Shown: positions 1 through 64,000 of the stretch, piece by piece
How positions within the stretch are numbered: the first letter of the stretch is position 1
Layout: each line of letters opens with the position of its first letter
DNA from: Pohlia nutans
Taxonomy: Eukaryota; Streptophyta; Bryopsida; Bryales; Mniaceae
Assembly (NCBI GenBank): GCA_022496805.1
Contig: CM040092.1
Span: 18,804,113-18,868,112 of the forward strand
Reading direction: 5' to 3'
Length of the DNA stretch: 64,000 nucleotides
Translations under genes and position numbers: made by a program
Notes under the pieces: generated by a model
Told to the model about the DNA's origin: nothing
Databases searched by the model: none
The model's input: the letters and a program-made list of their open reading frames with translations, nothing else

Positions 1-861
1 AAGTTACAAAAGTGAGAAATGACTTTAGCCACCTCCATTATCTGCCCGAGAGAAGAACGAATAAGAAGGATTTTTATTTCGGGACGCGGAGAGCGAGTCG
101 CTGCCCTGACCGGATTCTACGGCACCGCCGCGACCGACAGGTGTCAGGCGTCGCTGTCCCGCATACTAAGTTTAGCGCCACCAGCTAAGTTTAACGCCAC
201 CAGGCTGGTGCTTCGTTTCTTCCCAGTCGGGACCAACGCTCGTTGAAATCCTGGAGCGATGGCGCCATAGCCAAACCAACTGTAATCTCGCTAGCCAACT
301 TCCTCAACCTCAGGAACTCATTTGTTCTTGCGAAGATACACTAACAACCAGTTTTGAATGTGAGTGTGATTGATAGGGCCAAACGGTAGGTGAATTCATT
401 CGTATTGACATTTCGGCGGCCGCTTTGGACGCTCTGTACACCGACCTCCGCGTATTTTGTTGAGCCTAACCAATTTTTTCGGTCTCAGAACGTTGCACAT
501 CACGAATTTGCTGTTTCTTGGAATTCGAGAGTGTTCATGTTTGGCATCGCATTGGTGGGGGAGTCGAAAGCAATGTGTTAAGGTGGATCTTGATTTCCTT
601 GTGACGGAGAGAGTTCTTAGGTAGTTGAGAGTTAGAAGGGAGTATTTTGGCTTTTGGAGATTTTCATTCGATTAGCAGCTCGAATTTGAGTTTTCTCGGA
701 GAATTCGAAAGCTCTGTTCGGGAGTGTTGATTTTTGAGAATTTGAAAGCAATGTGTTGAGGTGAATCTTGATTTGGAGTTTTTTTTGGAGAGTCGTTAGG
801 TAGTACGGGTTGTTGTTTTCGTTGTGGAGGAGAATTTCGAGCAGCGGAGAGGAGAGAGGAG
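1..861. other. 5' edge of window, no supported gene
   Basis: No reading frame here shows recognisable protein similarity; the longest are 60-100 codons and look random. The part directly before position 862 could be promoter and 5' leader of the putative gene that begins there, but I see no TATA box or other decisive element. Confidence 0.3.
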
Positions 862-2093
862 ATGTCCATACGCCAAAGAGTAACACAATGTCTGGAAAAG
901 CAGCTCCCAGATAAAACGCATAGCCGGTTCTGCTCGCCTTCAAGCTGTTGTTCGGGACACCGTGTCCGGTGGCACGAGGAACATGAAAACAGTAAACTGA
1001 TTCAGACGAGTGGTAGTTGTGTGGCGTCCGAGCGCATCCACCGGTCGCGAGAAACAGTCAAGGCGTGGCTGGAGTCCAGCCCTAGCTGCGTGGTTGAGGA
1101 TGTACATGATGAGAGCGCTTGCTCATCCTCATTTGAATCTTTCAGCTCTTCTCCCGCCGGATCTGTCGACCATCTCAGCTACACTAGCCGATTTCAAAAG
1201 ACCTCGCGTCCTGGCAAGGTTAACCCGCCAGATCATGCTAGGGTAAGCCTTTTTATCTTTTATTTGATGTGGCATGGCGGGAGAATTCTTTGACTTTGCA
1301 GGACGAATAAAGAATCTGAATTCCGCATTTTAATTTTTATTATTTTGGTTGAGTTGTGCAAATGAGCTATTGACAGTAGGTTTCTTGTCTGTCGCCATTG
1401 CAGTCAAGAACCATATCTCCTCCTAGATGCACAGCAAACAGAAATTCAGTGGACTTGTCAAGGATTGACTACAGCGGAGGCAGCTTCCTCATGCTCGCTT
1501 TTAAGAATGCACAATGTAATTATTCTCCAGATTTTCTCCTTTCTTTTGGATTTTGTGAAGTTCATATTTCTTCCACCAAAAAGGGCTGAATCGATGTTGA
1601 TATACGTGTGCTTCATGCGGAAACGTTCTTCTTGTGCTTACACCTGGAATTGTGGCATTTAATCGTAGATCGTGGCTCTTCATCTCCGCCTGCATTTCAG
1701 TATACGTCCGAAAATTTCAGGGACGATCACCTCCCGAATGAGAATGCAGAGGAATGCGGTTCTCCTCGAAGCGACTTCAGCGTAACCTCGGAATGGCAGT
1801 GCATTTTAGCAGCTGCAAATGCAGCAGGCATGAGCACACGCGATTTTTCTGGGAACAACTCTGAATTGGAGACTACGTGTGAGGTTCTAAACGTCTCCGA
1901 CCCCGACTTGGATTCCGCAGTTGGCAATCGTTGCGCACATCCTCATGTGGTGAGAAAGCCCTGCCGGACTCGGTCTATGGAGCTTCCACGCGTAGAGCAT
2001 ATGCATAATCGCTCTGCAAGTGGCGAGTTGGCAAACATGTTGGTGGGCGACAAGTACACGTTACAAACTGATTCAACTAATCTTGGGCCAAGG
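862..2093 (+). CDS. possible multi-exon plant gene, product unknown
   Basis: I do not recognise this product. A clear ATG at 862 opens 127 codons of Ser-rich sequence ending at AGG|GTAAGC (donor at 1243). A good acceptor lies before 1404 (GCAG), and another (TTTCAG) before 1701. The latter opens 131 codons, with the segment EWQCILAAANAAG, ending at CCAAG|GTAAGC at about 2093. Codon use and strong splice signals suggest a real gene or remnant. The phases of the middle exon do not join simply: its obvious donor near 1517 would shift the frame of the third exon, so the model is incomplete. Downstream it runs into the CPSF2 pseudogene block at about 2.22 kb, so it may have been cut by that duplication. 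Confidence 0.35.
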
Positions 2094-2224
2094 TAAGCAC
2101 ACGCGGACATGATTTATGGTAGACCACTAAGCCTTTCTTGTGGTTCTATATGCTTATTATTTATTGTTATTGTGATGGTCGGAAACGACCTCTGTATTTA
2201 ACTTTCGGTCACGGTGTATTCCAA

Positions 2225-3600
2225 GTTGTTGTCACAGATTATACAGTATGTTTCTATTGCTGCCTGTATTTACATATTTTAAAGGATCTTATCAATAGTC
2301 TTGCTTTTTAATCTCCTCCATGTTTTAGGTGCTGCTGGATTAGATCCCTGTTCTGTATAATAGCAGCTCTAGAAGACCCTGAGGCGCTGGATAGATTTAT
2401 AGGCTTGAGAAGAGCTCTCATGAGACTTTGGTTTGTCGTTTTGTCTTCAGCTGTACATCATGCGCTTTAATCATCAGTTTTGTGCTGAATTAACAGGTTC
2501 AAGTAAAGTGCGCACTGTACTACATGGATTTTGAGGGGCGTCCTGATGGTCGTTCCATCAAAAATATTCTAGCTCACGTTGCTCCTATCAAACTTGGAAG
2601 ATGATTATGCACCTTCCTCGGTTAGTCCACTTCTCTTGACTGGATTTTGCCATGAACAAAACATTGCTCATATTACTTTATCTCGTCTTTGATTTTATGT
2701 AGCCTTAAGCTTAGGAGATGGTGTAAGAAATGTGGGATTTGTTGCTTTTTTAATTTCGAATGTTGGTTCATGAAGGTGCTTGTACATGGATCAGTAGAAG
2801 CCACAGAGCATCTGAGCCAGCATTGTGTGAAAAACGTGTGTCGGGATGTGTATGCTCCCCATATTGGTGAAACATAGGATGTTACCTCAGATTTGTGTGC
2901 CTATAAGGTAGTCAATCTGCTTTTAAAACGTATGGTTGTTTATACTCTTAAATTAGTTGTCATTAATTTCCACGTTGAACCTCACAGTTCTCATTCAATA
3001 AGAAAGATTTTTACAGCCTATATCAATCGATGTGTTACAGCTTGTTTTTAGGGGAAGTAATGATGAAAGTGGTTTGCTTATTAATTAGGAAATGATGAAT
3101 TTTTCATGCAGAGTGGTGGAAGCCAGCAGTTGGTCATTGAGGCCCATTGTCTGAAGAATATTACAAACTACGAGATCTTCTATATTCTCAGTTCTACATG
3201 CTATAGCAGCTTACATTAACCTCATCAAGGATCACTTCCTATGCGGGAGCAAGCTGGCAGAGGAGTGTTCTGAAACGAGAAGTCAAATCAGCAGCCTCAT
3301 TTGAGAATCCTCACTGCTTCATTTGAGAATTGACCTGGAGAGGAGAGAAATGTTTAGGTCTTAAAGACACCTGACGATTCCAGACGGAAACAACGGCTAG
3401 ATTTACCAACTAGAAAGGCTTTTTCTTCTGTAATGCATCAGTTCATGTATTGCTTTCTGAGTGGTACACAAGGTAGTACATCAAGTGGATAGGTCAATAT
3501 TTTGAAATGCATAGTATCTCCAAGTGAAACAGTAATTCTGAAAGTTGTTGAAAACAAGATGTTCCATGATTGATGGGTTGACATTAGGCCTAGTATTGTT
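2225..3600 (+). pseudogene. CPSF2 (CPSF100) 3'-terminal pseudogene fragment
   Basis: This is a diverged copy, in opposite orientation, of the 3' third of the intact CPSF2 gene at 47788-54259. It begins near the end of exon 12 and retains exon 13 (2496-2594), exon 14 (2776-2907), exon 18 (3112-3206) and about 350 bp of 3' flank. Exons 15-17 are deleted. Disabling changes are visible. The exon 13 donor is GG instead of GT. Exon 14 has an in-frame TAG at 2875-2877 where the intact gene has CAG. Exon 18 has lost one base (95 instead of 96) and is frameshifted before the final stop. The copy lies upstream of PAL copy A, as the intact gene lies upstream of PAL copy C. Confidence 0.9.
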
Positions 3601-3640
3601 TCTGGGTGACACTCAACAATCCCCAAAGCTTGGCAATTAA

Positions 3641-4204
3641 CCCCTAAAGGACCAAGTGTCCTAAATGGTACATTTTCAATGTTCCGGTAGGTTACCATGG
3701 TGTCATTATTCATCCTGATTTTTTGAAAAATACTATGTGACTTTGGTATGTTGATAAAAAAATGGGGATCCAATTTTTTTGATTCCGACTTCGTAAGTGG
3801 AAGTTATGGAGAGAAGGAGGTTTGTTTTTGGGAGAATGGACAATACTGAGAGGGCTTAAAATGAACCTCAAAAATGATTTTTATGCATCTCTAACTGTAG
3901 GATCATGCTTTAGACTTCTAAAAGAATGCATAGTAAAATTTTCATAGAATTTGACCATATAGAATGCTTGTTTATAGCGTATAAAATGAAAAGATGAAAT
4001 AACAATTTTTTTTGACCTTTTCACAATGCCTTTTAAGACATGGGAAAAATTGTTAAAATGGTCAAAAAAAATCTTCAATTTTTTGGAATGTTCAAATTGG
4101 TATTAGCTATCAAGAGCCAAAAAAAATAAAAATGCACAAGAAAACAAATAGAATGAAGTGAAAATGATGCTTAAAAACAACAAAACCCACGACCCTTTAG
4201 GGGG
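3641..4204. mobile_element. TTAA-flanked non-autonomous element, type CCCCTAAAGG
   Basis: A 564 bp element is bounded by TTAA on both sides (3637-3640 and 4205-4208). Its ends are imperfect inverted repeats, CCCCTAAAGG at the left and CCTTTAGGGGG at the right. It has no coding capacity. The paralogous position beside PAL copy C (47367-47370) has a single TTAA and no element, so this is an insertion. TTAA target duplications and CCC ends fit piggyBac-type or Sola3-type DNA transposons; no transposase is present, so the superfamily is inference. Confidence 0.75.
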
Positions 4205-4208
4205 TTAA

Positions 4209-4748
4209 CCCTTTCAGGTGCCTTCGTCCACATAGTGGACGCTGAACAAATTCAAACTGTTAGGATTCCATTTTAATTGGACAGTTTTCATCCACCAAAA
4301 TTTCTCATGGTTCTTGTGCAAGTTGACTATCTTTTGTACGGTTTGGATCTTCAAAATAGGTTATTATGATTTTTGGAAAAACAACAGAAGTGGTTTATGT
4401 CAAGTTTCATTCTTAGTTCAAAAAGTGAGACCTTGAAGATGATTTTCCAAAATAAGTAGAATCAAATAATGGAAACCATACCATCTCGTAGTGCATGTTA
4501 TTCCAATTTCATTCCAATATATTTTTTTAAAAATCCGTCAATTCATGATTTTTAATTGAATTTCAAAAGAAAATCTTGCAAAATTAATAAAAATTTATTT
4601 TAAAAAAATATGATAAATCCAACCGTATAGATGTGATCTTCACATTGACATTTACAACTTTTCTTTGTACATCAACTCCATTTTTGGTTTTCATCAAACA
4701 TTTTATAACGAATCTTTGAAAACAGCGATGAACTGGGACGTTAAAGGG
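4209..4748. mobile_element. TTAA-flanked non-autonomous element, 540 bp family
   Basis: A 540 bp element between TTAA 4205-4208, shared with the preceding element, and TTAA 4749-4752. The left end starts CCCTTTCAGGTGCC; the right end is GGGACGTTAAAGGG. A subterminal palindrome, CGTCCACATAGTGGACG, lies at 4225-4241. Close relatives of almost equal length are at 35416-35960 and 55401-55941, and share long internal blocks such as the run TTTATGTCAAGTTTCATTCT. Non-coding. Confidence 0.8.
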
Positions 4749-4778
4749 TTAAGGCTTCACACTATGGCCGAAAGTCAA

Positions 4779-4854
4779 GAGTCTGTCGAATCATACCAAT
4801 CAAATTGCACAAAGCTATCAATTTATAATCTAATTGGTGGAATTCGACAGACTC
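4779..4854. mobile_element. small foldback element
   Basis: A 76 bp segment begins GAGTCTGTCGAAT and ends ATTCGACAGACTC, exact inverted repeats; the stem continues inward with CCAAT/ATTGG pairing. The paralogous sequence near PAL copy C lacks it and passes from TTAA to the ACTACCCTAATC block. It may be a very short MITE or a remnant of a larger foldback element. Confidence 0.5.
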
Positions 4855-5011
4855 GGTCCTAAGTACTACCCTAATCGATTCAATCAATAATTTAGAAATC
4901 TAAATTTTCGACTATCTGTAGTTAGAATTGCTGAAATCCATTTTGGCTAAGATAGACCTATATATAGTGGCGCAAGACAATGCATGGAACTCAACTGGTG
5001 TAGCACTTTAA

Positions 5012-5270
5012 CCTTGGAACACTGGAAAGGACACTTATTGTCCGACACATGAAGAAAAAGGGGCAAAAAGTGCTTTGGGATTGTTTTTCATCAATTTTGG
5101 AATTGTTTTTCATCAATTTTTCATCCATTTCGTGGATGGAACATGTAGTTGCTGTCTATATTGATAGCTTTTGTATATACAATGTGCACACAAGGGTCTT
5201 AACCCTTAAACGTCAAGAAGGTCTTTGGAGAGCAGTCCCAGGAGCATCTTCAAAAGTCTACAATAGTTGG

Positions 5271-5302
<32 letters not shown>

Positions 5303-6467
5303 GGCGAGCCTGCCTTTTGCACTGTTTTGTTGTTTTTAATAAAAAAATTTGTTTTGACTCTCTCCACAGTTGCTGCCCGATTATAGCTCCCCCTTCCCTC
5401 GATTCCTTCATTTGATTGTGGATTGTTCCACAATTGTTTAATTTAGGCATATTTGCTAAATTTAGCCTCGCATTTTCATCACCTCTCCAAAGCACCAATC
5501 TATTTCAAATTTGGTTGAGAAAATCCACTTTTTCTCCATTATTCTCTTATAAATAAGCCCATGGGGCTTGCTTTAACGTTTAACGGTTAATTGCCAACAG
5601 AGTAGTAAAAATGCACCATATTGTAGTGTATTTTTAAGTTTTGAGGATCTTTTCACCAAACTTCAATTTAAATCATTAAAATGATATGTGTTTTGAATTT
5701 AAGCATAACTAGCTATATAAAGTTTATCAAATTTAGTTTCTACTACACTTTGATTTTTTTGAAAAATTTTAAGTTTTAAATTTCTTAATATGGTCACAAG
5801 TTGAATGCCCATTACCATGGGATGGTTATTTTGGCTAATTTTACGGTCACGGTAAAAAATTCCACCATAATGATCTTCATTGTGATTTACACTCATGGTA
5901 GAAATTTTGGCGTAACTGAATATATATTATTTTTTAACATGTAGTATGCACATGCATTCATCTACTAAAATTATAATATTGAATTTTCATGTTAATTACA
6001 GTGCCAAAATAAATTGTGGAATGTGATGCCAATTCCATATTAATTCTATGGTAATAGAGTTAACCGAAAAGGAGAGAGAATACATGTTAGGTGAGGTGAG
6101 TCTGACCCGTATCTAAGGTGTCCAAGCAAATTGGCATGGTTTCCAAAGAATCCAAAATAGAAAGGAGGATGAACTAGTTTTGCCGTCACAAAGGTGGCAA
6201 AACTGAGACTAAGGTGAGTTCACAGAGAGCCAGAGCTTGGAGGCGATGGCCCACATCCAATTTGAGATTAGGTGGCTCTGACAACTTAGATTGACTTGCA
6301 AAACTCATATCTAAAATTGAAGTTGGAGGGTGTTTGGTTCACTATATGCTTCAGTGATTTCGATTACAATCAAAGAGGACATAGGCTTTGGTTTCCTGAT
6401 ATTTTGGGGATCAAATTACCTGTTCTGATTTCGGTTAACTCAATTAGGCCCATCCTTTACGGGTTAG
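5012..6467. mobile_element. TTAA-flanked insertion with a nested second element
   Basis: Flanked by TTAA at 5008-5011 and 6468-6471. The paralogous PAL C flank has a single TTAA at 47218-47221, with matching sequence on both sides, so these 1456 bp are absent there. Its left end carries a subterminal palindrome (GGACACTTATTGTCC) like the other TTAA elements. Terminal inverted repeats are poorly preserved. A second TTAA element (5203-5586) lies inside it. No protein is encoded. Confidence 0.65.
5203..5586. mobile_element. TTAA-flanked element, type CCCTTAAACGTCAA
   Basis: A 384 bp element between TTAA 5199-5202 and TTAA 5587-5590. Ends are CCCTTAAACGTCAAG and, inverted at the right, CCGTTAAACGTTAAAGC. 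It contains a long homopolymer A run at about 5271-5300. The same family recurs in reverse orientation at 62863-63243 and as the outer element at 35070-36191, sharing an internal block with GGTTGAGAAAATCCACTTTT. Non-coding. Confidence 0.8.
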
Positions 6468-6573
6468 TTAATAAAATCACAATCTGAATAAATATTGCAC
6501 ACCATCCTTACCAATAAAGTCATCTCCTTCGCCAGGTCAAGCCAGCCAAATTTGCCAGAATCTTAACCTTTAA

Positions 6574-8148
6574 CCCCTAACCGTCCCGACGTCCATATTT
6601 TGGACGTTTTTGGGGTACATTCACCTGCGAAGAGCTGTAACTTTTGTAAAACGCGTCCAATATTTATGAAATTTTGGAAAAACAAACGGGATGATGTATG
6701 GAATGAGTGGTAAAAATTTTAGATCAATCCGAGATGTATTGAATTTTTGGTGATCATTTGAAAGTAGGGTCCTTTTTTTTGGACAGTTTTTGTGCTTTTT
6801 GATGGCTGCAACTTCGGGGGTTTGTATCTCCTTCATCCCATGTCCGTTTTCAATAAAAATTATTGGGTTGGATTCCCCTTGAAGTTTAGTTATCATGGTA
6901 GCAATTCCATGTCAATCCATGTTGTTCTGAATGTTTGGGAGTTGTTTTAGTGCACGGGTCTAGTTTGGACACGTTTTGCTTTTTGGGTCAAATGGGTCAC
7001 TTTTTGGGCTACTTTTTGACATTGCAAGGCCATTTTAGGGCACATTAAATTTTTTCATGAGTTTTTTTGGGTACCAATATGTTTATATGATGATTTTGAA
7101 CTACTTTATAATTGAAAGTTTTTTCATTTGAGTAATTTTGAAAATAAATTTCACCTCTAATTGTGTTGCTAGGAAAATTTCAGCATCCTTTTTAAACACT
7201 AAAACACTATGATCTTGCAATCTAGATGACCAAATGACTCCAAATTTGATCCACGTGATCTACAACATGTATATTACAAGATTGTACGGTTGAGATTCCT
7301 ATACATCATTTACATTTAGACCTATAACACATCAAAAGCAATGATGATTTTAAACCCAAAATAGCTAAGGAAGCTTAGGAGTTAAGCACCCACACTATTG
7401 TTACCCAATCAAACCTCACCATTTTCACACATTTAAAAATATTTTATCTTTCTTTTGGTACTTTTTCCATATGAATTATCCTTAAACCGATTTATCTTGA
7501 ATTTCATAATTATGTAAATAAAAATGAATTTTATATCATTTCTTAAAGGCTTTTATTTTGTAAAAATCATAGTAATTACACAAATTCTTAGAATAGTATG
7601 ACATTTCTTTAGGGAAAATGTAGATAATAGTGATGAAACATAAGGTATAGGTGCCATGCTTCTTGAACTTACATAAAAGAAAATTTGATAGAAAAGCTTT
7701 TTCTGCATTGGATAATGGTCTGATATGGGTACCCGGTTACACGTAACCATATGTGTGACTGTGTGTAACTCATTTTATGCGTGCCAAAAATTACGTTTTT
7801 AACACAGTGTATGTGGCTCCTACTATGCCATCTACAACACCATCTAATTTTTGTACTTTTTCAATATTTTTTCATTACCAAAAAGATTATTTTCTAAAAT
7901 CATACTAATTCAGGAGGGAATACCCATATCAGGCCATCACCCCTGTTGTACATTGGAATTTTAGGGTTTTGAGCTCTGAAATTCTATAAAAAAAATTCAA
8001 TTATAAATCTTTTGAAGAATGGTAAATTGGACTAAAAAGTTGAAAATAGCTCCCACACCTTTTTAGTTGGGACATTTTCATTTGAAGATTAGCGTTTGAC
8101 TCAAAAACGACCAAATTGACCCCACGGGGCTACGTAAACGCCTAGGGG
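6574..8148. mobile_element. long TTAA-type element, 1.6 kb
   Basis: Begins CCCCTAACCGTCCCGACG after TTAA 6570-6573 and ends GTAAACGCCTAGGGG before TTCA 8149-8152, a likely one-base decay of TTAA. The paralogous PAL C flank reads TTAC at the matching site (47123-47126, complement) and continues into the same TTCTGGGAGTGGCC-like sequence, so it lacks the element. The right ~200 bp resemble the right end of the element at 13454-14328. A subterminal palindrome GTCCATATTTTGGAC is at 6590-6604. No recognisable transposase. Confidence 0.7.
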
Positions 8149-8208
8149 TTCACTGATTTTGGGAGTGGCTACTTACACACTCAAAAAAATGGGCAAAAAC
8201 GTGGACAA

Positions 8209-8905
8209 CATAGCATAATAGAGCAATGGGAACCAACACCCTTTTGCAATGAAACCACACTCTAGTTACAATTAGAAACTAAGTTTAAGTGGCAATGACA
8301 CTGTATCCCCAAAATTCATGGAATACAAATGACATTCCTTCATTCCTTTAAAAAGTGGATTCAAGTGAAGATTCTCATTCAATCCAGTTTTCATTGCTCT
8401 GCTCTATTAGAGTTATCCGCAAAGTACCCCAAACCCTGGGTTTGTAACCTCCAAATTGAAAAGCACATGGTCGCCGATGCCACTGGCAGGGTTCACTGTA
8501 GACCAGAAATAGAACTCAGGAAAGACTCAATTCAGCCGTCAAGAATTCCAAAACACCAGTTTTGTCCTTGCTTTTACTGAACGCCAAGTCAAGTCACAAA
8601 TTCCTTGTGTGGTGGTGTCAGGGACGTTGGTTGATGGGAGGGACTTGAATTTCGAAGTTAGATCTTAGATCTAAATGAGGGAGGTAGTGGTAGTAAACAG
8701 AGATTTGTGCCATTTGTGAAGATTTTTTTTTGGGAGATTTGTACCATTTGTGGCAACTGACACCTCCATAAAACACTCAAATCCTGAGTTTATTTCACAG
8801 GATTACTTTGCGGCTACACTCAAATACAATTTAGATTTTCTTTTCCATGAAAAAAGGAGGACAAAAGACCGGTTCCCTTTACAAATAACTCTATTCTCCT
8901 ATGAA
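8209..8905. mobile_element. insertion containing a CATAGCATAATAGAGCAA-type MITE
   Basis: Sequence from 8209 to about 8905 is absent from the paralogous PAL C flank, which passes directly between the two homologous borders. The first ~200 bp (8209 to about 8413) match 57051-57268, whose far end is the inverted form TTGCTCTATTATGCTATG, so this is a repeated MITE with an ~18 bp terminal inverted repeat. The remainder holds no recognisable feature. Confidence 0.55.
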
Positions 8906-8909
8906 AATC

Positions 8910-9990
8910 GCAAAAGTACTCTCAACTTTTTCCTAAAATCACTGATATTTGGATAAAGTGCCTTATAATATGGATGATTCTATCCAATTATCCATTACCT
9001 GCCAAAATTCCAGGCCGTCTGTCGCGCTTACCACTAGAAAAGCAAAACAAATTCGCTGGGTCTAGCCCTGACTCATCCTCCGATTCACACGCCCCCCAGG
9101 AATTGCAATTACAATTGTTACAATTACTACTGTAATTATATTTGCCACAAGAATAATTTAAAATTTAACTCTAACTTCAAGACTTGCACACAACCTCGAA
9201 GACGGAAGAATTCTCAGACACAGCGACACACCAACTGGCTGCGAGGCTGCTTTCGGTACCCATTGATCAACCGGGCCAATATAATTCCACAAATCCACAC
9301 GGTCAAGCTCACCAAAGCTCCACCTTTTGCCCTCCCTCGTCAACAAAACCTCAGACTTGAATTCCAGTCCCAAGAGGTCGCCAACAGCGACAATGCCCCG
9401 CTAAAAGCGTTCGTGTCAACGATGGAGTCAAAAAGCGGACCTCCACGTTGGTAGTCAACAGGGGTTCCTTGACCCCATGCTTCGTCCACTGGACCCAATC
9501 AATAGAACAGATTGATTCCACTCGGACACCTCATATAAATACCGACCTTGGCAGTCTAACCATCACAACCCATGTCCAGCCGTCCGGAGTTCTACAGTCT
9601 ACACACACCTCGAGCTCTGGACACTCATCTGCATCGACTGAACTACCTAGGAATACATCTGGAACCTGAAGTTTCTCATCTTCGCCAATGCTTAGCTCAT
9701 TCAACTTCTTCTACAGATTGAACCAAAACTAGCTGATCGATCACAGAACCATCTCTTGCTACCTCCACAACGCCATTTCGATCATCCACGACGTACCGCG
9801 TAGAATTGCACGGAGTCTGGCTGGCACTTCTACGTCGGTTTCATTCGACATAGATTGATTGATCTCTGGGTGTAATTCATTCGGGAATTTCTGAAGGCAA
9901 AGTTCGGGGTCTAATCAACCGAACAGTAGCTCAGGACTTGCATTGAATTCGCTGCAGGCTCCAATTACTGTTCAAGGTATATATAATTCA
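8910..9990 (+). promoter_or_regulatory. PAL copy A promoter and 5' leader
   Basis: A TATA box (TATAAAT) lies at 9534-9540 and a CCAAT-containing block at 9491-9522, reading CCAATCAATAGAACAGATTG, i.e. AATCAAT followed by ATTGATT. The stretch from about 9290 is conserved in the PAL B promoter (36268 onward), and the whole segment from about 9020 is nearly identical, inverted, upstream of PAL C. Several TTGAC/GTCAA cores (the WRKY W-box core) occur in the conserved part. A short in-frame extension of the coding frame exists upstream of the ATG but begins only with TTG. Confidence 0.7.
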
Positions 9991-12189
9991 ATGGCGCCCC
10001 CAGCATCGATTCCCATCATGGACGATTCCGCTGCTCTTTACATGAAGAAGCAGAAGCTGTCCGATCAGGCCATGATGTTGAACTGCAATGGCGCATCACC
10101 ACAATCCGCAGCTGCGGACCCTCTCAACTGGGCCAAGACGGCGGCCAAATTGCAAGGCAATCATCTGGACGAGGTGAAGCAGATGGTGGCCACCTTCTTC
10201 GACTCCACGGAAGTGGCCATCGAGGGCGTCAACCTCACCGTGGGCCAAGTCACGGCCATCGCGCGCAGACCTGCGGTGAACGTGGTGCTGGACGCCGCCA
10301 ACGCCAAGGCGCGCGTGGACGAGTCGTCCAACTGGGTGCTCACCAAGATCATGAACGGCGGGGACATCTACGGCGTCACCACGGGATTCGGCGCCACGTC
10401 CCATCGCCGCACGCAGCAAGGCGTGGAGCTCCAGCGCGAGCTGATCCGCTTCCTCAACGCCGGAGTGCTGGTGAAGGGCCACTGCCTGCCCGCCGAGACC
10501 ACCCGGGCCGCCATGCTGGTGCGCACCAACACGTTGATGCAGGGCTACTCCGGCATCCGCTGGGAGATTCTGGAAGCCATGGAGAAGCTTTTGAATGCGC
10601 ACGTGACGCCCAAGCTGCCCCTGCGCGGCACCGTCACGGCTTCCGGAGACCTGGTGCCCCTGTCGTACATCGCGGGCCTTCTCACGGCCAGGCCCAATTC
10701 CAGGGCCGTGACCGAAGATGGGCGTGAGGTGTCTGCGCTGGAGGGGTTGCGCATGGCGGGCGTGGAGAAGGCGTTCGAGCTGCAGCCCAAGGAGGGGCTG
10801 GCGCTGGTGAACGGCACGGCCGTGGGCTCGGCGTTGGCATCCACCGTGTGCTTCGACGCCAATGTGTTGGCTCTCCTGGCCGAGGTGTTGTCGGCATTGT
10901 TCTGCGAAGTGATGCAAGGCAAGCCCGAGTTCGCCGACCCCCTGACGCACAAGCTGAAGCACCACCCGGGCCAGATGGAGGCGGCCGCCGTGATGGAGTG
11001 GCTGCTGGAGGGCAGCGACTTCATGAAGGCCGCGGCCAAGCTGAACGAGACGGATCCCCTGAAGAAGCCGAAGCAGGACCGGTACGCGCTGCGCACGTCC
11101 CCGCAATGGTTGGGTCCCCAGATCGAGGTGATCCGCAGCGCCACGCACGCCATCGAGCGCGAGATCAACTCCGTGAACGACAACCCCATCATCGACGCGG
11201 CGCGCGGCATCGCCCTGCACGGGGGCAACTTCCAGGGCACGCCCATCGGCGTGTCCATGGACAACATGCGGCTGGCCGTGGCCGCCGTGGGCAAGCTCAT
11301 GTTCGCGCAGTTCTCGGAGCTGGTGAACGACTACTACAACAACGGCTTGCCGTCCAACCTGAGCGGAGGACCCAACCCGAGCCTGGACTACGGCATGAAG
11401 GGCGCGGAGATCGCCATGGCGTCGTACCTGTCGGAGCTGAATTACCTGGCCAACCCGGTGACCACGCACGTGCAGAGCGCGGAGCAGCACAACCAGGACG
11501 TCAACTCGCTGGGCTTGGTGTCGGCGCGCAAGACCGAGGAGGCGGTGGAGATTCTGAAGCTGATGAGCTCCACGTTCTTGGTGGGGCTGTGCCAAGCCAT
11601 CGACCTGCGGCATGTGGAGGAGACCATGCAGACGGCAGTGAAGCAAGTGGTGACGCAGGCGGCGAAGAAGACGCTGTTCATGGGCAAGGACGGCGCCCTG
11701 CTGCCGTCGCGGTTCTGCGAGAAGGACCTGCTGCTGGTGGTGGAGCGGCAGCCGGTGTTCAGCTACATCGACGACGCATCGTCGGAGACGTACCCTTTGA
11801 TGGAGAAGCTGCGAGCAGTGCTGGTGAGCCACGCGCTGAAGCTGCACAAGGACGCGTCCGCTGCCGTGTTCGAGCAGATCCCGATGTTCGAGGCGGAGGT
11901 GCAAGAGCGGTTGCGCGTGGTGGTGCCGGTGGTGCGGGAAGCATACGACAACAAGGGGTTGTCTGCGGTGGGCAACAGGATCGAGGAGTGCAGGACATAT
12001 CCATTGTACAAGTTCGTGAGGGCGGAGCTGGGGACGCAATTGCTGTCGGGATTGCGGACGGTGTCGCCGGGGACGGAGATCCAGAAGGTGTTCGAGGCCA
12101 TGTCGGAGGGCAAGCTGATCAAGCCTCTTCTGCAGTGCGTGGAGGGGTGGAACGGAGCTCCCGGACCTTTCCCCAAGCAGAGCCTGTGA
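9991..12189 (+). CDS. PAL: phenylalanine ammonia-lyase, copy A
   Basis: Converts L-phenylalanine to trans-cinnamate plus ammonia, the entry step of phenylpropanoid metabolism in the cytosol. The protein has 732 residues, usual for plant PAL, in one intronless frame. The MIO prosthetic group would form from Ala217-Ser218-Gly219 inside [17 protein letters not shown]; the catalytic Tyr is at 127 in [11 protein letters not shown]. Phe154 in RFLNAG occupies the position where His marks Tyr-using grass enzymes, so Phe preference is expected. NDNPI and the [12 protein letters not shown] block are present. The C-terminus ends PFPKQSL rather than the angiosperm ending. The start is the ATG at 9991, directly after a TATATAATTCA leader; alignment with copy B supports it. 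Copy A differs from B and C by Ser6 (Ala in the others); the other differences I checked are silent. Confidence 0.97.
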
Positions 12190-12650
12190 GTGATGGACAG
12201 GAGTCAATGTTCACAATTTTGATTCTAGATTGAACGGGACCAGTTTGTAAATAGTCCGGGGCCCTGATGTATGAAGTAGTCAGTGTACGCTAGGAGAGCT
12301 AATTCAGCTGGAGTATCCAGGTAGAGAGCATTCAAGGAGTAGATGATTCAGTTTGTAATGAGCGAAGCTCAATGTTGAATATCATTCTTTGAACGTATTG
12401 TTCACAACATTTATCTTTCACGAGAAAGCCATGCATTTGAATACTTGTGACCATTTTGCCTCATGGGTGCGATTGATTCGCTGTGAACATGTGAACTCTA
12501 GGGCTGCCTTGGTATGGATGACTCTGCTTTGCCGATGATAGCCTCCACAGGTACGAAGGGATTTGTCATTTGAATTGATGCAAGACTTGAAACTGACTGC
12601 AACGCAATTGGAAGAGTACGAAGTGCATAAATTTCATGTGTAGAGCGAAA
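12190..12650 (+). other. PAL copy A 3' flank / 3' UTR
   Basis: Sequence after the stop is recognisably homologous, with substitutions and small indels, to the 3' flank of PAL B, up to about the GAAGTGCATAA block near 12622. It is more diverged from B than B is from C. Confidence 0.6.
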
Positions 12651-13254
12651 AAGTCTTTGGAGGTACTGAAGTAGCCAACCTTGGTTTGTTGTGCTTCTGC
12701 ATTGCCGACTAAAGTAGAAGCCTGGATTTCGGGGTGGAAGCTATCTCTTGGTCTATGGGTGGAGATGTGGAATATTGTGTCCGAGTATTTTGTTGACAAG
12801 TGAAGATGACGGTGGTTGTGGGCTTGCCAATGTTCGGTACTGTGATGCGATCCTCTTTCTATTGAGACGGCCGATTAATATTGTCAAATGGAAATGGTGA
12901 AATCTAAGCGTACAGTGTGAATCAATTTTACGTCACATTTCTCACGATCATTGTTTGTAATTCAGGAGGGTTTATGTAAGCCAGTCCTTTGAGAATCTGG
13001 TTGCAGCATTCATTTGGTATCTTTGTGCGGGTTTCCATTCTTGTGCGTTATGGACTGGGTTATATGAAAGCAGAGCTCCGTTGTTATGAGAAGCAATGTG
13101 AGTGAGTTGCATTTCCATAGTGGGGCTGTATGTTCACGTTACTGCACATAACGTCAATGGTTGGATCTCGTTTAGTCCACGGTCTAAGAAGAAGGATTAT
13201 GAGATATAATCATGCTCTCCATATCCAATGCTTGCTTGTCACATGTGATACATT
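12651..13254. other. intergenic sequence, nothing recognised
   Basis: Mixed-composition sequence downstream of PAL A. No coding potential beyond short random frames, and no repeat shared with the rest of the window that I can see. Confidence 0.3.
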
Positions 13255-13440
13255 GACACTACAAAGAGAAGGTGTTGCTTTTCATTTGGTAGGTGAGTCA
13301 AACGGCCCCACTTCACACTCATTGCCCAGGCGCTCAAGACTTGGTGAGTGCGATTTGTCACATAGGACAAGTGTCTACAATGAACTCTAACACTGTTCTG
13401 AGTGGGAAGCGACACGTTTGCTAGTAGTGTGAGGTCATGA
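13255..13440 (+). repeat. block shared with the CHS-like gene's upstream region
   Basis: About 190 bp, starting ACTACAAAGAGAAGGTGTTG and including GGTAGGTGAGTCAAA, match 18540-18765, which lies about 280-510 bp upstream of the CHS-like start codon. Both contain TGAGTCA motifs and GTGAGTGCGATT. In the CHS copy an internal ~51 bp unit is duplicated. It may be a dispersed repeat or a copied regulatory segment. Confidence 0.6.
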
Positions 13441-13453
13441 AGTTCAAAGTTAA

Positions 13454-14328
13454 CCCTATTTGTTAGTGCATTGGTGGATGTTGACAGTCAAACGAGAGGG
13501 AAATATGGTAGAAAAAGGAATTGGGCTTAGGTAATCCAGGAAGCTGCATGGAGAGTGGAAGAGGAACATCGTCATTAGACCTCCTGTATAAATTTGAATT
13601 TTAAGAATTGCTCTAGTATGTAAGAATTATTCTTGTGTCAACTTCAAAGTTGTAGGTTGTTGATCAATATTTCTACTGTACAGTATAAGATTATCAAAAA
13701 GACTACATGGTCTACAAAACATAATTAGAGCTGAAGGGCCATACACAAAACACTTCGACTAATTACTACCACATATCAAAACGAATCACATGTCCCATCT
13801 ACAACTCTCTGGACATAAATACATGGCCACATGTACTCTTACTTTTCAAATCAATTCATCTTGATTACTATTACCAGTACTTGTCTTTTAATATAGAGTC
13901 CTCAAGACACAATTACACAAATGGTTGAATTTTATATTAAAATAGCATAAAAATCATGCAAAATAGTTAAAATAGCCTTCACTAAAATGACATTTTGACA
14001 TATTGCAACACTAACCTTCACTGTAGCACACGTCACACATTAAAACTATAACTCGGTCAATAGTTTGAACAACGAATTGAACAGAGGATTTTAATGTGTG
14101 ACTTGCAATGCATATTGGAATTTTAGGATTTTGAGCTTTAAAGTGTTGTAAAAGACACAATCTTAACAATTTTGAAGAATTGTAAATTGGAATAGAAAAT
14201 AGAAGATAGCCCCCACATTTTCTTAGTTGGAACCATTTTCATTTGTAACCATGAACTAGGCGAAAATCAACGTTTGACTAAAAAAACAACCAAATATGGT
14301 CTCACGGGACTCCTTGGATGCTTAGGGG
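13454..14328. mobile_element. probable TTAA-flanked element
   Basis: TTAA at 13450-13453 is followed by CCCTATTTG. The right end, GGATGCTTAGGGG, is followed by TTAA 14329-14332. The last ~215 bp are homologous to the right end of the element at 6574-8148 (shared blocks TTGGAATTTTAG and ATTTTCATTTG). The left end matches the family poorly, so the left border is tentative. Non-coding. Confidence 0.5.
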
Positions 14329-14669
14329 TTAAAAGAGAGCCTGTCCAGACAGACATGGAGGTAAAAAGAGGATGAACAGACCAAACCAAACGAATGAACC
14401 AAAGGGCCAGATCTAATTGAGGTAAGCTAAGTGTCTAGGAAGGAAAATATGCGGAGGAAATGTATTCCAGTCAATATTCCCATGAGCAAACCTACCAAAA
14501 ACAAAGGAAGAGAGCCAGCTAGAAATAAAAGTCTTGGAGAGCTGAAGACCGGTTAACTTGGATAAGGTTGAGACACCCATTTCCGGCTAGGGACACAAAA
14601 CCGATCAGGCCTAATTTCTAGATTGTGAAAGAACAAATGTACCTCATTTGTACATTAGAGCATATGATC

Positions 14670-14930
14670 GGTTTTGGGTCCTTAAGTACTTTTCACTTTG
14701 AAAAATTGTACAAATTTCAATATTGGGAAATAATTCATGGAATATTTTGCATTCTTCGCGAAAGCTAACTTCCTACCTGGGAAAAATATCACCCTATTAA
14801 TGGCTGGTCCAGAAATAGTGTAGGTAGCTTAAGTTATCGGAATAAGGTACCTCAACCTTAATGGATGCCCACGTTGCTTTATAGAGTCCCACCACCGAAA
14901 GGTGGCAGTACTCCAAAGAAGAGTCAGTTT
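14670..14930 (+). repeat. diverged direct repeat, copy 1
   Basis: About 260 bp are homologous, by eye roughly 70%, to 15640-15910 in the same orientation. Shared runs include CTTTTCACTT and CCGAAAG.GG.GGCAG. The ~970 bp spacing could reflect a terminal-repeat element or two independent insertions. Confidence 0.5.
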
Positions 14931-15022
14931 GTCTAAACCACGGGGGCCTACCAACAATACTCTTACGGACGAACGGACTCTTTATTCACGCCGGTTGTAG
15001 TACCGGAGTTCTATATATATGA
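14915..15022 (+). mobile_element. fragment related to the 3' end of the large LINE
   Basis: The segment GACGAACGGACTCTTTATTCACGCCGG followed by a short hairpin and GTTCTATATATA parallels 34687-34742, the last part of the large retrotransposon. In both, a CCGG-closed hairpin follows TTATTCACG, although the stem sequences differ. This looks like a 5'-truncated relative. Confidence 0.45.
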
Positions 15023-15639
15023 CCACGCTGCCATGCCCATCTGAATGGTAACTTGTCAACTCCTCAAGAGAATGGAAGCAAGGTGGAAAGGCTCCTCGCC
15101 ATTTCAAATTGAGATTTTGTGCACCAAATATATTAAATCAGAGCGGATCTATGCACTAGTAGAAGACCTGTTGCTTTTCGTTTCCCATTTTGTGGAAATA
15201 GTGAACAGTGGTTGAATATCATGTTTATATTTTTGTCTTCTTGTGACCAAACCCACTCACCAGCACTGACACAGCCCATGTGAATGGCGCGATTTCATTC
15301 CTTTTTCATTTATAGTAAGTGAAAACGACAAATTTCCTACTAGTGATGGAGCTCCCATGGAGTCTCGGAGTGATGATAATTTTGTCGCGAGAGTCAAAGT
15401 CGATCGCTTCATCAACATGACGATGAGTATGAGGTAAGGTTGGATGTCCTAAAACCACCACCTCCCCCAATCATGACATGTAGAGTTTTCTTGGAGCCAC
15501 CACAGTTGAGACTCAAAACCACCAATTTCACTATTCAAGTAAACCAATGGCATGCCAAGCATTGCGAAGAAGTAGTTGGTGGTTTTGGGTATCATTATGA
15601 GTGAAAATTAGTACCACATGGTGTGGTCATGGGGAAACC
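15023..15639. other. intergenic sequence, nothing recognised
   Basis: No conserved coding frame. Some sequence (GGTTGGATGTCCTAAAACCACC near 15430) is echoed in reverse near 15825, but no complete element can be defined. Confidence 0.3.
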
Positions 15640-15910
15640 TAGAGGTCTGATTTGGATCACGAAGTTCTTTTCACTTCAAAAATTTGTATCAATTTGAATA
15701 TTGGAAATTAAATTGCGAAAATTTGTGCATTCCGTGAGAAATCTTCTTCCAAATGACCGAAAAATATTTCTCATAGATATCCTTGTTAAAATGAGGGCAT
15801 ATTTCTTAAGTTGGTGGTATTAGGACATCCAACCTTACCAGAATACCGGTGTACGTGAATCATATACCAGTCCGAAAGAGGCGGCAGCTGTACATGCAGT
15901 CTCAGGTGAT
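15640..15910 (+). repeat. diverged direct repeat, copy 2
   Basis: Partner of 14670-14930 in the same orientation. No coding function. Confidence 0.5.
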
Positions 15911-16741
15911 CGAAGATGAGCCAAGACCCCCTCACCAAAGGATGGACAGAAGTGGAAGGCGTGGCATTCACTTTTGACATGTGGAGCTCGGCAGGTTTGG
16001 CAATTTGATGGTAAATTCAAAGGCTGTCTCCATCTCCCCCACCAGAAGGACGTTGTTAAGCAGCTGCCAGAGAAACGTTGAGATGCGTTGTGGTCGCCAT
16101 AATGTATATAACGTCGTTGACGGGCAGAATAACCTTGTATTCACCTCATCCACATTTCAATCACGCTTTCGAAAAAAGTTCATTCATACATTATCAGTAA
16201 CGATTTTAGTGCAAAAACAACAGCTTTCCGGCAGTACAGAATCAAAAACAATGTGAAAAACGTTACTGGAGCGCGGTTGTGCCTAAACTATAAGACATCA
16301 CGCACAGCTTGTGCTCCATGGAAAATATTGCCACAGTAAACGCATGTGAACTCAGCCAAAATAAGAAACAAAATTCCAAGGTGTGTAAATCCAGCTCTTA
16401 TATATGCTAAAACGTTCATGGCTCCCAGTGCTAATTACTGCCAGCCTACTTCTGAGCAATGTGCCTCGAATTCCAGCAATTGAACAAGAATCTGAAAACT
16501 TGGATGTATTCCTCCTACAGCTTCGGATTTCACTTCGAAATCTCATTCTACAACTGCATGTAAATGAATGAATGAATGAATGGGTTTGCATGCCACTGAA
16601 ACTCAACCCATGAGTGAGCTACAGTGATTAAATGGAAGAGAAGACTGATCGGAGTATCTCCTAATTCGTACACTGCAACACATGTGTATTCTGGTGATGG
16701 CCATGGCCCGGCATGATATACAGATAGATCACCTGCATGGA
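15911..16741 (-). other. CHS-like 3' flank
   Basis: Downstream side of the CHS-like gene on the minus strand, presumably including its 3' UTR. An (AATG)n microsatellite of four units lies near 16563-16580. No gene recognised. Confidence 0.35.
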
Positions 16742-18256
16742 TCAATGATCTAAAGGGGTACATGTATGTCCAGTGTTGGGCGCGGCCTTGAGCACGAGCA
16801 CCTCCAGCGTGAGGCCGGGTCCGAAGCCGATGAAGAAGCCGAAGTCGCTGCCCTCGCCCAGCGTGCTGGAGCCCATCCGCAGCGACCGCTGCCGAATCTG
16901 GTCCAACACGAACAACACCGACGAGCTGGACATGTTGCCGAACTCCGACAGAATGTCGCGGCTGCCCTGCATCTTGTCCTTGCTCAGCTTCAGCTTCGCC
17001 TCCACCTGGTCCAGAATGGCCGGGCCTCCCGGATGCACCGCCCAGAACATCTCGTTCCACTGCGGCGACCCCGCGCACCTGCGCGCCTCGTTCAGAAACT
17101 TCTCGATGTTCTTGGAGATCAGCCCCGGCACGTCCTTCATGAGGTGGAAGATCAGCCCCGCCTCCGTCAGGTGCCCGTCGATGGCGCCGTCGCTCTCCGG
17201 CAGGATGGTCTCCCCCGCCCACTGCACCTCGAACAGCGCCCTCTCCGCGTCCGCCTTCGGGTCCGCTCCCACCACGTACACGCCCGCGCCGTCGCCGAAC
17301 AGGGCCGACCCCACCAGCCCGTCCAAGTGATTCTCGCTCGGGGCGCGGTACGTCACGGCCGTGACCTCGCTGCACACCGCCAGCACCCTGGCGCCCTTGT
17401 TGTTCTCCGCCAGATCCTTGGCCACCCGCAACACCGACGCGCCGCCGAAGCACCCCGTCTGGTACATCATCACGCGCTTCACGCTGGGCTTCAGCCCCAG
17501 CAGCTTGGCCAGCGCGTGGTCGGCGCCGGGCATGTTCACGCCGCTGGTGGTGGCGAACACGACGTGCGTGATGTCGGACTTGCGGCCGCCCCACTCCTTG
17601 ATGGCCTTCACGGCGGCCTCCGCGGCCAGCTTGGGCACCTGCACCACCACGATGTCGTGGCGCACGTTCAGCGAGGGCTCCATGTACGTGCAGATGCCGG
17701 GGTTGGCCTTGAGCACCTCCTCCGTCAGAAACATGTGCCGCTTCCGAATGCCGGACTTGTCACCTGCACCGTACCATCAACATCAATTCAATGAGCGAGT
17801 GAAAATGGCCTGGAAACATTTCCATTTCACGAAAGCGGAGGTTGCATTCAGACGGAATTATCGCAGAACTTGGAGAAGCATTAAATTCCAATGCACGAAT
17901 TTGGAGGTTAACTGCCATTTCAAGAATGAGATTCATTTTAGTCGCCAATACTGTAGTCAATCTACACTGCAGCACATATGGAGACGAGGTTGTGTGAGTG
18001 ACTTACAGATGCGCTTGAATTTGGCCTTAAGGGCGTCCTTGTCGCTGCAGTTGGTGATGTTGAAGAAGAAATCCGGGTAGTCGGACTGCAGAAACTCAGT
18101 GGGCGGCACGGCGGTGCCGATGCCCAGCACACACGCCGGCCCGTCGGCACGAGGCTGAGCCCTGGGAAGTGGGGCCATCGTCCTCACAGCGGGGGTCGCG
18201 AGTACTGCAATTTGATCATCTGATCCCGTGACGGTTTCTCCAGCTCGTGGCGCCAT
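16742..18256 (-). CDS. CHS: chalcone synthase-type polyketide synthase (type III PKS)
   Basis: Condenses a CoA starter, in CHS p-coumaroyl-CoA, with malonyl-CoA to make the chalcone that opens flavonoid synthesis. There are two exons, 18007-18256 and 16742-17763, with a 243 bp intron (GT at 18006-18005, AG at 17765-17764) splitting a Cys codon, the classical CHS intron position. The product is 423 residues, against ~390-400 usually, with ~24 extra N-terminal residues and a longer tail. The triad is intact: Cys188 in YQTGCFGG, His327 in [10 protein letters not shown], Asn360 in [10 protein letters not shown]. Gatekeepers Phe239 and Phe289 and the GFGPGLT loop are present. The loop after the catalytic Cys reads FGGASVLR, as in bryophyte CHS-like enzymes, rather than FAGGTVLR. 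CHS itself, rather than stilbenecarboxylate synthase or another PKS, is likely but not proven. Confidence 0.93.
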
Positions 18257-18960
18257 GGTGAGTATTCAGTGATGTGCGTGAGACTGCCAACCTGTGTGGA
18301 GGTCCGGAAATGATCACTCAGCCAGAGAGAAAATAATATTGATCTTGAGAACTACGAACTTGTGTACGTAATCTGGAACGTCAACCTAGCAAATGCCTGA
18401 ACATCAGGTCAGTCTTAAAAAAGTTCAGTTGTGATGGCCAGCTGCTGACGGAGTTGTTGAAGAATGCCTTGAGGAGAATGATGAAGTGAGGATTCCAGGG
18501 TGGGTTATGCTTTTTATGCACCTACTACAAGAAGAAGGCGCCTACTACAAGGAGAAGGCGTGGCTTTTCACTCGGTAGGTGAGTCAAATGCCCGCCACTT
18601 CGCACTCACTGCCCAAACGTTCAAGATTTGGTGAGTCAAATGCCGCCACTTTGCAGTCACTGCCGAGACACTCAAAGACTTGATGAGTGCGATTCGTCAA
18701 GTAGGACAAGTGTGTAAAGTGAACTCTGACACTGTTTTGAGTGAGAAGGGACGCCTTTGCTAGGAGTGACCGTGAAAGCAGCAGAGTTCGAAGTCTTCAG
18801 TCCAACTCTGCAAATCTTGAGTGATGTGAGCAGTTGCTTGGAAATGCAGGGAATGGCCCACCGCGGTGCCTGGAAAACAGTAGCCAACGTGGGCATGGAA
18901 TCGTTGAAAGTAATGACCATCCCGGTATTTTAGAGATGCATCTGTAACAAAGTTGGTCCA
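18257..18960 (-). promoter_or_regulatory. CHS-like upstream region with tandem TGAGTCA repeats
   Basis: Upstream of the CHS-like ATG (minus strand). It contains a 19-21 bp tandem duplication near 18519-18560 (CCTACTACAAG.AGAAGGCG twice). It also has two ~51 bp units at about 18579-18684, each with GGTGAGTCAAATG and GCCACTT. The block 18540-18765 is shared with 13255-13440 downstream of PAL A. A promoter role is inferred from position. Confidence 0.45.
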
Positions 18961-21274
18961 TCAGATCAGGGCATTTTCAACAAAATATATACACGAATTC
19001 TGATGGGAAATGCAAGTTTTTCAACTACAGCTCTGTGTATTTCTAAACTTGGATGTTATTCCCTTTAGAAATGTAAGCTTTTCAACTACAACGTAGTATA
19101 TTTCGTGTCTCCACGTATCATGGTTGACATGCCTGACAGCATGCATGTGAGTAATTGACTACAGTAATGGAGAATAAATGGACTCTAGAGTTAAATAGGC
19201 CCGGGGATTCGGTAAATTGTTGGAAATTACTTCGGCACTAAGTGGGCCCCATGTTATCCGCATCTTTTCTTGACATAGCCAAAATGCATGTGGTTATTCA
19301 TTTGGCTTGCACATGCAGAATGAGTTGAAAAATGGTTTCACTCAAGCCCACTTTTTCACTTGGATTTCCTAACTGAGGAATTCCATTACAAATGCTATAT
19401 CCAATGAATATATGTTGTGATTTTGTGCAAAATATATCAATCAATCACACATATGATTTGTGAATAAAATCTTATGTTTGGATTCCATATTTAGAAAAGT
19501 TTTCATTAGAAATGGTTGGTTCTAAATTAACACTATTTCATCAATTCGCACTTGAAACTGAAAAGTCAAGGGTTAGTAGAGTTATTTGCTAACTCATAGC
19601 TAGTGAAATCATTTTGCTGAAAAATAGACCGATTGTTAATTTGGTCCTCAATTTGAGATTTGGAACATGAAAAACTGCCATGATCATAGCAAGAAGGTTC
19701 TTTTGGTTAATCGAAGAATAGGAGTGTGAGTGTTCATGCTATGAATAGAAGCTTGAATACTATTCATGCAGTGAATAGTGTTTGGAAAATACAAACACAT
19801 TGTTCATGCTCCAAGAATGTGATAAATATAAAAATGAACTTATTGTTCATGAGTCCATAATTTTGGGAGCCCAACTTTTGTTACTAATTTATTTTGCCCT
19901 GTCAATTAGCGGATAACTCAAAAAATGCTCAAATTGAGGTCAAAGGAGCCTTTGTAGTTAGCGACTTAGCGGATAACTCTAGTTAAATTAGTAACGCATG
20001 ACAATGTAAAAAGGTACATCAATTATCCTATTTAGTTGGAGATGCACTAATTGTTTTATAATGACTATATTTTTTTATATAGAATGAATACTTTTACCAT
20101 ATATGTAACACTTGTTTCGTTAAAAGTCCACGTGCCATATAAAAAGTGCACATGCTGACATTTTGTACGTTTGAAGAAAGTATGATCATATTTTATCTAT
20201 AAAGTGTCAAAACTGAATGTACATTACATAAAAAATATTTGATTTACTTTTTACTTTTACTTCTAACAATTTTCTTTTATCTCCCTAATTTGATATGATC
20301 TATCCTCGTCATTGATAGAAATCTAATTGATTTCTATTTTTACTTTTTTCATGCAAAGTCAATGGAAAATACATATTTTATTTTATATTTATACCTCTAA
20401 AAGTTACTTTTACCTCTAAATAGTTACTTTACCTCTGATTTGATAAGATCTGTCTTTGTTATTTATAAAAATCTAATTGATTCCTATCTTGACTTTTCAT
20501 GCATCCTAATCATATGCAAAGTCTATAAAAAGAATTTAGATACTAATTACTGTCATTTGAAAGTCAATGGTTAAAGATGGATTTGACTTTCACTTTTTTA
20601 CTTTTGATAAAATTTAATCTATTTTACGTTACAAAACATCCAACTTAATTCCTACTTTTATCTTTTTCTTCAATTTTAATGAAAAAAGATGAAATTCCAA
20701 AAAATCTCAAATTTACTGGTTGATCTACTAGTAATTTTTTTAATATATCTCGGATTGGCAAATGGATTGCGCCAATAGTTTCAAGAAGCCAAAACTAGCC
20801 TAAGAGAATCCCGCCCTTACTAAAAGTAACGTATCTCATCAATTTCTCCTCGTTTTGACTTTTTACTGTTGACAAAATTATACAATGCACATTATTATGG
20901 TAGAAATTATGTCAGCAGTAAAAGGACATAGTATAATTTGTCTAATTGATGTGCAAAGATGTCATAATTATTAAATAGGTAGACATCCGTTATTTATTTT
21001 ACCAATTTTTTTCTAAATATGTTACTAATTTAGGATAAATAGGGAAAAGGGTTTGAAATCTATAAAAATAAATTTAATTTTTAGTGCTTTAAATACTACT
21101 TGCCGAATTAGGCCTTCACATTCTTAAAAAGGCCGCCTCATCTACCTTTAGTAGTGCCTTTAGTTTGTCCCTTTGACTCAGCATTTGGTTGGCGTGAATT
21201 TAGTCCCATCCACGGCACACCAAAGCCAAGGCCATGGTGATGTGTGATGTCATATCGAAGTCACATCACCAAAG
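18961..21274. other. AT-rich intergenic spacer
   Basis: No gene or conserved frame seen. AT-rich with many short repeats. One possible TIR element is listed separately at 19574-19984. Confidence 0.35.
19574..19984. mobile_element. possible short TIR element
   Basis: The left end, TAGTAGAGTTATTTGCTAAC, is an imperfect inverted match to the right end, which reads TTAGCGGATAACTCTAG. A second internal copy of AGCGGATAACTC is near 19908. No coding capacity; borders and target duplication are unclear. Confidence 0.35.
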
Positions 21275-21687
21275 TAGAGCGGAAGACGAGAGGAAGGATG
21301 GCGTGCTGAGCTCCGCGATGTGCGGTGTGGAGGGGCTGAGAGGAGGATGGCAGCTCTGCTGCTTGTGCAGGAAGGTTGTGAGTGAGGATGTATTGTAGAA
21401 TGTGCAGGTAAAGCTATACACAGACAAGCAGGCTGGGCTGCAAGAACAAACATGGAGAAAGTGCGCAAGATCAAATCGTGCACGGCGCAGAAGAGTTGGA
21501 TCTCGCCGAGTGGTGAATCGTTGGCACCACACCGAGCATTTGCAGATCTAAAGGTCACTTGTGTAAGAGGCAGGCTGGGCTGCCTCTAGTTCTGTGGATA
21601 GCTCCAACGGCACAGTATGCACTACTCCTCCTCATAACATCCTCACCATGCCCTCTCTCTCTCCACACCGCAGCCAACAGATCAACA

Positions 21688-24600
21688 ATGACTGAACCAA
21701 AATCAAGCTTCCGTTTCAGGCTTGCCTTTCTCTCCATTATGTTGTACATGCTGAGTTACACCCATTGCTTGAGGTTTCATGCTTTAGAACGTATAAACAC
21801 TACTGCACATCATCTAGATCTAGATCTGCACTCGTTTACCACTGCTTGCCGTACTTCTAGAGCTAACTCCTTGCTAAATATGACAAAGATCTGTGGTCCC
21901 AAGCAGTACCTTCAAACACCATTCCATCAACAGGACAAAGCTACTAGCACCAAGAACTTCGAACCCCAGCAGGAGAATCCAACAAAGCCGAACGGCTTGC
22001 CCAAAATCAGAGGAAGCGCCAACCGCATTTGCAACAACCCAAATCCAAGTCTGCATTGCCTGCAAACACAGTTAAGCAATCAAAACCTTTCAAATATCTC
22101 TTTTCTTATTGTTGATTGCTTTCTGTACAAACATGTAGATAATGGACAGCATCGACAAAGCACCATCAAAACTTACGGCTGGACAGCTTCGAAATGCGAA
22201 GATAGTAGCTGTATCGCATCGCAAACGACAACACTCACCTCGGATGGAGCAAGAATGCAAGCCCAAGAAAGCGCTGTGGGAGCACGAATGCAGTACAAAA
22301 CGGAGCCTTGCGACAGGAAACAACAGAGCTTCAACAAAACGTGCAAGCAGCAAAGGAAGAAGCTAGAGCAAGCAAGCATACCTGCAGGATTCGTCACCAA
22401 TCAACAGATCCGCCAATTGACAACAGAACAAAGCTTGCTGCTGCAGCAACTGGACGATGCTGTTGTCAGCCACACCGACATGAAGCAAATTCAAAACAGA
22501 TTGTCAGGACAGAAGCATGGAACGCAAATTTACATGCATGCTTACTACTCTCTGCTATGGAAGTCCATGCCAACAAACAAGCTGCATAATAACTGTATCG
22601 TTGGATACTGCTTGGGACAGCACCAACAAACCCTAGAATCGCACCGGACAGCCCCTAGCCCAATAATTCAACACCGTATCAACACAAGCACTGAGCACAG
22701 AGACAAGAGAAAGTACCAGCAATTAGGGGTTAATTTCCGAAGGCCCACACTCTCCTGCACGGCCAAACCCCAATTCTATTTCGGAGTACAGAAGATGCAG
22801 TCCCCGCAGCTCCGAATGACCTTCTCCAACAAAAACTTCAGAGCCTGCTCAAATGCTGTCGGCCACAACCTGAAGAAAACTAACCCAGATTCAGCCACTC
22901 GGAGTCGCCAGCCAGAATCGTCAAACGCTCGGAGTGGCCAGCACCGCTCAAAGTCGCCAGCTGCGAACTCTCCCGATCGCAGCAGAATCACCAGCCCTGA
23001 ACTCTCCCGAATGCGCCTGAAGCTCTGCTCGCTGGAGACGCAACGTGAGCACACGCCATTGACTGCATTGAGACAGCAGCCGGCTCCAAGCAGGCTGAGA
23101 AGAAATAACCCCAAGGAAGAGAAATCAACACTGCTGCAACCCCTTCCGCGGCCTTTGTTGCGTTACGTCGACGACCTCCCGCAGCCCTCGCTGCGACACC
23201 TCAACCCCATCCGCGGCCTTAGCGAGCACAACGTGGATATCTCCGCGCCCCCACATCACCTCGAAAGGTCAGCCAACCGCCCCCTAAGAAAGAGTCACAG
23301 GTACAAACGCTTCCCCGCCAATTACCCTAGAAGCTGCGGCAGAGGCACTCTCTGCAGTTGCGTACGCAGCTCGGCGTCATGCTCAAAGTCGTTGGCTCCA
23401 ACAAATCGGCCAAATACAAACAGGCAGATCGTACGCATGAAGATCGTGCGAGTGAGACAAGAGGAAACGCCAAAAAACCCTCCAGTCCTCCCACGAAAAT
23501 CACCAAAATTATACGACCGCCAATGCCATGACTCCGGCGACAACTGGAAGGGCTACAGCAATTTGACCAAGTTCGCCCGCAATTCGGCCAAAGTCCACGA
23601 AGGCCCACATGATCGCCCCCCATGCGAACCACAGGTGGAGGAAAACGACGCTCGAGGCAAAGATAGAATTACCGTAAAGACAAAATTCGACACGGTAAAC
23701 ACCAGCTGCCTCAAAATTACATCCAACAGACACAAGCCGCACCACCACATACTTAAGCAGCACAGGTTCACACACTCATTTCATCTTCTTGCTCCCCTCG
23801 TGAGTTCTCTGCTCCACTCTTCTTCCAGTCTCCACAGCTTTGCCGTTCTCTGCCAAACCATTGTAGCTGCCACCTCCCAGCCCATTGATAGCCTGTGCTC
23901 CTTCTCCCTGCTACATGAGTTAAGATACCTAAACATTGATCATTTTGTTTCTTGCCTCCCAACGTCTATCCTGTCCTCCCCTCATTTCTTCTCTATCCCC
24001 CCACAACACACACGCAGTAGACAGATTCCTCCCTCTCTGAAGTTTGTAATTAGTGATACCCACACTGGAGCTACAATCTTGGTCACAACACGCAACTGGA
24101 GCAGTACTGCGGAGCCAACTGAAGAAGGGACGTCGCATCAACATTCAGCCAGCCCAAGGAAAATCACAGTAAAGAGAAGAAGGAGCAGTTTTCGAAGTTC
24201 TGAAGCAGGGAGGCACCTCAACAGACCGTCCACGCAGCCATCAACAACTAGCACGCAAGGTTCTCCTCCCTCTACTAACTCTCATCTTAGGACCTGCAGT
24301 AACCATGTTAGTTCATTGAATTACTATGCTCAAAATTACCAGGCTTATTATGCAAGCCGTACCATGTGTCTCCCTAATCACTTGAAAGAGGATAAGGCCT
24401 TGGTGTGCATGAGTATTTCTTGCATGACCAATCTCTCTAAAACCCTTTGTTTGCATGATCTATGTACGTTCTGTTTGCATAACTATTTAAACGTCAATTG
24501 CTACAATTATGATATAATTGTAAACCTTTTAGCCTTTAGTTATGCTCACACTCTTAAGGTGTGGACATATTATTGGAAGAAAGAAATGTATGTCCATGTT

Positions 24601-26532
24601 AACCCTCCGAGTTTGAATGTTTGGATGGTATTAGACAAAACTCTAAATAACCAGACTTTTAATATGTATAGTATGATTCGTAACAACCATTCTTGTATGT
24701 ATGCTTTATATGACATTGATCACTTTAAAAAAATTACCACACTTAAATCCATTTACAATACTTCTACCTCCTTCTCAATGATTATGCTCCACTCGGCCCC
24801 ACAAATTAAGTTGTGGGGAGGAGTAAATCATGAGATTAAAAGGAGAAATTCTACTTCTCATAAAAACCATAGCATTTTAACACAAAACTTTTTCATTTTC
24901 AGCATGTCTCAACGACCCACGAGCTCCACATCATCTCAGAGATACAAAGACAAACTTACAGCTTTAGATAATGACACGGATACCGAAATGTTTGTAACTC
25001 AAAAACGTAATTCTTCTTCTACTCAAGGTGCTTCAAGCCAAAAGAAGGCTAAGGGCAAATCAAACCCCGGTTTGAAACGCCCTCCCTTTTGGCTTGGGTA
25101 CCAAGCTATGAATTGGACGAATCGTGGAAAAGGTTACCCCATGGATAGTAATGAACCTGTAGCAACGCTTGTTAAGAACGGGATGAGAGAAAAGGAAGCT
25201 AAGGAATGTCAATCAGCATCAATTTCCTTCCCGTTTGTCATACAAGAGGAATGGCCCAACTCTCGGGAGGATGGCAAGGATGGCCAACACTTCAACCTCA
25301 CACAGATTCCATCTGATGTTGAGGTTGATAAGTATGGTTTCTCCTTTGATTACCAAATCGCCATCATCTTCGAGATGGAGGAAAAGGAATGGGAAAAAGA
25401 AATTATAATGTCATTAGTAGAGGAGAGACTCAAAGAAATGAACATTATGCTTGGGGATATCATTGGGGAACCCATTGCCATCATGTGCTACCACAAATCC
25501 ACTAAGTGGAGCGGGGTTATCAAGTTGCACTTGAAAAACCCCGAAATTGATGGAATGGGCCTTCTCCAAGGATTAAGACCATTCATCCTCCAACTTGACA
25601 ATGAGAAGTTCAAGAGAGGAAAAATTTGTAAAACTTACGACTCTCTTGCTTTGAACAACCTCTTGTCAGTCAAAGTAACAAGTGCAGAACTAGAGCACAA
25701 GGAATGGTACGAACTCTATGAGAAAATACTAGTGGAGAGTTTCAAAAGAGGGATGGAGTATGAGATAACAAATGTTCAAAAAAAGAAAGAAAACCTCTTT
25801 GCTTGGGTAGTAGCTGCATCTCCCGAACAAGCTCAAAAGATGAAAGAACATAAAATCACATACAACCAGGAGATCTTAGAGGGGAAACTAGCGGATCGTG
25901 CAAACACAAAGGATGACATTGCAAGGAAAAACGCACTCATCCTTATCGCCAAGAATCTCAACAAAACGAAGAGTGTTGAAGAAATAGAAGCAAGCATCAA
26001 AACTTACATGGGACCAAGAAATGCAGTGAGCTTCTTCTTCAAGCGTGATGAGAAGAATGGTAAACACTTAGGCTCATGCAACATCCAATGTCTCAATGCT
26101 ACAGTGTACAAAACGTTTGTCAAGAAGTCTGCAAAACTTCTTGGCAAACATGTAGAGTTTACTGCACATCCTAGGAGTCTCGACGGTGCAAACCCTCCCA
26201 ATGCTGCTGAACTCACAAGGCTAGGGTTCAGTGATGTGAACACTGCCCTAGCAAATACCATAGAAGCAATAGGAAATTCCGCAAAAGAGACACCCCAAAA
26301 TGACATCATGAAAGAAATAGTCGGAATTAGAGAAGAAATCTCTACCATGAAGAAAGAACTCCGCAGTGAACAACAACAAATCGCAGAGAAAGCAGTGGAG
26401 AAGTCATCATCAAGCCTCACAGCGCAAATGACAATCCTTAGAAGACAACTTGCTAGTACTATGCAAGCCTTGGACGAGAAAAGTGGCAACACTCTAGCCA
26501 TTGAAGATGGCAACATGGACACGTCAAACTGA
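21688..26532 (+). CDS. LINE ORF1 (possible 1614-residue protein, or 542 residues from 24904)
   Basis: An open frame runs without a stop from 21559 to the TGA at 26530-26532. The first ATG is at 21688; an internal ATG at 24904 (MSQRPTSS) would give 542 residues and directly follows a splice-acceptor-like TTTTCATTTTCAG. Residues after 24904 look like a structured nucleic-acid-binding ORF1 protein: a basic, Ser-rich head with QKKAKGKSN, a middle alpha/beta region, and a C-terminal coiled coil (IREEISTMKKELRSEQQQ onward). The ~1070 residues before 24904 match no domain I know: Gln/Asn-, Ser- and Arg-rich, partly proline-rich. So long a frame is unlikely by chance. Whether it is translated in full, spliced, or partly 5' UTR cannot be told from sequence. 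Confidence 0.7.
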   Translation: MTEPKSSFRFRLAFLSIMLYMLSYTHCLRFHALERINTTAHHLDLDLHSFTTACRTSRANSLLNMTKICGPKQYLQTPFHQQDKATSTKNFEPQQENPTKPNGLPKIRGSANRICNNPNPSLHCLQTQLSNQNLSNISFLIVDCFLYKHVDNGQHRQSTIKTYGWTASKCEDSSCIASQTTTLTSDGARMQAQESAVGARMQYKTEPCDRKQQSFNKTCKQQRKKLEQASIPAGFVTNQQIRQLTTEQSLLLQQLDDAVVSHTDMKQIQNRLSGQKHGTQIYMHAYYSLLWKSMPTNKLHNNCIVGYCLGQHQQTLESHRTAPSPIIQHRINTSTEHRDKRKYQQLGVNFRRPTLSCTAKPQFYFGVQKMQSPQLRMTFSNKNFRACSNAVGHNLKKTNPDSATRSRQPESSNARSGQHRSKSPAANSPDRSRITSPELSRMRLKLCSLETQREHTPLTALRQQPAPSRLRRNNPKEEKSTLLQPLPRPLLRYVDDLPQPSLRHLNPIRGLSEHNVDISAPPHHLERSANRPLRKSHRYKRFPANYPRSCGRGTLCSCVRSSASCSKSLAPTNRPNTNRQIVRMKIVRVRQEETPKNPPVLPRKSPKLYDRQCHDSGDNWKGYSNLTKFARNSAKVHEGPHDRPPCEPQVEENDARGKDRITVKTKFDTVNTSCLKITSNRHKPHHHILKQHRFTHSFHLLAPLVSSLLHSSSSLHSFAVLCQTIVAATSQPIDSLCSFSLLHELRYLNIDHFVSCLPTSILSSPHFFSIPPQHTRSRQIPPSLKFVISDTHTGATILVTTRNWSSTAEPTEEGTSHQHSASPRKITVKRRRSSFRSSEAGRHLNRPSTQPSTTSTQGSPPSTNSHLRTCSNHVSSLNYYAQNYQAYYASRTMCLPNHLKEDKALVCMSISCMTNLSKTLCLHDLCTFCLHNYLNVNCYNYDIIVNLLAFSYAHTLKVWTYYWKKEMYVHVNPPSLNVWMVLDKTLNNQTFNMYSMIRNNHSCMYALYDIDHFKKITTLKSIYNTSTSFSMIMLHSAPQIKLWGGVNHEIKRRNSTSHKNHSILTQNFFIFSMSQRPTSSTSSQRYKDKLTALDNDTDTEMFVTQKRNSSSTQGASSQKKAKGKSNPGLKRPPFWLGYQAMNWTNRGKGYPMDSNEPVATLVKNGMREKEAKECQSASISFPFVIQEEWPNSREDGKDGQHFNLTQIPSDVEVDKYGFSFDYQIAIIFEMEEKEWEKEIIMSLVEERLKEMNIMLGDIIGEPIAIMCYHKSTKWSGVIKLHLKNPEIDGMGLLQGLRPFILQLDNEKFKRGKICKTYDSLALNNLLSVKVTSAELEHKEWYELYEKILVESFKRGMEYEITNVQKKKENLFAWVVAASPEQAQKMKEHKITYNQEILEGKLADRANTKDDIARKNALILIAKNLNKTKSVEEIEASIKTYMGPRNAVSFFFKRDEKNGKHLGSCNIQCLNATVYKTFVKKSAKLLGKHVEFTAHPRSLDGANPPNAAELTRLGFSDVNTALANTIEAIGNSAKETPQNDIMKEIVGIREEISTMKKELRSEQQQIAEKAVEKSSSSLTAQMTILRRQLASTMQALDEKSGNTLAIEDGNMDTSN

Positions 26533-29500
26533 TTTGGACAAACAACGCAGCGGTAAATCTACGAGTATATTTATATACTAAGAAAAAAGTAATAATAAAA
26601 ATAAAAAAAATAAAAATAAAAAAACACAAAAACAAACATATATTTATAGTATCTATATATGCTATAAAATATATTAAAAAGAAACACAAAATAAAAAACA
26701 AAACGTCACAAAAAAACACCACCAAAAACTACCTCAAAAATAAAAACAAAAAAATAAAAATAAAAATAAAGAAAAAAACAAAAACATATAAACAAAACAA
26801 AAATTCATCTAAACAAAAAAGGACATCCATCAATCCATACCATAAAATAAAATTCAATCACCCAAAAAACCACCAAAACATAAACCCTAAGTGGCCTCGG
26901 CCTACCGGCCTCGGCCAAAAAAGAGATAGATCAATACCACTTCACAAAACTAATACACCCAAAAAGATATACAAAAACACCCCTTCGAATACCCATCTAA
27001 ATAATAATAATAATAACAATCGTAATTACAAAAATCGTATTCACCACAATCACATAAAACATACCACTAACAAAACAAATAAAAAGGCCTCAAAACCCCT
27101 CAGAAAAAACAAAAAACACCTTCCTAACAAAAACAAAACTAACATAAAACCAAACTTCATCAAGTACCACATCCCAAAACTACTACTACTACTACTCTCT
27201 GGTGACATTGAAACTAACCCGGGACCAATGCCAAACTTACTTAAAACACATCCTACATCACATAAAAATAGAAACAAAACATATTTTATACCATGCACAA
27301 TAAAACTACATCCAGAGTACCAAGATTTAGCAAAAACGTTTGCTCCCTGCTTAAAAACAACACACCCAAACCACCTAAAAGCATCCACAGACTACCCACA
27401 CCTCTCAAAATACATACTTGAAAACCAACACCACTCACCTCCGCGCATGTTATATGCACTCATTACCACGCTAAGTCCATTACTAGAATCATGCGACCAC
27501 CAATTAATACAAATACCCGACCCAGACTGGACAACAATACTTCTTGAGAAAATGGCACTTCTTCAAAACCCCCCCGAAAGACACATCTTAAACTCACACC
27601 CATACATCAAATTTAAAAACAACAACCAAAATCTAATTAACCCCTCCAATACCATACATAAACAACTTTATGATTTTATCAAACAAAACACTAACCCACC
27701 AAGCTTACAAACACTAACAAACAAATTCCCATTCCTACCCGTAAATTTACTAACAGAATCTCTCAAATGCAATGATCCTATAGATGAATATGCACACCCA
27801 CCTCAACTACCTAATATACCATTACCACAAATCCAAGAGACACAAACAATAAACCACAACACACACATTATTACATGGAACGCGTCATCATTAAACACTG
27901 CCCTACCAAGCCTACAAAACCTAATCTCGAACACCACAACAAATCCAACAATTATCACAATACAAGAAACCAAACTAACCGCAACAAAATCAACAAGATA
28001 TATACAAAACCTATTCCCACAATACAAACTAATCTTCAACAACACACACGCCTTAACAAGATGCATGCAACAAAGAATGCCATATACCCCTGCTAGAGGC
28101 GGACTCCTCACTCTAATAAATAACAAATATGCATACCCGGGAAACATCACCAAAATACCTACCCCGGTTGAAATCTCACCATATTTACAAATTATACAAA
28201 TAAATAATGCACCACTTCAACCATGGCTAATACTACATATGTACATGCCCTCCCACTTAGAAGATATTCAATACATTACAATAATACAACAACAAATAGA
28301 ACAACAAATTATAGCACACCCAAACCACACATACATATTATGTGGCGATTTTAACAGAGACATAGCCCTTATCGGCAGACAAAATGAATTCAACATAACA
28401 CCCCCACAAATAGAAGACATAGAATGGCGTACATTCACAGACACTCTAGATTTAACCTACATACCAACTAATAGCACATTCACCAGACAAGGTGGACAAA
28501 ATTACACTCAAACAAGTTTAATAGATGGATACTACATTAAAACTCCCAATAATACATTATATACCTCAACCACAAATCATGACTACAACCTCAACTCAGA
28601 CCATTCACCAGTCACCTTACAAATACCACCAAACACACTTCTAGCTCGCCCCACTCAACCAAAAGCAAATAAACCACCAAGGATTCTAAACCCCATCCCA
28701 CAAGATAACATTGAAAAATTCAAAACATTATTTTTCGAAGAAAACTCACTTCAAATAAACGAACTCACTACAATATTGATGAATGAACAACTAACAGACA
28801 ACCGATGGCAAACATCTTGTACAAAATTAGACCACTTAATACAACAAATATCAGAAAAAATTCAAGAAACATGTAGTGCCTCACCCCTACCTTCACTAAC
28901 ACACCGCACAGCTCAACAAGGAGGTTTTTTGCCAAGAAAACTCCAAAAAAAATGGAAAATACACCTATCCACCTACCACTTAATCAGAAAAGCAATACAC
29001 ATAACAAAAACCACACCAGACTGGCACAACCACCCAATAATAGAAGAATTAAAAAACCATAGCCATATTATCATACCACCACCTCCTAACCCAGAATCAA
29101 ATCCACAAGAATGGATTAAAACTTTAGCAGAACTAGGTAAAAACGCAAACAAGCAAGCACGTAAAATTACCACAAAGTACACACAAGAATGCATTAAAAA
29201 AGCTATCACAAAATACAGACAACTATATGAAAAAAGCCCCAAGAAGATAAATAAAAAAGTCTTCAAAAACCATGAAACACCACCATTAGATTGCATTATG
29301 GATAGAAACAACAACATACTAACTAGCCCAGACGACATAGCAAATGAAATTTATATTCAACAATCAATTAGTAATAGACCTACAGTCCCAACATGTTACT
29401 ACCAACCGGAGCACCCATCTAATTGCACATGTGGAGTCAAACAATACCCATGGCATGACCTAGAGGGATTTATAATAGATAAAAGAGGAGACCCTCACAC

Positions 29501-31565
29501 ATCACTACATAAATACTTCGACCAAGAAACATACGACTTATGTTTAAAACACCTATCCAATAATAAAACACCAGGCCCGGATAAAATTCCAAACTCAATA
29601 TTAAAATATATGCCTGATAGCTTTCACAAACTTCTATTCTTATTTTTCACCCATTGTTATAAACAAAAGAAAATCCCAGCATCATGGAAAACAAGTTTAA
29701 CCATACTTTTGTACAAAAAAGGAGACCCATCACTACTACCAAACCACAGACCTATAGCACTTGCAAACACAATTTACAAACTATTTACTAGCACACTAAC
29801 ACTAATATTATCAGCATATGGTGAAAAGTTTCAAATACTACACGACAGCCAAGAAGGATTTAGAGCAGAAAGAAGTACATCTAGACAGCTACAACTACTT
29901 ATAGCAGCCCTAGAAGACGCCAGATTTACAAACCAAAACATATACCTTCTTTACATAGATTTCAAAAATGCATTTGGCTCCCTTGACCACGCTAGACTAT
30001 TAGCTATAATGAAAGACCTTGGATATCCAACAGATGCAGTAACACTAATCGGAAATATCTACTCACACTCTACCACTATATTCACCGGAGAATACTTCGG
30101 CAAAACAAAACCAATACCCATTCAAAAAGGCACCATCCAAGGAGATACACTAAGCCCATACTTATTTCTGATATTCCTTGAACCACTACTCAGATGGCTA
30201 CAAAGAGGAAATAACGGGTACACATTTGGTACATCGAAATTTACCATTAGCTCTGCAGCATACGCAGACGACCTAGCAGCTATAACAAATAATCTCCAGT
30301 CACTACAAACACAATTAAACAAACTAGATAAATTCTGTGAATGGGCTGGAATGGATCTAGGGGTACAAAAATGTGCCATCACTGGATGTCCCAACAAACC
30401 CAAACTAAATCCTGAAAATTTTAAAACCCTAATACAAAACCACAACATATCTTATAGAAATCAGCCAATACCAGTTCTACACCAAAACGAACCATATGTA
30501 TACTTGGGCATCCAACTAGTACCCTCACTAAAATGGAAACTCCAAACGCACATCACCACAAACAAAATAATAGACCAATGTAAACAACTAACCAATTGCC
30601 CTGCAACAATTAAACAAAAAATCAGCATGGTTGACACCGTCATTAGAGCAGGCATTGCATACAGTTTTTATGCAGTTCCATATTCACTACCAACCATTAA
30701 AAAACTAGACAAAAAAATTATAGGTATCCAAAAAACAATATGCGGACTACCAAAATGCACAGCAAACATAATAACCCAATTACCTCACGAACTCTTTGGT
30801 CTTGAAGCCTTCTCACTAAAAAATGCATACTTACGATGCATTGGTGAACAACTTCGAAATGCACTTAACGACCAAGGGAGACTAGGTATAATATACAAAG
30901 GTCTTATACAGCACATATTAGCAAAATTTGGAGGCGCGGAAGAAATCTCAAGAATAACACAATATGATTGTATTAATTCACCAACCATACGAACATTATT
31001 TCTACTAAAAAATGCTGGAGGAATTCACCTCAAAAGTACAAATGAAAATTTCCTACTACATATGACAGAATTGGAACGAGAATGGCGAGCACAATCCACA
31101 ATTGAACTTCCACTTCTCGACCCCGATCGTTCACTCAAACTTTTACACAAATTACTAATCCATAACATATACGAAATAAAACACATCACCCTTCCCAACG
31201 GAACAACCCTTATGACGCCAAAAAACTTCAAAACATACTACAAAACACCAACCAAACTAGAGAGAAGTGTACTTCAAATAGCTGAAAAAATATTTTGCTA
31301 CCCAAGCTGCACACCAAATTGTCCAAATCCATGTGCACGACACCCTCCCGCCCGGATGCTAAAACCGAGATACATCACATACAATCAAAATTTACTACCT
31401 AGAGCACCAGAAACCCCACCTCAACCCCCAGCCCCACATCAACACCTCCACCCAAACCCACCCCCCAACGTCAAAAACAATCCACTAAGACATCCCATCA
31501 ACATAATACTAGACCATAAAACAAAAACCACAAAAGATAAATACAAAATAACAAAAAAAATATAA
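26505..31565 (+). CDS. LINE ORF2: 2A peptide, APE endonuclease, reverse transcriptase
   Basis: The frame is open from 26505, overlapping the end of ORF1 by 28 nt, but has no ATG until 27228. The intervening ~240 codons are Lys/Asn-rich and end in LLLLLLSGDIETNPGP (27180-27227), an exact match to the 2A consensus DxExNPGP, directly before Met 27228. Counting from that Met: the APE-type endonuclease has ITWNASSLN (Asn218), QETK (Glu247), CGDFNRD (Asp374) and SDHSPV (His459). The reverse transcriptase has TPGPDKIP, the GDPSLLPNHRPIAL block, LLYIDFKNAFGSL, KGTIQGDTLSPYLF and YADD (1012-1015). Translation is probably by -1 shift or reinitiation after ORF1, with 2A releasing the downstream enzyme. 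The frame ends at 31563-31565, just after an A8 tract. Confidence 0.9.
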   Translation, partial: RWQHGHVKLIWTNNAAVNLRVYLYTKKKVIIKIKKIKIKKHKNKHIFIVSIYAIKYIKKKHKIKNKTSQKNTTKNYLKNKNKKIKIKIKKKTKTYKQNKNSSKQKRTSINPYHKIKFNHPKNHQNINPKWPRPTGLGQKRDRSIPLHKTNTPKKIYKNTPSNTHLNNNNNNNRNYKNRIHHNHIKHTTNKTNKKASKPLRKNKKHLPNKNKTNIKPNFIKYHIPKLLLLLLSGDIETNPGPMPNLLKTHPTSHKNRNKTYFIPCTIKLHPEYQDLAKTFAPCLKTTHPNHLKASTDYPHLSKYILENQHHSPPRMLYALITTLSPLLESCDHQLIQIPDPDWTTILLEKMALLQNPPERHILNSHPYIKFKNNNQNLINPSNTIHKQLYDFIKQNTNPPSLQTLTNKFPFLPVNLLTESLKCNDPIDEYAHPPQLPNIPLPQIQETQTINHNTHIITWNASSLNTALPSLQNLISNTTTNPTIITIQETKLTATKSTRYIQNLFPQYKLIFNNTHALTRCMQQRMPYTPARGGLLTLINNKYAYPGNITKIPTPVEISPYLQIIQINNAPLQPWLILHMYMPSHLEDIQYITIIQQQIEQQIIAHPNHTYILCGDFNRDIALIGRQNEFNITPPQIEDIEWRTFTDTLDLTYIPTNSTFTRQGGQNYTQTSLIDGYYIKTPNNTLYTSTTNHDYNLNSDHSPVTLQIPPNTLLARPTQPKANKPPRILNPIPQDNIEKFKTLFFEENSLQINELTTILMNEQLTDNRWQTSCTKLDHLIQQISEKIQETCSASPLPSLTHRTAQQGGFLPRKLQKKWKIHLSTYHLIRKAIHITKTTPDWHNHPIIEELKNHSHIIIPPPPNPESNPQEWIKTLAELGKNANKQARKITTKYTQECIKKAITKYRQLYEKSPKKINKKVFKNHETPPLDCIMDRNNNILTSPDDIANEIYIQQSISNRPTVPTCYYQPEHPSNCTCGVKQYPWHDLEGFIIDKRGDPHTSLHKYFDQETYDLCLKHLSNNKTPGPDKIPNSILKYMPDSFHKLLFLFFTHCYKQKKIPASWKTSLTILLYKKGDPSLLPNHRPIALANTIYKLFTSTLTLILSAYGEKFQILHDSQEGFRAERSTSRQLQLLIAALEDARFTNQNIYLLYIDFKNAFGSLDHARLLAIMKDLGYPTDAVTLIGNIYSHSTTIFTGEYFGKTKPIPIQKGTIQGDTLSPYLFLIFLEPLLRWLQRGNNGYTFGTSKFTISSAAYADDLAAITNNLQSLQTQLNKLDKFCEWAGMDLGVQKCAITGCPNKPKLNPENFKTLIQNHNISYRNQPIPVLHQNEPYVYLGIQLVPSLKWKLQTHITTNKIIDQCKQLTNCPATIKQKISMVDTVIRAGIAYSFYAVPYSLPTIKKLDKKIIGIQKTICGLPKCTANIITQLPHELFGLEAFSLKNAYLRCIGEQLRNALNDQGRLGIIYKGLIQHILAKFGGAEEISRITQYDCINSPTIRTLFLLKNAGGIHLKSTNENFLLHMTELEREWRAQSTIELPLLDPDRSLKLLHKLLIHNIYEIKHITLPNGTTLMTPKNFKTYYKTPTKLERSVLQIAEKIFCYPSCTPNCPNPCARHPPARMLKPRYITYNQNLLPRAPETPPQPPAPHQHLHPNPPPNVKNNPLRHPINIILDHKTKTTKDKYKITKKI
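27180..27230 (+). other. 2A ribosome-skipping peptide signal
   Basis: The codons read LLLLLLSGDIETNPGP followed by Met. DIETNPGP fits the 2A motif D(V/I)ExNPGP, at which ribosomes skip the Gly-Pro bond. The hydrophobic leucine run before it resembles upstream contexts of active 2A sequences. Such motifs are known in trypanosome and some animal non-LTR retrotransposons at ORF N-termini. Confidence 0.85.
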
Positions 31566-34239
31566 CACATACCTATGTCAATGGACTCTCCAAAACAACA
31601 TCACATACAACAAATGGTTGCCACAAAGAGAAATCTTCCCCTTCAACCACCCAACAATCATAACACACAACATCGAACTACTAACAGAATACTACACAAA
31701 ATTACAACACAACCACTACCAAAAAATTATTAACACACAATTCAATCCTGAACAAAGCAGAGATGCGAGATTCATCCCGCCACCCACATCCACCCCGCTC
31801 ACACATATACACATACAAGAATGCAACCCGGAGAGAGACATTATTTGCAATTACGATACCATACAAATAAATAATGAACAAACCCACCTATATGAAAATA
31901 CCGGTAGACACCTTATCACTATATCAACCACGAGACTAAAATGGTTATGGCAACAATATAATAAAGCAATTTATAGCTCACACGGCCTAGTACCACAAAC
32001 ACAATCATTTGAAAAAGAAGTAATATGGCTCTATCAAAGATACAACCATAAAATCCCCAAAAAAGACCCACTAAAAGCAGCACAACACACCCTACCAACA
32101 AGCATTCTTGACTCCATTACTACCTCCTTTAATATCTCCCACTCTTACTTCTCATCACCAATAACATGTTCCACACAAATTTCAGAATTCTACTCTCCCT
32201 TTGCAAGAGATAAAATCTTTGGATCACTCGGTACCGCCTTTTCATACAAATGGAAAGGCATAGGCTACGCCCACCCACATAATGAAGAAACAGCCCAACA
32301 AGCAATTCACTGGGCACGACTGGCAGCCAAAACCGACCCAAATACCATCACTATACTAGTAATACCAGATACAGATTGGTACAAAAAAATTTCCCCACAC
32401 ACGGGGCCCTTCCCAGACACCCATATAATTGCCCACTTCGCCGCAGATTCCATCACATATGTAGAACCAACAACCCCACAAGAACTCCATAAACCAAAGA
32501 CAGAACCCCTTGCAATCCGCGTCCTATGCATTCATCATCAAGATCACAACATTGGCACACCACACCAATTAAATACAATTAAAGCAGCAATTGAAAACTT
32601 ACAAATTCCACAATATCACATACAAATTGCTCCAAATACCCCCCACAACACACCGGTCAATAAAAATAAAAAATGGAATAAACTCATATACCCACCTTCC
32701 ATCAACCCAACCATTTTAAATACGCCACCGCTACCAAACTTTGTGACAAACACCACACCTAAATTCCAACCGCAACATAGCTACTATACCGATGGATCCT
32801 TCTTTCCCCCTGAACAAGCTCCCGATGGACATTGGAAAAAAGAAAAAGCCGGGTACGGGATATACAACCCTACAAAAGCTGACATGCAAATATCAGCAAG
32901 ACTACCAGGCCTACAAACATGTTTTAGAGCTGAACTAATGGCTATCCATAGAACACTTAGATTGATCACTACTAAATACCCAGACGAACCGGCACATATA
33001 TTTACAGACTGCCTCAACTGCCTATACAATCTAAACACAAACATCAAACATCCAACCACACACAACAATCACGCGGATAAAACCATACTAACAAGCATGG
33101 TAGAAATGTTAAAAACTCGTACTCAACCCACCACATTCCACAAAGTCAAAGCACATATAAACATCAAAGGCAACGAACAAGCGGATAAACTTGCAAAAAT
33201 GGGAGCCATAAAAGAATACTTCAAAGCCACAAGTTCATATGAACTTGCACATACTACACCATTTTATTTTCAAAAAGATATATGGCCAGGACCTATAAAA
33301 CGGCCAGATAAAGGCCCCGTCAGATGTCTCGAAACATACCTAACTAAATACGACCAAGAAAATAACTTTGAAGAAATGGCAATCGAATTTCCAAACATTA
33401 GCAAATGGACCATGAACCCAAACATCGATAACGAACTATCCAACACATTTTGGTCTAATCCAACAATCACTGACTCACAAAAAACAATCATATTAAAACT
33501 CCGTACCGGCCAATACATGGGTAATGCTAGAAAACAACTATTTTTTGGAAGAGAAAGATTCCCCTCAATAACATGTTCTATCTGCAACTCTGCAGATGCA
33601 GACACATGGCTACATGCACTTCTAAAATGTAGTCATCACCACATTCACGCCATTAGAGTCAAAAGACACAACAAAGCAGTTTGGGAACTAAGGAAACTAA
33701 TCCTCTCATCACAAAAATCTAGATGTTACACCCTCATGAACGCAGGAACATTCAACAATAACCCCCAAGAAAATACAGTACCCCCATGGCTACTACCATG
33801 TACATGTCAACAACAAAGATGCCATTGCAACGCTAGATTTAAACCAGACATCCTTTGTGTAAAAGAACTCCCATACAAGAATGACCCACCATCACATCCA
33901 TCAGACAACCTCACAATTCAATTTATTGAATTTACATATTGTAATGACAGATTCCCACAAACAACAATAGATATCAAAAATCAAAAATACCAACCACTTA
34001 TTAATAATATTATTAATTTAGGATGGAAAGTTGACCCACTCATAGTCATCACGGCAGGAGCTAGAGGCACAACACATATCCCATCAATGAAACTCCTCGA
34101 AACAAAATTTAAACTACCAGAAACCGCCATTAAACACACATTCAAAGAAATAAACACCATTGCTATACATCATGCCGGATCAATTATTCTACATAAAAGA
34201 AAAATAGAAAATAATCAACCACTCCCAATAGATTACTGA
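31552..34239 (+). CDS. LINE ORF3: RNase H, CCHC finger, restriction-like endonuclease
   Basis: The frame opens at 31552, inside the A-run that ends ORF2, and has no good ATG near its start; position 31618 is TTG. Residues are numbered from 31618. RNase H: YTDGS (389-393), Glu443 in RAELMAIH, TDC (463-465), GNEQADKLA around 520-526. CCHC finger: C-x2-C-x9-H-x4-C beginning at Cys653. Restriction-like nuclease: RVKRHN, KPDIL (742-746), Glu771 in IEFTY, and K-x2-KY (787-791), then GWKV and GARGTT. This order (finger, then KPD...E...K..KY) is that of R2/Dualen-type RLE domains. The protein is probably the C-terminal continuation of ORF2, reached by frameshifting on the A8 tract or separated by a one-base indel. 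Confidence 0.87.
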   Translation, partial: QKKYNTYLCQWTLQNNITYNKWLPQREIFPFNHPTIITHNIELLTEYYTKLQHNHYQKIINTQFNPEQSRDARFIPPPTSTPLTHIHIQECNPERDIICNYDTIQINNEQTHLYENTGRHLITISTTRLKWLWQQYNKAIYSSHGLVPQTQSFEKEVIWLYQRYNHKIPKKDPLKAAQHTLPTSILDSITTSFNISHSYFSSPITCSTQISEFYSPFARDKIFGSLGTAFSYKWKGIGYAHPHNEETAQQAIHWARLAAKTDPNTITILVIPDTDWYKKISPHTGPFPDTHIIAHFAADSITYVEPTTPQELHKPKTEPLAIRVLCIHHQDHNIGTPHQLNTIKAAIENLQIPQYHIQIAPNTPHNTPVNKNKKWNKLIYPPSINPTILNTPPLPNFVTNTTPKFQPQHSYYTDGSFFPPEQAPDGHWKKEKAGYGIYNPTKADMQISARLPGLQTCFRAELMAIHRTLRLITTKYPDEPAHIFTDCLNCLYNLNTNIKHPTTHNNHADKTILTSMVEMLKTRTQPTTFHKVKAHINIKGNEQADKLAKMGAIKEYFKATSSYELAHTTPFYFQKDIWPGPIKRPDKGPVRCLETYLTKYDQENNFEEMAIEFPNISKWTMNPNIDNELSNTFWSNPTITDSQKTIILKLRTGQYMGNARKQLFFGRERFPSITCSICNSADADTWLHALLKCSHHHIHAIRVKRHNKAVWELRKLILSSQKSRCYTLMNAGTFNNNPQENTVPPWLLPCTCQQQRCHCNARFKPDILCVKELPYKNDPPSHPSDNLTIQFIEFTYCNDRFPQTTIDIKNQKYQPLINNIINLGWKVDPLIVITAGARGTTHIPSMKLLETKFKLPETAIKHTFKEINTIAIHHAGSIILHKRKIENNQPLPIDY

Positions 34240-34744
34240 TTAAGGCAAAACAAATCATACAAAACGAGGGTAATGATGAAGACCACTATTTATTCCTTTT
34301 TTAATTTTTGCTTAGCTCACAGTACACACTTGTCTCAGGTATATGGGACGGGGCCGGTTGGTTGGTACAAATTTTCCTGCTTATGAATAATTCACTAGCA
34401 GCACCAAGTCGTGTATATCACAATAAACGCTCAAACGGACTCCACGGGAATCGAACCCGGACCGTACAATTGTAACATAAACACCTTTCTCCAACCAACC
34501 TTGGAACCATGACTTGGCGACCTCCAGCAAAACAAACACCAATTTATACCCGTGCAAGTTATAATCTAACGTATTTTACTAGTGTTACTAGTATTTATCT
34601 CTAGTCACTAAAGTGTCTATTCTCGAAAGAGGTGAGTAGTCTTGTACCAATGGACCTTTGTCTGGTGGGCATTGGCTCATTGTCAAGACGAACAGACACT
34701 TTATTCACGCCGGCCTCAAAAGAGGCCCGGTGTTCATATCTATC
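34240..34744 (+). other. LINE 3' UTR with terminal hairpin and antisense tRNA-like B box
   Basis: Non-coding tail after the ORF3 stop. On the minus strand it contains GGTTCGATTCC (34447-34457) inside a good T-arm-like stem (CCGGG/CCCGTGG), a pol III B-box-like element; no complete tRNA cloverleaf can be drawn. The last ~60 bp include TTATTCACGCCGG and a stable hairpin, both echoed in the fragment at 14.9-15.0 kb, suggesting a conserved 3' end recognised by the reverse transcriptase. Confidence 0.6.
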
Positions 34745-34757
34745 TAGAGCGGAAGAC

Positions 34758-35069
34758 CCAATCAAGAAATATGAAAGGATCGAATTTTGAGTGAAGGGAC
34801 CAAATATGGAGTGGACCATGACATTTGGAGAGACACGTTAGACGGTGTAAATTTGAAGTGCATGGCAACCATTTGACGAGGGCCTCTAACATTTGGAGCG
34901 TGGCCATTGGGGCAACCAAAACAACAAGAGCCAATGCCGTTGAGGGCTCATTAAAGAGCCTCATCGGAGATGCTCTCATCCGCTTCCCATTCTCTTAAAG
35001 AGTTACAATTGAATTTTAAATAATTACTAATATTCGCCATACAAAAAATTAACGAAAGTCTAACTTTAA
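34758..35069. other. intergenic flank, nothing recognised
   Basis: Sequence between the LINE target duplication and the next TTAA element. No gene or repeat recognised. Confidence 0.3.
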
Positions 35070-36191
35070 CCCTTAAACGTCAAGAGGATCTTAGACGGGC
35101 AACCAAAGGAATAAAATAAACTGATAGAGCTGTCTCCAACAATAGCTCCTTGAGTAATGTGAACAACCAATGAGAATTCCTCAAATCCTCTATAAACAAT
35201 GAATAAAGTGAACAATGTCACTCCAAAAATAAATTTAAAAAATAAAATGAGATTCCGACTCTGCAGTGAGCTCTGCAATTATGGATTAAAAATTTATTAA
35301 AATTAATTAACGTTAATTTTTTTAATTAATTAATTAAATTAATTATTTATTTAAAAAATAAAAATAAAACATTTTGGAACAGTGTTGGCAGCACTGGAAT
35401 ACATCAAGATCTTAACCCTTTGACGCACCAACGTTCATATTTTGGACACTAGATGAATTTTGACGCGTTCCTTCACCACATACACCGATGTTTTTCATCC
35501 ATCCAAAATTCTCTTGATTCTTGTGCTAGTTGACTACCATTTGTACAATATGGATCTTCAAAATAAAATAATGTGAATTTTTGAAAAATAACAAAAGTGG
35601 TTTATGTCAAGTTTCATTCTTAGTTCTAAAAGTGAGACCTTAAACATGATTTTCTATAATAAGTAGAATCAAATAATGGAAACCATACCATCTTGTAGTG
35701 CATGTTATTCCAATTTCATTAAAAAAAATTTGATTTTTTTGTGTTAATTTTAGATTTCAAATTGAATTTCAAGAGAAACCTTGCAAAATTAATTAAAAAA
35801 TATTAATAATAAATATGATGAATCCATCCGTACAGATGTTATCTTCACATTGACATTTACAGCTTTGCTTTGTACATCAACTCCATTTTTGTTTTTCATC
35901 AAACATTTTTTATTTTATAATGAATCTTTGAAAACGGTGTTGAATCGGGACGTTAAAGGGTTAAGCTGCTTGACTCCCTCCCCTTCCTCCTCTCCCGGCT
36001 CCCCTCCCTCCCCATCAATTCTCTTTACGATTTCCTTGGAATGTACAATTTACTACATCCGGCATAATTGCTAAATTCAGCCTCACATTTTCAAAGAACC
36101 AATCCATTTCAATTTTGGTTGAGAAAATCCACTTTTTTTTCTTTATTCTCTCAAAACAAGCCTTTGGGACTATTGTTTTGACATTTAAGGG
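35070..36191. mobile_element. TTAA-flanked element interrupted by a second one
   Basis: Outer element between TTAA 35066-35069 and TTAA 36192-36195, with ends CCCTTAAACGTCAAG and, inverted, TTGACATTTAAGGG. It belongs to the family of 5203-5586 and 62863-63243 (shared CTAAATTCAGCCTC-like and GAGAAAATCCACTTTTT blocks). A 540 bp-family element (35416-35960) is inserted inside it at a TTAA. Its right end lies just before the start of homology between the PAL A and PAL B promoters. Confidence 0.8.
35416..35960. mobile_element. nested TTAA-flanked element, 540 bp family
   Basis: 545 bp between TTAA 35412-35415 and 35961-35964. Ends are CCCTTTGACGCACC and, inverted, GGGACGTTAAAGGG. Same family as 4209-4748 and 55401-55941. 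Subterminal near-palindrome around TTCATATTTTGGAC. Confidence 0.82.
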
Positions 36192-36195
36192 TTAA

Positions 36196-36983
36196 GACGA
36201 ACGCAACCTCAATGACAAAGAATTTACAGAGAAACATTAACTGCGACCTTGCTTTCGGCACTAGTCCACAAATCCACACGGTCAAGCTCACCAAAGCTCT
36301 ACCTTTTTGCTCTCCCTTGTCAACAAAACCTCAAAGCACTAAATTCCAGTCCCAAGCCGTTGCCCTGAGTGACACTTCCCTGTTAAAAGCGTTGGTGTCA
36401 ACAATGGGGTCAAAAAGGAGACTCCACGTTGATAAATAACAGGCGAGCGTGACGTCTTCTTGGACCCCATTCAACAACTCCCCTGGTCAAACGGACCCAA
36501 TCAATAGTACAGATTGATTCCACTCCTCATATAAATGCACACCGTGGCCGTCCAGAATCAACATCTCAGTTCCAGCCTTCCAGTGACTGTTCTACACACA
36601 CCTCCAGCTCTGGACGCTCACCTGAATCAACTGGAACACCGAGGACTACATCTGGAACCTGATCATTGATTCTCATATTCGCCAATATTTAGCTCCTTCA
36701 ACTTCTTGTGCAGATTGAACCACTTTTAGCTCATCACAATTCTACCATCCCTTGCTACCTACACATATCCATTTCGGTCATCCACGACGAATCACAGACT
36801 GTCGTGTAGAATTGCGAGTAGTTTAGCTCACACTTCTAGCTCTGTGCTGTTCTACATAGATTGATTGATCTCAGGGCGTCATTCACTCAGGAATAGCTGA
36901 AGTAAAAGTTCGGGTCTAAACAGGCATCAGTTCAGAAACTGAATTGGCACGCTCCCAATTACTGAAGGTATATATATAATTCA
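36196..36983 (+). promoter_or_regulatory. PAL copy B promoter and 5' leader
   Basis: TATA box (TATAAAT) at 36530-36536 and the CCAATCAATAG..CAGATTG block at 36496-36518, both at the same relative positions as in PAL A. Homology to the PAL A promoter starts near 36268 (CACAAATCCACACGGTCAAG) and is clear but much lower than in the coding region. The leader ends GGTATATATATAATTCA just before the ATG. Confidence 0.7.
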
Positions 36984-39182
36984 ATGGCGCCCCCAGCAGC
37001 GATTCCCATCATGGACGATTCCGCTGCTCTTTACATGAAGAAGCAGAAGCTGTCCGATCAGGCCATGATGTTGAACTGCAATGGCGCATCACCACAATCC
37101 GCAGCTGCGGACCCTCTCAACTGGGCCAAGACGGCGGCCAAATTGCAAGGCAATCATCTGGACGAGGTGAAGCAGATGGTGGCCACCTTCTTCGACTCCA
37201 CGGAAGTGGCCATCGAGGGCGTCAACCTCACCGTGGGCCAAGTCACGGCCATCGCGCGCAGACCTGCGGTGAACGTGGTGCTGGACGCCGCCAACGCCAA
37301 GGCGCGCGTGGACGAGTCGTCCAACTGGGTGCTCACCAAGATCATGAACGGCGGGGACATCTACGGCGTCACCACGGGATTCGGCGCCACGTCCCATCGC
37401 CGCACGCAGCAAGGCGTGGAGCTCCAGCGCGAGCTGATCCGCTTCCTCAACGCCGGAGTGCTGGTGAAGGGCCACTGCCTGCCCGCCGAGACCACCCGGG
37501 CCGCCATGCTGGTGCGCACCAACACGTTGATGCAGGGCTACTCCGGCATCCGCTGGGAGATTCTGGAAGCCATGGAGAAGCTTTTGAATGCGCACGTGAC
37601 GCCCAAGCTGCCCCTGCGCGGCACCGTCACGGCTTCCGGAGACCTGGTGCCCCTGTCGTACATCGCGGGCCTTCTCACGGCCAGGCCCAATTCCAGGGCC
37701 GTCACCGAAGATGGGCGCGAGGTGTCTGCGCTGGAGGGGTTGCGCATGGCGGGCGTGGAGAAGGCGTTCGAGCTGCAGCCCAAGGAGGGGCTGGCGCTGG
37801 TGAACGGCACGGCCGTGGGCTCGGCGTTGGCATCCACCGTGTGCTTCGACGCCAATGTGTTGGCTCTCCTGGCCGAGGTGTTGTCGGCATTGTTCTGCGA
37901 AGTGATGCAAGGCAAGCCGGAGTTCGCGGACCCCCTGACGCACAAGCTGAAGCACCACCCGGGCCAGATGGAGGCGGCCGCCGTGATGGAGTGGCTGCTG
38001 GAGGGCAGCGACTTCATGAAGGCCGCGGCCAAGCTGAACGAGACGGATCCCCTGAAGAAGCCGAAGCAGGACCGGTACGCGCTGCGCACGTCCCCGCAAT
38101 GGTTGGGTCCCCAGATCGAGGTGATCCGCAGCGCCACGCACGCCATCGAGCGCGAGATCAACTCCGTGAACGACAACCCCATCATCGACGCGGCGCGCGG
38201 CATCGCCCTGCACGGGGGCAACTTCCAGGGCACGCCCATCGGCGTGTCCATGGACAACATGCGGCTGGCCGTGGCCGCCGTGGGCAAGCTCATGTTCGCG
38301 CAGTTCTCGGAGCTGGTGAACGACTACTACAACAACGGCTTGCCGTCCAACCTGAGCGGAGGACCCAACCCGAGCCTGGACTACGGCATGAAGGGCGCGG
38401 AGATCGCCATGGCGTCGTACCTGTCGGAGCTGAATTACCTGGCCAACCCGGTGACCACGCACGTGCAGAGCGCAGAGCAGCACAACCAGGATGTCAACTC
38501 GCTGGGCCTGGTGTCGGCCCGCAAGACCGAGGAGGCGGTGGAGATTCTGAAGCTGATGAGCTCCACGTTCTTGGTGGGGCTGTGCCAAGCCATCGACCTG
38601 CGGCATGTGGAGGAGACCATGCAGACGGCAGTGAAGCAAGTGGTGACGCAGGCGGCGAAGAAGACGCTGTTCATGGGCAAGGACGGCGCCCTGCTGCCGT
38701 CGCGGTTCTGCGAGAAGGACCTGCTGCTGGTGGTGGAGCGGCAGCCGGTGTTCAGCTACATCGACGACGCATCGTCGGAGACGTACCCTTTGATGGAGAA
38801 GCTGCGAGCAGTGCTGGTGAGCCACGCGCTGAAGCTGCACAAGGACGCGTCCGCTGCCGTGTTCGAGCAGATCCCGATGTTCGAGGCGGAGGTGCAAGAG
38901 CGGTTGCGCGTGGTGGTGCCGGTGGTGCGGGAAGCATACGACAACAAGGGGTTGTCTGCGGTGGGCAACAGGATCGAGGAGTGCAGGACATATCCATTGT
39001 ACAAGTTCGTGAGGGCGGAGCTGGGGACGCAATTGCTGTCGGGATTGCGGACGGTGTCGCCGGGGACGGAGATCCAGAAGGTGTTCGAGGCCATGTCGGA
39101 GGGCAAGCTGATCAAGCCTCTTCTGCAGTGCGTGGAGGGGTGGAACGGAGCTCCCGGACCTTTCCCCAAGCAGAGCCTGTGA
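36984..39182 (+). CDS. PAL: phenylalanine ammonia-lyase, copy B
   Basis: Deaminates phenylalanine to cinnamate. 732 residues, intronless, start ATG at 36984. All catalytic elements are as in copy A: MIO triad Ala217-Ser218-Gly219, Tyr127, Phe154. The protein differs from copy A only by Ala6 for Ser6; DNA differences are scattered silent changes, for example near 37701 (GTCACCGAAGATGGGCGC) and 38470-38520. Copy C shares every B-specific change that I checked. Copy B lies head-on to copy C, with 4.3 kb between their stop codons, forming the left arm of a large inverted repeat. Its promoter is diverged from A and C, so expression may differ although the enzyme is essentially the same. Confidence 0.97.
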
Positions 39183-39860
39183 GTGATGGACAGGAGTCAA
39201 TGTTCACAATTTTGATTCTAGATGGAACGGGGCAACTTTGTAAATATCCGGGGCCCTGATGTAGAAAACAGGGAACTGGTGCACATCTTAGAACAGCTGA
39301 ATTGGGCTGTGTAATGGAGTAGCGAGGTAGAGAGCATTCGAGGACAAGATGATTCGATTTGTAATGAGCGAAGCTCAATGTTGAATATCATTCTTTGAAC
39401 GCATTGTTCACACAATTTATGATCTTTCACGAGTAAGCCGTGCATTTTCAGAATGCTTGTGATCATGTTGCCTCATGTGTGCAATTGATTCGTTGTGAAC
39501 ATGTGATTGGTAGGCCTGTCCTGTCGCTGTATGGATGACTGTGCCTGGCCGATGAGAGCCTCCTCAGGAACACAGGGAATTGTCATTTGAATTGAAGCAA
39601 GAGTTTAAACTGACTGCAATGCAATTGGGAGGATTACGAAGTGCATAATTTCAATGGTGTCCAATGAATTATGTGGAATCGGCACTTGGCTTGGCTGGTT
39701 GTTGGATTGCAGGGAAATTGTTTTTGGTGGTGTCCTTCAAGTGGAGTTACATAATGAAATCCTTTACAGGATCCCTCGTACATGAGTTTCTGTTGCCCGA
39801 GGTTACTGTCACAATATTCCACCTGTGGGTTGAGCTCTTCCTATGGCAAGACTATCACCT
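39183..39860 (+). other. PAL copy B 3' flank (left arm of inverted repeat)
   Basis: The first ~440 bp after the stop match the PAL C 3' flank (inverted, 43060-43508) essentially exactly. Similarity then continues at lower level to about 39830, the right arm being interrupted by a MITE at 42550-42965. Confidence 0.75.
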
Positions 39861-41859
39861 TAATAAGTACACTTTTGTTCCTACTGTAATTTCACATGCC
39901 TAACCAGCCGTGAGGTTTGAAATATTCAATCCACTAGTGCAGTGACCGCGATTATTGTAGGTTGGCAGTGACCGCCTTTTTCAAGTTGAAATTTGTGTTG
40001 AATGATTTGAAGCTTTTTACAACTATTGATGATTGAGTCTTTAAACCTTGCACTAATAAATAGGTCAGGAATAATGTTATATCTTGTGATTTATGAATCT
40101 TTAGCGATGAACATGTATTCAAACTTTCATTGAAATTATGTTCAATCCCCTTCAATACACATGATGAACTAGAGTAATTCATTTTGGCACTTCTAGCACT
40201 GATTGTTTTGGCACGGTTAAGGAGAGTGGAAATGAGTTGGGCTATAGATTTTTATGTGTAACAAGCAGCGATTTATTTTTATTTTCCATTGGTAGAGCGA
40301 CAGGCACCCTGGAATGTAGCCAAGTAAGGAAAATCTAGATAGAATCATCCATATACATATACATAACCCTTTTTTGGGTATGTGTGTGCGCGCGGGCTCA
40401 TCCATAAAATTATCTATTATAAGGCCCTTTCATGTAAATACGGGCGAGTTTTGTTTTGTCCATGTTTTCTGGTGTACAATAACCACTCCCAAAAGGAGGT
40501 AAGAGCAGCTCCACCGCAGCCCTCCCAGAGTCTCTCGCACTCCAGAACTAGATGAAAAGTGCCAAGGGCCCTTCAAAAATGCCTCTTGACTCTCAATCCT
40601 AGCTTGTTGATAAATGGCCCTTCAAATCACTATTTAGTTGACTACATCCCCACATTCTACTTGTGATTGGTCCAACGACCATTTTGAGTGATTATGGACA
40701 TGTTACGAACATTTCGTCTTTAAAGATCTCTCACATTAAACAAGATTTCTACTAGTGTACTTTTCATTTATTTAATGCCTGGGGTACACTCTTTGATTAA
40801 TGTAATATACCATGCGGGTGTACAAGACATGTATTTATTGAGATTTGTGTTACAATATATGTGTTCAATTCGGGTATTGCTTTTCTTGTTAATGTACTTG
40901 ATATATTATACACTAGATATATTTTACTAGATATATTTTACTAGATATACAATGACAAACAAAACTGAGTATTGATTTGAAACTTTTCCATTCAAACAAC
41001 CATACCATGAGCATCAATGGGAAAAGTCAAAAAGTGAACATGCAAAAGTTGTAGTATGCGACTTATAACACATTACTATGGAAGTTTGAAGAAAAACTCA
41101 ATTGTGATTTAAAAGAAAATGAATTTCAAAGTTGGCCATGTCTAAAATTCAGTTTTGTGTGCTATAATTCAGTTTTGTGTGCTATAATTCAAGACTATTT
41201 AAATTTTGTCAAATTTTTTTAGAGCTTCAAAAAAACTTTTTGTGCCTTGGAATGTTGGTATACATCATTCTAGATTGTTGTACACAAAAATTGAAGGAAG
41301 TTGACATTTATAACAATTAAAATATTCACAATTTGACAAACATGCAAATGATGTTGGTTCTCACGTTATTTGAATATTTTTTTGGATTTGAGAGCATGTG
41401 ACTGCATTGGCCATTGCATAGAGAGCATAGGTTGCAACATGAACCATTGTTACATCTTAATGCCCTTGCATTTGAAATAGTTGTTGAATAGGCCAATGCA
41501 TTCAATTTATATATTAAAGTTGTATGATGCAGTTTTTTGGTCTCGGTTTTTGTACAAAGACTAGAGTTCTTATCTCACATAATATATGTATAAAATATTA
41601 TATTAACCTATTTGTTTACTTTTGGAATGGTATGTATAGCTCTTGCCATTTTCTAACTATACATATGTATGTATAATCCTTTTCTATCCTATTTAGAAGA
41701 AACAAATTTAAGAATATTAATTATAAGATGCCAACATGCACGCAATATAGACTTTAATTAAAAGGTACATCCCCAGGATTTAATGGCAGCAATGCAGGAG
41801 TGACCAATGGAATGGTTTTCGATGTTCGTTGAAATCACAATTAGAGCCTAGTAGCTACA
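39861..41859. other. spacer between PAL B and PAL C
   Basis: AT-rich, no gene recognised. It holds one copy of a ~190 bp direct repeat (40505-40696), short tandem duplications at about 40911-40950 (ACTAGATATATTTT) and 41148-41188 (ATTCAGTTTTGTGTGCTATA twice). Confidence 0.4.
40505..40696 (+). repeat. dispersed repeat, copy 1 (possible MITE)
   Basis: Matches 42141-42340 in the same orientation; shared runs include GAAAAGTGCCAAGGGCCC and TGTGATTGGTCCA. The start, GAGCAGCTCCACCGCAG, follows TAA and resembles PIF/Harbinger-type ends, but the other terminus is unclear. Confidence 0.5.
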
Positions 41860-42038
41860 CTACCCAAAAAAGGTGTTTTTTTCAACATTGTTTTTGACAC
41901 TTGAAACTGTTATTTGACACTTCAACAAAAACATCAAAACTTCAACAAAACTTCAACACTTCAACTAATGTGTCAATAAAAAATTCAGTGCTGAAAATTA
42001 TGTTGAAAAGGGTGTCAAATCAACACCCTTTTGGGTAG
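41860..42038. mobile_element. MITE with CTACCCAAAA terminal inverted repeats
   Basis: 179 bp starting CTACCCAAAAAAGGTGTT and ending AACACCCTTTTGGGTAG, near-perfect inverted repeats that extend inward through a TTCAACA/TGTTGAA pair. Interior rich in repeats of ACTTCAACAAAA. Outside, TAGTAG occurs on both sides and may be part of a target duplication. Non-coding. Confidence 0.7.
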
Positions 42039-42140
42039 TAGTAGTTCAGCAGGATGGACCACTTTGATAATGCTACTACAAGAATGTACACACAATGTTT
42101 TGGTTGACTTGTTAGAGCCTGGTTCTGAATCAATACTGTT

Positions 42141-42340
42141 AGAGCAGGGCCACCCATGCCCTCACAGAGTCTCTCACACTCCAGAAGTAAATGAAAAGTG
42201 CCAAGGGCCCTTTCAAAATACCTTTTGACTCTCGATCCTAGCGTGTTAGAAATTGGGCCTTCAAATCACTATTTAGTTGACTATATCCTCCCATTCTACT
42301 TGTGATTGGTCCATTGACTATTTGATGCGCACTTTTGATA
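42141..42340 (+). repeat. dispersed repeat, copy 2 (possible MITE)
   Basis: Partner of 40505-40696. The element may extend to about 42440, where GCATGGGTGGGATC partly mirrors the left end GGCCACCCATGCCC. Confidence 0.5.
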
Positions 42341-42549
42341 TGTGAAGGGCGTGCAAGGGTGGGGGAGTGTGAGTGCAAGGGCCCTTCAAATATAGATGAA
42401 TAATTTGAGAGAGTTAGTCTTAGCGTGCATGGGTGGGATCAAACAATAGGTGGAATATTGTGACAGTAACCTCGGGTAACATAAAACTCATGTACGACGG
42501 TTCCTGTACATAATTTCATAATGTAACTCCACATAACGGGGCAACCTAA

Positions 42550-42965
42550 GAGCAAGCCCAGCAGTTCTAGAGAAAATATGTCTACCAAGCATTAATTTGA
42601 GGGCCATTTTTAACTTAGAGGAATGATATACAAGAAGTAGCCCAACAACATTCCTGGAGCGAACACCAAGGCAACTTATAAAACTAAGATTTTATGAAAG
42701 TAACTTGATGACCTTGAAGCATGGGCCAGTGCATAGTCTTCAAGTTCGTTATTTAATTGTTGATTGAGCATCTTTGCTTGCTTGGTGTCAGAAATATGCT
42801 TGCGCCAAAGCTTATGTAGATGGCGGGGAAACCTCAAACTTTGGCTCCAAAAACTATTTTTTAGCGTTAGTGGGTAGTTGTTGGGCCAAACTTCGAAGCA
42901 AGTGAAGGTGACTACACCAAATCTTGGCGTTGGTCCCTCCAAAACACCTCCTGCTGGGCATGCTC
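42550..42965. mobile_element. Tourist/PIF-Harbinger-like MITE
   Basis: 416 bp with 15 bp terminal inverted repeats, GAGCAAGCCCAGCAG at the left and CTGCTGGGCATGCTC at the right (one mismatch), flanked by TAA on both sides (42547-42549 and 42966-42968). A 3 bp TWA-type duplication and GAGCA-type ends fit PIF/Harbinger. It sits in the right arm of the PAL B/C inverted repeat and is absent from the left arm at about 39730. Non-coding. Confidence 0.75.
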
Positions 42966-43508
42966 TAAAACCCATTTCCCTGATCCAACAACCGAACATA
43001 CCAAGTGCCGATTCCACATAATTCAGTTTCCGGCATCTGAAATTATGCACTTTGTAATCCTCCCAATTGCATTGCAGTCAGTTTAAACTCTTGCTTCAAT
43101 TCAAATGACAATTCCCTGTGTTCCTGAGGAGGCTCTCATCGGCCAGGCACAGTCATCCATACAGCGACAGGACAGGCCTACCAATCACATGTTCACAACG
43201 AATCAATTGCACACATGAGGCAACATGATCACAAGCATTCTGAAAATGCACGGCTTACTCGTGAAAGATCATAAATTGTGTGAACAATGCGTTCAAAGAA
43301 TGATATTCAACATTGAGCTTCGCTCATTACAAATCGAATCATCTTGTCCTCGAATGCTCTCTACCTCGCTACTCCATTACACAGCCCAATTCAGCTGTTC
43401 TAAGATGTGCACCAGTTCCCTGTTTTCTACATCAGGGCCCCGGATATTTACAAAGTTGCCCCGTTCCATCTAGAATCAAAATTGTGAACATTGACTCCTG
43501 TCCATCAC
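42966..43508 (-). other. PAL copy C 3' flank (right arm of inverted repeat)
   Basis: Minus-strand 3' flank of PAL C. Nearly identical to the PAL B 3' flank as far as about 43060, then diverging. It includes the presumed 3' UTR. Confidence 0.7.
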
Positions 43509-45707
43509 TCACAGGCTCTGCTTGGGGAAAGGTCCGGGAGCTCCGTTCCACCCCTCCACGCACTGCAGAAGAGGCTTGATCAGCTTGCCCTCCGACATGG
43601 CCTCGAACACCTTCTGGATCTCCGTCCCCGGCGACACCGTCCGCAATCCCGACAGCAATTGCGTCCCCAGCTCCGCCCTCACGAACTTGTACAATGGATA
43701 TGTCCTGCACTCCTCGATCCTGTTGCCCACCGCAGACAACCCCTTGTTGTCGTATGCTTCCCGCACCACCGGCACCACCACGCGCAACCGCTCTTGCACC
43801 TCCGCCTCGAACATCGGGATCTGCTCGAACACGGCAGCGGACGCGTCCTTGTGCAGCTTCAGCGCGTGGCTCACCAGCACTGCTCGCAGCTTCTCCATCA
43901 AAGGGTACGTCTCCGACGATGCGTCGTCGATGTAGCTGAACACCGGCTGCCGCTCCACCACCAGCAGCAGGTCCTTCTCGCAGAACCGCGACGGCAGCAG
44001 GGCGCCGTCCTTGCCCATGAACAGCGTCTTCTTCGCCGCCTGCGTCACCACTTGCTTCACTGCCGTCTGCATGGTCTCCTCCACATGCCGCAGGTCGATG
44101 GCTTGGCACAGCCCCACCAAGAACGTGGAGCTCATCAGCTTCAGAATCTCCACCGCCTCCTCGGTCTTGCGGGCCGACACCAGGCCCAGCGAGTTGACAT
44201 CCTGGTTGTGCTGCTCTGCGCTCTGCACGTGCGTGGTCACCGGGTTGGCCAGGTAATTCAGCTCCGACAGGTACGACGCCATGGCGATCTCCGCGCCCTT
44301 CATGCCGTAGTCCAGGCTCGGGTTGGGTCCTCCGCTCAGGTTGGACGGCAAGCCGTTGTTGTAGTAGTCGTTCACCAGCTCCGAGAACTGCGCGAACATG
44401 AGCTTGCCCACGGCGGCCACGGCCAGCCGCATGTTGTCCATGGACACGCCGATGGGCGTGCCCTGGAAGTTGCCCCCGTGCAGGGCGATGCCGCGCGCCG
44501 CGTCGATGATGGGGTTGTCGTTCACGGAGTTGATCTCGCGCTCGATGGCGTGCGTGGCGCTGCGGATCACCTCGATCTGGGGACCCAACCATTGCGGGGA
44601 CGTGCGCAGCGCGTACCGGTCCTGCTTCGGCTTCTTCAGGGGATCCGTCTCGTTCAGCTTGGCCGCGGCCTTCATGAAGTCGCTGCCCTCCAGCAGCCAC
44701 TCCATCACGGCGGCCGCCTCCATCTGGCCCGGGTGGTGCTTCAGCTTGTGCGTCAGGGGGTCCGCGAACTCCGGCTTGCCTTGCATCACTTCGCAGAACA
44801 ATGCCGACAACACCTCGGCCAGGAGAGCCAACACATTGGCGTCGAAGCACACGGTGGATGCCAACGCCGAGCCCACGGCCGTGCCGTTCACCAGCGCCAG
44901 CCCCTCCTTGGGCTGCAGCTCGAACGCCTTCTCCACGCCCGCCATGCGCAACCCCTCCAGCGCAGACACCTCGCGCCCATCTTCGGTGACGGCCCTGGAA
45001 TTGGGCCTGGCCGTGAGAAGGCCCGCGATGTACGACAGGGGCACCAGGTCTCCGGAAGCCGTGACGGTGCCGCGCAGGGGCAGCTTGGGCGTCACGTGCG
45101 CATTCAAAAGCTTCTCCATGGCTTCCAGAATCTCCCAGCGGATGCCGGAGTAGCCCTGCATCAACGTGTTGGTGCGCACCAGCATGGCGGCCCGGGTGGT
45201 CTCGGCGGGCAGGCAGTGGCCCTTCACCAGCACTCCGGCGTTGAGGAAGCGGATCAGCTCGCGCTGGAGCTCCACGCCTTGCTGCGTGCGGCGATGGGAC
45301 GTGGCGCCGAATCCCGTGGTGACGCCGTAGATGTCCCCGCCGTTCATGATCTTGGTGAGCACCCAGTTGGACGACTCGTCCACGCGCGCCTTGGCGTTGG
45401 CGGCGTCCAGCACCACGTTCACCGCAGGTCTGCGCGCGATGGCCGTGACTTGGCCCACGGTGAGGTTGACGCCCTCGATGGCCACTTCCGTGGAGTCGAA
45501 GAAGGTGGCCACCATCTGCTTCACCTCGTCCAGATGATTGCCTTGCAATTTGGCCGCCGTCTTGGCCCAGTTGAGAGGGTCCGCAGCTGCGGATTGTGGT
45601 GATGCGCCATTGCAGTTCAACATCATGGCCTGATCGGACAGCTTCTGCTTCTTCATGTAAAGAGCAGCGGAATCGTCCATGATGGGAATCGCTGCTGGGG
45701 GCGCCAT
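43509..45707 (-). CDS. PAL: phenylalanine ammonia-lyase, copy C
   Basis: Deaminates phenylalanine to cinnamate. 732 residues, intronless, start ATG complementary to 45705-45707. The protein is identical to copy B (Ala6; MIO triad 217-219; Tyr127; Phe154). Upstream of the ATG the sequence is instead that of copy A, including the CTGTTCAAGGTATATATAAT leader, so the switch from A-type to B-type falls between the ATG and codon 6. The frame continues upstream without a stop, as in copy A, but only from a TTG. It is transcribed towards copy B. The 3' end of CPSF2 lies about 2.1 kb upstream in the same orientation. Confidence 0.97.
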
Positions 45708-46665
45708 TGAATTATATATACCTTGAACAGTAATTGGAGCCTGCAGCGAATTCAATGCAAGTCCTGAGCTACTGTTCGGTTGATTAGACCCCGAACTTTG
45801 CCTTCAGAAATTCCCGAATGAATTACACCCAGAGATCAATCAATCTATGTCGAATGAAACCGACGTAGAAGTGCCAGCCAGACTCCGTGCAATTCTACGC
45901 GGTACGTCGTGGATGATCGAAATGGCGTTGTGGAGGTAGCAAGAGATGGTTCTGTGATCGATCAGCTAGTTTTGGTTCAATCTGTAGAAGAAGTTGAATG
46001 AGCTAAGCATTGGCGAAGATGAGAAACTTCAGGTTCCAGATGTATTCCTAGGTAGTTCAGTCGATGCAGATGAGTGTCCAGAGCTCGAGGTGTGTGTAGA
46101 CTGTAGAACTCCGGACGGCTGGACATGGGTTGTGATGGTTAGACTGCCAAGGTCGGTATTTATATGAGGTGTCCGAGTGGAATCAATCTGTTCTATTGAT
46201 TGGGTCCAGTGGACGAAGCATGGGGTCAAGGAACCCCTGTTGACTACCAACGTGGAGGTCCGCTTTTTGACTCCATCGTTGACACGAACGCTTTTAGCGG
46301 GGCATTGTCGCTGTTGGCGACCTCTTGGGACTGGAATTCAAGTCTGAGGTTTTGTTGACGAGGGAGGGCAAAAGGTGGAGCTTTGGTGAGCTTGACCGTG
46401 TGGATTTGTGGAATTATATTGGCCCGGTTGATCAATGGGTACCGAAAGCAGCCTCGCAGCCAGTTGGTGTGTCGCTGTGTCTGAGAATTCTTCCGTCTTC
46501 GAGGTTGTGTGCAAGTCTTGAAGTTAGAGTTAAATTTTAAATTATTCTTGTGGCAAATATAATTACAGTAGTAATTGTAACAATTGTAATTGCAATTCCT
46601 GGGGGGCGTGTGAATCGGAGGATGAGTCAGGGCTAGACCCAGCTGGAATATGTTTTGTTCGTCCA
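45708..46665 (-). promoter_or_regulatory. PAL copy C promoter and 5' leader
   Basis: Nearly identical, inverted, to the PAL A upstream region 9020-9990. The TATA box (complement of ATTTATA) is at 46158-46164 and the CCAAT block at about 46176-46207. Both copies share the 60-75 codon open frames seen here, which are accidental. Confidence 0.7.
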
Positions 46666-47787
46666 GTGGTAAGCGCTACCACATATAACATTTTATAACA
46701 GTAGGTTCTAAATTTTCTACTGTTTTGATTGAATTTTACGGATATAGTAACTTTTGTTAGAACTGTTGTGAGAGAGGACATTTAGCATGGTTTGAGGAAA
46801 TTTATTATGAATCTAAGGAGAATTTACTTTAGATTTGAAAAATAGGACATCCAAGAATATCCAGAAGCATCAGAGAGAGTTTTGAAAACTTTAGTAGGGG
46901 TAGAATGTCTGAGGCTCAATATTGTGATGACCTTGGAATGTAGGCAAGTGGGGAAGAATGGATAGAATCATCGATATATGTGTTCATCTATAAACTTGTT
47001 TATTTTAAGGCACTTTTATCCACATTCTAACAATTTTAGGAAAACATTGAGAGGTCTTTGGCATATTTGTCCACTCCTTTGGCTATTTTTTCTAATGTAA
47101 AAGTGGCCACTCCCAGAATCAAGTAAGATTCTGCAGAATTTGGCTGGCTGTAGCTGGCGGAGGAGATGACTTTATTGGTATGGATGGTGTGCAACAATTA
47201 TTCAAATTGTGGTTATATTAAAGTGCTACACCAGTTGAATTTTGTGCATTGTCCTACGCCACTATAGCTCTATCTTCGCCAAAATGGATTTTCGCGATTC
47301 TGGACAGACCGTTGAAATTTTAGATTTCTAAATTATTGATTGAATTGATTAGGGTAGTCAGCATACTTAATCGTCAAGCTTTGGGGGTTGCTAGTGTAAC
47401 CCAGAATCAATCCTAGGCCTGATGTCGACCCATCAATCTTGGAACATCTTGTTTCCAACAAGTTTCAGAATTACTGTTTCACTTGGAGATACTAATGCAT
47501 TTCAAAATATTGACCTATCCACCTGATGTACTACCTTGTGTACAACTCAGAAAGCAATACATGCACTGATGCACTGCAGAGGAAAAAGCCTTTCTAGTTG
47601 GTAAATCTAGCCGTTGTCTCCGTCTGGAATCGTCAGGTGTCTTTAAGACCTGAACATGTCTCTCCTCTCCCAAGGCAGTGAGGATTCTCAAATGAGGCTG
47701 CTGATTTTGACTTCTCGTTTCAGAACACTCCTCTGCCAGCTTGCTCCCGCATAGGGAAGTGATCATTGATGAGGTAAACGTAAGCTG
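46666..47787 (-). other. spacer between CPSF2 3' end and PAL C
   Basis: Colinear (inverted) with the non-transposon pieces at 3206-3640, 4858-5008, 6472-6566, 8153-8208 and 8910-9020. It carries the unoccupied TTAA sites at 47367-47370 and 47218-47221 and the TTAC-type site at 47123-47126 where the left copy has insertions. About 46690-46925 has no counterpart on the left. No gene seen. Confidence 0.7.
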
Positions 47788-50700
47788 CTATAGCATGTAG
47801 AATTGAGAATATAGAAGATCTCGTAATTTGTAATATTCTTCTGACAATGGGCCCTCAATGACCAACTGCTGGCTTCCACCACTCTGCATGAAAAATTCAC
47901 CATTTCCTAATTAATAAGCAAACCACTTTCATCATTACTTCCTCTAGAAACAAGGTATAACACATCGATTGATATAGGCTGTAAAAATCTTTCTGATTGT
48001 GAGAGAACTGTGAGGATCAACGTGGAAATCATTCGGGCAAAATCAAAGAACTGTGTCGAGAGCTGTAAAATCCCACCTTCCTCACTGCAAAAGCATCACC
48101 GCATCGTAGTACACCACCAGCGAATTCAGCCTGGAGCAAGCAAACCAATCATGTCACAATTATGATGGGAACGGGTTTCGCATAGTAATCCTTGCCCTGA
48201 CACGCACCCATTAAGAAACCAGAGAGAAAGAAACAAAATTTCAACCTGAATGCCTTTCGTCGCCAAAAGTTGCTTGAAATCTGCAAGCCGCAAATCACCC
48301 ACGAAAACAGACTTATGGGGTGGAGGTGTTTCTGAAGGGAGTAGCGGAAGCATTCCTTCTGATTCTTGACTGCCGATTTCCCCGTCGACCCATGCCACCT
48401 CATAGTCTCCTAGCTGACACCAATTGCGTGCATGTCAGAAACGATGTCTACATAAGGATGTTTAAAAAGGATGTCTACGTAAAGATTTCTTTAGTATGTT
48501 GATCACCCTCTTCAGAAGCGAATCTAGATTGTACTAATTAAAAGCTGAACCAATACAAGTTATACAAATAAAATGAAAGTTGAAGTACAATTCTCTATGC
48601 GCTTTCTCCCATTTGAAGTTCAAATTTTACCTTTGGAATAATATCATAAGCACACTTGGCATGCAACCGAAAGCAACCATCTATATCATACTGGTGAGTT
48701 TGAAATACTTTATCTGCTCGCTTACATATTTCTTAAATCGACTCTAGAAACTAAATGAGTTCCGACTCAAGGTAACAGTTCTCTTACCTTTCTGAACAAC
48801 ACAGAACTCATTAACCGCTCAGTCAAGCGCACCTGCAAAGAACAGATATTACGCTAAATAAGAATGAACAGCGGCATTCAAAGCTATGCTAACCGAAACG
48901 ATTCGATCGGGTTCCTAACCGCATATTGCTAACAAGAGAGTTGGGGATTTCAAAGCATATGAAACTAGATAATGAATCATGTTGCAAGCCTACTTCATGA
49001 TTCAGATTGTTATTACAATCTTACGATTCAATACAATGCAACCAGCAATAGATTATAGCTACTAATTTACAAGTATAAACAACCTTACGTCTAAAAAGCA
49101 GTTTGACTACCTTATAGGCACACAAATCTGAGGTAACATCCTGTGTTTCACCAATACGGGGAGCATACACATCCCGACACACGTTTTTCACACAATGCTG
49201 CCTCAGATGCTCTGTGGCTTCTGCTGATCCATGTACAAGCACCTTCAAGAACCAACATTCGAAATTAAAAAAGCAACAAATCCCACATTTCTTATACCAT
49301 CTCCTAAGCCTAAGGCTACATAAAATCAAAGACGAGATAAAGTAATATTTTTTGTTCATGGAAAAATTCCAGTCAAGAGAAGTGGACTAACCGAGGAAGG
49401 TGCATAGTCATCTTACAAGTTTGATAGGAGCAACGTGAGCTAGAATGTTTTTGATGGAACGGCCATCAGAACGCCCCTCAAAATCCATGTAGTACAGTGC
49501 GCACTTTACTTGAACCTGTTAATTCAGCACAAAACTGTTGATCTCAGCACACGATGACTAAAGACAAAACGACAAAACCAAAGTCTCATGAGAGCTCTTC
49601 TCAAGCCTATAAATTTAACCAGCGCCTCAGGGATCTTCTGGAGCAGGGATCTAATCCAGCAGCACCTTAAACATGGAGCCGCCTAAAAAGCAAGACTATT
49701 GATAGGATCCTTTAATATATGTAAATACAGGCAGAAATAGAAACATACTGTATAATCTGTGATAACAACTTTCGAAGGTCTGTCAGCAAGAATCGCTTCC
49801 GCCTCTGGATCTGGATTCTCTTCGCCATCAGCAGGAAGAGGAGCCTGCAAAAATTGGAGGACACAGGTTATAGCCAGATGGCAATACGTATTGGTTGAAG
49901 ATATAAACTTTAAGTAATTTCTGTTCAACAACGTACCTACCATGATACATTGGTGTAACTTATAAACATGATTGAGCAGTGAATGAGACAGTATTGCTAG
50001 ATATATTGAAAACAGACCGGTTGAGTACTTTGGTAATCCATCAACTCTGTGTCTTTCACGACGTAATCATCAGGATTGATGACTTCTCCATACTCATCCC
50101 AGTCACTTGGGTTCTCGTATAGAGGGAACATAGGAGCTGCAGTTTTGTCTGATGCGGTGAAACCATCAATTAGTATCTGACGATGTGACGGTGCTTCGTT
50201 TGTTGCTAATAAACCTGCACGAAGCATACTACAAGGATTATCGTACATGCGCTGGAAAACAAAATGCCCTGAGAACAGAACGAGACAACGGCATGTTGTC
50301 CAGTAGGTATTAGATTACAGGAACACAGTAAGAGTGAGAGTAAGAGGCTACTTGTTACATTCATAAAGTGCACCCTACTTCCATGCCTCGCTCAGTATGC
50401 AGTCAAGACTACATTAGCTATTGGACTACGACAAAGCTTGAAGGTACTTCATACCTTCAACACCAACTGGAACACCACCACCAGGTTCTGCAATAGTTAG
50501 AGGTAGGGGCCCGGTCACATTTTTAACTTTTGGTGAAAAATGACCATCTTCTTCCATAGGAATGACCTCTCGCTCGGCTGCCGCCTTCAGCCTTTGCTCT
50601 TCTTCATAAGCTTGAAGTTCTTCACCTGTCAGTGGGATTTTTTTACTCATTGTAACCTTCACAATCTTTGGCGGTGGCTCTGCTTGCAGTTTTTTCGCTA

Positions 50701-53700
50701 GAGTTCCCATCTGCATGAAGATTATGAAACCAAATTATTAAGTGTTGTAAATTTGTTTTTTTATATCAGTAAAAAGCCTTCCTATTTGACCCCCAAGCAT
50801 CTTGGACAAAAGAGTAGAAGGCGCACCTGACCACGTTCAGTGAAAAGCACAAGATTTCGAGAATCTGTGGCCCATTCCACGAACAAATCACGAGCATATC
50901 CACCCTCCAAACTGGCCATTGAAGCAAAAACAACCTAGCACAAGGCAAATCAAGGTGTTTAATAAAACTAATCCTAGGTAGATTCAAAAAAATTACGTTT
51001 TTTATTTAGTCCTTGAAAACAGCTCAATTTCATATCTTAACCCATGTACTGTAGATTATATGAAAGAGCCAATCTGGTCATAAAACTGCACACCAGCACA
51101 CCTCCCTGAAACTACTTGGTGCCGAGCAATCTGGTGGTTTCAGAGCAGGTATTAGAGCTTTACCTTGGGGCCTGGAGGTAGTTCGTCAAACTCTTTCCGA
51201 TCGTGACACAACTTGAGGTACCTAGTACAAGAAATAAATAATCGCGAAGTTATGATCGAATGGCTCACAGGTTCTGAGCTCCATGCTGACATCACTACCC
51301 TTCATTTATAAACCTTCTTACCAACATTTAAAGGAAATCTGAATGATTTAAGAAAGTTGCCATGAGTTCTCACTTGAGAAGAAATGAGTTCTCTCTCGAA
51401 CTCCCAAAGGATCTAGCTATGGTATCACTCATCCATTCCAGCAGACTCTTTGCAAACTCCACAGTGCTGTAGGATACATTGGTAAGAAGTGCAACAGGAT
51501 AGCTAAGTCGTTGATGCGCCCAATTCTGCAGGTTAAAAACAATAATATTAGGGCTAAATTACAGTTAAGAAACTCCTACATCAAACAACAAGGCACCACG
51601 TCAATGTATATGAAACTGAGCAATACTTCAGCGCTTACACTTTCTAAGTGCAGAATAAGCTCAAGCACACGCCCTGCTGTTTCAACAGGTAACAAAACAT
51701 TGCCATCCGCCCGAAGCACTTTAAGTATCATATCTGCAAGGAATGGAGTGGCAACTGTTCAGGCCACCAACGGAAAAATTCAAAACATACACCGCAAAAC
51801 ATCTAATCTGTAACAAAGGTAACAGAGGGAATTAATAAGAAACTTACCGATAAATTCTTGGTCCCTCTGCTTCCGCTGAGGCTGGTTATTCAAAGCATTA
51901 TAGGCATCAGTGATGAGTACTGCTGGTCGCACAAAGTTCTCCAAAACGGTCTTGTTTAGATGCCTGCAGATAGGAGGATCTTTGAATCGTGGTTATTGCA
52001 CATTAACAACTTCTCACACAGACTGGTGCAAGAAGGTTACAAATTAGATCAAAAAATGAATTCGGATTAGCAACATTTGAAAGCAAGACTACGAACCAAA
52101 CGAGTGCTTGTGTGAACAAGGAAAATCCAACTCAATAACAAACACTGACCTCTCCTTGCGGTGATTGAAGTCCACAGCATAAATAATTTCCTCTGTGTCT
52201 TTCGTGATTTTCCAGATAGTTCCACCCAAGAGATGCCCCGCTGCATAAGGCGTGATTGTCATGCCTTCACCTTTACCTGCACTAAAACAAGAAAATGTGA
52301 AGATGTTTTGTATTGCATCAAACACGAGAGGAAGCATATAAGTAACTTCTTCAAAAGAGACACGCTAGATCGAAAGAAATAGAACAGTGTCTACGATCTA
52401 AGCACCTGCCAGCTGGTAGTGCTGCTGATACTTCAGCTGAACTGAGTTTAAGAAGGCCGTGTCCACATCATCAAGAGTGAATAGATCGAAATTGGAGACA
52501 GCCTGCACAGAGTAACGCTCAACACATGGAATACACCGTGACCCAAAAAAGTAACACAACGTGTTAAATGAGAGGAATATCACCTCAGACACTACTTGAA
52601 GAGCAAAAGAGAGGATAGTGAGACACTTCCAAAGACGTGAGAAGCATTTTCAACATAAGCTAATTATACCAATGCAACGAATTTACAGGTCTTCTAGACA
52701 GGAGAAAATGTTGAGGCATCTCGAAGAGTTATTCACGGAATATTGTTAAAAATGCATACCTTCCGTGAAAGGACGTGATCGTACATGTACATTTGCCCCA
52801 TGTGGTGCACTGGTAATGTACAATACATAGTCGCTTGCAGCCCAAGCTTGGCAAAAGCATAAGTATATGCCCCCAAGTGCATAGTGTCCGGATAAGACAA
52901 CAGAACAGCATCAATTGTCGGAGCCACACTGCCAAAGGTGGACGAACACAGTTACGTCAGACCATCCGATAACCAGAGGACATCATTTTCAGCAATGTAC
53001 TTGGAACGTGCTACTTCAAAAAAAGCATAGTCAAGGCGGTAAGCAAGTCTACCACATGGGAATGATAGATAAACATGCAATCGGACCAATCTATAGGACA
53101 AAAACAGCTCGCACGTTGCACACCTCCGTAAACGTCACCGACTCAGAAATCTCGACCAGTATTTCGAGGATAAAGTATTAGAATGGAAAGCTATCGCACT
53201 CCATTCATAATATCAAATTCCTCAAATATCTCCACGAAGAGGGCTAAGGGACACTGTTTCTAAGTATGCAGCCCAATTTCTTTCCCAAAACTGAAAAAAT
53301 AAAATTTACCTCCTCTCCAGGTCTACGACTTAATTGGAATTCACAATAACAAAACAATATTATTAGTCCTCAACAACCACGCAGGATTATGATTTATGAA
53401 CACCTACAGAGACACTTCTCCCGCCTAAACTCAATCGGTACGCGGCGCAATGCCAAAACCTTCAAAAAATGAGCTTTCACCAAAAAGTCTTAAATCTAGG
53501 GTTTACGATGCGGAAGCGACTTCTTGAGAGGCTCCAGAAGCGATAATTGTCAAATATCCCCACGGAGGAGGCTAAGCGACACTATTTCTAAGTACGCAGT
53601 CGGATTTCTTCCCTAAACTAAATAAATATAATGTACCTCCTCTCTACGTCTACAATATTTGATTAAAATTTACGATATTATAAGTCATCAACAATTATAA

Positions 53701-54259
53701 TTTATGAACACCTACACAAATTCACAAAATGTTGCACCTCAACTTCATCCAAAAAAATTCCAAAGAAGATTCCCCGCCTACACTCACACAGCCACAATCG
53801 GCACGCAGAGCAATGCCAAGACCTCAATTTAAAAAACGAGCTATCATTAATTAAAATACCTCCTCTCTAGCTCTACGACTTAATTAAAATTTACGATAAC
53901 TTAATCTTATAAATCCTCAACAAAGACGCGGGATTATAATTTATGAACACCTACACAACAGCTAAACCTGAAATTGATCCACTTGAAACCTAAACCTGAA
54001 ATTGAGACAAGAACACTGGTAAGACACAGCTCGGCCGCCTAAACTCACACAGCCACGGAGCGCAATGCCAAAACCTCGAAGAAAAACTTAAACCTAGGGT
54101 TTACGAATACCTCTTGAGAGGCTCCAGAAGCGAGAGGTCGAAACTATCGGTCCATCCACAATCCAGCAGGAAGCGGAAGCCGTCCACCTGCAGCAAGTAG
54201 CAGAGCGGCGCCTCGGAGTGCGCTCCGCTGAGCGGCGTCACTTGCACGCTCGTCCCCAT
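47788..54259 (-). CDS. CPSF2: cleavage and polyadenylation specificity factor subunit 2 (CPSF100)
   Basis: Nuclear pre-mRNA 3'-end processing factor, the non-catalytic metallo-beta-lactamase/beta-CASP partner of CPSF73. I built 18 exons with GT-AG borders and continuous phase, 2214 nt, 737 residues (Arabidopsis ~739): 54111-54259, 52760-52928, 52406-52502, 52150-52276, 51848-51963, 51639-51733, 51374-51525, 51164-51221, 50827-50934, 50456-50711, 50018-50214, 49749-49844, 49417-49515, 49111-49242, 48788-48832, 48246-48413, 48077-48130, 47788-47883. The N-terminus is [12 protein letters not shown]; the site matching the CPSF73 zinc motif is degenerate ([10 protein letters not shown]), as in the family. 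[30 protein letters not shown] and [10 protein letters not shown] are present; the end is [14 protein letters not shown]. The exon 17 donor (AAG|GTGGGA) is the least certain, since other plants have more residues there. Confidence 0.93.
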
Positions 54260-54806
54260 GGTTAATGATCCCTTAAACCTCCGTTGTTGTTGTTGTTTCC
54301 TCTGCTAAAATGGCAGCGCAACCATTGTGTTGTTGTTGTTGATTCTCCAAACCTTGTATCGCATCATCGCAATCCAAAAGAGCAAACAAAAAAATCAGAA
54401 CAACGATCACCTTCAATGGCTCCCTCCGATCATCTCCGCCGACTGCGATGGCCGCGAGCAACTGAAGCGTGCGCTCGGACAAAGACTTAAGATTCCTGGA
54501 ATATTCTTGACTCTGCAGAATCCCATCCTTGTAGAAAATTATTATCATTTGATACCAAAATTTTATCTCTCATTGTACAGTACAGTTTTATTTCAAGAGA
54601 TAATTTTATTGCTGTAATTTAATAGCTAGTCCAGTATAAATTAATTCAACAAATGAAATTTGAAAAGTTTTGGAAATTATATTTTTCAAAAATGTTGTTC
54701 AAGCATTGTGGAAAAAGGAATTTTGAGAAATATTCACAACACAAAATGAAAAGAATTAAAAATATCTATTATTTGGTGGGTGCATTAATATTGAACCATC
54801 TATTAA
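54260..54806 (-). promoter_or_regulatory. CPSF2 5' flank
   Basis: Upstream of the CPSF2 start on the minus strand; should contain its 5' UTR and promoter. A (GTT/AAC)n-like microsatellite lies at 54282-54295 and again near 54330. No gene on either strand is supported. Confidence 0.35.
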
Positions 54807-55396
54807 CCCCTAACTGCCTAACCAGCCAATTTTTTTCTGATGTACAAAATTGAATTTCATTTTCTCATCTATCATGCACTTTTTGCAAATAAAAAAAAAT
54901 ACTACAAATTTCTATGGCAAGATAGCTTCATGCATGTGTGATCCGATTAGAAAGGGGATGATTTGTGAAAATTTCATGCTTCATTTCATGCCACTATTTT
55001 TCACCAAATATTTCTAATATCTTAGTTCAAAATGAATCAAAAGTGCTCTAGTTGAAAAAATCAACTCATAAAATTCTGCAATCAAAAATTCTCCAAAAAT
55101 CACGACACTTAGAGTATTGCATTTCAACCCATCACAACAAATTTCATCCACAAAGTGTCAATATCTTATTCATAATCAAATTACAAAATAATTTTGAATT
55201 TTGCGTTTCAAATTTTACACAAAATATTGGTGATTGCAATCATAGATTTAAGTGTATGGACAAAATCTAAAATTCCAAATGTACAACTTTTATTCATACA
55301 TTAAGTCAAAATATCCCTATTAATTGCATTTATAATGCATTTATAATGCATCTTTGCAATTCTCCAAATCTCTAGAGGGTTGTATGAATTAAGGGG
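54807..55396. mobile_element. TTAA-flanked element, type CCCCTAACTGCC
   Basis: 590 bp between TTAA 54803-54806 and TTAA 55397-55400. Left end CCCCTAACTGCCTAACCAGCC (first 20 or so bases well preserved in its relative at 56488); right end GAATTAAGGGG. Its interior is homologous to 56488-57050 (shared TTCTATGGCAAGATAGCTTC). Non-coding. Confidence 0.75.
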
Positions 55397-55400
55397 TTAA

Positions 55401-55941
55401 CCCTTTAGCGCGCCAGCGTCCATGTATTGGACGACGAACAGATTAAAGTTGTTTGATTTCCATCCAAAGTGGACAGTTTTCATCCACCAATTATTTTTTT
55501 TGGGTTCTTGTGTAAGTTGACTATCCTTTGCACGGTGTGGATCTTCAAAATAGATTATCATGATTTTTGGAAAAATAACACAATTGGTTTATGTCAAGTT
55601 TCATTCTTAGTTCAAAAAGTGAGACCTTAGACATGATTTTCCAAAATAAGTAGAATCAAATAATGGAAACCATACCATCTTGTAGTGCATGTTATTCCAA
55701 TTTCATTCCAATATTTTCAATTTTTTTGTGTTAATTCAGGATTTTTAATTGAATTTCAAGAGAAAACCTTGCAAAATTATTTTAAATTTATTAATAAAAA
55801 ATATGATACATCTAACCGTACAAATGTGATCTTCACATTGGCATTTACAAATTTTCTTTGTACATCAACTCCATTTTTGGTTTCCATCAAACATTTTATA
55901 ACACTTCTTTGAAAACAGTGTTGAATTGGGACGTTAAAGGG
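55401..55941. mobile_element. TTAA-flanked element, 540 bp family
   Basis: 541 bp, sharing the TTAA at 55397-55400 with the preceding element and ending at TTAA 55942-55945. Ends are CCCTTTAGCGCGCC and, inverted, GGGACGTTAAAGGG; subterminal near-palindrome CGTCCATGTATTGGACG. Same family as 4209-4748 and 35416-35960. Confidence 0.82.
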
Positions 55942-56106
55942 TTAATCTATTAATCTCTAGTACATAAAAATGTGGAAAATTATTTCTAATGGAAAAAGAA
56001 GGAAAATAAGATAAAATCTACAGTATTTTCTTTATTTCTTTTGTTTCCTTTTTTGAATTCATTCTTGTCTTGTTTTTTTGAATCCTTCTTTGTCTTTTTT
56101 GTTTTT

Positions 56107-56475
56107 ACCCCTAATGCTCTAAACAACCATTTTTTGGCTGTTGCCTTTTTTAGGGGCTGCCTGAAATTTAAAAAATTGAATAAATCAAAATTCTTTTCTA
56201 ATAGAAAATAAAGTTTACTTTCCAACCCAATTTGAATCATACCAATTCAAGTTATACTCCACCTAGAGGAACTTTTCAAAATAAAAAATTGTCCAATATT
56301 ACAAAATTTACTATTTGGAGAAAGTAATGTTTTTATTTTCATCAATTCTTTTGCTTTTTTTGCTTCTAGAATGAAAAATACAATTCTAACCAATAATACC
56401 AAATTTTGAATTCTATTAATGTAAAATTTATTTTTTTTGAATTTTTTGAGTTAATTTCTTCTAAATTCATTAAAA
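56107..56475 (+). repeat. dispersed repeat, copy 1
   Basis: About 370 bp homologous to 61278-61655 in the same orientation; shared runs include AACCCAATTTGAATCAT and ACCAAATTTTGAATTCTA. Starts ACCCCTAATGCTCT, reminiscent of TTAA-element ends, but no TTAA duplication is visible. Confidence 0.55.
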
Positions 56476-56487
56476 GACATATCATAA

Positions 56488-57050
56488 CCCCTAACTGCCT
56501 AACCAACCATTTTTTCATTGATGTACAGAGTTGAATCTTGTTTTTTCATCCGTCATGCACTTTTTGCAAGTAAAAAAAATACCACAAATTTCTATGGCAA
56601 GATAGCTTCATGCATGTGTGGTATTGTTAGAAAGAGGATGATTTGTAATAATTTTAAGACTCATTTCATGCCATTGTTTTCCACCAAAATTTCTAAGATC
56701 TTAGTTCAAAACAAATCAAAAGTGCTCTTAAAAAATCAACCAAAAATATCTCTAAAAATCACAACACTTAGAGTATTACATTTCAACCAATGACAACAAA
56801 TTTCATCCACAATTTGTCGATATCTTATTCGTAATCGAATTACAAAAGAATTTTGAATTTTATTTTTCACATTTTATACAAAATATTGGTGAAATCTTGC
56901 AATCATAGATCTAACCGTATGGATAGAATCTAAAATTCATAATGTACAGCTTTTATTCATACATCAAGTTCAAAATATTCCTCTTAGTTGCATTTTATAA
57001 TGCATCTTTGCAATTCTTCAAATCAAGAGAGGCTTATAAGGCATTTAGGG
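56488..57050. mobile_element. element of the CCCCTAACTGCC family with ATAA flanks
   Basis: 563 bp homologous to 54807-55396. Left end CCCCTAACTGCCTAACCAAC, right end GGCATTTAGGG. The flanking tetranucleotide is ATAA on both sides (56484-56487 and 57051-57054) instead of TTAA, so the element may have used a variant target. Confidence 0.65.
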
Positions 57051-57268
57051 ATAATAGAGCATTAGGAGCCAACACCCTTTTGCAATGGGACCACAGTCTA
57101 GTTACAATTAGAAACTAAGTTTACATAGCAATGACACGGTAGTTCCAAAATTCATGGAATACAAATGGCATTCCTCCATTAATTAGAAAAGTAGATTTAA
57201 GTGATGATTCTCTTTTGATCTAGTTTTCAAAAAGGTGTTCCATTGTGTTGCTCTATTATGCTATGGAT
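57051..57268. mobile_element. MITE with CATAGCATAATAGAGCAA ends
   Basis: About 218 bp homologous to 8209-8413. The right end reads TTGCTCTATTATGCTATGG, the inverted form of the 8209 left end. Shared interior includes CCAACACCCTTTTGCAATG. Its left end abuts or was entered by the preceding ATAA-flanked element. Confidence 0.6.
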
Positions 57269-57646
57269 CTAAAATTATTTTCGGAAATTTGACTGTATAG
57301 ATAATTTTCAAACATCATATTTTGCATTTTCTTTGTTAGAACAAACTTCATCAAAGTTATGAAAGTCACATTTTATAATATATCTTAGTTTTGCTCAATA
57401 CCCCTCCAATATTTAGGGGTTAAACTTCTACATTTCTCTTATGAAAATAACCCTATTAGATATGATAATGTTAGGTATTACTTAGGCTTTGGAATGATGG
57501 CTCTCACACTAGGGCAAGAATATTACATATTGTGTGTAATACAATTTACTAAAAGACACACTATCTACATTTATCTAACCTTTAGTTTAACCTCTAAATG
57601 CCTAGAACTTGTGGATATAACTTAAATGTATTACATGATATGACAA
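57269..57646. other. AT-rich intergenic sequence
   Basis: Nothing recognised, except an ATTTAGGGGTTAA run at 57411-57423 that could be the decayed end of another TTAA element. Confidence 0.3.
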
Positions 57647-60157
57647 CACCCAATTCCCTATTTTTGCACTTGGCCAAGTGCAATCATTTCCGGACCTAAT
57701 TGTGCAAAAAAAAAATTCTCAAAAACAATTGACGAAAAAACATCGATTTCTTTCTTTGTTGAAACTTGTAGTATATTGCAATAAAAGACTAATATTTCAA
57801 ATTTTTCATTACAAAAATTTGAATTTCCTTTATTTTAAAAATTACAAGATTGACTATTTAAAAACTAATACAAATTATGAATAGATTAAGACATTATAAC
57901 ACCGTTGCTAGAGTGTATGGGAGAAGGATTTTTATTTTTTTTCAATTTTTCTTATTTTCCGTTTTCTTATTTCTTTTTTGTTGTGCCAAAAAGTACTTAA
58001 GGCTGCGTTTTTCTCCTTTCTCCATCTTTCAAAACAACATTCGAATGCCACATATTTTGAGCCCCTCAGCCACGCCCAAAAAAAATTTAAATTTTTTTAA
58101 AAATTCCTTTTTTTCCAGGATTTCCGGGATTTCCGGGATTTCCGAGAATTCGGGAGCTGAGGGTCCGTGTGCGCGGACCCCATTCTATTTTCTTTATGGG
58201 AGAATACAAATATGTTCTCCTATACTCCCATGGCTGCCTTATATACTCTTACGACGGCTGTGGGAGAGTGTGAGAGAACACATTTTCGTTCTCATGAGGG
58301 CTGTAGGACAGAGGGTGTGCTACCGCGCACCCTCAACCCCTCGGCCACGACCACAATTTTTAATTTTTTTTAAATTTTTAAATTTTAATTTTTTTCCTTT
58401 TTTTCCGGGATTTTCGGGATTTCTGAAAATTCCGGGATTTCGAGGGCTGAGGGTCCGCGTGCGCGAACCCCATTCTATTTTCTCTATGGGAGTACACAAA
58501 TATGTTCTCCCATACTCCCATGGCCGCCTTATATACTCTTAAGGCGACTATGGGAGAGTATGAGAGAACACATTTTCGTTCTCATGAGGGCTGTATACGT
58601 AGGACAGAGGGTGTGGTGTCGCGCACCTTCAGCCCCTCGGCCACGCCCAAAAAAAAAATTCCTTTTTTTGCTTTTTCCCGGGATTCTCGGGATTTCCAAA
58701 AATTCCGAGATTTCGAGGGCTGAGGGTCCGCGCGCGTGGACCCCATTCCATTCTTTCTTTAAGAGAACACAAATAGATTCTCCTTTTGCTCTCATGGCCG
58801 CCTTATTTACTCTTAAGGCGGCTATGGGAGGGTCTGAGAGAACTTATTTTCGTTCTCATGAGGATTGGAGGACAGAGGAAAGAGGGTGCTCTGTCGCGTA
58901 CCCTCTGCCATGCCCAATTTTTTTAATATTTTATTATTTCATTATTTATTTTATTATTTTATTGTTTTTTACGGGATTTCGGGGATATGGGGTTTGCGCT
59001 CGCGGACCCTCTTTCGTACTCACCTCAAGCGACTCCTCAAGAGAACATCTTTATGTTCTTCCATTCTCCCATGGCTGCCTTATATACTCTTGAGGCGACT
59101 ATGAAAGGGTATGCAAGAACATATGCATGTTTTCTTACGAACGGAAGAAAACAAAGGGGTGGCTATGTATCATTAGCGACCCGCAAAAAGTATATATATA
59201 TATAATATATTTATTTATTTATAAATAGACAAATAGATAATTGTTTAATGATTTTTTTGTTTTATTTTTTGTGCAAGTGGTTGAGTGTGCATGGTCGCAT
59301 ATTCTTTTTTTCCTTTTCTTAGTGCATTTGGAAGCCCTATTGGAGTTGACAACGATGTTGTTCATGTGGAATTTCATGGATTATGTATAGGGGAGTGAAT
59401 CGCTCAGCTCGTTGTTTTGACGAGTTTGTTCGAAGAGGTTGGACAATCTATTTTGATAACATAATAAAGAAATGTCATGGTGGAGTTGTTATTTGGAGGG
59501 AGGAAACAACAAATGCAACAGTGGGGCTATATGATTACGTGTGAATGAAACAAATCACTATTCCAAATGAAGCAAAGTTGCACATATAGTTCAATATGTT
59601 GCAATGCAGATTGAAGGCATGGGTGACAAGAGGTTGCTAGATGCTTACTAGAGTAGATGAGTACATTACTATATAATATGTTATTGTTTAGTTTAGTTGT
59701 CAAGGTATTGATTTAAGAGTTTGTACTATTCTTATAAATTGTAAACGAATAAAGTATTTTTATATACTAAAATGCATATTTAAAACATATCCGTCTATTT
59801 GTGGCCTACTTCCAATTGCTTACAATATGTTTATATGGTTTTGTAAGATGTGTACTTACCCTCTTGTTTGAGAACTCTAACCTCCTGTATTTTTCTAACA
59901 TACTATGCGTCAAGATCAATTTCAAGGAGAATTTTGTTGTGTATAGAATTCAATTAGAAAATATTCAAAGCACAAGTAATGACTTTTCAAGAAAAAAATG
60001 ACTCGACAATTTCCAAATTATCCTTTTTGCAACCAAATTTGTAGAAGAAAAGAATTGGCCAAAATTTTCATACAATTTCAACCGGTTTGAATTTTTAATG
60101 CGCCCGGAAGCCAAGTGCATGATTATATGGCCAAGTGCAAAAATAGGGAATTGGGTG
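57647..60157. mobile_element. 2.5 kb DNA element with perfect 29 bp terminal inverted repeats
   Basis: Left end 57647-57675 begins CACCCAATTCCCTATTTTTG; the right end 60129-60157 is its exact inverted copy over 29 bp, and partial inverted similarity continues inward to CCGG. The interior holds four ~285 bp tandem units with hairpins (57.9-59.2 kb), then AT-rich sequence. No intact transposase; a possible decayed coding stretch near 59.3-59.6 kb was not recognised. The target duplication is not obvious. Confidence 0.75.
58057..59125 (+). repeat. tandem array of ~285 bp hairpin-forming units
   Basis: Four units, recognised by CAGCCACGCCC-like starts near 58069, 58344, 58638 and 58904. Each has TTTCCGGGATTT-like tracts, a GTCCG.G.GCG motif and a long inverted repeat. 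The hairpins are at about 58213-58280, 58503-58570, 58777-58842 and 59053-59121. In unit 2 the arms, starting TGTTCTCCCATACTCCCATG and ending GGGAGAGTATGAGAGAACA, pair over ~30 bp with a short TATATACTC loop. Arms are preserved in all four units although flanks vary. The open frames across the array are not conserved between units. Confidence 0.75.
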
Positions 60158-61277
60158 TTTGACTTCTTAAACTTTTTTGAGTTTCAACTTCAAAAAATAA
60201 CTATACAGTTGAGTTTGAAAAAAAATGAAGAATTGAATATGTTTCAATCGAATTTACAAATTTTGACATTGAAATTTCACCAAAGTTACATTTTAGACTT
60301 GAAATCCATTATAATTGGCTAGTATCATAATCTTCCAAAAGTAGTGAAGTTGTTCATATAAGTACTACTATAGGTAGAGGGCAAGGTTGGCTTAAAATAA
60401 TTATAGATAAAATACTATAAAAAAAAAGCAATTTTTTTTATGCAAACTGCCAAATGCTAGAAAATTCAAAATTTCAAAAATACACACTCTGCAACACAAA
60501 GAGGATATTTGCACCTAAACATTTAGAACTGCAAATTCTATCAGCCGAGGATGTTACGAATTGTTGCACGTTCGCACCGTAAACACAATAACAATATTTG
60601 ATGATTCAAAATCCGAGGTGGCGAATAAATAAATGACCTAGATGGGGAGAGGTTACGTGGTATATGCCCGCATTTACAATGAAAGGCCAACAGTGGTTCC
60701 TATATCACCTTTTGCACGTGAATCTACAAAAACTTGGTAAATGTGAAGATTTATGTACATAGGAGGAGTGGTCCGTAGTGTAAAAAGGCAGTGAATGGTC
60801 ACTTAAGTTATTTATAAAATGGGAAGTTTTCCAGCGGTCAAGGCAACTCTTTTGCCAACTACCAAGCGTTGCTCCTATCTACTAGATGACAGAACTTAAC
60901 TACCAAAATCATTTTTTTCATTGTTAGTTTTTTAATGTTTTTGCAACTTTTTTTCCCACTTTCTCTCATTTCATCAAATATGCATTTGTGTTTGAATTGA
61001 ATTTTTTTGATTGTATATTAGAAAAACGAGTTGTGGTTCTAATAAAAATTAAAACTATGTAAAACCTTGGATATTCACCTTGAAATAAAGTAATGAATAA
61101 GAGGTATATAGAATGAAAGTGAAAAACTAAATTGGAAAGTGTATAATTATAGAATTGAACACAGTCAATTTTAATGGTCAAAATGTTGTAGCAAGAAATT
61201 AAATGCTTTTGCAATTTTGTTTTTTGAAAATTTGCTCAAATTGAGTTCAAAGAAAGTCAGATTTTAAACTCAATTAA
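60158..61277. other. AT-rich intergenic sequence
   Basis: Nothing recognised: short random frames only. Confidence 0.3.
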
Positions 61278-61655
61278 ACCCGTAATGCTTCAAGAGACCA
61301 TTTTGGATCGATGCCTCCTTTAATGAGCTGCCCAAGATCAAAAAATTAAAAAATTGATTAGATTATAATTATTTTTGATAGAAAATCAAGTATGGTTTTG
61401 AACCCAATTTGAATCATGCCAATCCAAGTTAAACTCCACCTAGGGGAACTTTAGTAAAAACAACACCTCTACATTGTTTTGTGTTACAAAAATTACTATT
61501 TAGGGAAAAGAATGTTGTTCTTTTCATTAATTTTTTTTTGCTTCTATGTTGAAAATTACAATTATAACCAATAACACCAAATTTTGAATTCTAAAAATAT
61601 TAAATGTAATTTTATTGAATTTTTAATGTTAATTGCTTCTAATCTCTATAAATGA
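61278..61655 (+). repeat. dispersed repeat, copy 2
   Basis: Partner of 56107-56475, same orientation. Its left end follows AATTAAACCCGTAATGC, hinting at an old TTAA-type border. Confidence 0.55.
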
Positions 61656-61969
61656 ATATTTGAAAGTATTTTGGGAAATTCGACCATAAAGATATTTAAT
61701 GAATATCTTGAGAATATTCCAAAAAGATTCCAAAATGCAAAATACTTTGAAAAGATACTAGAATATTCCAAAAGATTCTATTTTACTATATTAAATTTTT
61801 TGGGTATTTCCCTATTTATTATATTACGCAAGGTGTTACGTCATTAAATCAATTGTTTTCCAACATTAGAAACCTTTTTTGTTCAAAACTATAACACCCG
61901 TAGTACAAAAACACCCTTGAGAATAAGTAGTATGATACTATAATATTATGTGTTGTTATTATGTTCTTT

Positions 61970-61974
61970 ATATA

Positions 61975-62016
<42 letters not shown>
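61970..62016. repeat. (TA)n microsatellite
   Basis: An almost uninterrupted TA run of more than 40 bases. Confidence 0.95.
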
Positions 62017-62018
<2 letters not shown>

Positions 62019-62129
62019 ATTACTACATTATTATATACAATGAACTTGTTGACTCTATTTTCATAGAATTAATCTAAATTTTATATTTTTCCTAGATGTA
62101 TAGAAACATCAGTATGACATATACTGAAA

Positions 62130-62810
62130 AAAACAAATTAATTTTTTTTAGCATCACTAAAAATATCCAAAGACCACTATGAGAAATAAAAAAAATCCTA
62201 GCCATTATGATTTTGTCCAAAAAAAATTCAAATTTTTTTGTGCATATAAAAGGAAAAGCTTGCATGATCTACTACAAAAAAGAAAACTAAAATAAATAAA
62301 TTTAACATCGCTATAAATATCCAACTTTCGCTGTGAAAATTAAAACAGTTCATAGCCGTCATGATTTCGTCGTTAAAAAAGTTCAAATAGTTTTGGATTT
62401 TTTTGCAGATATACAAAAAAAACCTACATCATCTACTGCAGAAAAAAATAATTTGAAAAACAGTTTTTAACGTTGCTAAAAATATCCAAAGTCCGTTGTG
62501 AGAAAAAAATAACAGCTCTCAGCTATCACGATTTTGACCAAAAAAAAGATCAATTTTTTTTGAATTTTTTTTAGATATACAAAATAGCTTGCATGATCTA
62601 TTGCAAAAGAAATTTGAAAAAAGAAGTTTTCAACGTTGCTAAAAATATCCAAAGTCCATTGTGAGAAAATAAACAACTCCCAGCCATCACAATCTTGTCA
62701 AAAAGAAATCAATTTTTTTTAAATTTTTTTATAGTTATACAAAGAAGCGTGCATGATCTACTGCGAAAAAGAATTTGGAAAAAAAATTAAATTTACATTG
62801 CCCAAAAATC
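62130..62810. repeat. minisatellite of ~160 bp units
   Basis: Four to five diverged units, each with GCTAAAAATATCCAAAG, a TGTGAGAA segment, a CATGATTT/CACGATTT segment and TGCATGATCTACTGC. Starts near 62155, 62309, 62473, 62637 and 62801, spacing about 154-164 bp. Non-coding. Confidence 0.75.
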
Positions 62811-62862
62811 CCCAATAGATATGTTCATTTATAATTAACAAAAATTTCAATGACTAGCTTAA

Positions 62863-63243
62863 CCCTTAAACGTCAAAGCAAGCCCCACGGGGTTGTTATA
62901 AAGGAATAATTGAGGAAAAAAGTAGATTTCCTCAACCAAATCAAGCGAGGATTGGTGCGTTGGAAAGCTACTGAAAAAACGATCTAGATTGCAAATTTGC
63001 GCCTCATTTGGGAGATTGTGGAGTCATTGACAAGCAATCAAAGTTATCTAAATGAACAGGAGTTGAGGTTGGGCAGCAAAGGTCGTTTCTTGAAAAGTGC
63101 CGCAGTGCTACAGTGCCGCAACACTGCTGGCCAGCGGAGTCGTTTTTTCATTTTTTCGTTTTTTTTTTTTTTTTTTTTTTTCGCCTCCGAAAATTTAGAT
63201 GCCTTCCGGGCTGCCCCGCCCAGGCCCTCTTGACGTTTAAGGG
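62863..63243. mobile_element. TTAA-flanked element, type CCCTTAAACGTCAA (reverse orientation)
   Basis: 381 bp between TTAA 62859-62862 and TTAA 63244-63247, with perfect 14 bp ends CCCTTAAACGTCAA and TTGACGTTTAAGGG. The best-preserved member of its family (others 5203-5586 and 35070-36191), in opposite orientation to them. It contains a T homopolymer at about 63158-63181, the counterpart of the A run at 5271-5300. Confidence 0.85.
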
Positions 63244-63249
63244 TTAAAG

Positions 63250-63345
63250 AAATGCACGTGGTGTGATGGTTTATGTCTTTGTTTGGAGTTAGGAGGTCAA
63301 AGGTTCAAATCCGGCTGTCGTCAAAGAAGTCCGGGCAGATCGTGG
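63250..63345 (+). repeat. tRNA-like SINE head
   Basis: GTGGTGTGATGG (63259-63270) resembles a pol III A box and GGTTCAAATCC (63302-63312) is a good B box, ~35 bp apart as in tRNA genes. Acceptor and anticodon stems do not pair well, so this is a SINE or decayed tRNA rather than a working tRNA gene. Confidence 0.4.
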
Positions 63346-64000
63346 TGGACCCTGCAGTAGTGTTTGGCAGTCCAATTTTTTTTCTCGAGTAGCTGAAAAA
63401 ATTTCTTCGGGCTACTCAATTTTTTTCCAAGCAACCCAAGAAAATCGACCAATCAGGCTATAATTTTTTTTCCAGGCGGCAAAAAGAATTTTGGGCATCT
63501 TTGATATTTGTTTGGAGAATCAGATTTTTTATTTTTTTAATGTTTTGAATCAACAGATTTCTTTTGACTGATGAGTTGGACAACACGTCCGAAACAATTA
63601 GAGCAAACAACAATTTTAATGCAATATCTATTATTTTGAACACCGATTCTCTAATGATGGTTGATGTATGGTTTAAACCTTGTTGGAAATGACCGAAACA
63701 AGTAAAGAGATGGAGATCAAAAGGTCAACTTTCAAATGCAATTGCATGAACAAACTATGACATACAAGAGTGAGCACGACTTGTGGCATAATGAGACACC
63801 CGGGGAAGTCATTGTCAAAAATTTAGATAACCATGACAGAACAAATATAGGGTGTTTTTTATTCATTTGAGATAAAATTTATAAATTTTTAGAAGTAATA
63901 TAGGGTGTTTTTAACCAATTTGAGAATATACCATGAATATACCCTAAATATACTATAAATAATAGAATATTCCAATTATTTCATAGCCCCCCATTAAATA
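63346..64000. other. AT-rich sequence at window end
   Basis: No gene recognised; a duplicated ATATAGGGTGTTTTT motif occurs near 63846 and 63899. Confidence 0.3.

Follow-up and report, generated by a model that had tools for sequence, protein, structure and literature searches.

The analyzed window, 64,000 nucleotides of contig CM040092.1 of Pohlia nutans, contains a recently active non-LTR retrotransposon of about 13.46 kb (21288..34744; this and all other features lie on the forward strand) with near-identical recent copies. Its pol is one polyprotein in the order leader, 2A, APE endonuclease, reverse transcriptase (RT), PCIF1-like domain, RNase H and R2-type linker, CCHC finger and restriction-like endonuclease (RLE). 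The element is built like Dualen/RandI, and its membership of that group in a land plant, which rests on the architecture and on an RT clade shared with green-algal proteins, is very probable. No report of Dualen in a land plant was found in the open-licence literature.

The ends of the element were set by alignment with other genomic copies, and a 13-bp target-site duplication flanks it (5′ copy at 21275..21287, pairing with the 3′ copy at 34745..34757). The 3′ terminus carries a hairpin (34706..34734; folding z of −3.4 for 34640-34746) and an (ATCT)n tail (34734..34744) whose length is variable between copies. The initial annotation had placed the element at 28330-34239, a span that was too short, since it drops ORF1 and most of the APE domain. 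A duplication search within the window alone, with the ends not yet placed, gave one AT-rich 10-mer; the true ends came from the other copies. Rfam gave no match at E ≤ 1 for window positions 20000-40000, and at four loci it gave five weak matches, all under gathering scores, with an HDV-type ribozyme absent among them.

At least 52 copies with ORF3 were found in the genome, and a tandem array with a period of 13,505 bp is present at another genomic site. From 20 fetched 5′-end stretches, the nine matching at 99% were used for the duplications, while three diverged and eight unmatched ones were omitted. Target duplications are 10–13 bp long, nine different ones were found, and the insertions are dispersed. 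Among 10 copies with both ends, four shared fewer than 10 bases in the first comparison, and three of these (C17b, C2a and C4) had at least 10 shared bases once the flanks were lengthened and the position of one 3′ end was corrected. One of the 10, copy C13, had no target duplication in the shorter-flank comparison; the longer-flank check left out C13 and C12a, the 3′ end of the latter having been missed by the pattern.

The ORF1 frame (21559..26532) is open for 1657 codons, with the first ATG near 21688, and between 21559 and 24903 it has no stops versus 54 and 60 in the remaining forward frames. Its conserved part (25471..26487), delimited with AlphaFold2, Foldseek and homologues, consists of RRM-like folds (25471-26166) and then a coiled-coil-like long helix (26299-26487); the best Foldseek matches of the ORF1 model were RRM proteins, with low TM-scores. 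The pol leader (26505..27179), in the ORF2 frame, has neither stop nor ATG and overlaps the end of ORF1 by 28 nt; none of 2000 shuffles was fully open. Immediately upstream of the first in-frame ATG lies a 2A (StopGo) motif (27180..27227), recognized by its sequence, whose core DIETNPGP agrees with (D/G/C/N)(V/I)ExNPGP. NPGP is present in 13 of the 20 fetched copies, with the full 2A core in 12 and K for E in the remaining one, and absent from seven. The motif also occurs in P0109, with a Q variant in P0054. Pol would be reached from ORF1 either by shifting to the −1 frame or by reinitiation, and 2A would then shed the leader from pol, skipping being predicted from the motif. No report of 2A in a plant LINE was found in the open-licence literature.

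In the window, ORF2 (APE and RT, 1445 aa, 27228..31565) and ORF3 (PCIF1-like domain, RNase H and RLE, 873 aa, 31618..34239), both defined by open frame and Pfam, exist as previously annotated, but in the family they are continuous. The junction was scanned at 30 loci, 10 of which gave no reading; among the 20 readable copies, 18 keep the two ORFs in a single frame, and only the window copy (L010) and its C8 twin (L011) do not. In addition, single 2577-aa frames are found in the tandem array. Since 18 of the 20 readable junctions are in frame, a programmed frameshift between ORF2 and ORF3 is disfavoured. This continuity had been missed in the initial annotation, as had the long ORF1, 2A and the PCIF1-like fold.

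The full APE domain proposed for ORF2 (aa 206-470, 27843..28637; Pfam and profiles) was recovered by PF03372 (28.3 bits; cut-off, 24.5), and its active site is intact, with N218, E247, GDFN (D374, N376) and SDHSPV (D458, H459) at the positions originally given. The RT (aa 769-1180, 29532..30767; Pfam and profiles) matched PF00078 with 100 bits and, among solved structures, was closest to R2 (118.6 bits; L1, 70.6 bits). The RNase H, also recognized earlier, is in ORF3 (aa 385-530, 32770..33207; Pfam PF00075, 53.7 bits).

The ORF3 tail holds an R2-like linker and CCHC finger (33265..33630; fold match and alignments) and the predicted RLE (aa 740-865, 33835..34212; AlphaFold2, fold match and alignments). 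The RLE signature read there before has the residues described: the finger C653-x2-C656-x9-H666-x4-C671, then KPD (D744), E771 and K787/K790-Y. In profile searching, proposed as a check, no Pfam model matched the finger/RLE region (E up to 1), and a small RLE-containing profile reached R2 only at E 1.4 from sequence alone. The signature is nevertheless not a chance one. In the AlphaFold2 model of ORF3 (mean pLDDT 69.5), residues 550-869 match R2 proteins over linker, CCHC and RLE fold, with D744, E771 and K787 kept, which supports the reading of the initial annotation. In the alignment, 48 of 57 rows have E at position 771, as do 16/16 five-domain proteins, and 41 of 56 rows have K at position 787, while position 773 is T in the window lineage versus the E-x-K lysine in many algal members. 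The modelled fold and the residues mark the ORF3 C-terminus as a predicted second, PD-(D/E)xK-type endonuclease, C-terminal to the RT.

Purifying selection was found on each domain tested, the dN/dS of the RLE (0.08) being as low as that of APE (15 of the 20 fetched stretches spanned the APE domain). Each copy was compared with the window only, and the copies share ancestry and were picked by ORF3 score. The ratios are rough and the copies may be mosaics, since mean dS varies by a factor of three between regions of the same copies (0.54 for the RT part, 0.16 for PCIF1 and 0.33 for the RLE).

PCIF1 is a cap-specific adenosine-N6 methyltransferase with the catalytic motif NPPF. Its fold is present between RT and RNase H (ORF3 aa 78-326, 31849..32595; Pfam, fold matches and alignment), whereas the catalytic motif is replaced. 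By column count, no canonical [DNS]PP[FYW] was found among 89 aligned PCIF1-like domains, the fourth column being unsure; the raw sequence of P0058 reads SPPF at the motif. Moss-type rows mainly have HPHN or HPHT at this position, and the commonest other form is NPE- (17 rows). The domain is most likely an RNA binder, with the capped 5′ end as a possible target, and would not methylate the RNA. A broader proposal, which we consider unlikely as a whole, is that a captured cap adenosine methyltransferase turned into a non-catalytic reader of the element's capped 5′ end in a land-plant dual-nuclease LINE lineage, where one polyprotein, made in gag-pol style via a frame change and 2A, would select the template, reverse-transcribe it and cut the two strands separately. 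No report of PCIF1 in a LINE was found in the open-licence literature, and the domain is a new clue to RNA choice by such elements.

In the proposed mechanism, the RT would recognise the 3′ hairpin/tail and begin target-primed reverse transcription where one of the nucleases has nicked the first strand. The other nuclease would cut the second strand 10–13 bp away, in either assignment, and RNase H would clear the RNA. APE elements give dispersed insertions with such target duplications. A single cutter, in which the RLE binds DNA or holds the target while APE makes both cuts (or the reverse), would account for the dispersed insertions with 10–13-bp duplications and for T773, where many algal members have the E-x-K lysine. 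This alternative is considered rather improbable, as D744, E771 and K787 are retained and dN/dS is equally low for RLE and APE. Far less credit is given to a chimera of two overlapping insertions, suggested by the differing ORF2 and ORF3 frames of the window; its probability is negligible. It is refuted by the copies with ORF3, the tandem-array frames and 17 single proteins from elsewhere with the same domain order, found by profile search with E-values that are not independent, the profiles having been iterated on the same 160 sequences.

An ordinary plant L1 with a non-nuclease zinc-binding tail was also weighed, since APE, RT and RNase H are parts of plant L1 as well (for RNase H, the consulted part of PMC4640811). 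The RT clade of the element takes in one Pleodorina starrii and two Parachlorella kessleri proteins, in a tree with 23 of 121 rows omitted for partial coverage. A 192-column RT-fragment tree placed two moss L1 rows outside the window's group, set off by a branch of 3.7, but the AU test on this fragment did not reject their union with the element (p 0.245). The moss L1 RT scores (25–27 bits) are not comparable with the window's 591, because they refer to fragments some 165 aa long and the window's score to a whole RT. The L1 reading is very improbable; its rejection is based on the R2 RLE fold match and the conserved, constrained RLE residues, which contradict it, and does not draw on the tree. 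A bacterial or viral origin was likewise rejected, no relative having been found by tblastn in viral/genome contigs, in single-protein scans covering close relatives only.

Since two unrelated DNA-cutting enzymes are in one element, it is well suited to studying why two cutters are kept. At stake are the reason for keeping two endonucleases and which one makes the second-strand cut. The question becomes testable in a plant, as the copies are near-identical, selection acts on both active sites and the target duplications are clean.

Compared with known systems, the element has an R2-like RLE fold, whereas none is expected in plant L1. The RLE-only LINEs of Globisporangium (RT proteins P0148-P0150), which we take to be Utopia, share the RLE profile match, but gave no APE match in the profile search and fall outside the dual-nuclease RT clade, P0148 in a second analysis as well. 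With R2, the linker, CCHC and RLE fold are shared and the RT is nearest among solved structures; unlike R2, the element has APE, RNase H and a PCIF1-like domain, the RLE is not its sole endonuclease, and its insertions are dispersed, with nine different target duplications versus the one rDNA site of R2. The D(V/I)ExNPGP core occurs in the LINE polyprotein of trypanosome and sea urchin non-LTR elements, as here. The hosts of 2A-bearing elements named in the consulted part of PMC4981915 are non-plant, in contrast to the plant host here, and a 2026 survey, in the portion consulted, reports no evidence of 2A in plant viruses (PMC12846837); 2A here would be a natural use of the motif within a plant genome. 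Finally, Dualen/RandI, of Chlamydomonas and other green algae, is described in passages of three sources as combining APE and a PD-(D/E)xK-type nuclease within one element (PMC3636483), as carrying RNase H and being taken to connect the RLE-type with the APE-type LINEs (PMC4640811), and, for the group, as ending in short tandem repeats, (ATT)n or (CTATTT)n, rather than poly(A) (PMC3747384). The Dualen/RandI-type layout first suggested for the element holds, with APE N-terminal to the RT, the RLE fold C-terminal, RNase H and a short-repeat 3′ tail all shared, while its land-plant host, 13.5-kb length and (ATCT)n tail set it apart from Dualen/RandI as described, and its 2A and the ORF1 overlapping pol may do so too.

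The element (21288–34744, forward strand) carries two endonucleases, as the initial annotation proposed: an APE in ORF2 and a restriction-like endonuclease (RLE) in ORF3. In the APE, N218 is kept in 38/38 aligned rows, E247 in 43/45 (D in the remaining two), D374 and N376 in 55/56, and D458 and H459 in 61/61. In ORF3, the CCHC residues C653 and H666 are kept in 64/64 aligned rows and C656 and C671 in 62/64. RLE D744 is kept in 59/59 and K787 in 41/56, while E771 is found in 48/57 rows, but in 16/16 of those from proteins that join APE, RT, PCIF1-like, RNase H and RLE domains. After PD, many algal members have E-x-K; the window lineage has E-x-T, with a lysine retained in the next helix. Of 71 RNase H rows, gaps counted, 66 keep D392, 70 E439, 66 D464 and 65 D523.

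Homologue searches gave 40 proteins matching ORF3 and 186 matching the RT (120 of these 186 listed). With per-domain profiles on 158 homologues and the two window ORFs, the order APE-RT-PCIF1-RNase H-RLE was found in 17 single proteins. P0137 and P0143 matched APE, RT, RNase H and RLE, with no match to the PCIF1 profile. Since both branch in the RT trees as sister to the remaining dual-nuclease members, the PCIF1-like domain was probably gained within this group. Clade members with species names are Parachlorella kessleri (P0069, P0111) and Pleodorina starrii (P0108). The precomputed Pfam list also gives additional domains in relatives: a PHD finger (PF00628) in P0064, P0080, P0095, P0114 and P0122, PF00145 in P0114, and PF02099 in P0065 and P0108, the last two of which we take to be cytosine methyltransferase and Josephin.

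In the window and most of its near relatives, HPHN (21 rows) or HPHT (6) stands in place of the PCIF1 catalytic tetrapeptide, and the most frequent other form is NPE- (17 rows). By column count, the canonical tetrapeptide occurs in 0/89 aligned rows, the fourth position being unsure through an inserted column. Since this column is unsure and the raw sequence of P0058 shows SPPF, a few members might have PCIF1-like activity.

The window lies within an 80-row clade (SH-aLRT 98) in a 98-row RT tree, 23/121 rows being left out for coverage. A careful 34-row tree gave a dual-nuclease clade of 23 rows (support 96/93); outside it lay P0153 and P0157, both APE-type, a pair of R2 rows and seven more. 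Both trees were built without plant L1 rows. When two moss L1 loci were included in a tree of an RT fragment, the window did not fall among them; an AU test on this fragment did not reject such a placement (p 0.245).

In the genome assembly (697.8 Mb, 332 contigs), 6551 first-look candidates yielded at least 52 scored ORF3 copies; 18 of the 52, including the window copy, are ≥97% identical across the whole ORF3, and stop codons are present in others. Contig C16 holds a head-to-tail array (25924216–25980758) of four units, each with a full match, spaced by exactly 13,505 bp, with a fifth, partial match ahead of it. Its open frame of 2577 aa equals leader, ORF2 and ORF3 in length. Another RT family also forms tandem arrays, mostly with 5,964-bp spacing (C17:13365624–13400743, C81, C110, C312). 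ORF2 and ORF3 are in frame at 18/20 readable junctions, the exceptions being the window copy and a twin elsewhere on its contig (L011/L049, C8:18927581–18930199). The twin matches the window copy at 100% identity throughout ORF3 and has the same frame break, yet carries its own 12-bp duplication, so the frame-broken lineage seems recently mobile, perhaps helped in trans.

Nei–Gojobori dN/dS of copies below 97% identity, each against the window, was 0.08 for APE (13 copies) and RLE (11), 0.06 for part of the RT (9), 0.22 for PCIF1 (11), 0.11 for RNase H (10) and 0.12 for the linker (11). Both nucleases appear to be under a similar degree of selection. Mean dS was 0.65 for APE, 0.54 for the RT part, 0.16 for PCIF1, 0.21 for RNase H and 0.33 for RLE. 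A single history does not account for these values, as if the pol segments had different histories; mosaic copies may explain this, as may the picking of copies by their ORF3 score.

The ORF1 frame (21559–26532) is open for 1657 codons, the upstream 1115 having 0 stops, compared with 54 and 60 in the two remaining forward frames. Its C-terminal part, predicted to contain RRM-like folds and a long helix, has many homologues, with a similar end in 8/8 inspected. Pol, in the −1 frame, shares 28 nt with the end of ORF1. The pol leader (from 26505; about 240 codons) has neither stop nor ATG, a frame fully open in 0/2000 dinucleotide shuffles, and ends in a 2A motif (27180–27227, core DIETNPGP) directly 5′ of the first ATG. 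NPGP is present in 13/20 fetched copies and the full core in 12, with varying residues upstream; leaders of several copies contain stops or ATGs. In the simplest reading, translation would run through ORF1 into pol and 2A would then release the product. Reinitiation could instead give access to pol.

By nucleotide comparison of copies, the 3′ end is a variable (ATCT)n tail preceded by a hairpin. A tRNA B-box-like stretch lies in the 3′ UTR (34440–34470, reverse strand), where ARAGORN found no tRNA. With longer flanks, 8/8 copies, window included, share 10–13 bp between their own flanks, while 1/56 mismatched pairs share ≥10 bp, a poly-T run. Separate flank comparison added a duplication for C12a and found none for C13. 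The copies C17b and C4 have a longer 5′ end, as their shared bases are located about 40 nt farther 5′. By eye, G precedes the duplication at 7/8 readable sites in the printed flanks, a weak preference. The units of the C16 array and the C13 and C12a copies (L012, L040, L056, L050) carry, at their 5′ ends, variously shortened versions of the window 5′ flank with its duplication (21251–21287), and C17c contains part of the C16x duplication. The pattern resembles 5′ transduction from source loci. If 21251–21287 were instead element sequence, the 13-bp duplication of the window would need a different explanation.

Elsewhere in the window, three long ORFs (9943–12189 and 36984–39182, forward; 43509–45755, reverse) each have a 703-aa ORF opposite. 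Pfam assigns the middle ORF to the aromatic amino acid lyases, and the three may form a local PAL cluster.

The element is a real dual-nuclease LINE of Dualen/RandI build with added features, probably in a moss host. It is well supported that it works like Dualen/RandI, the dual-nuclease LINE group of green algae; by its build and an RT clade shared with green-algal proteins, it is a candidate member of that group.
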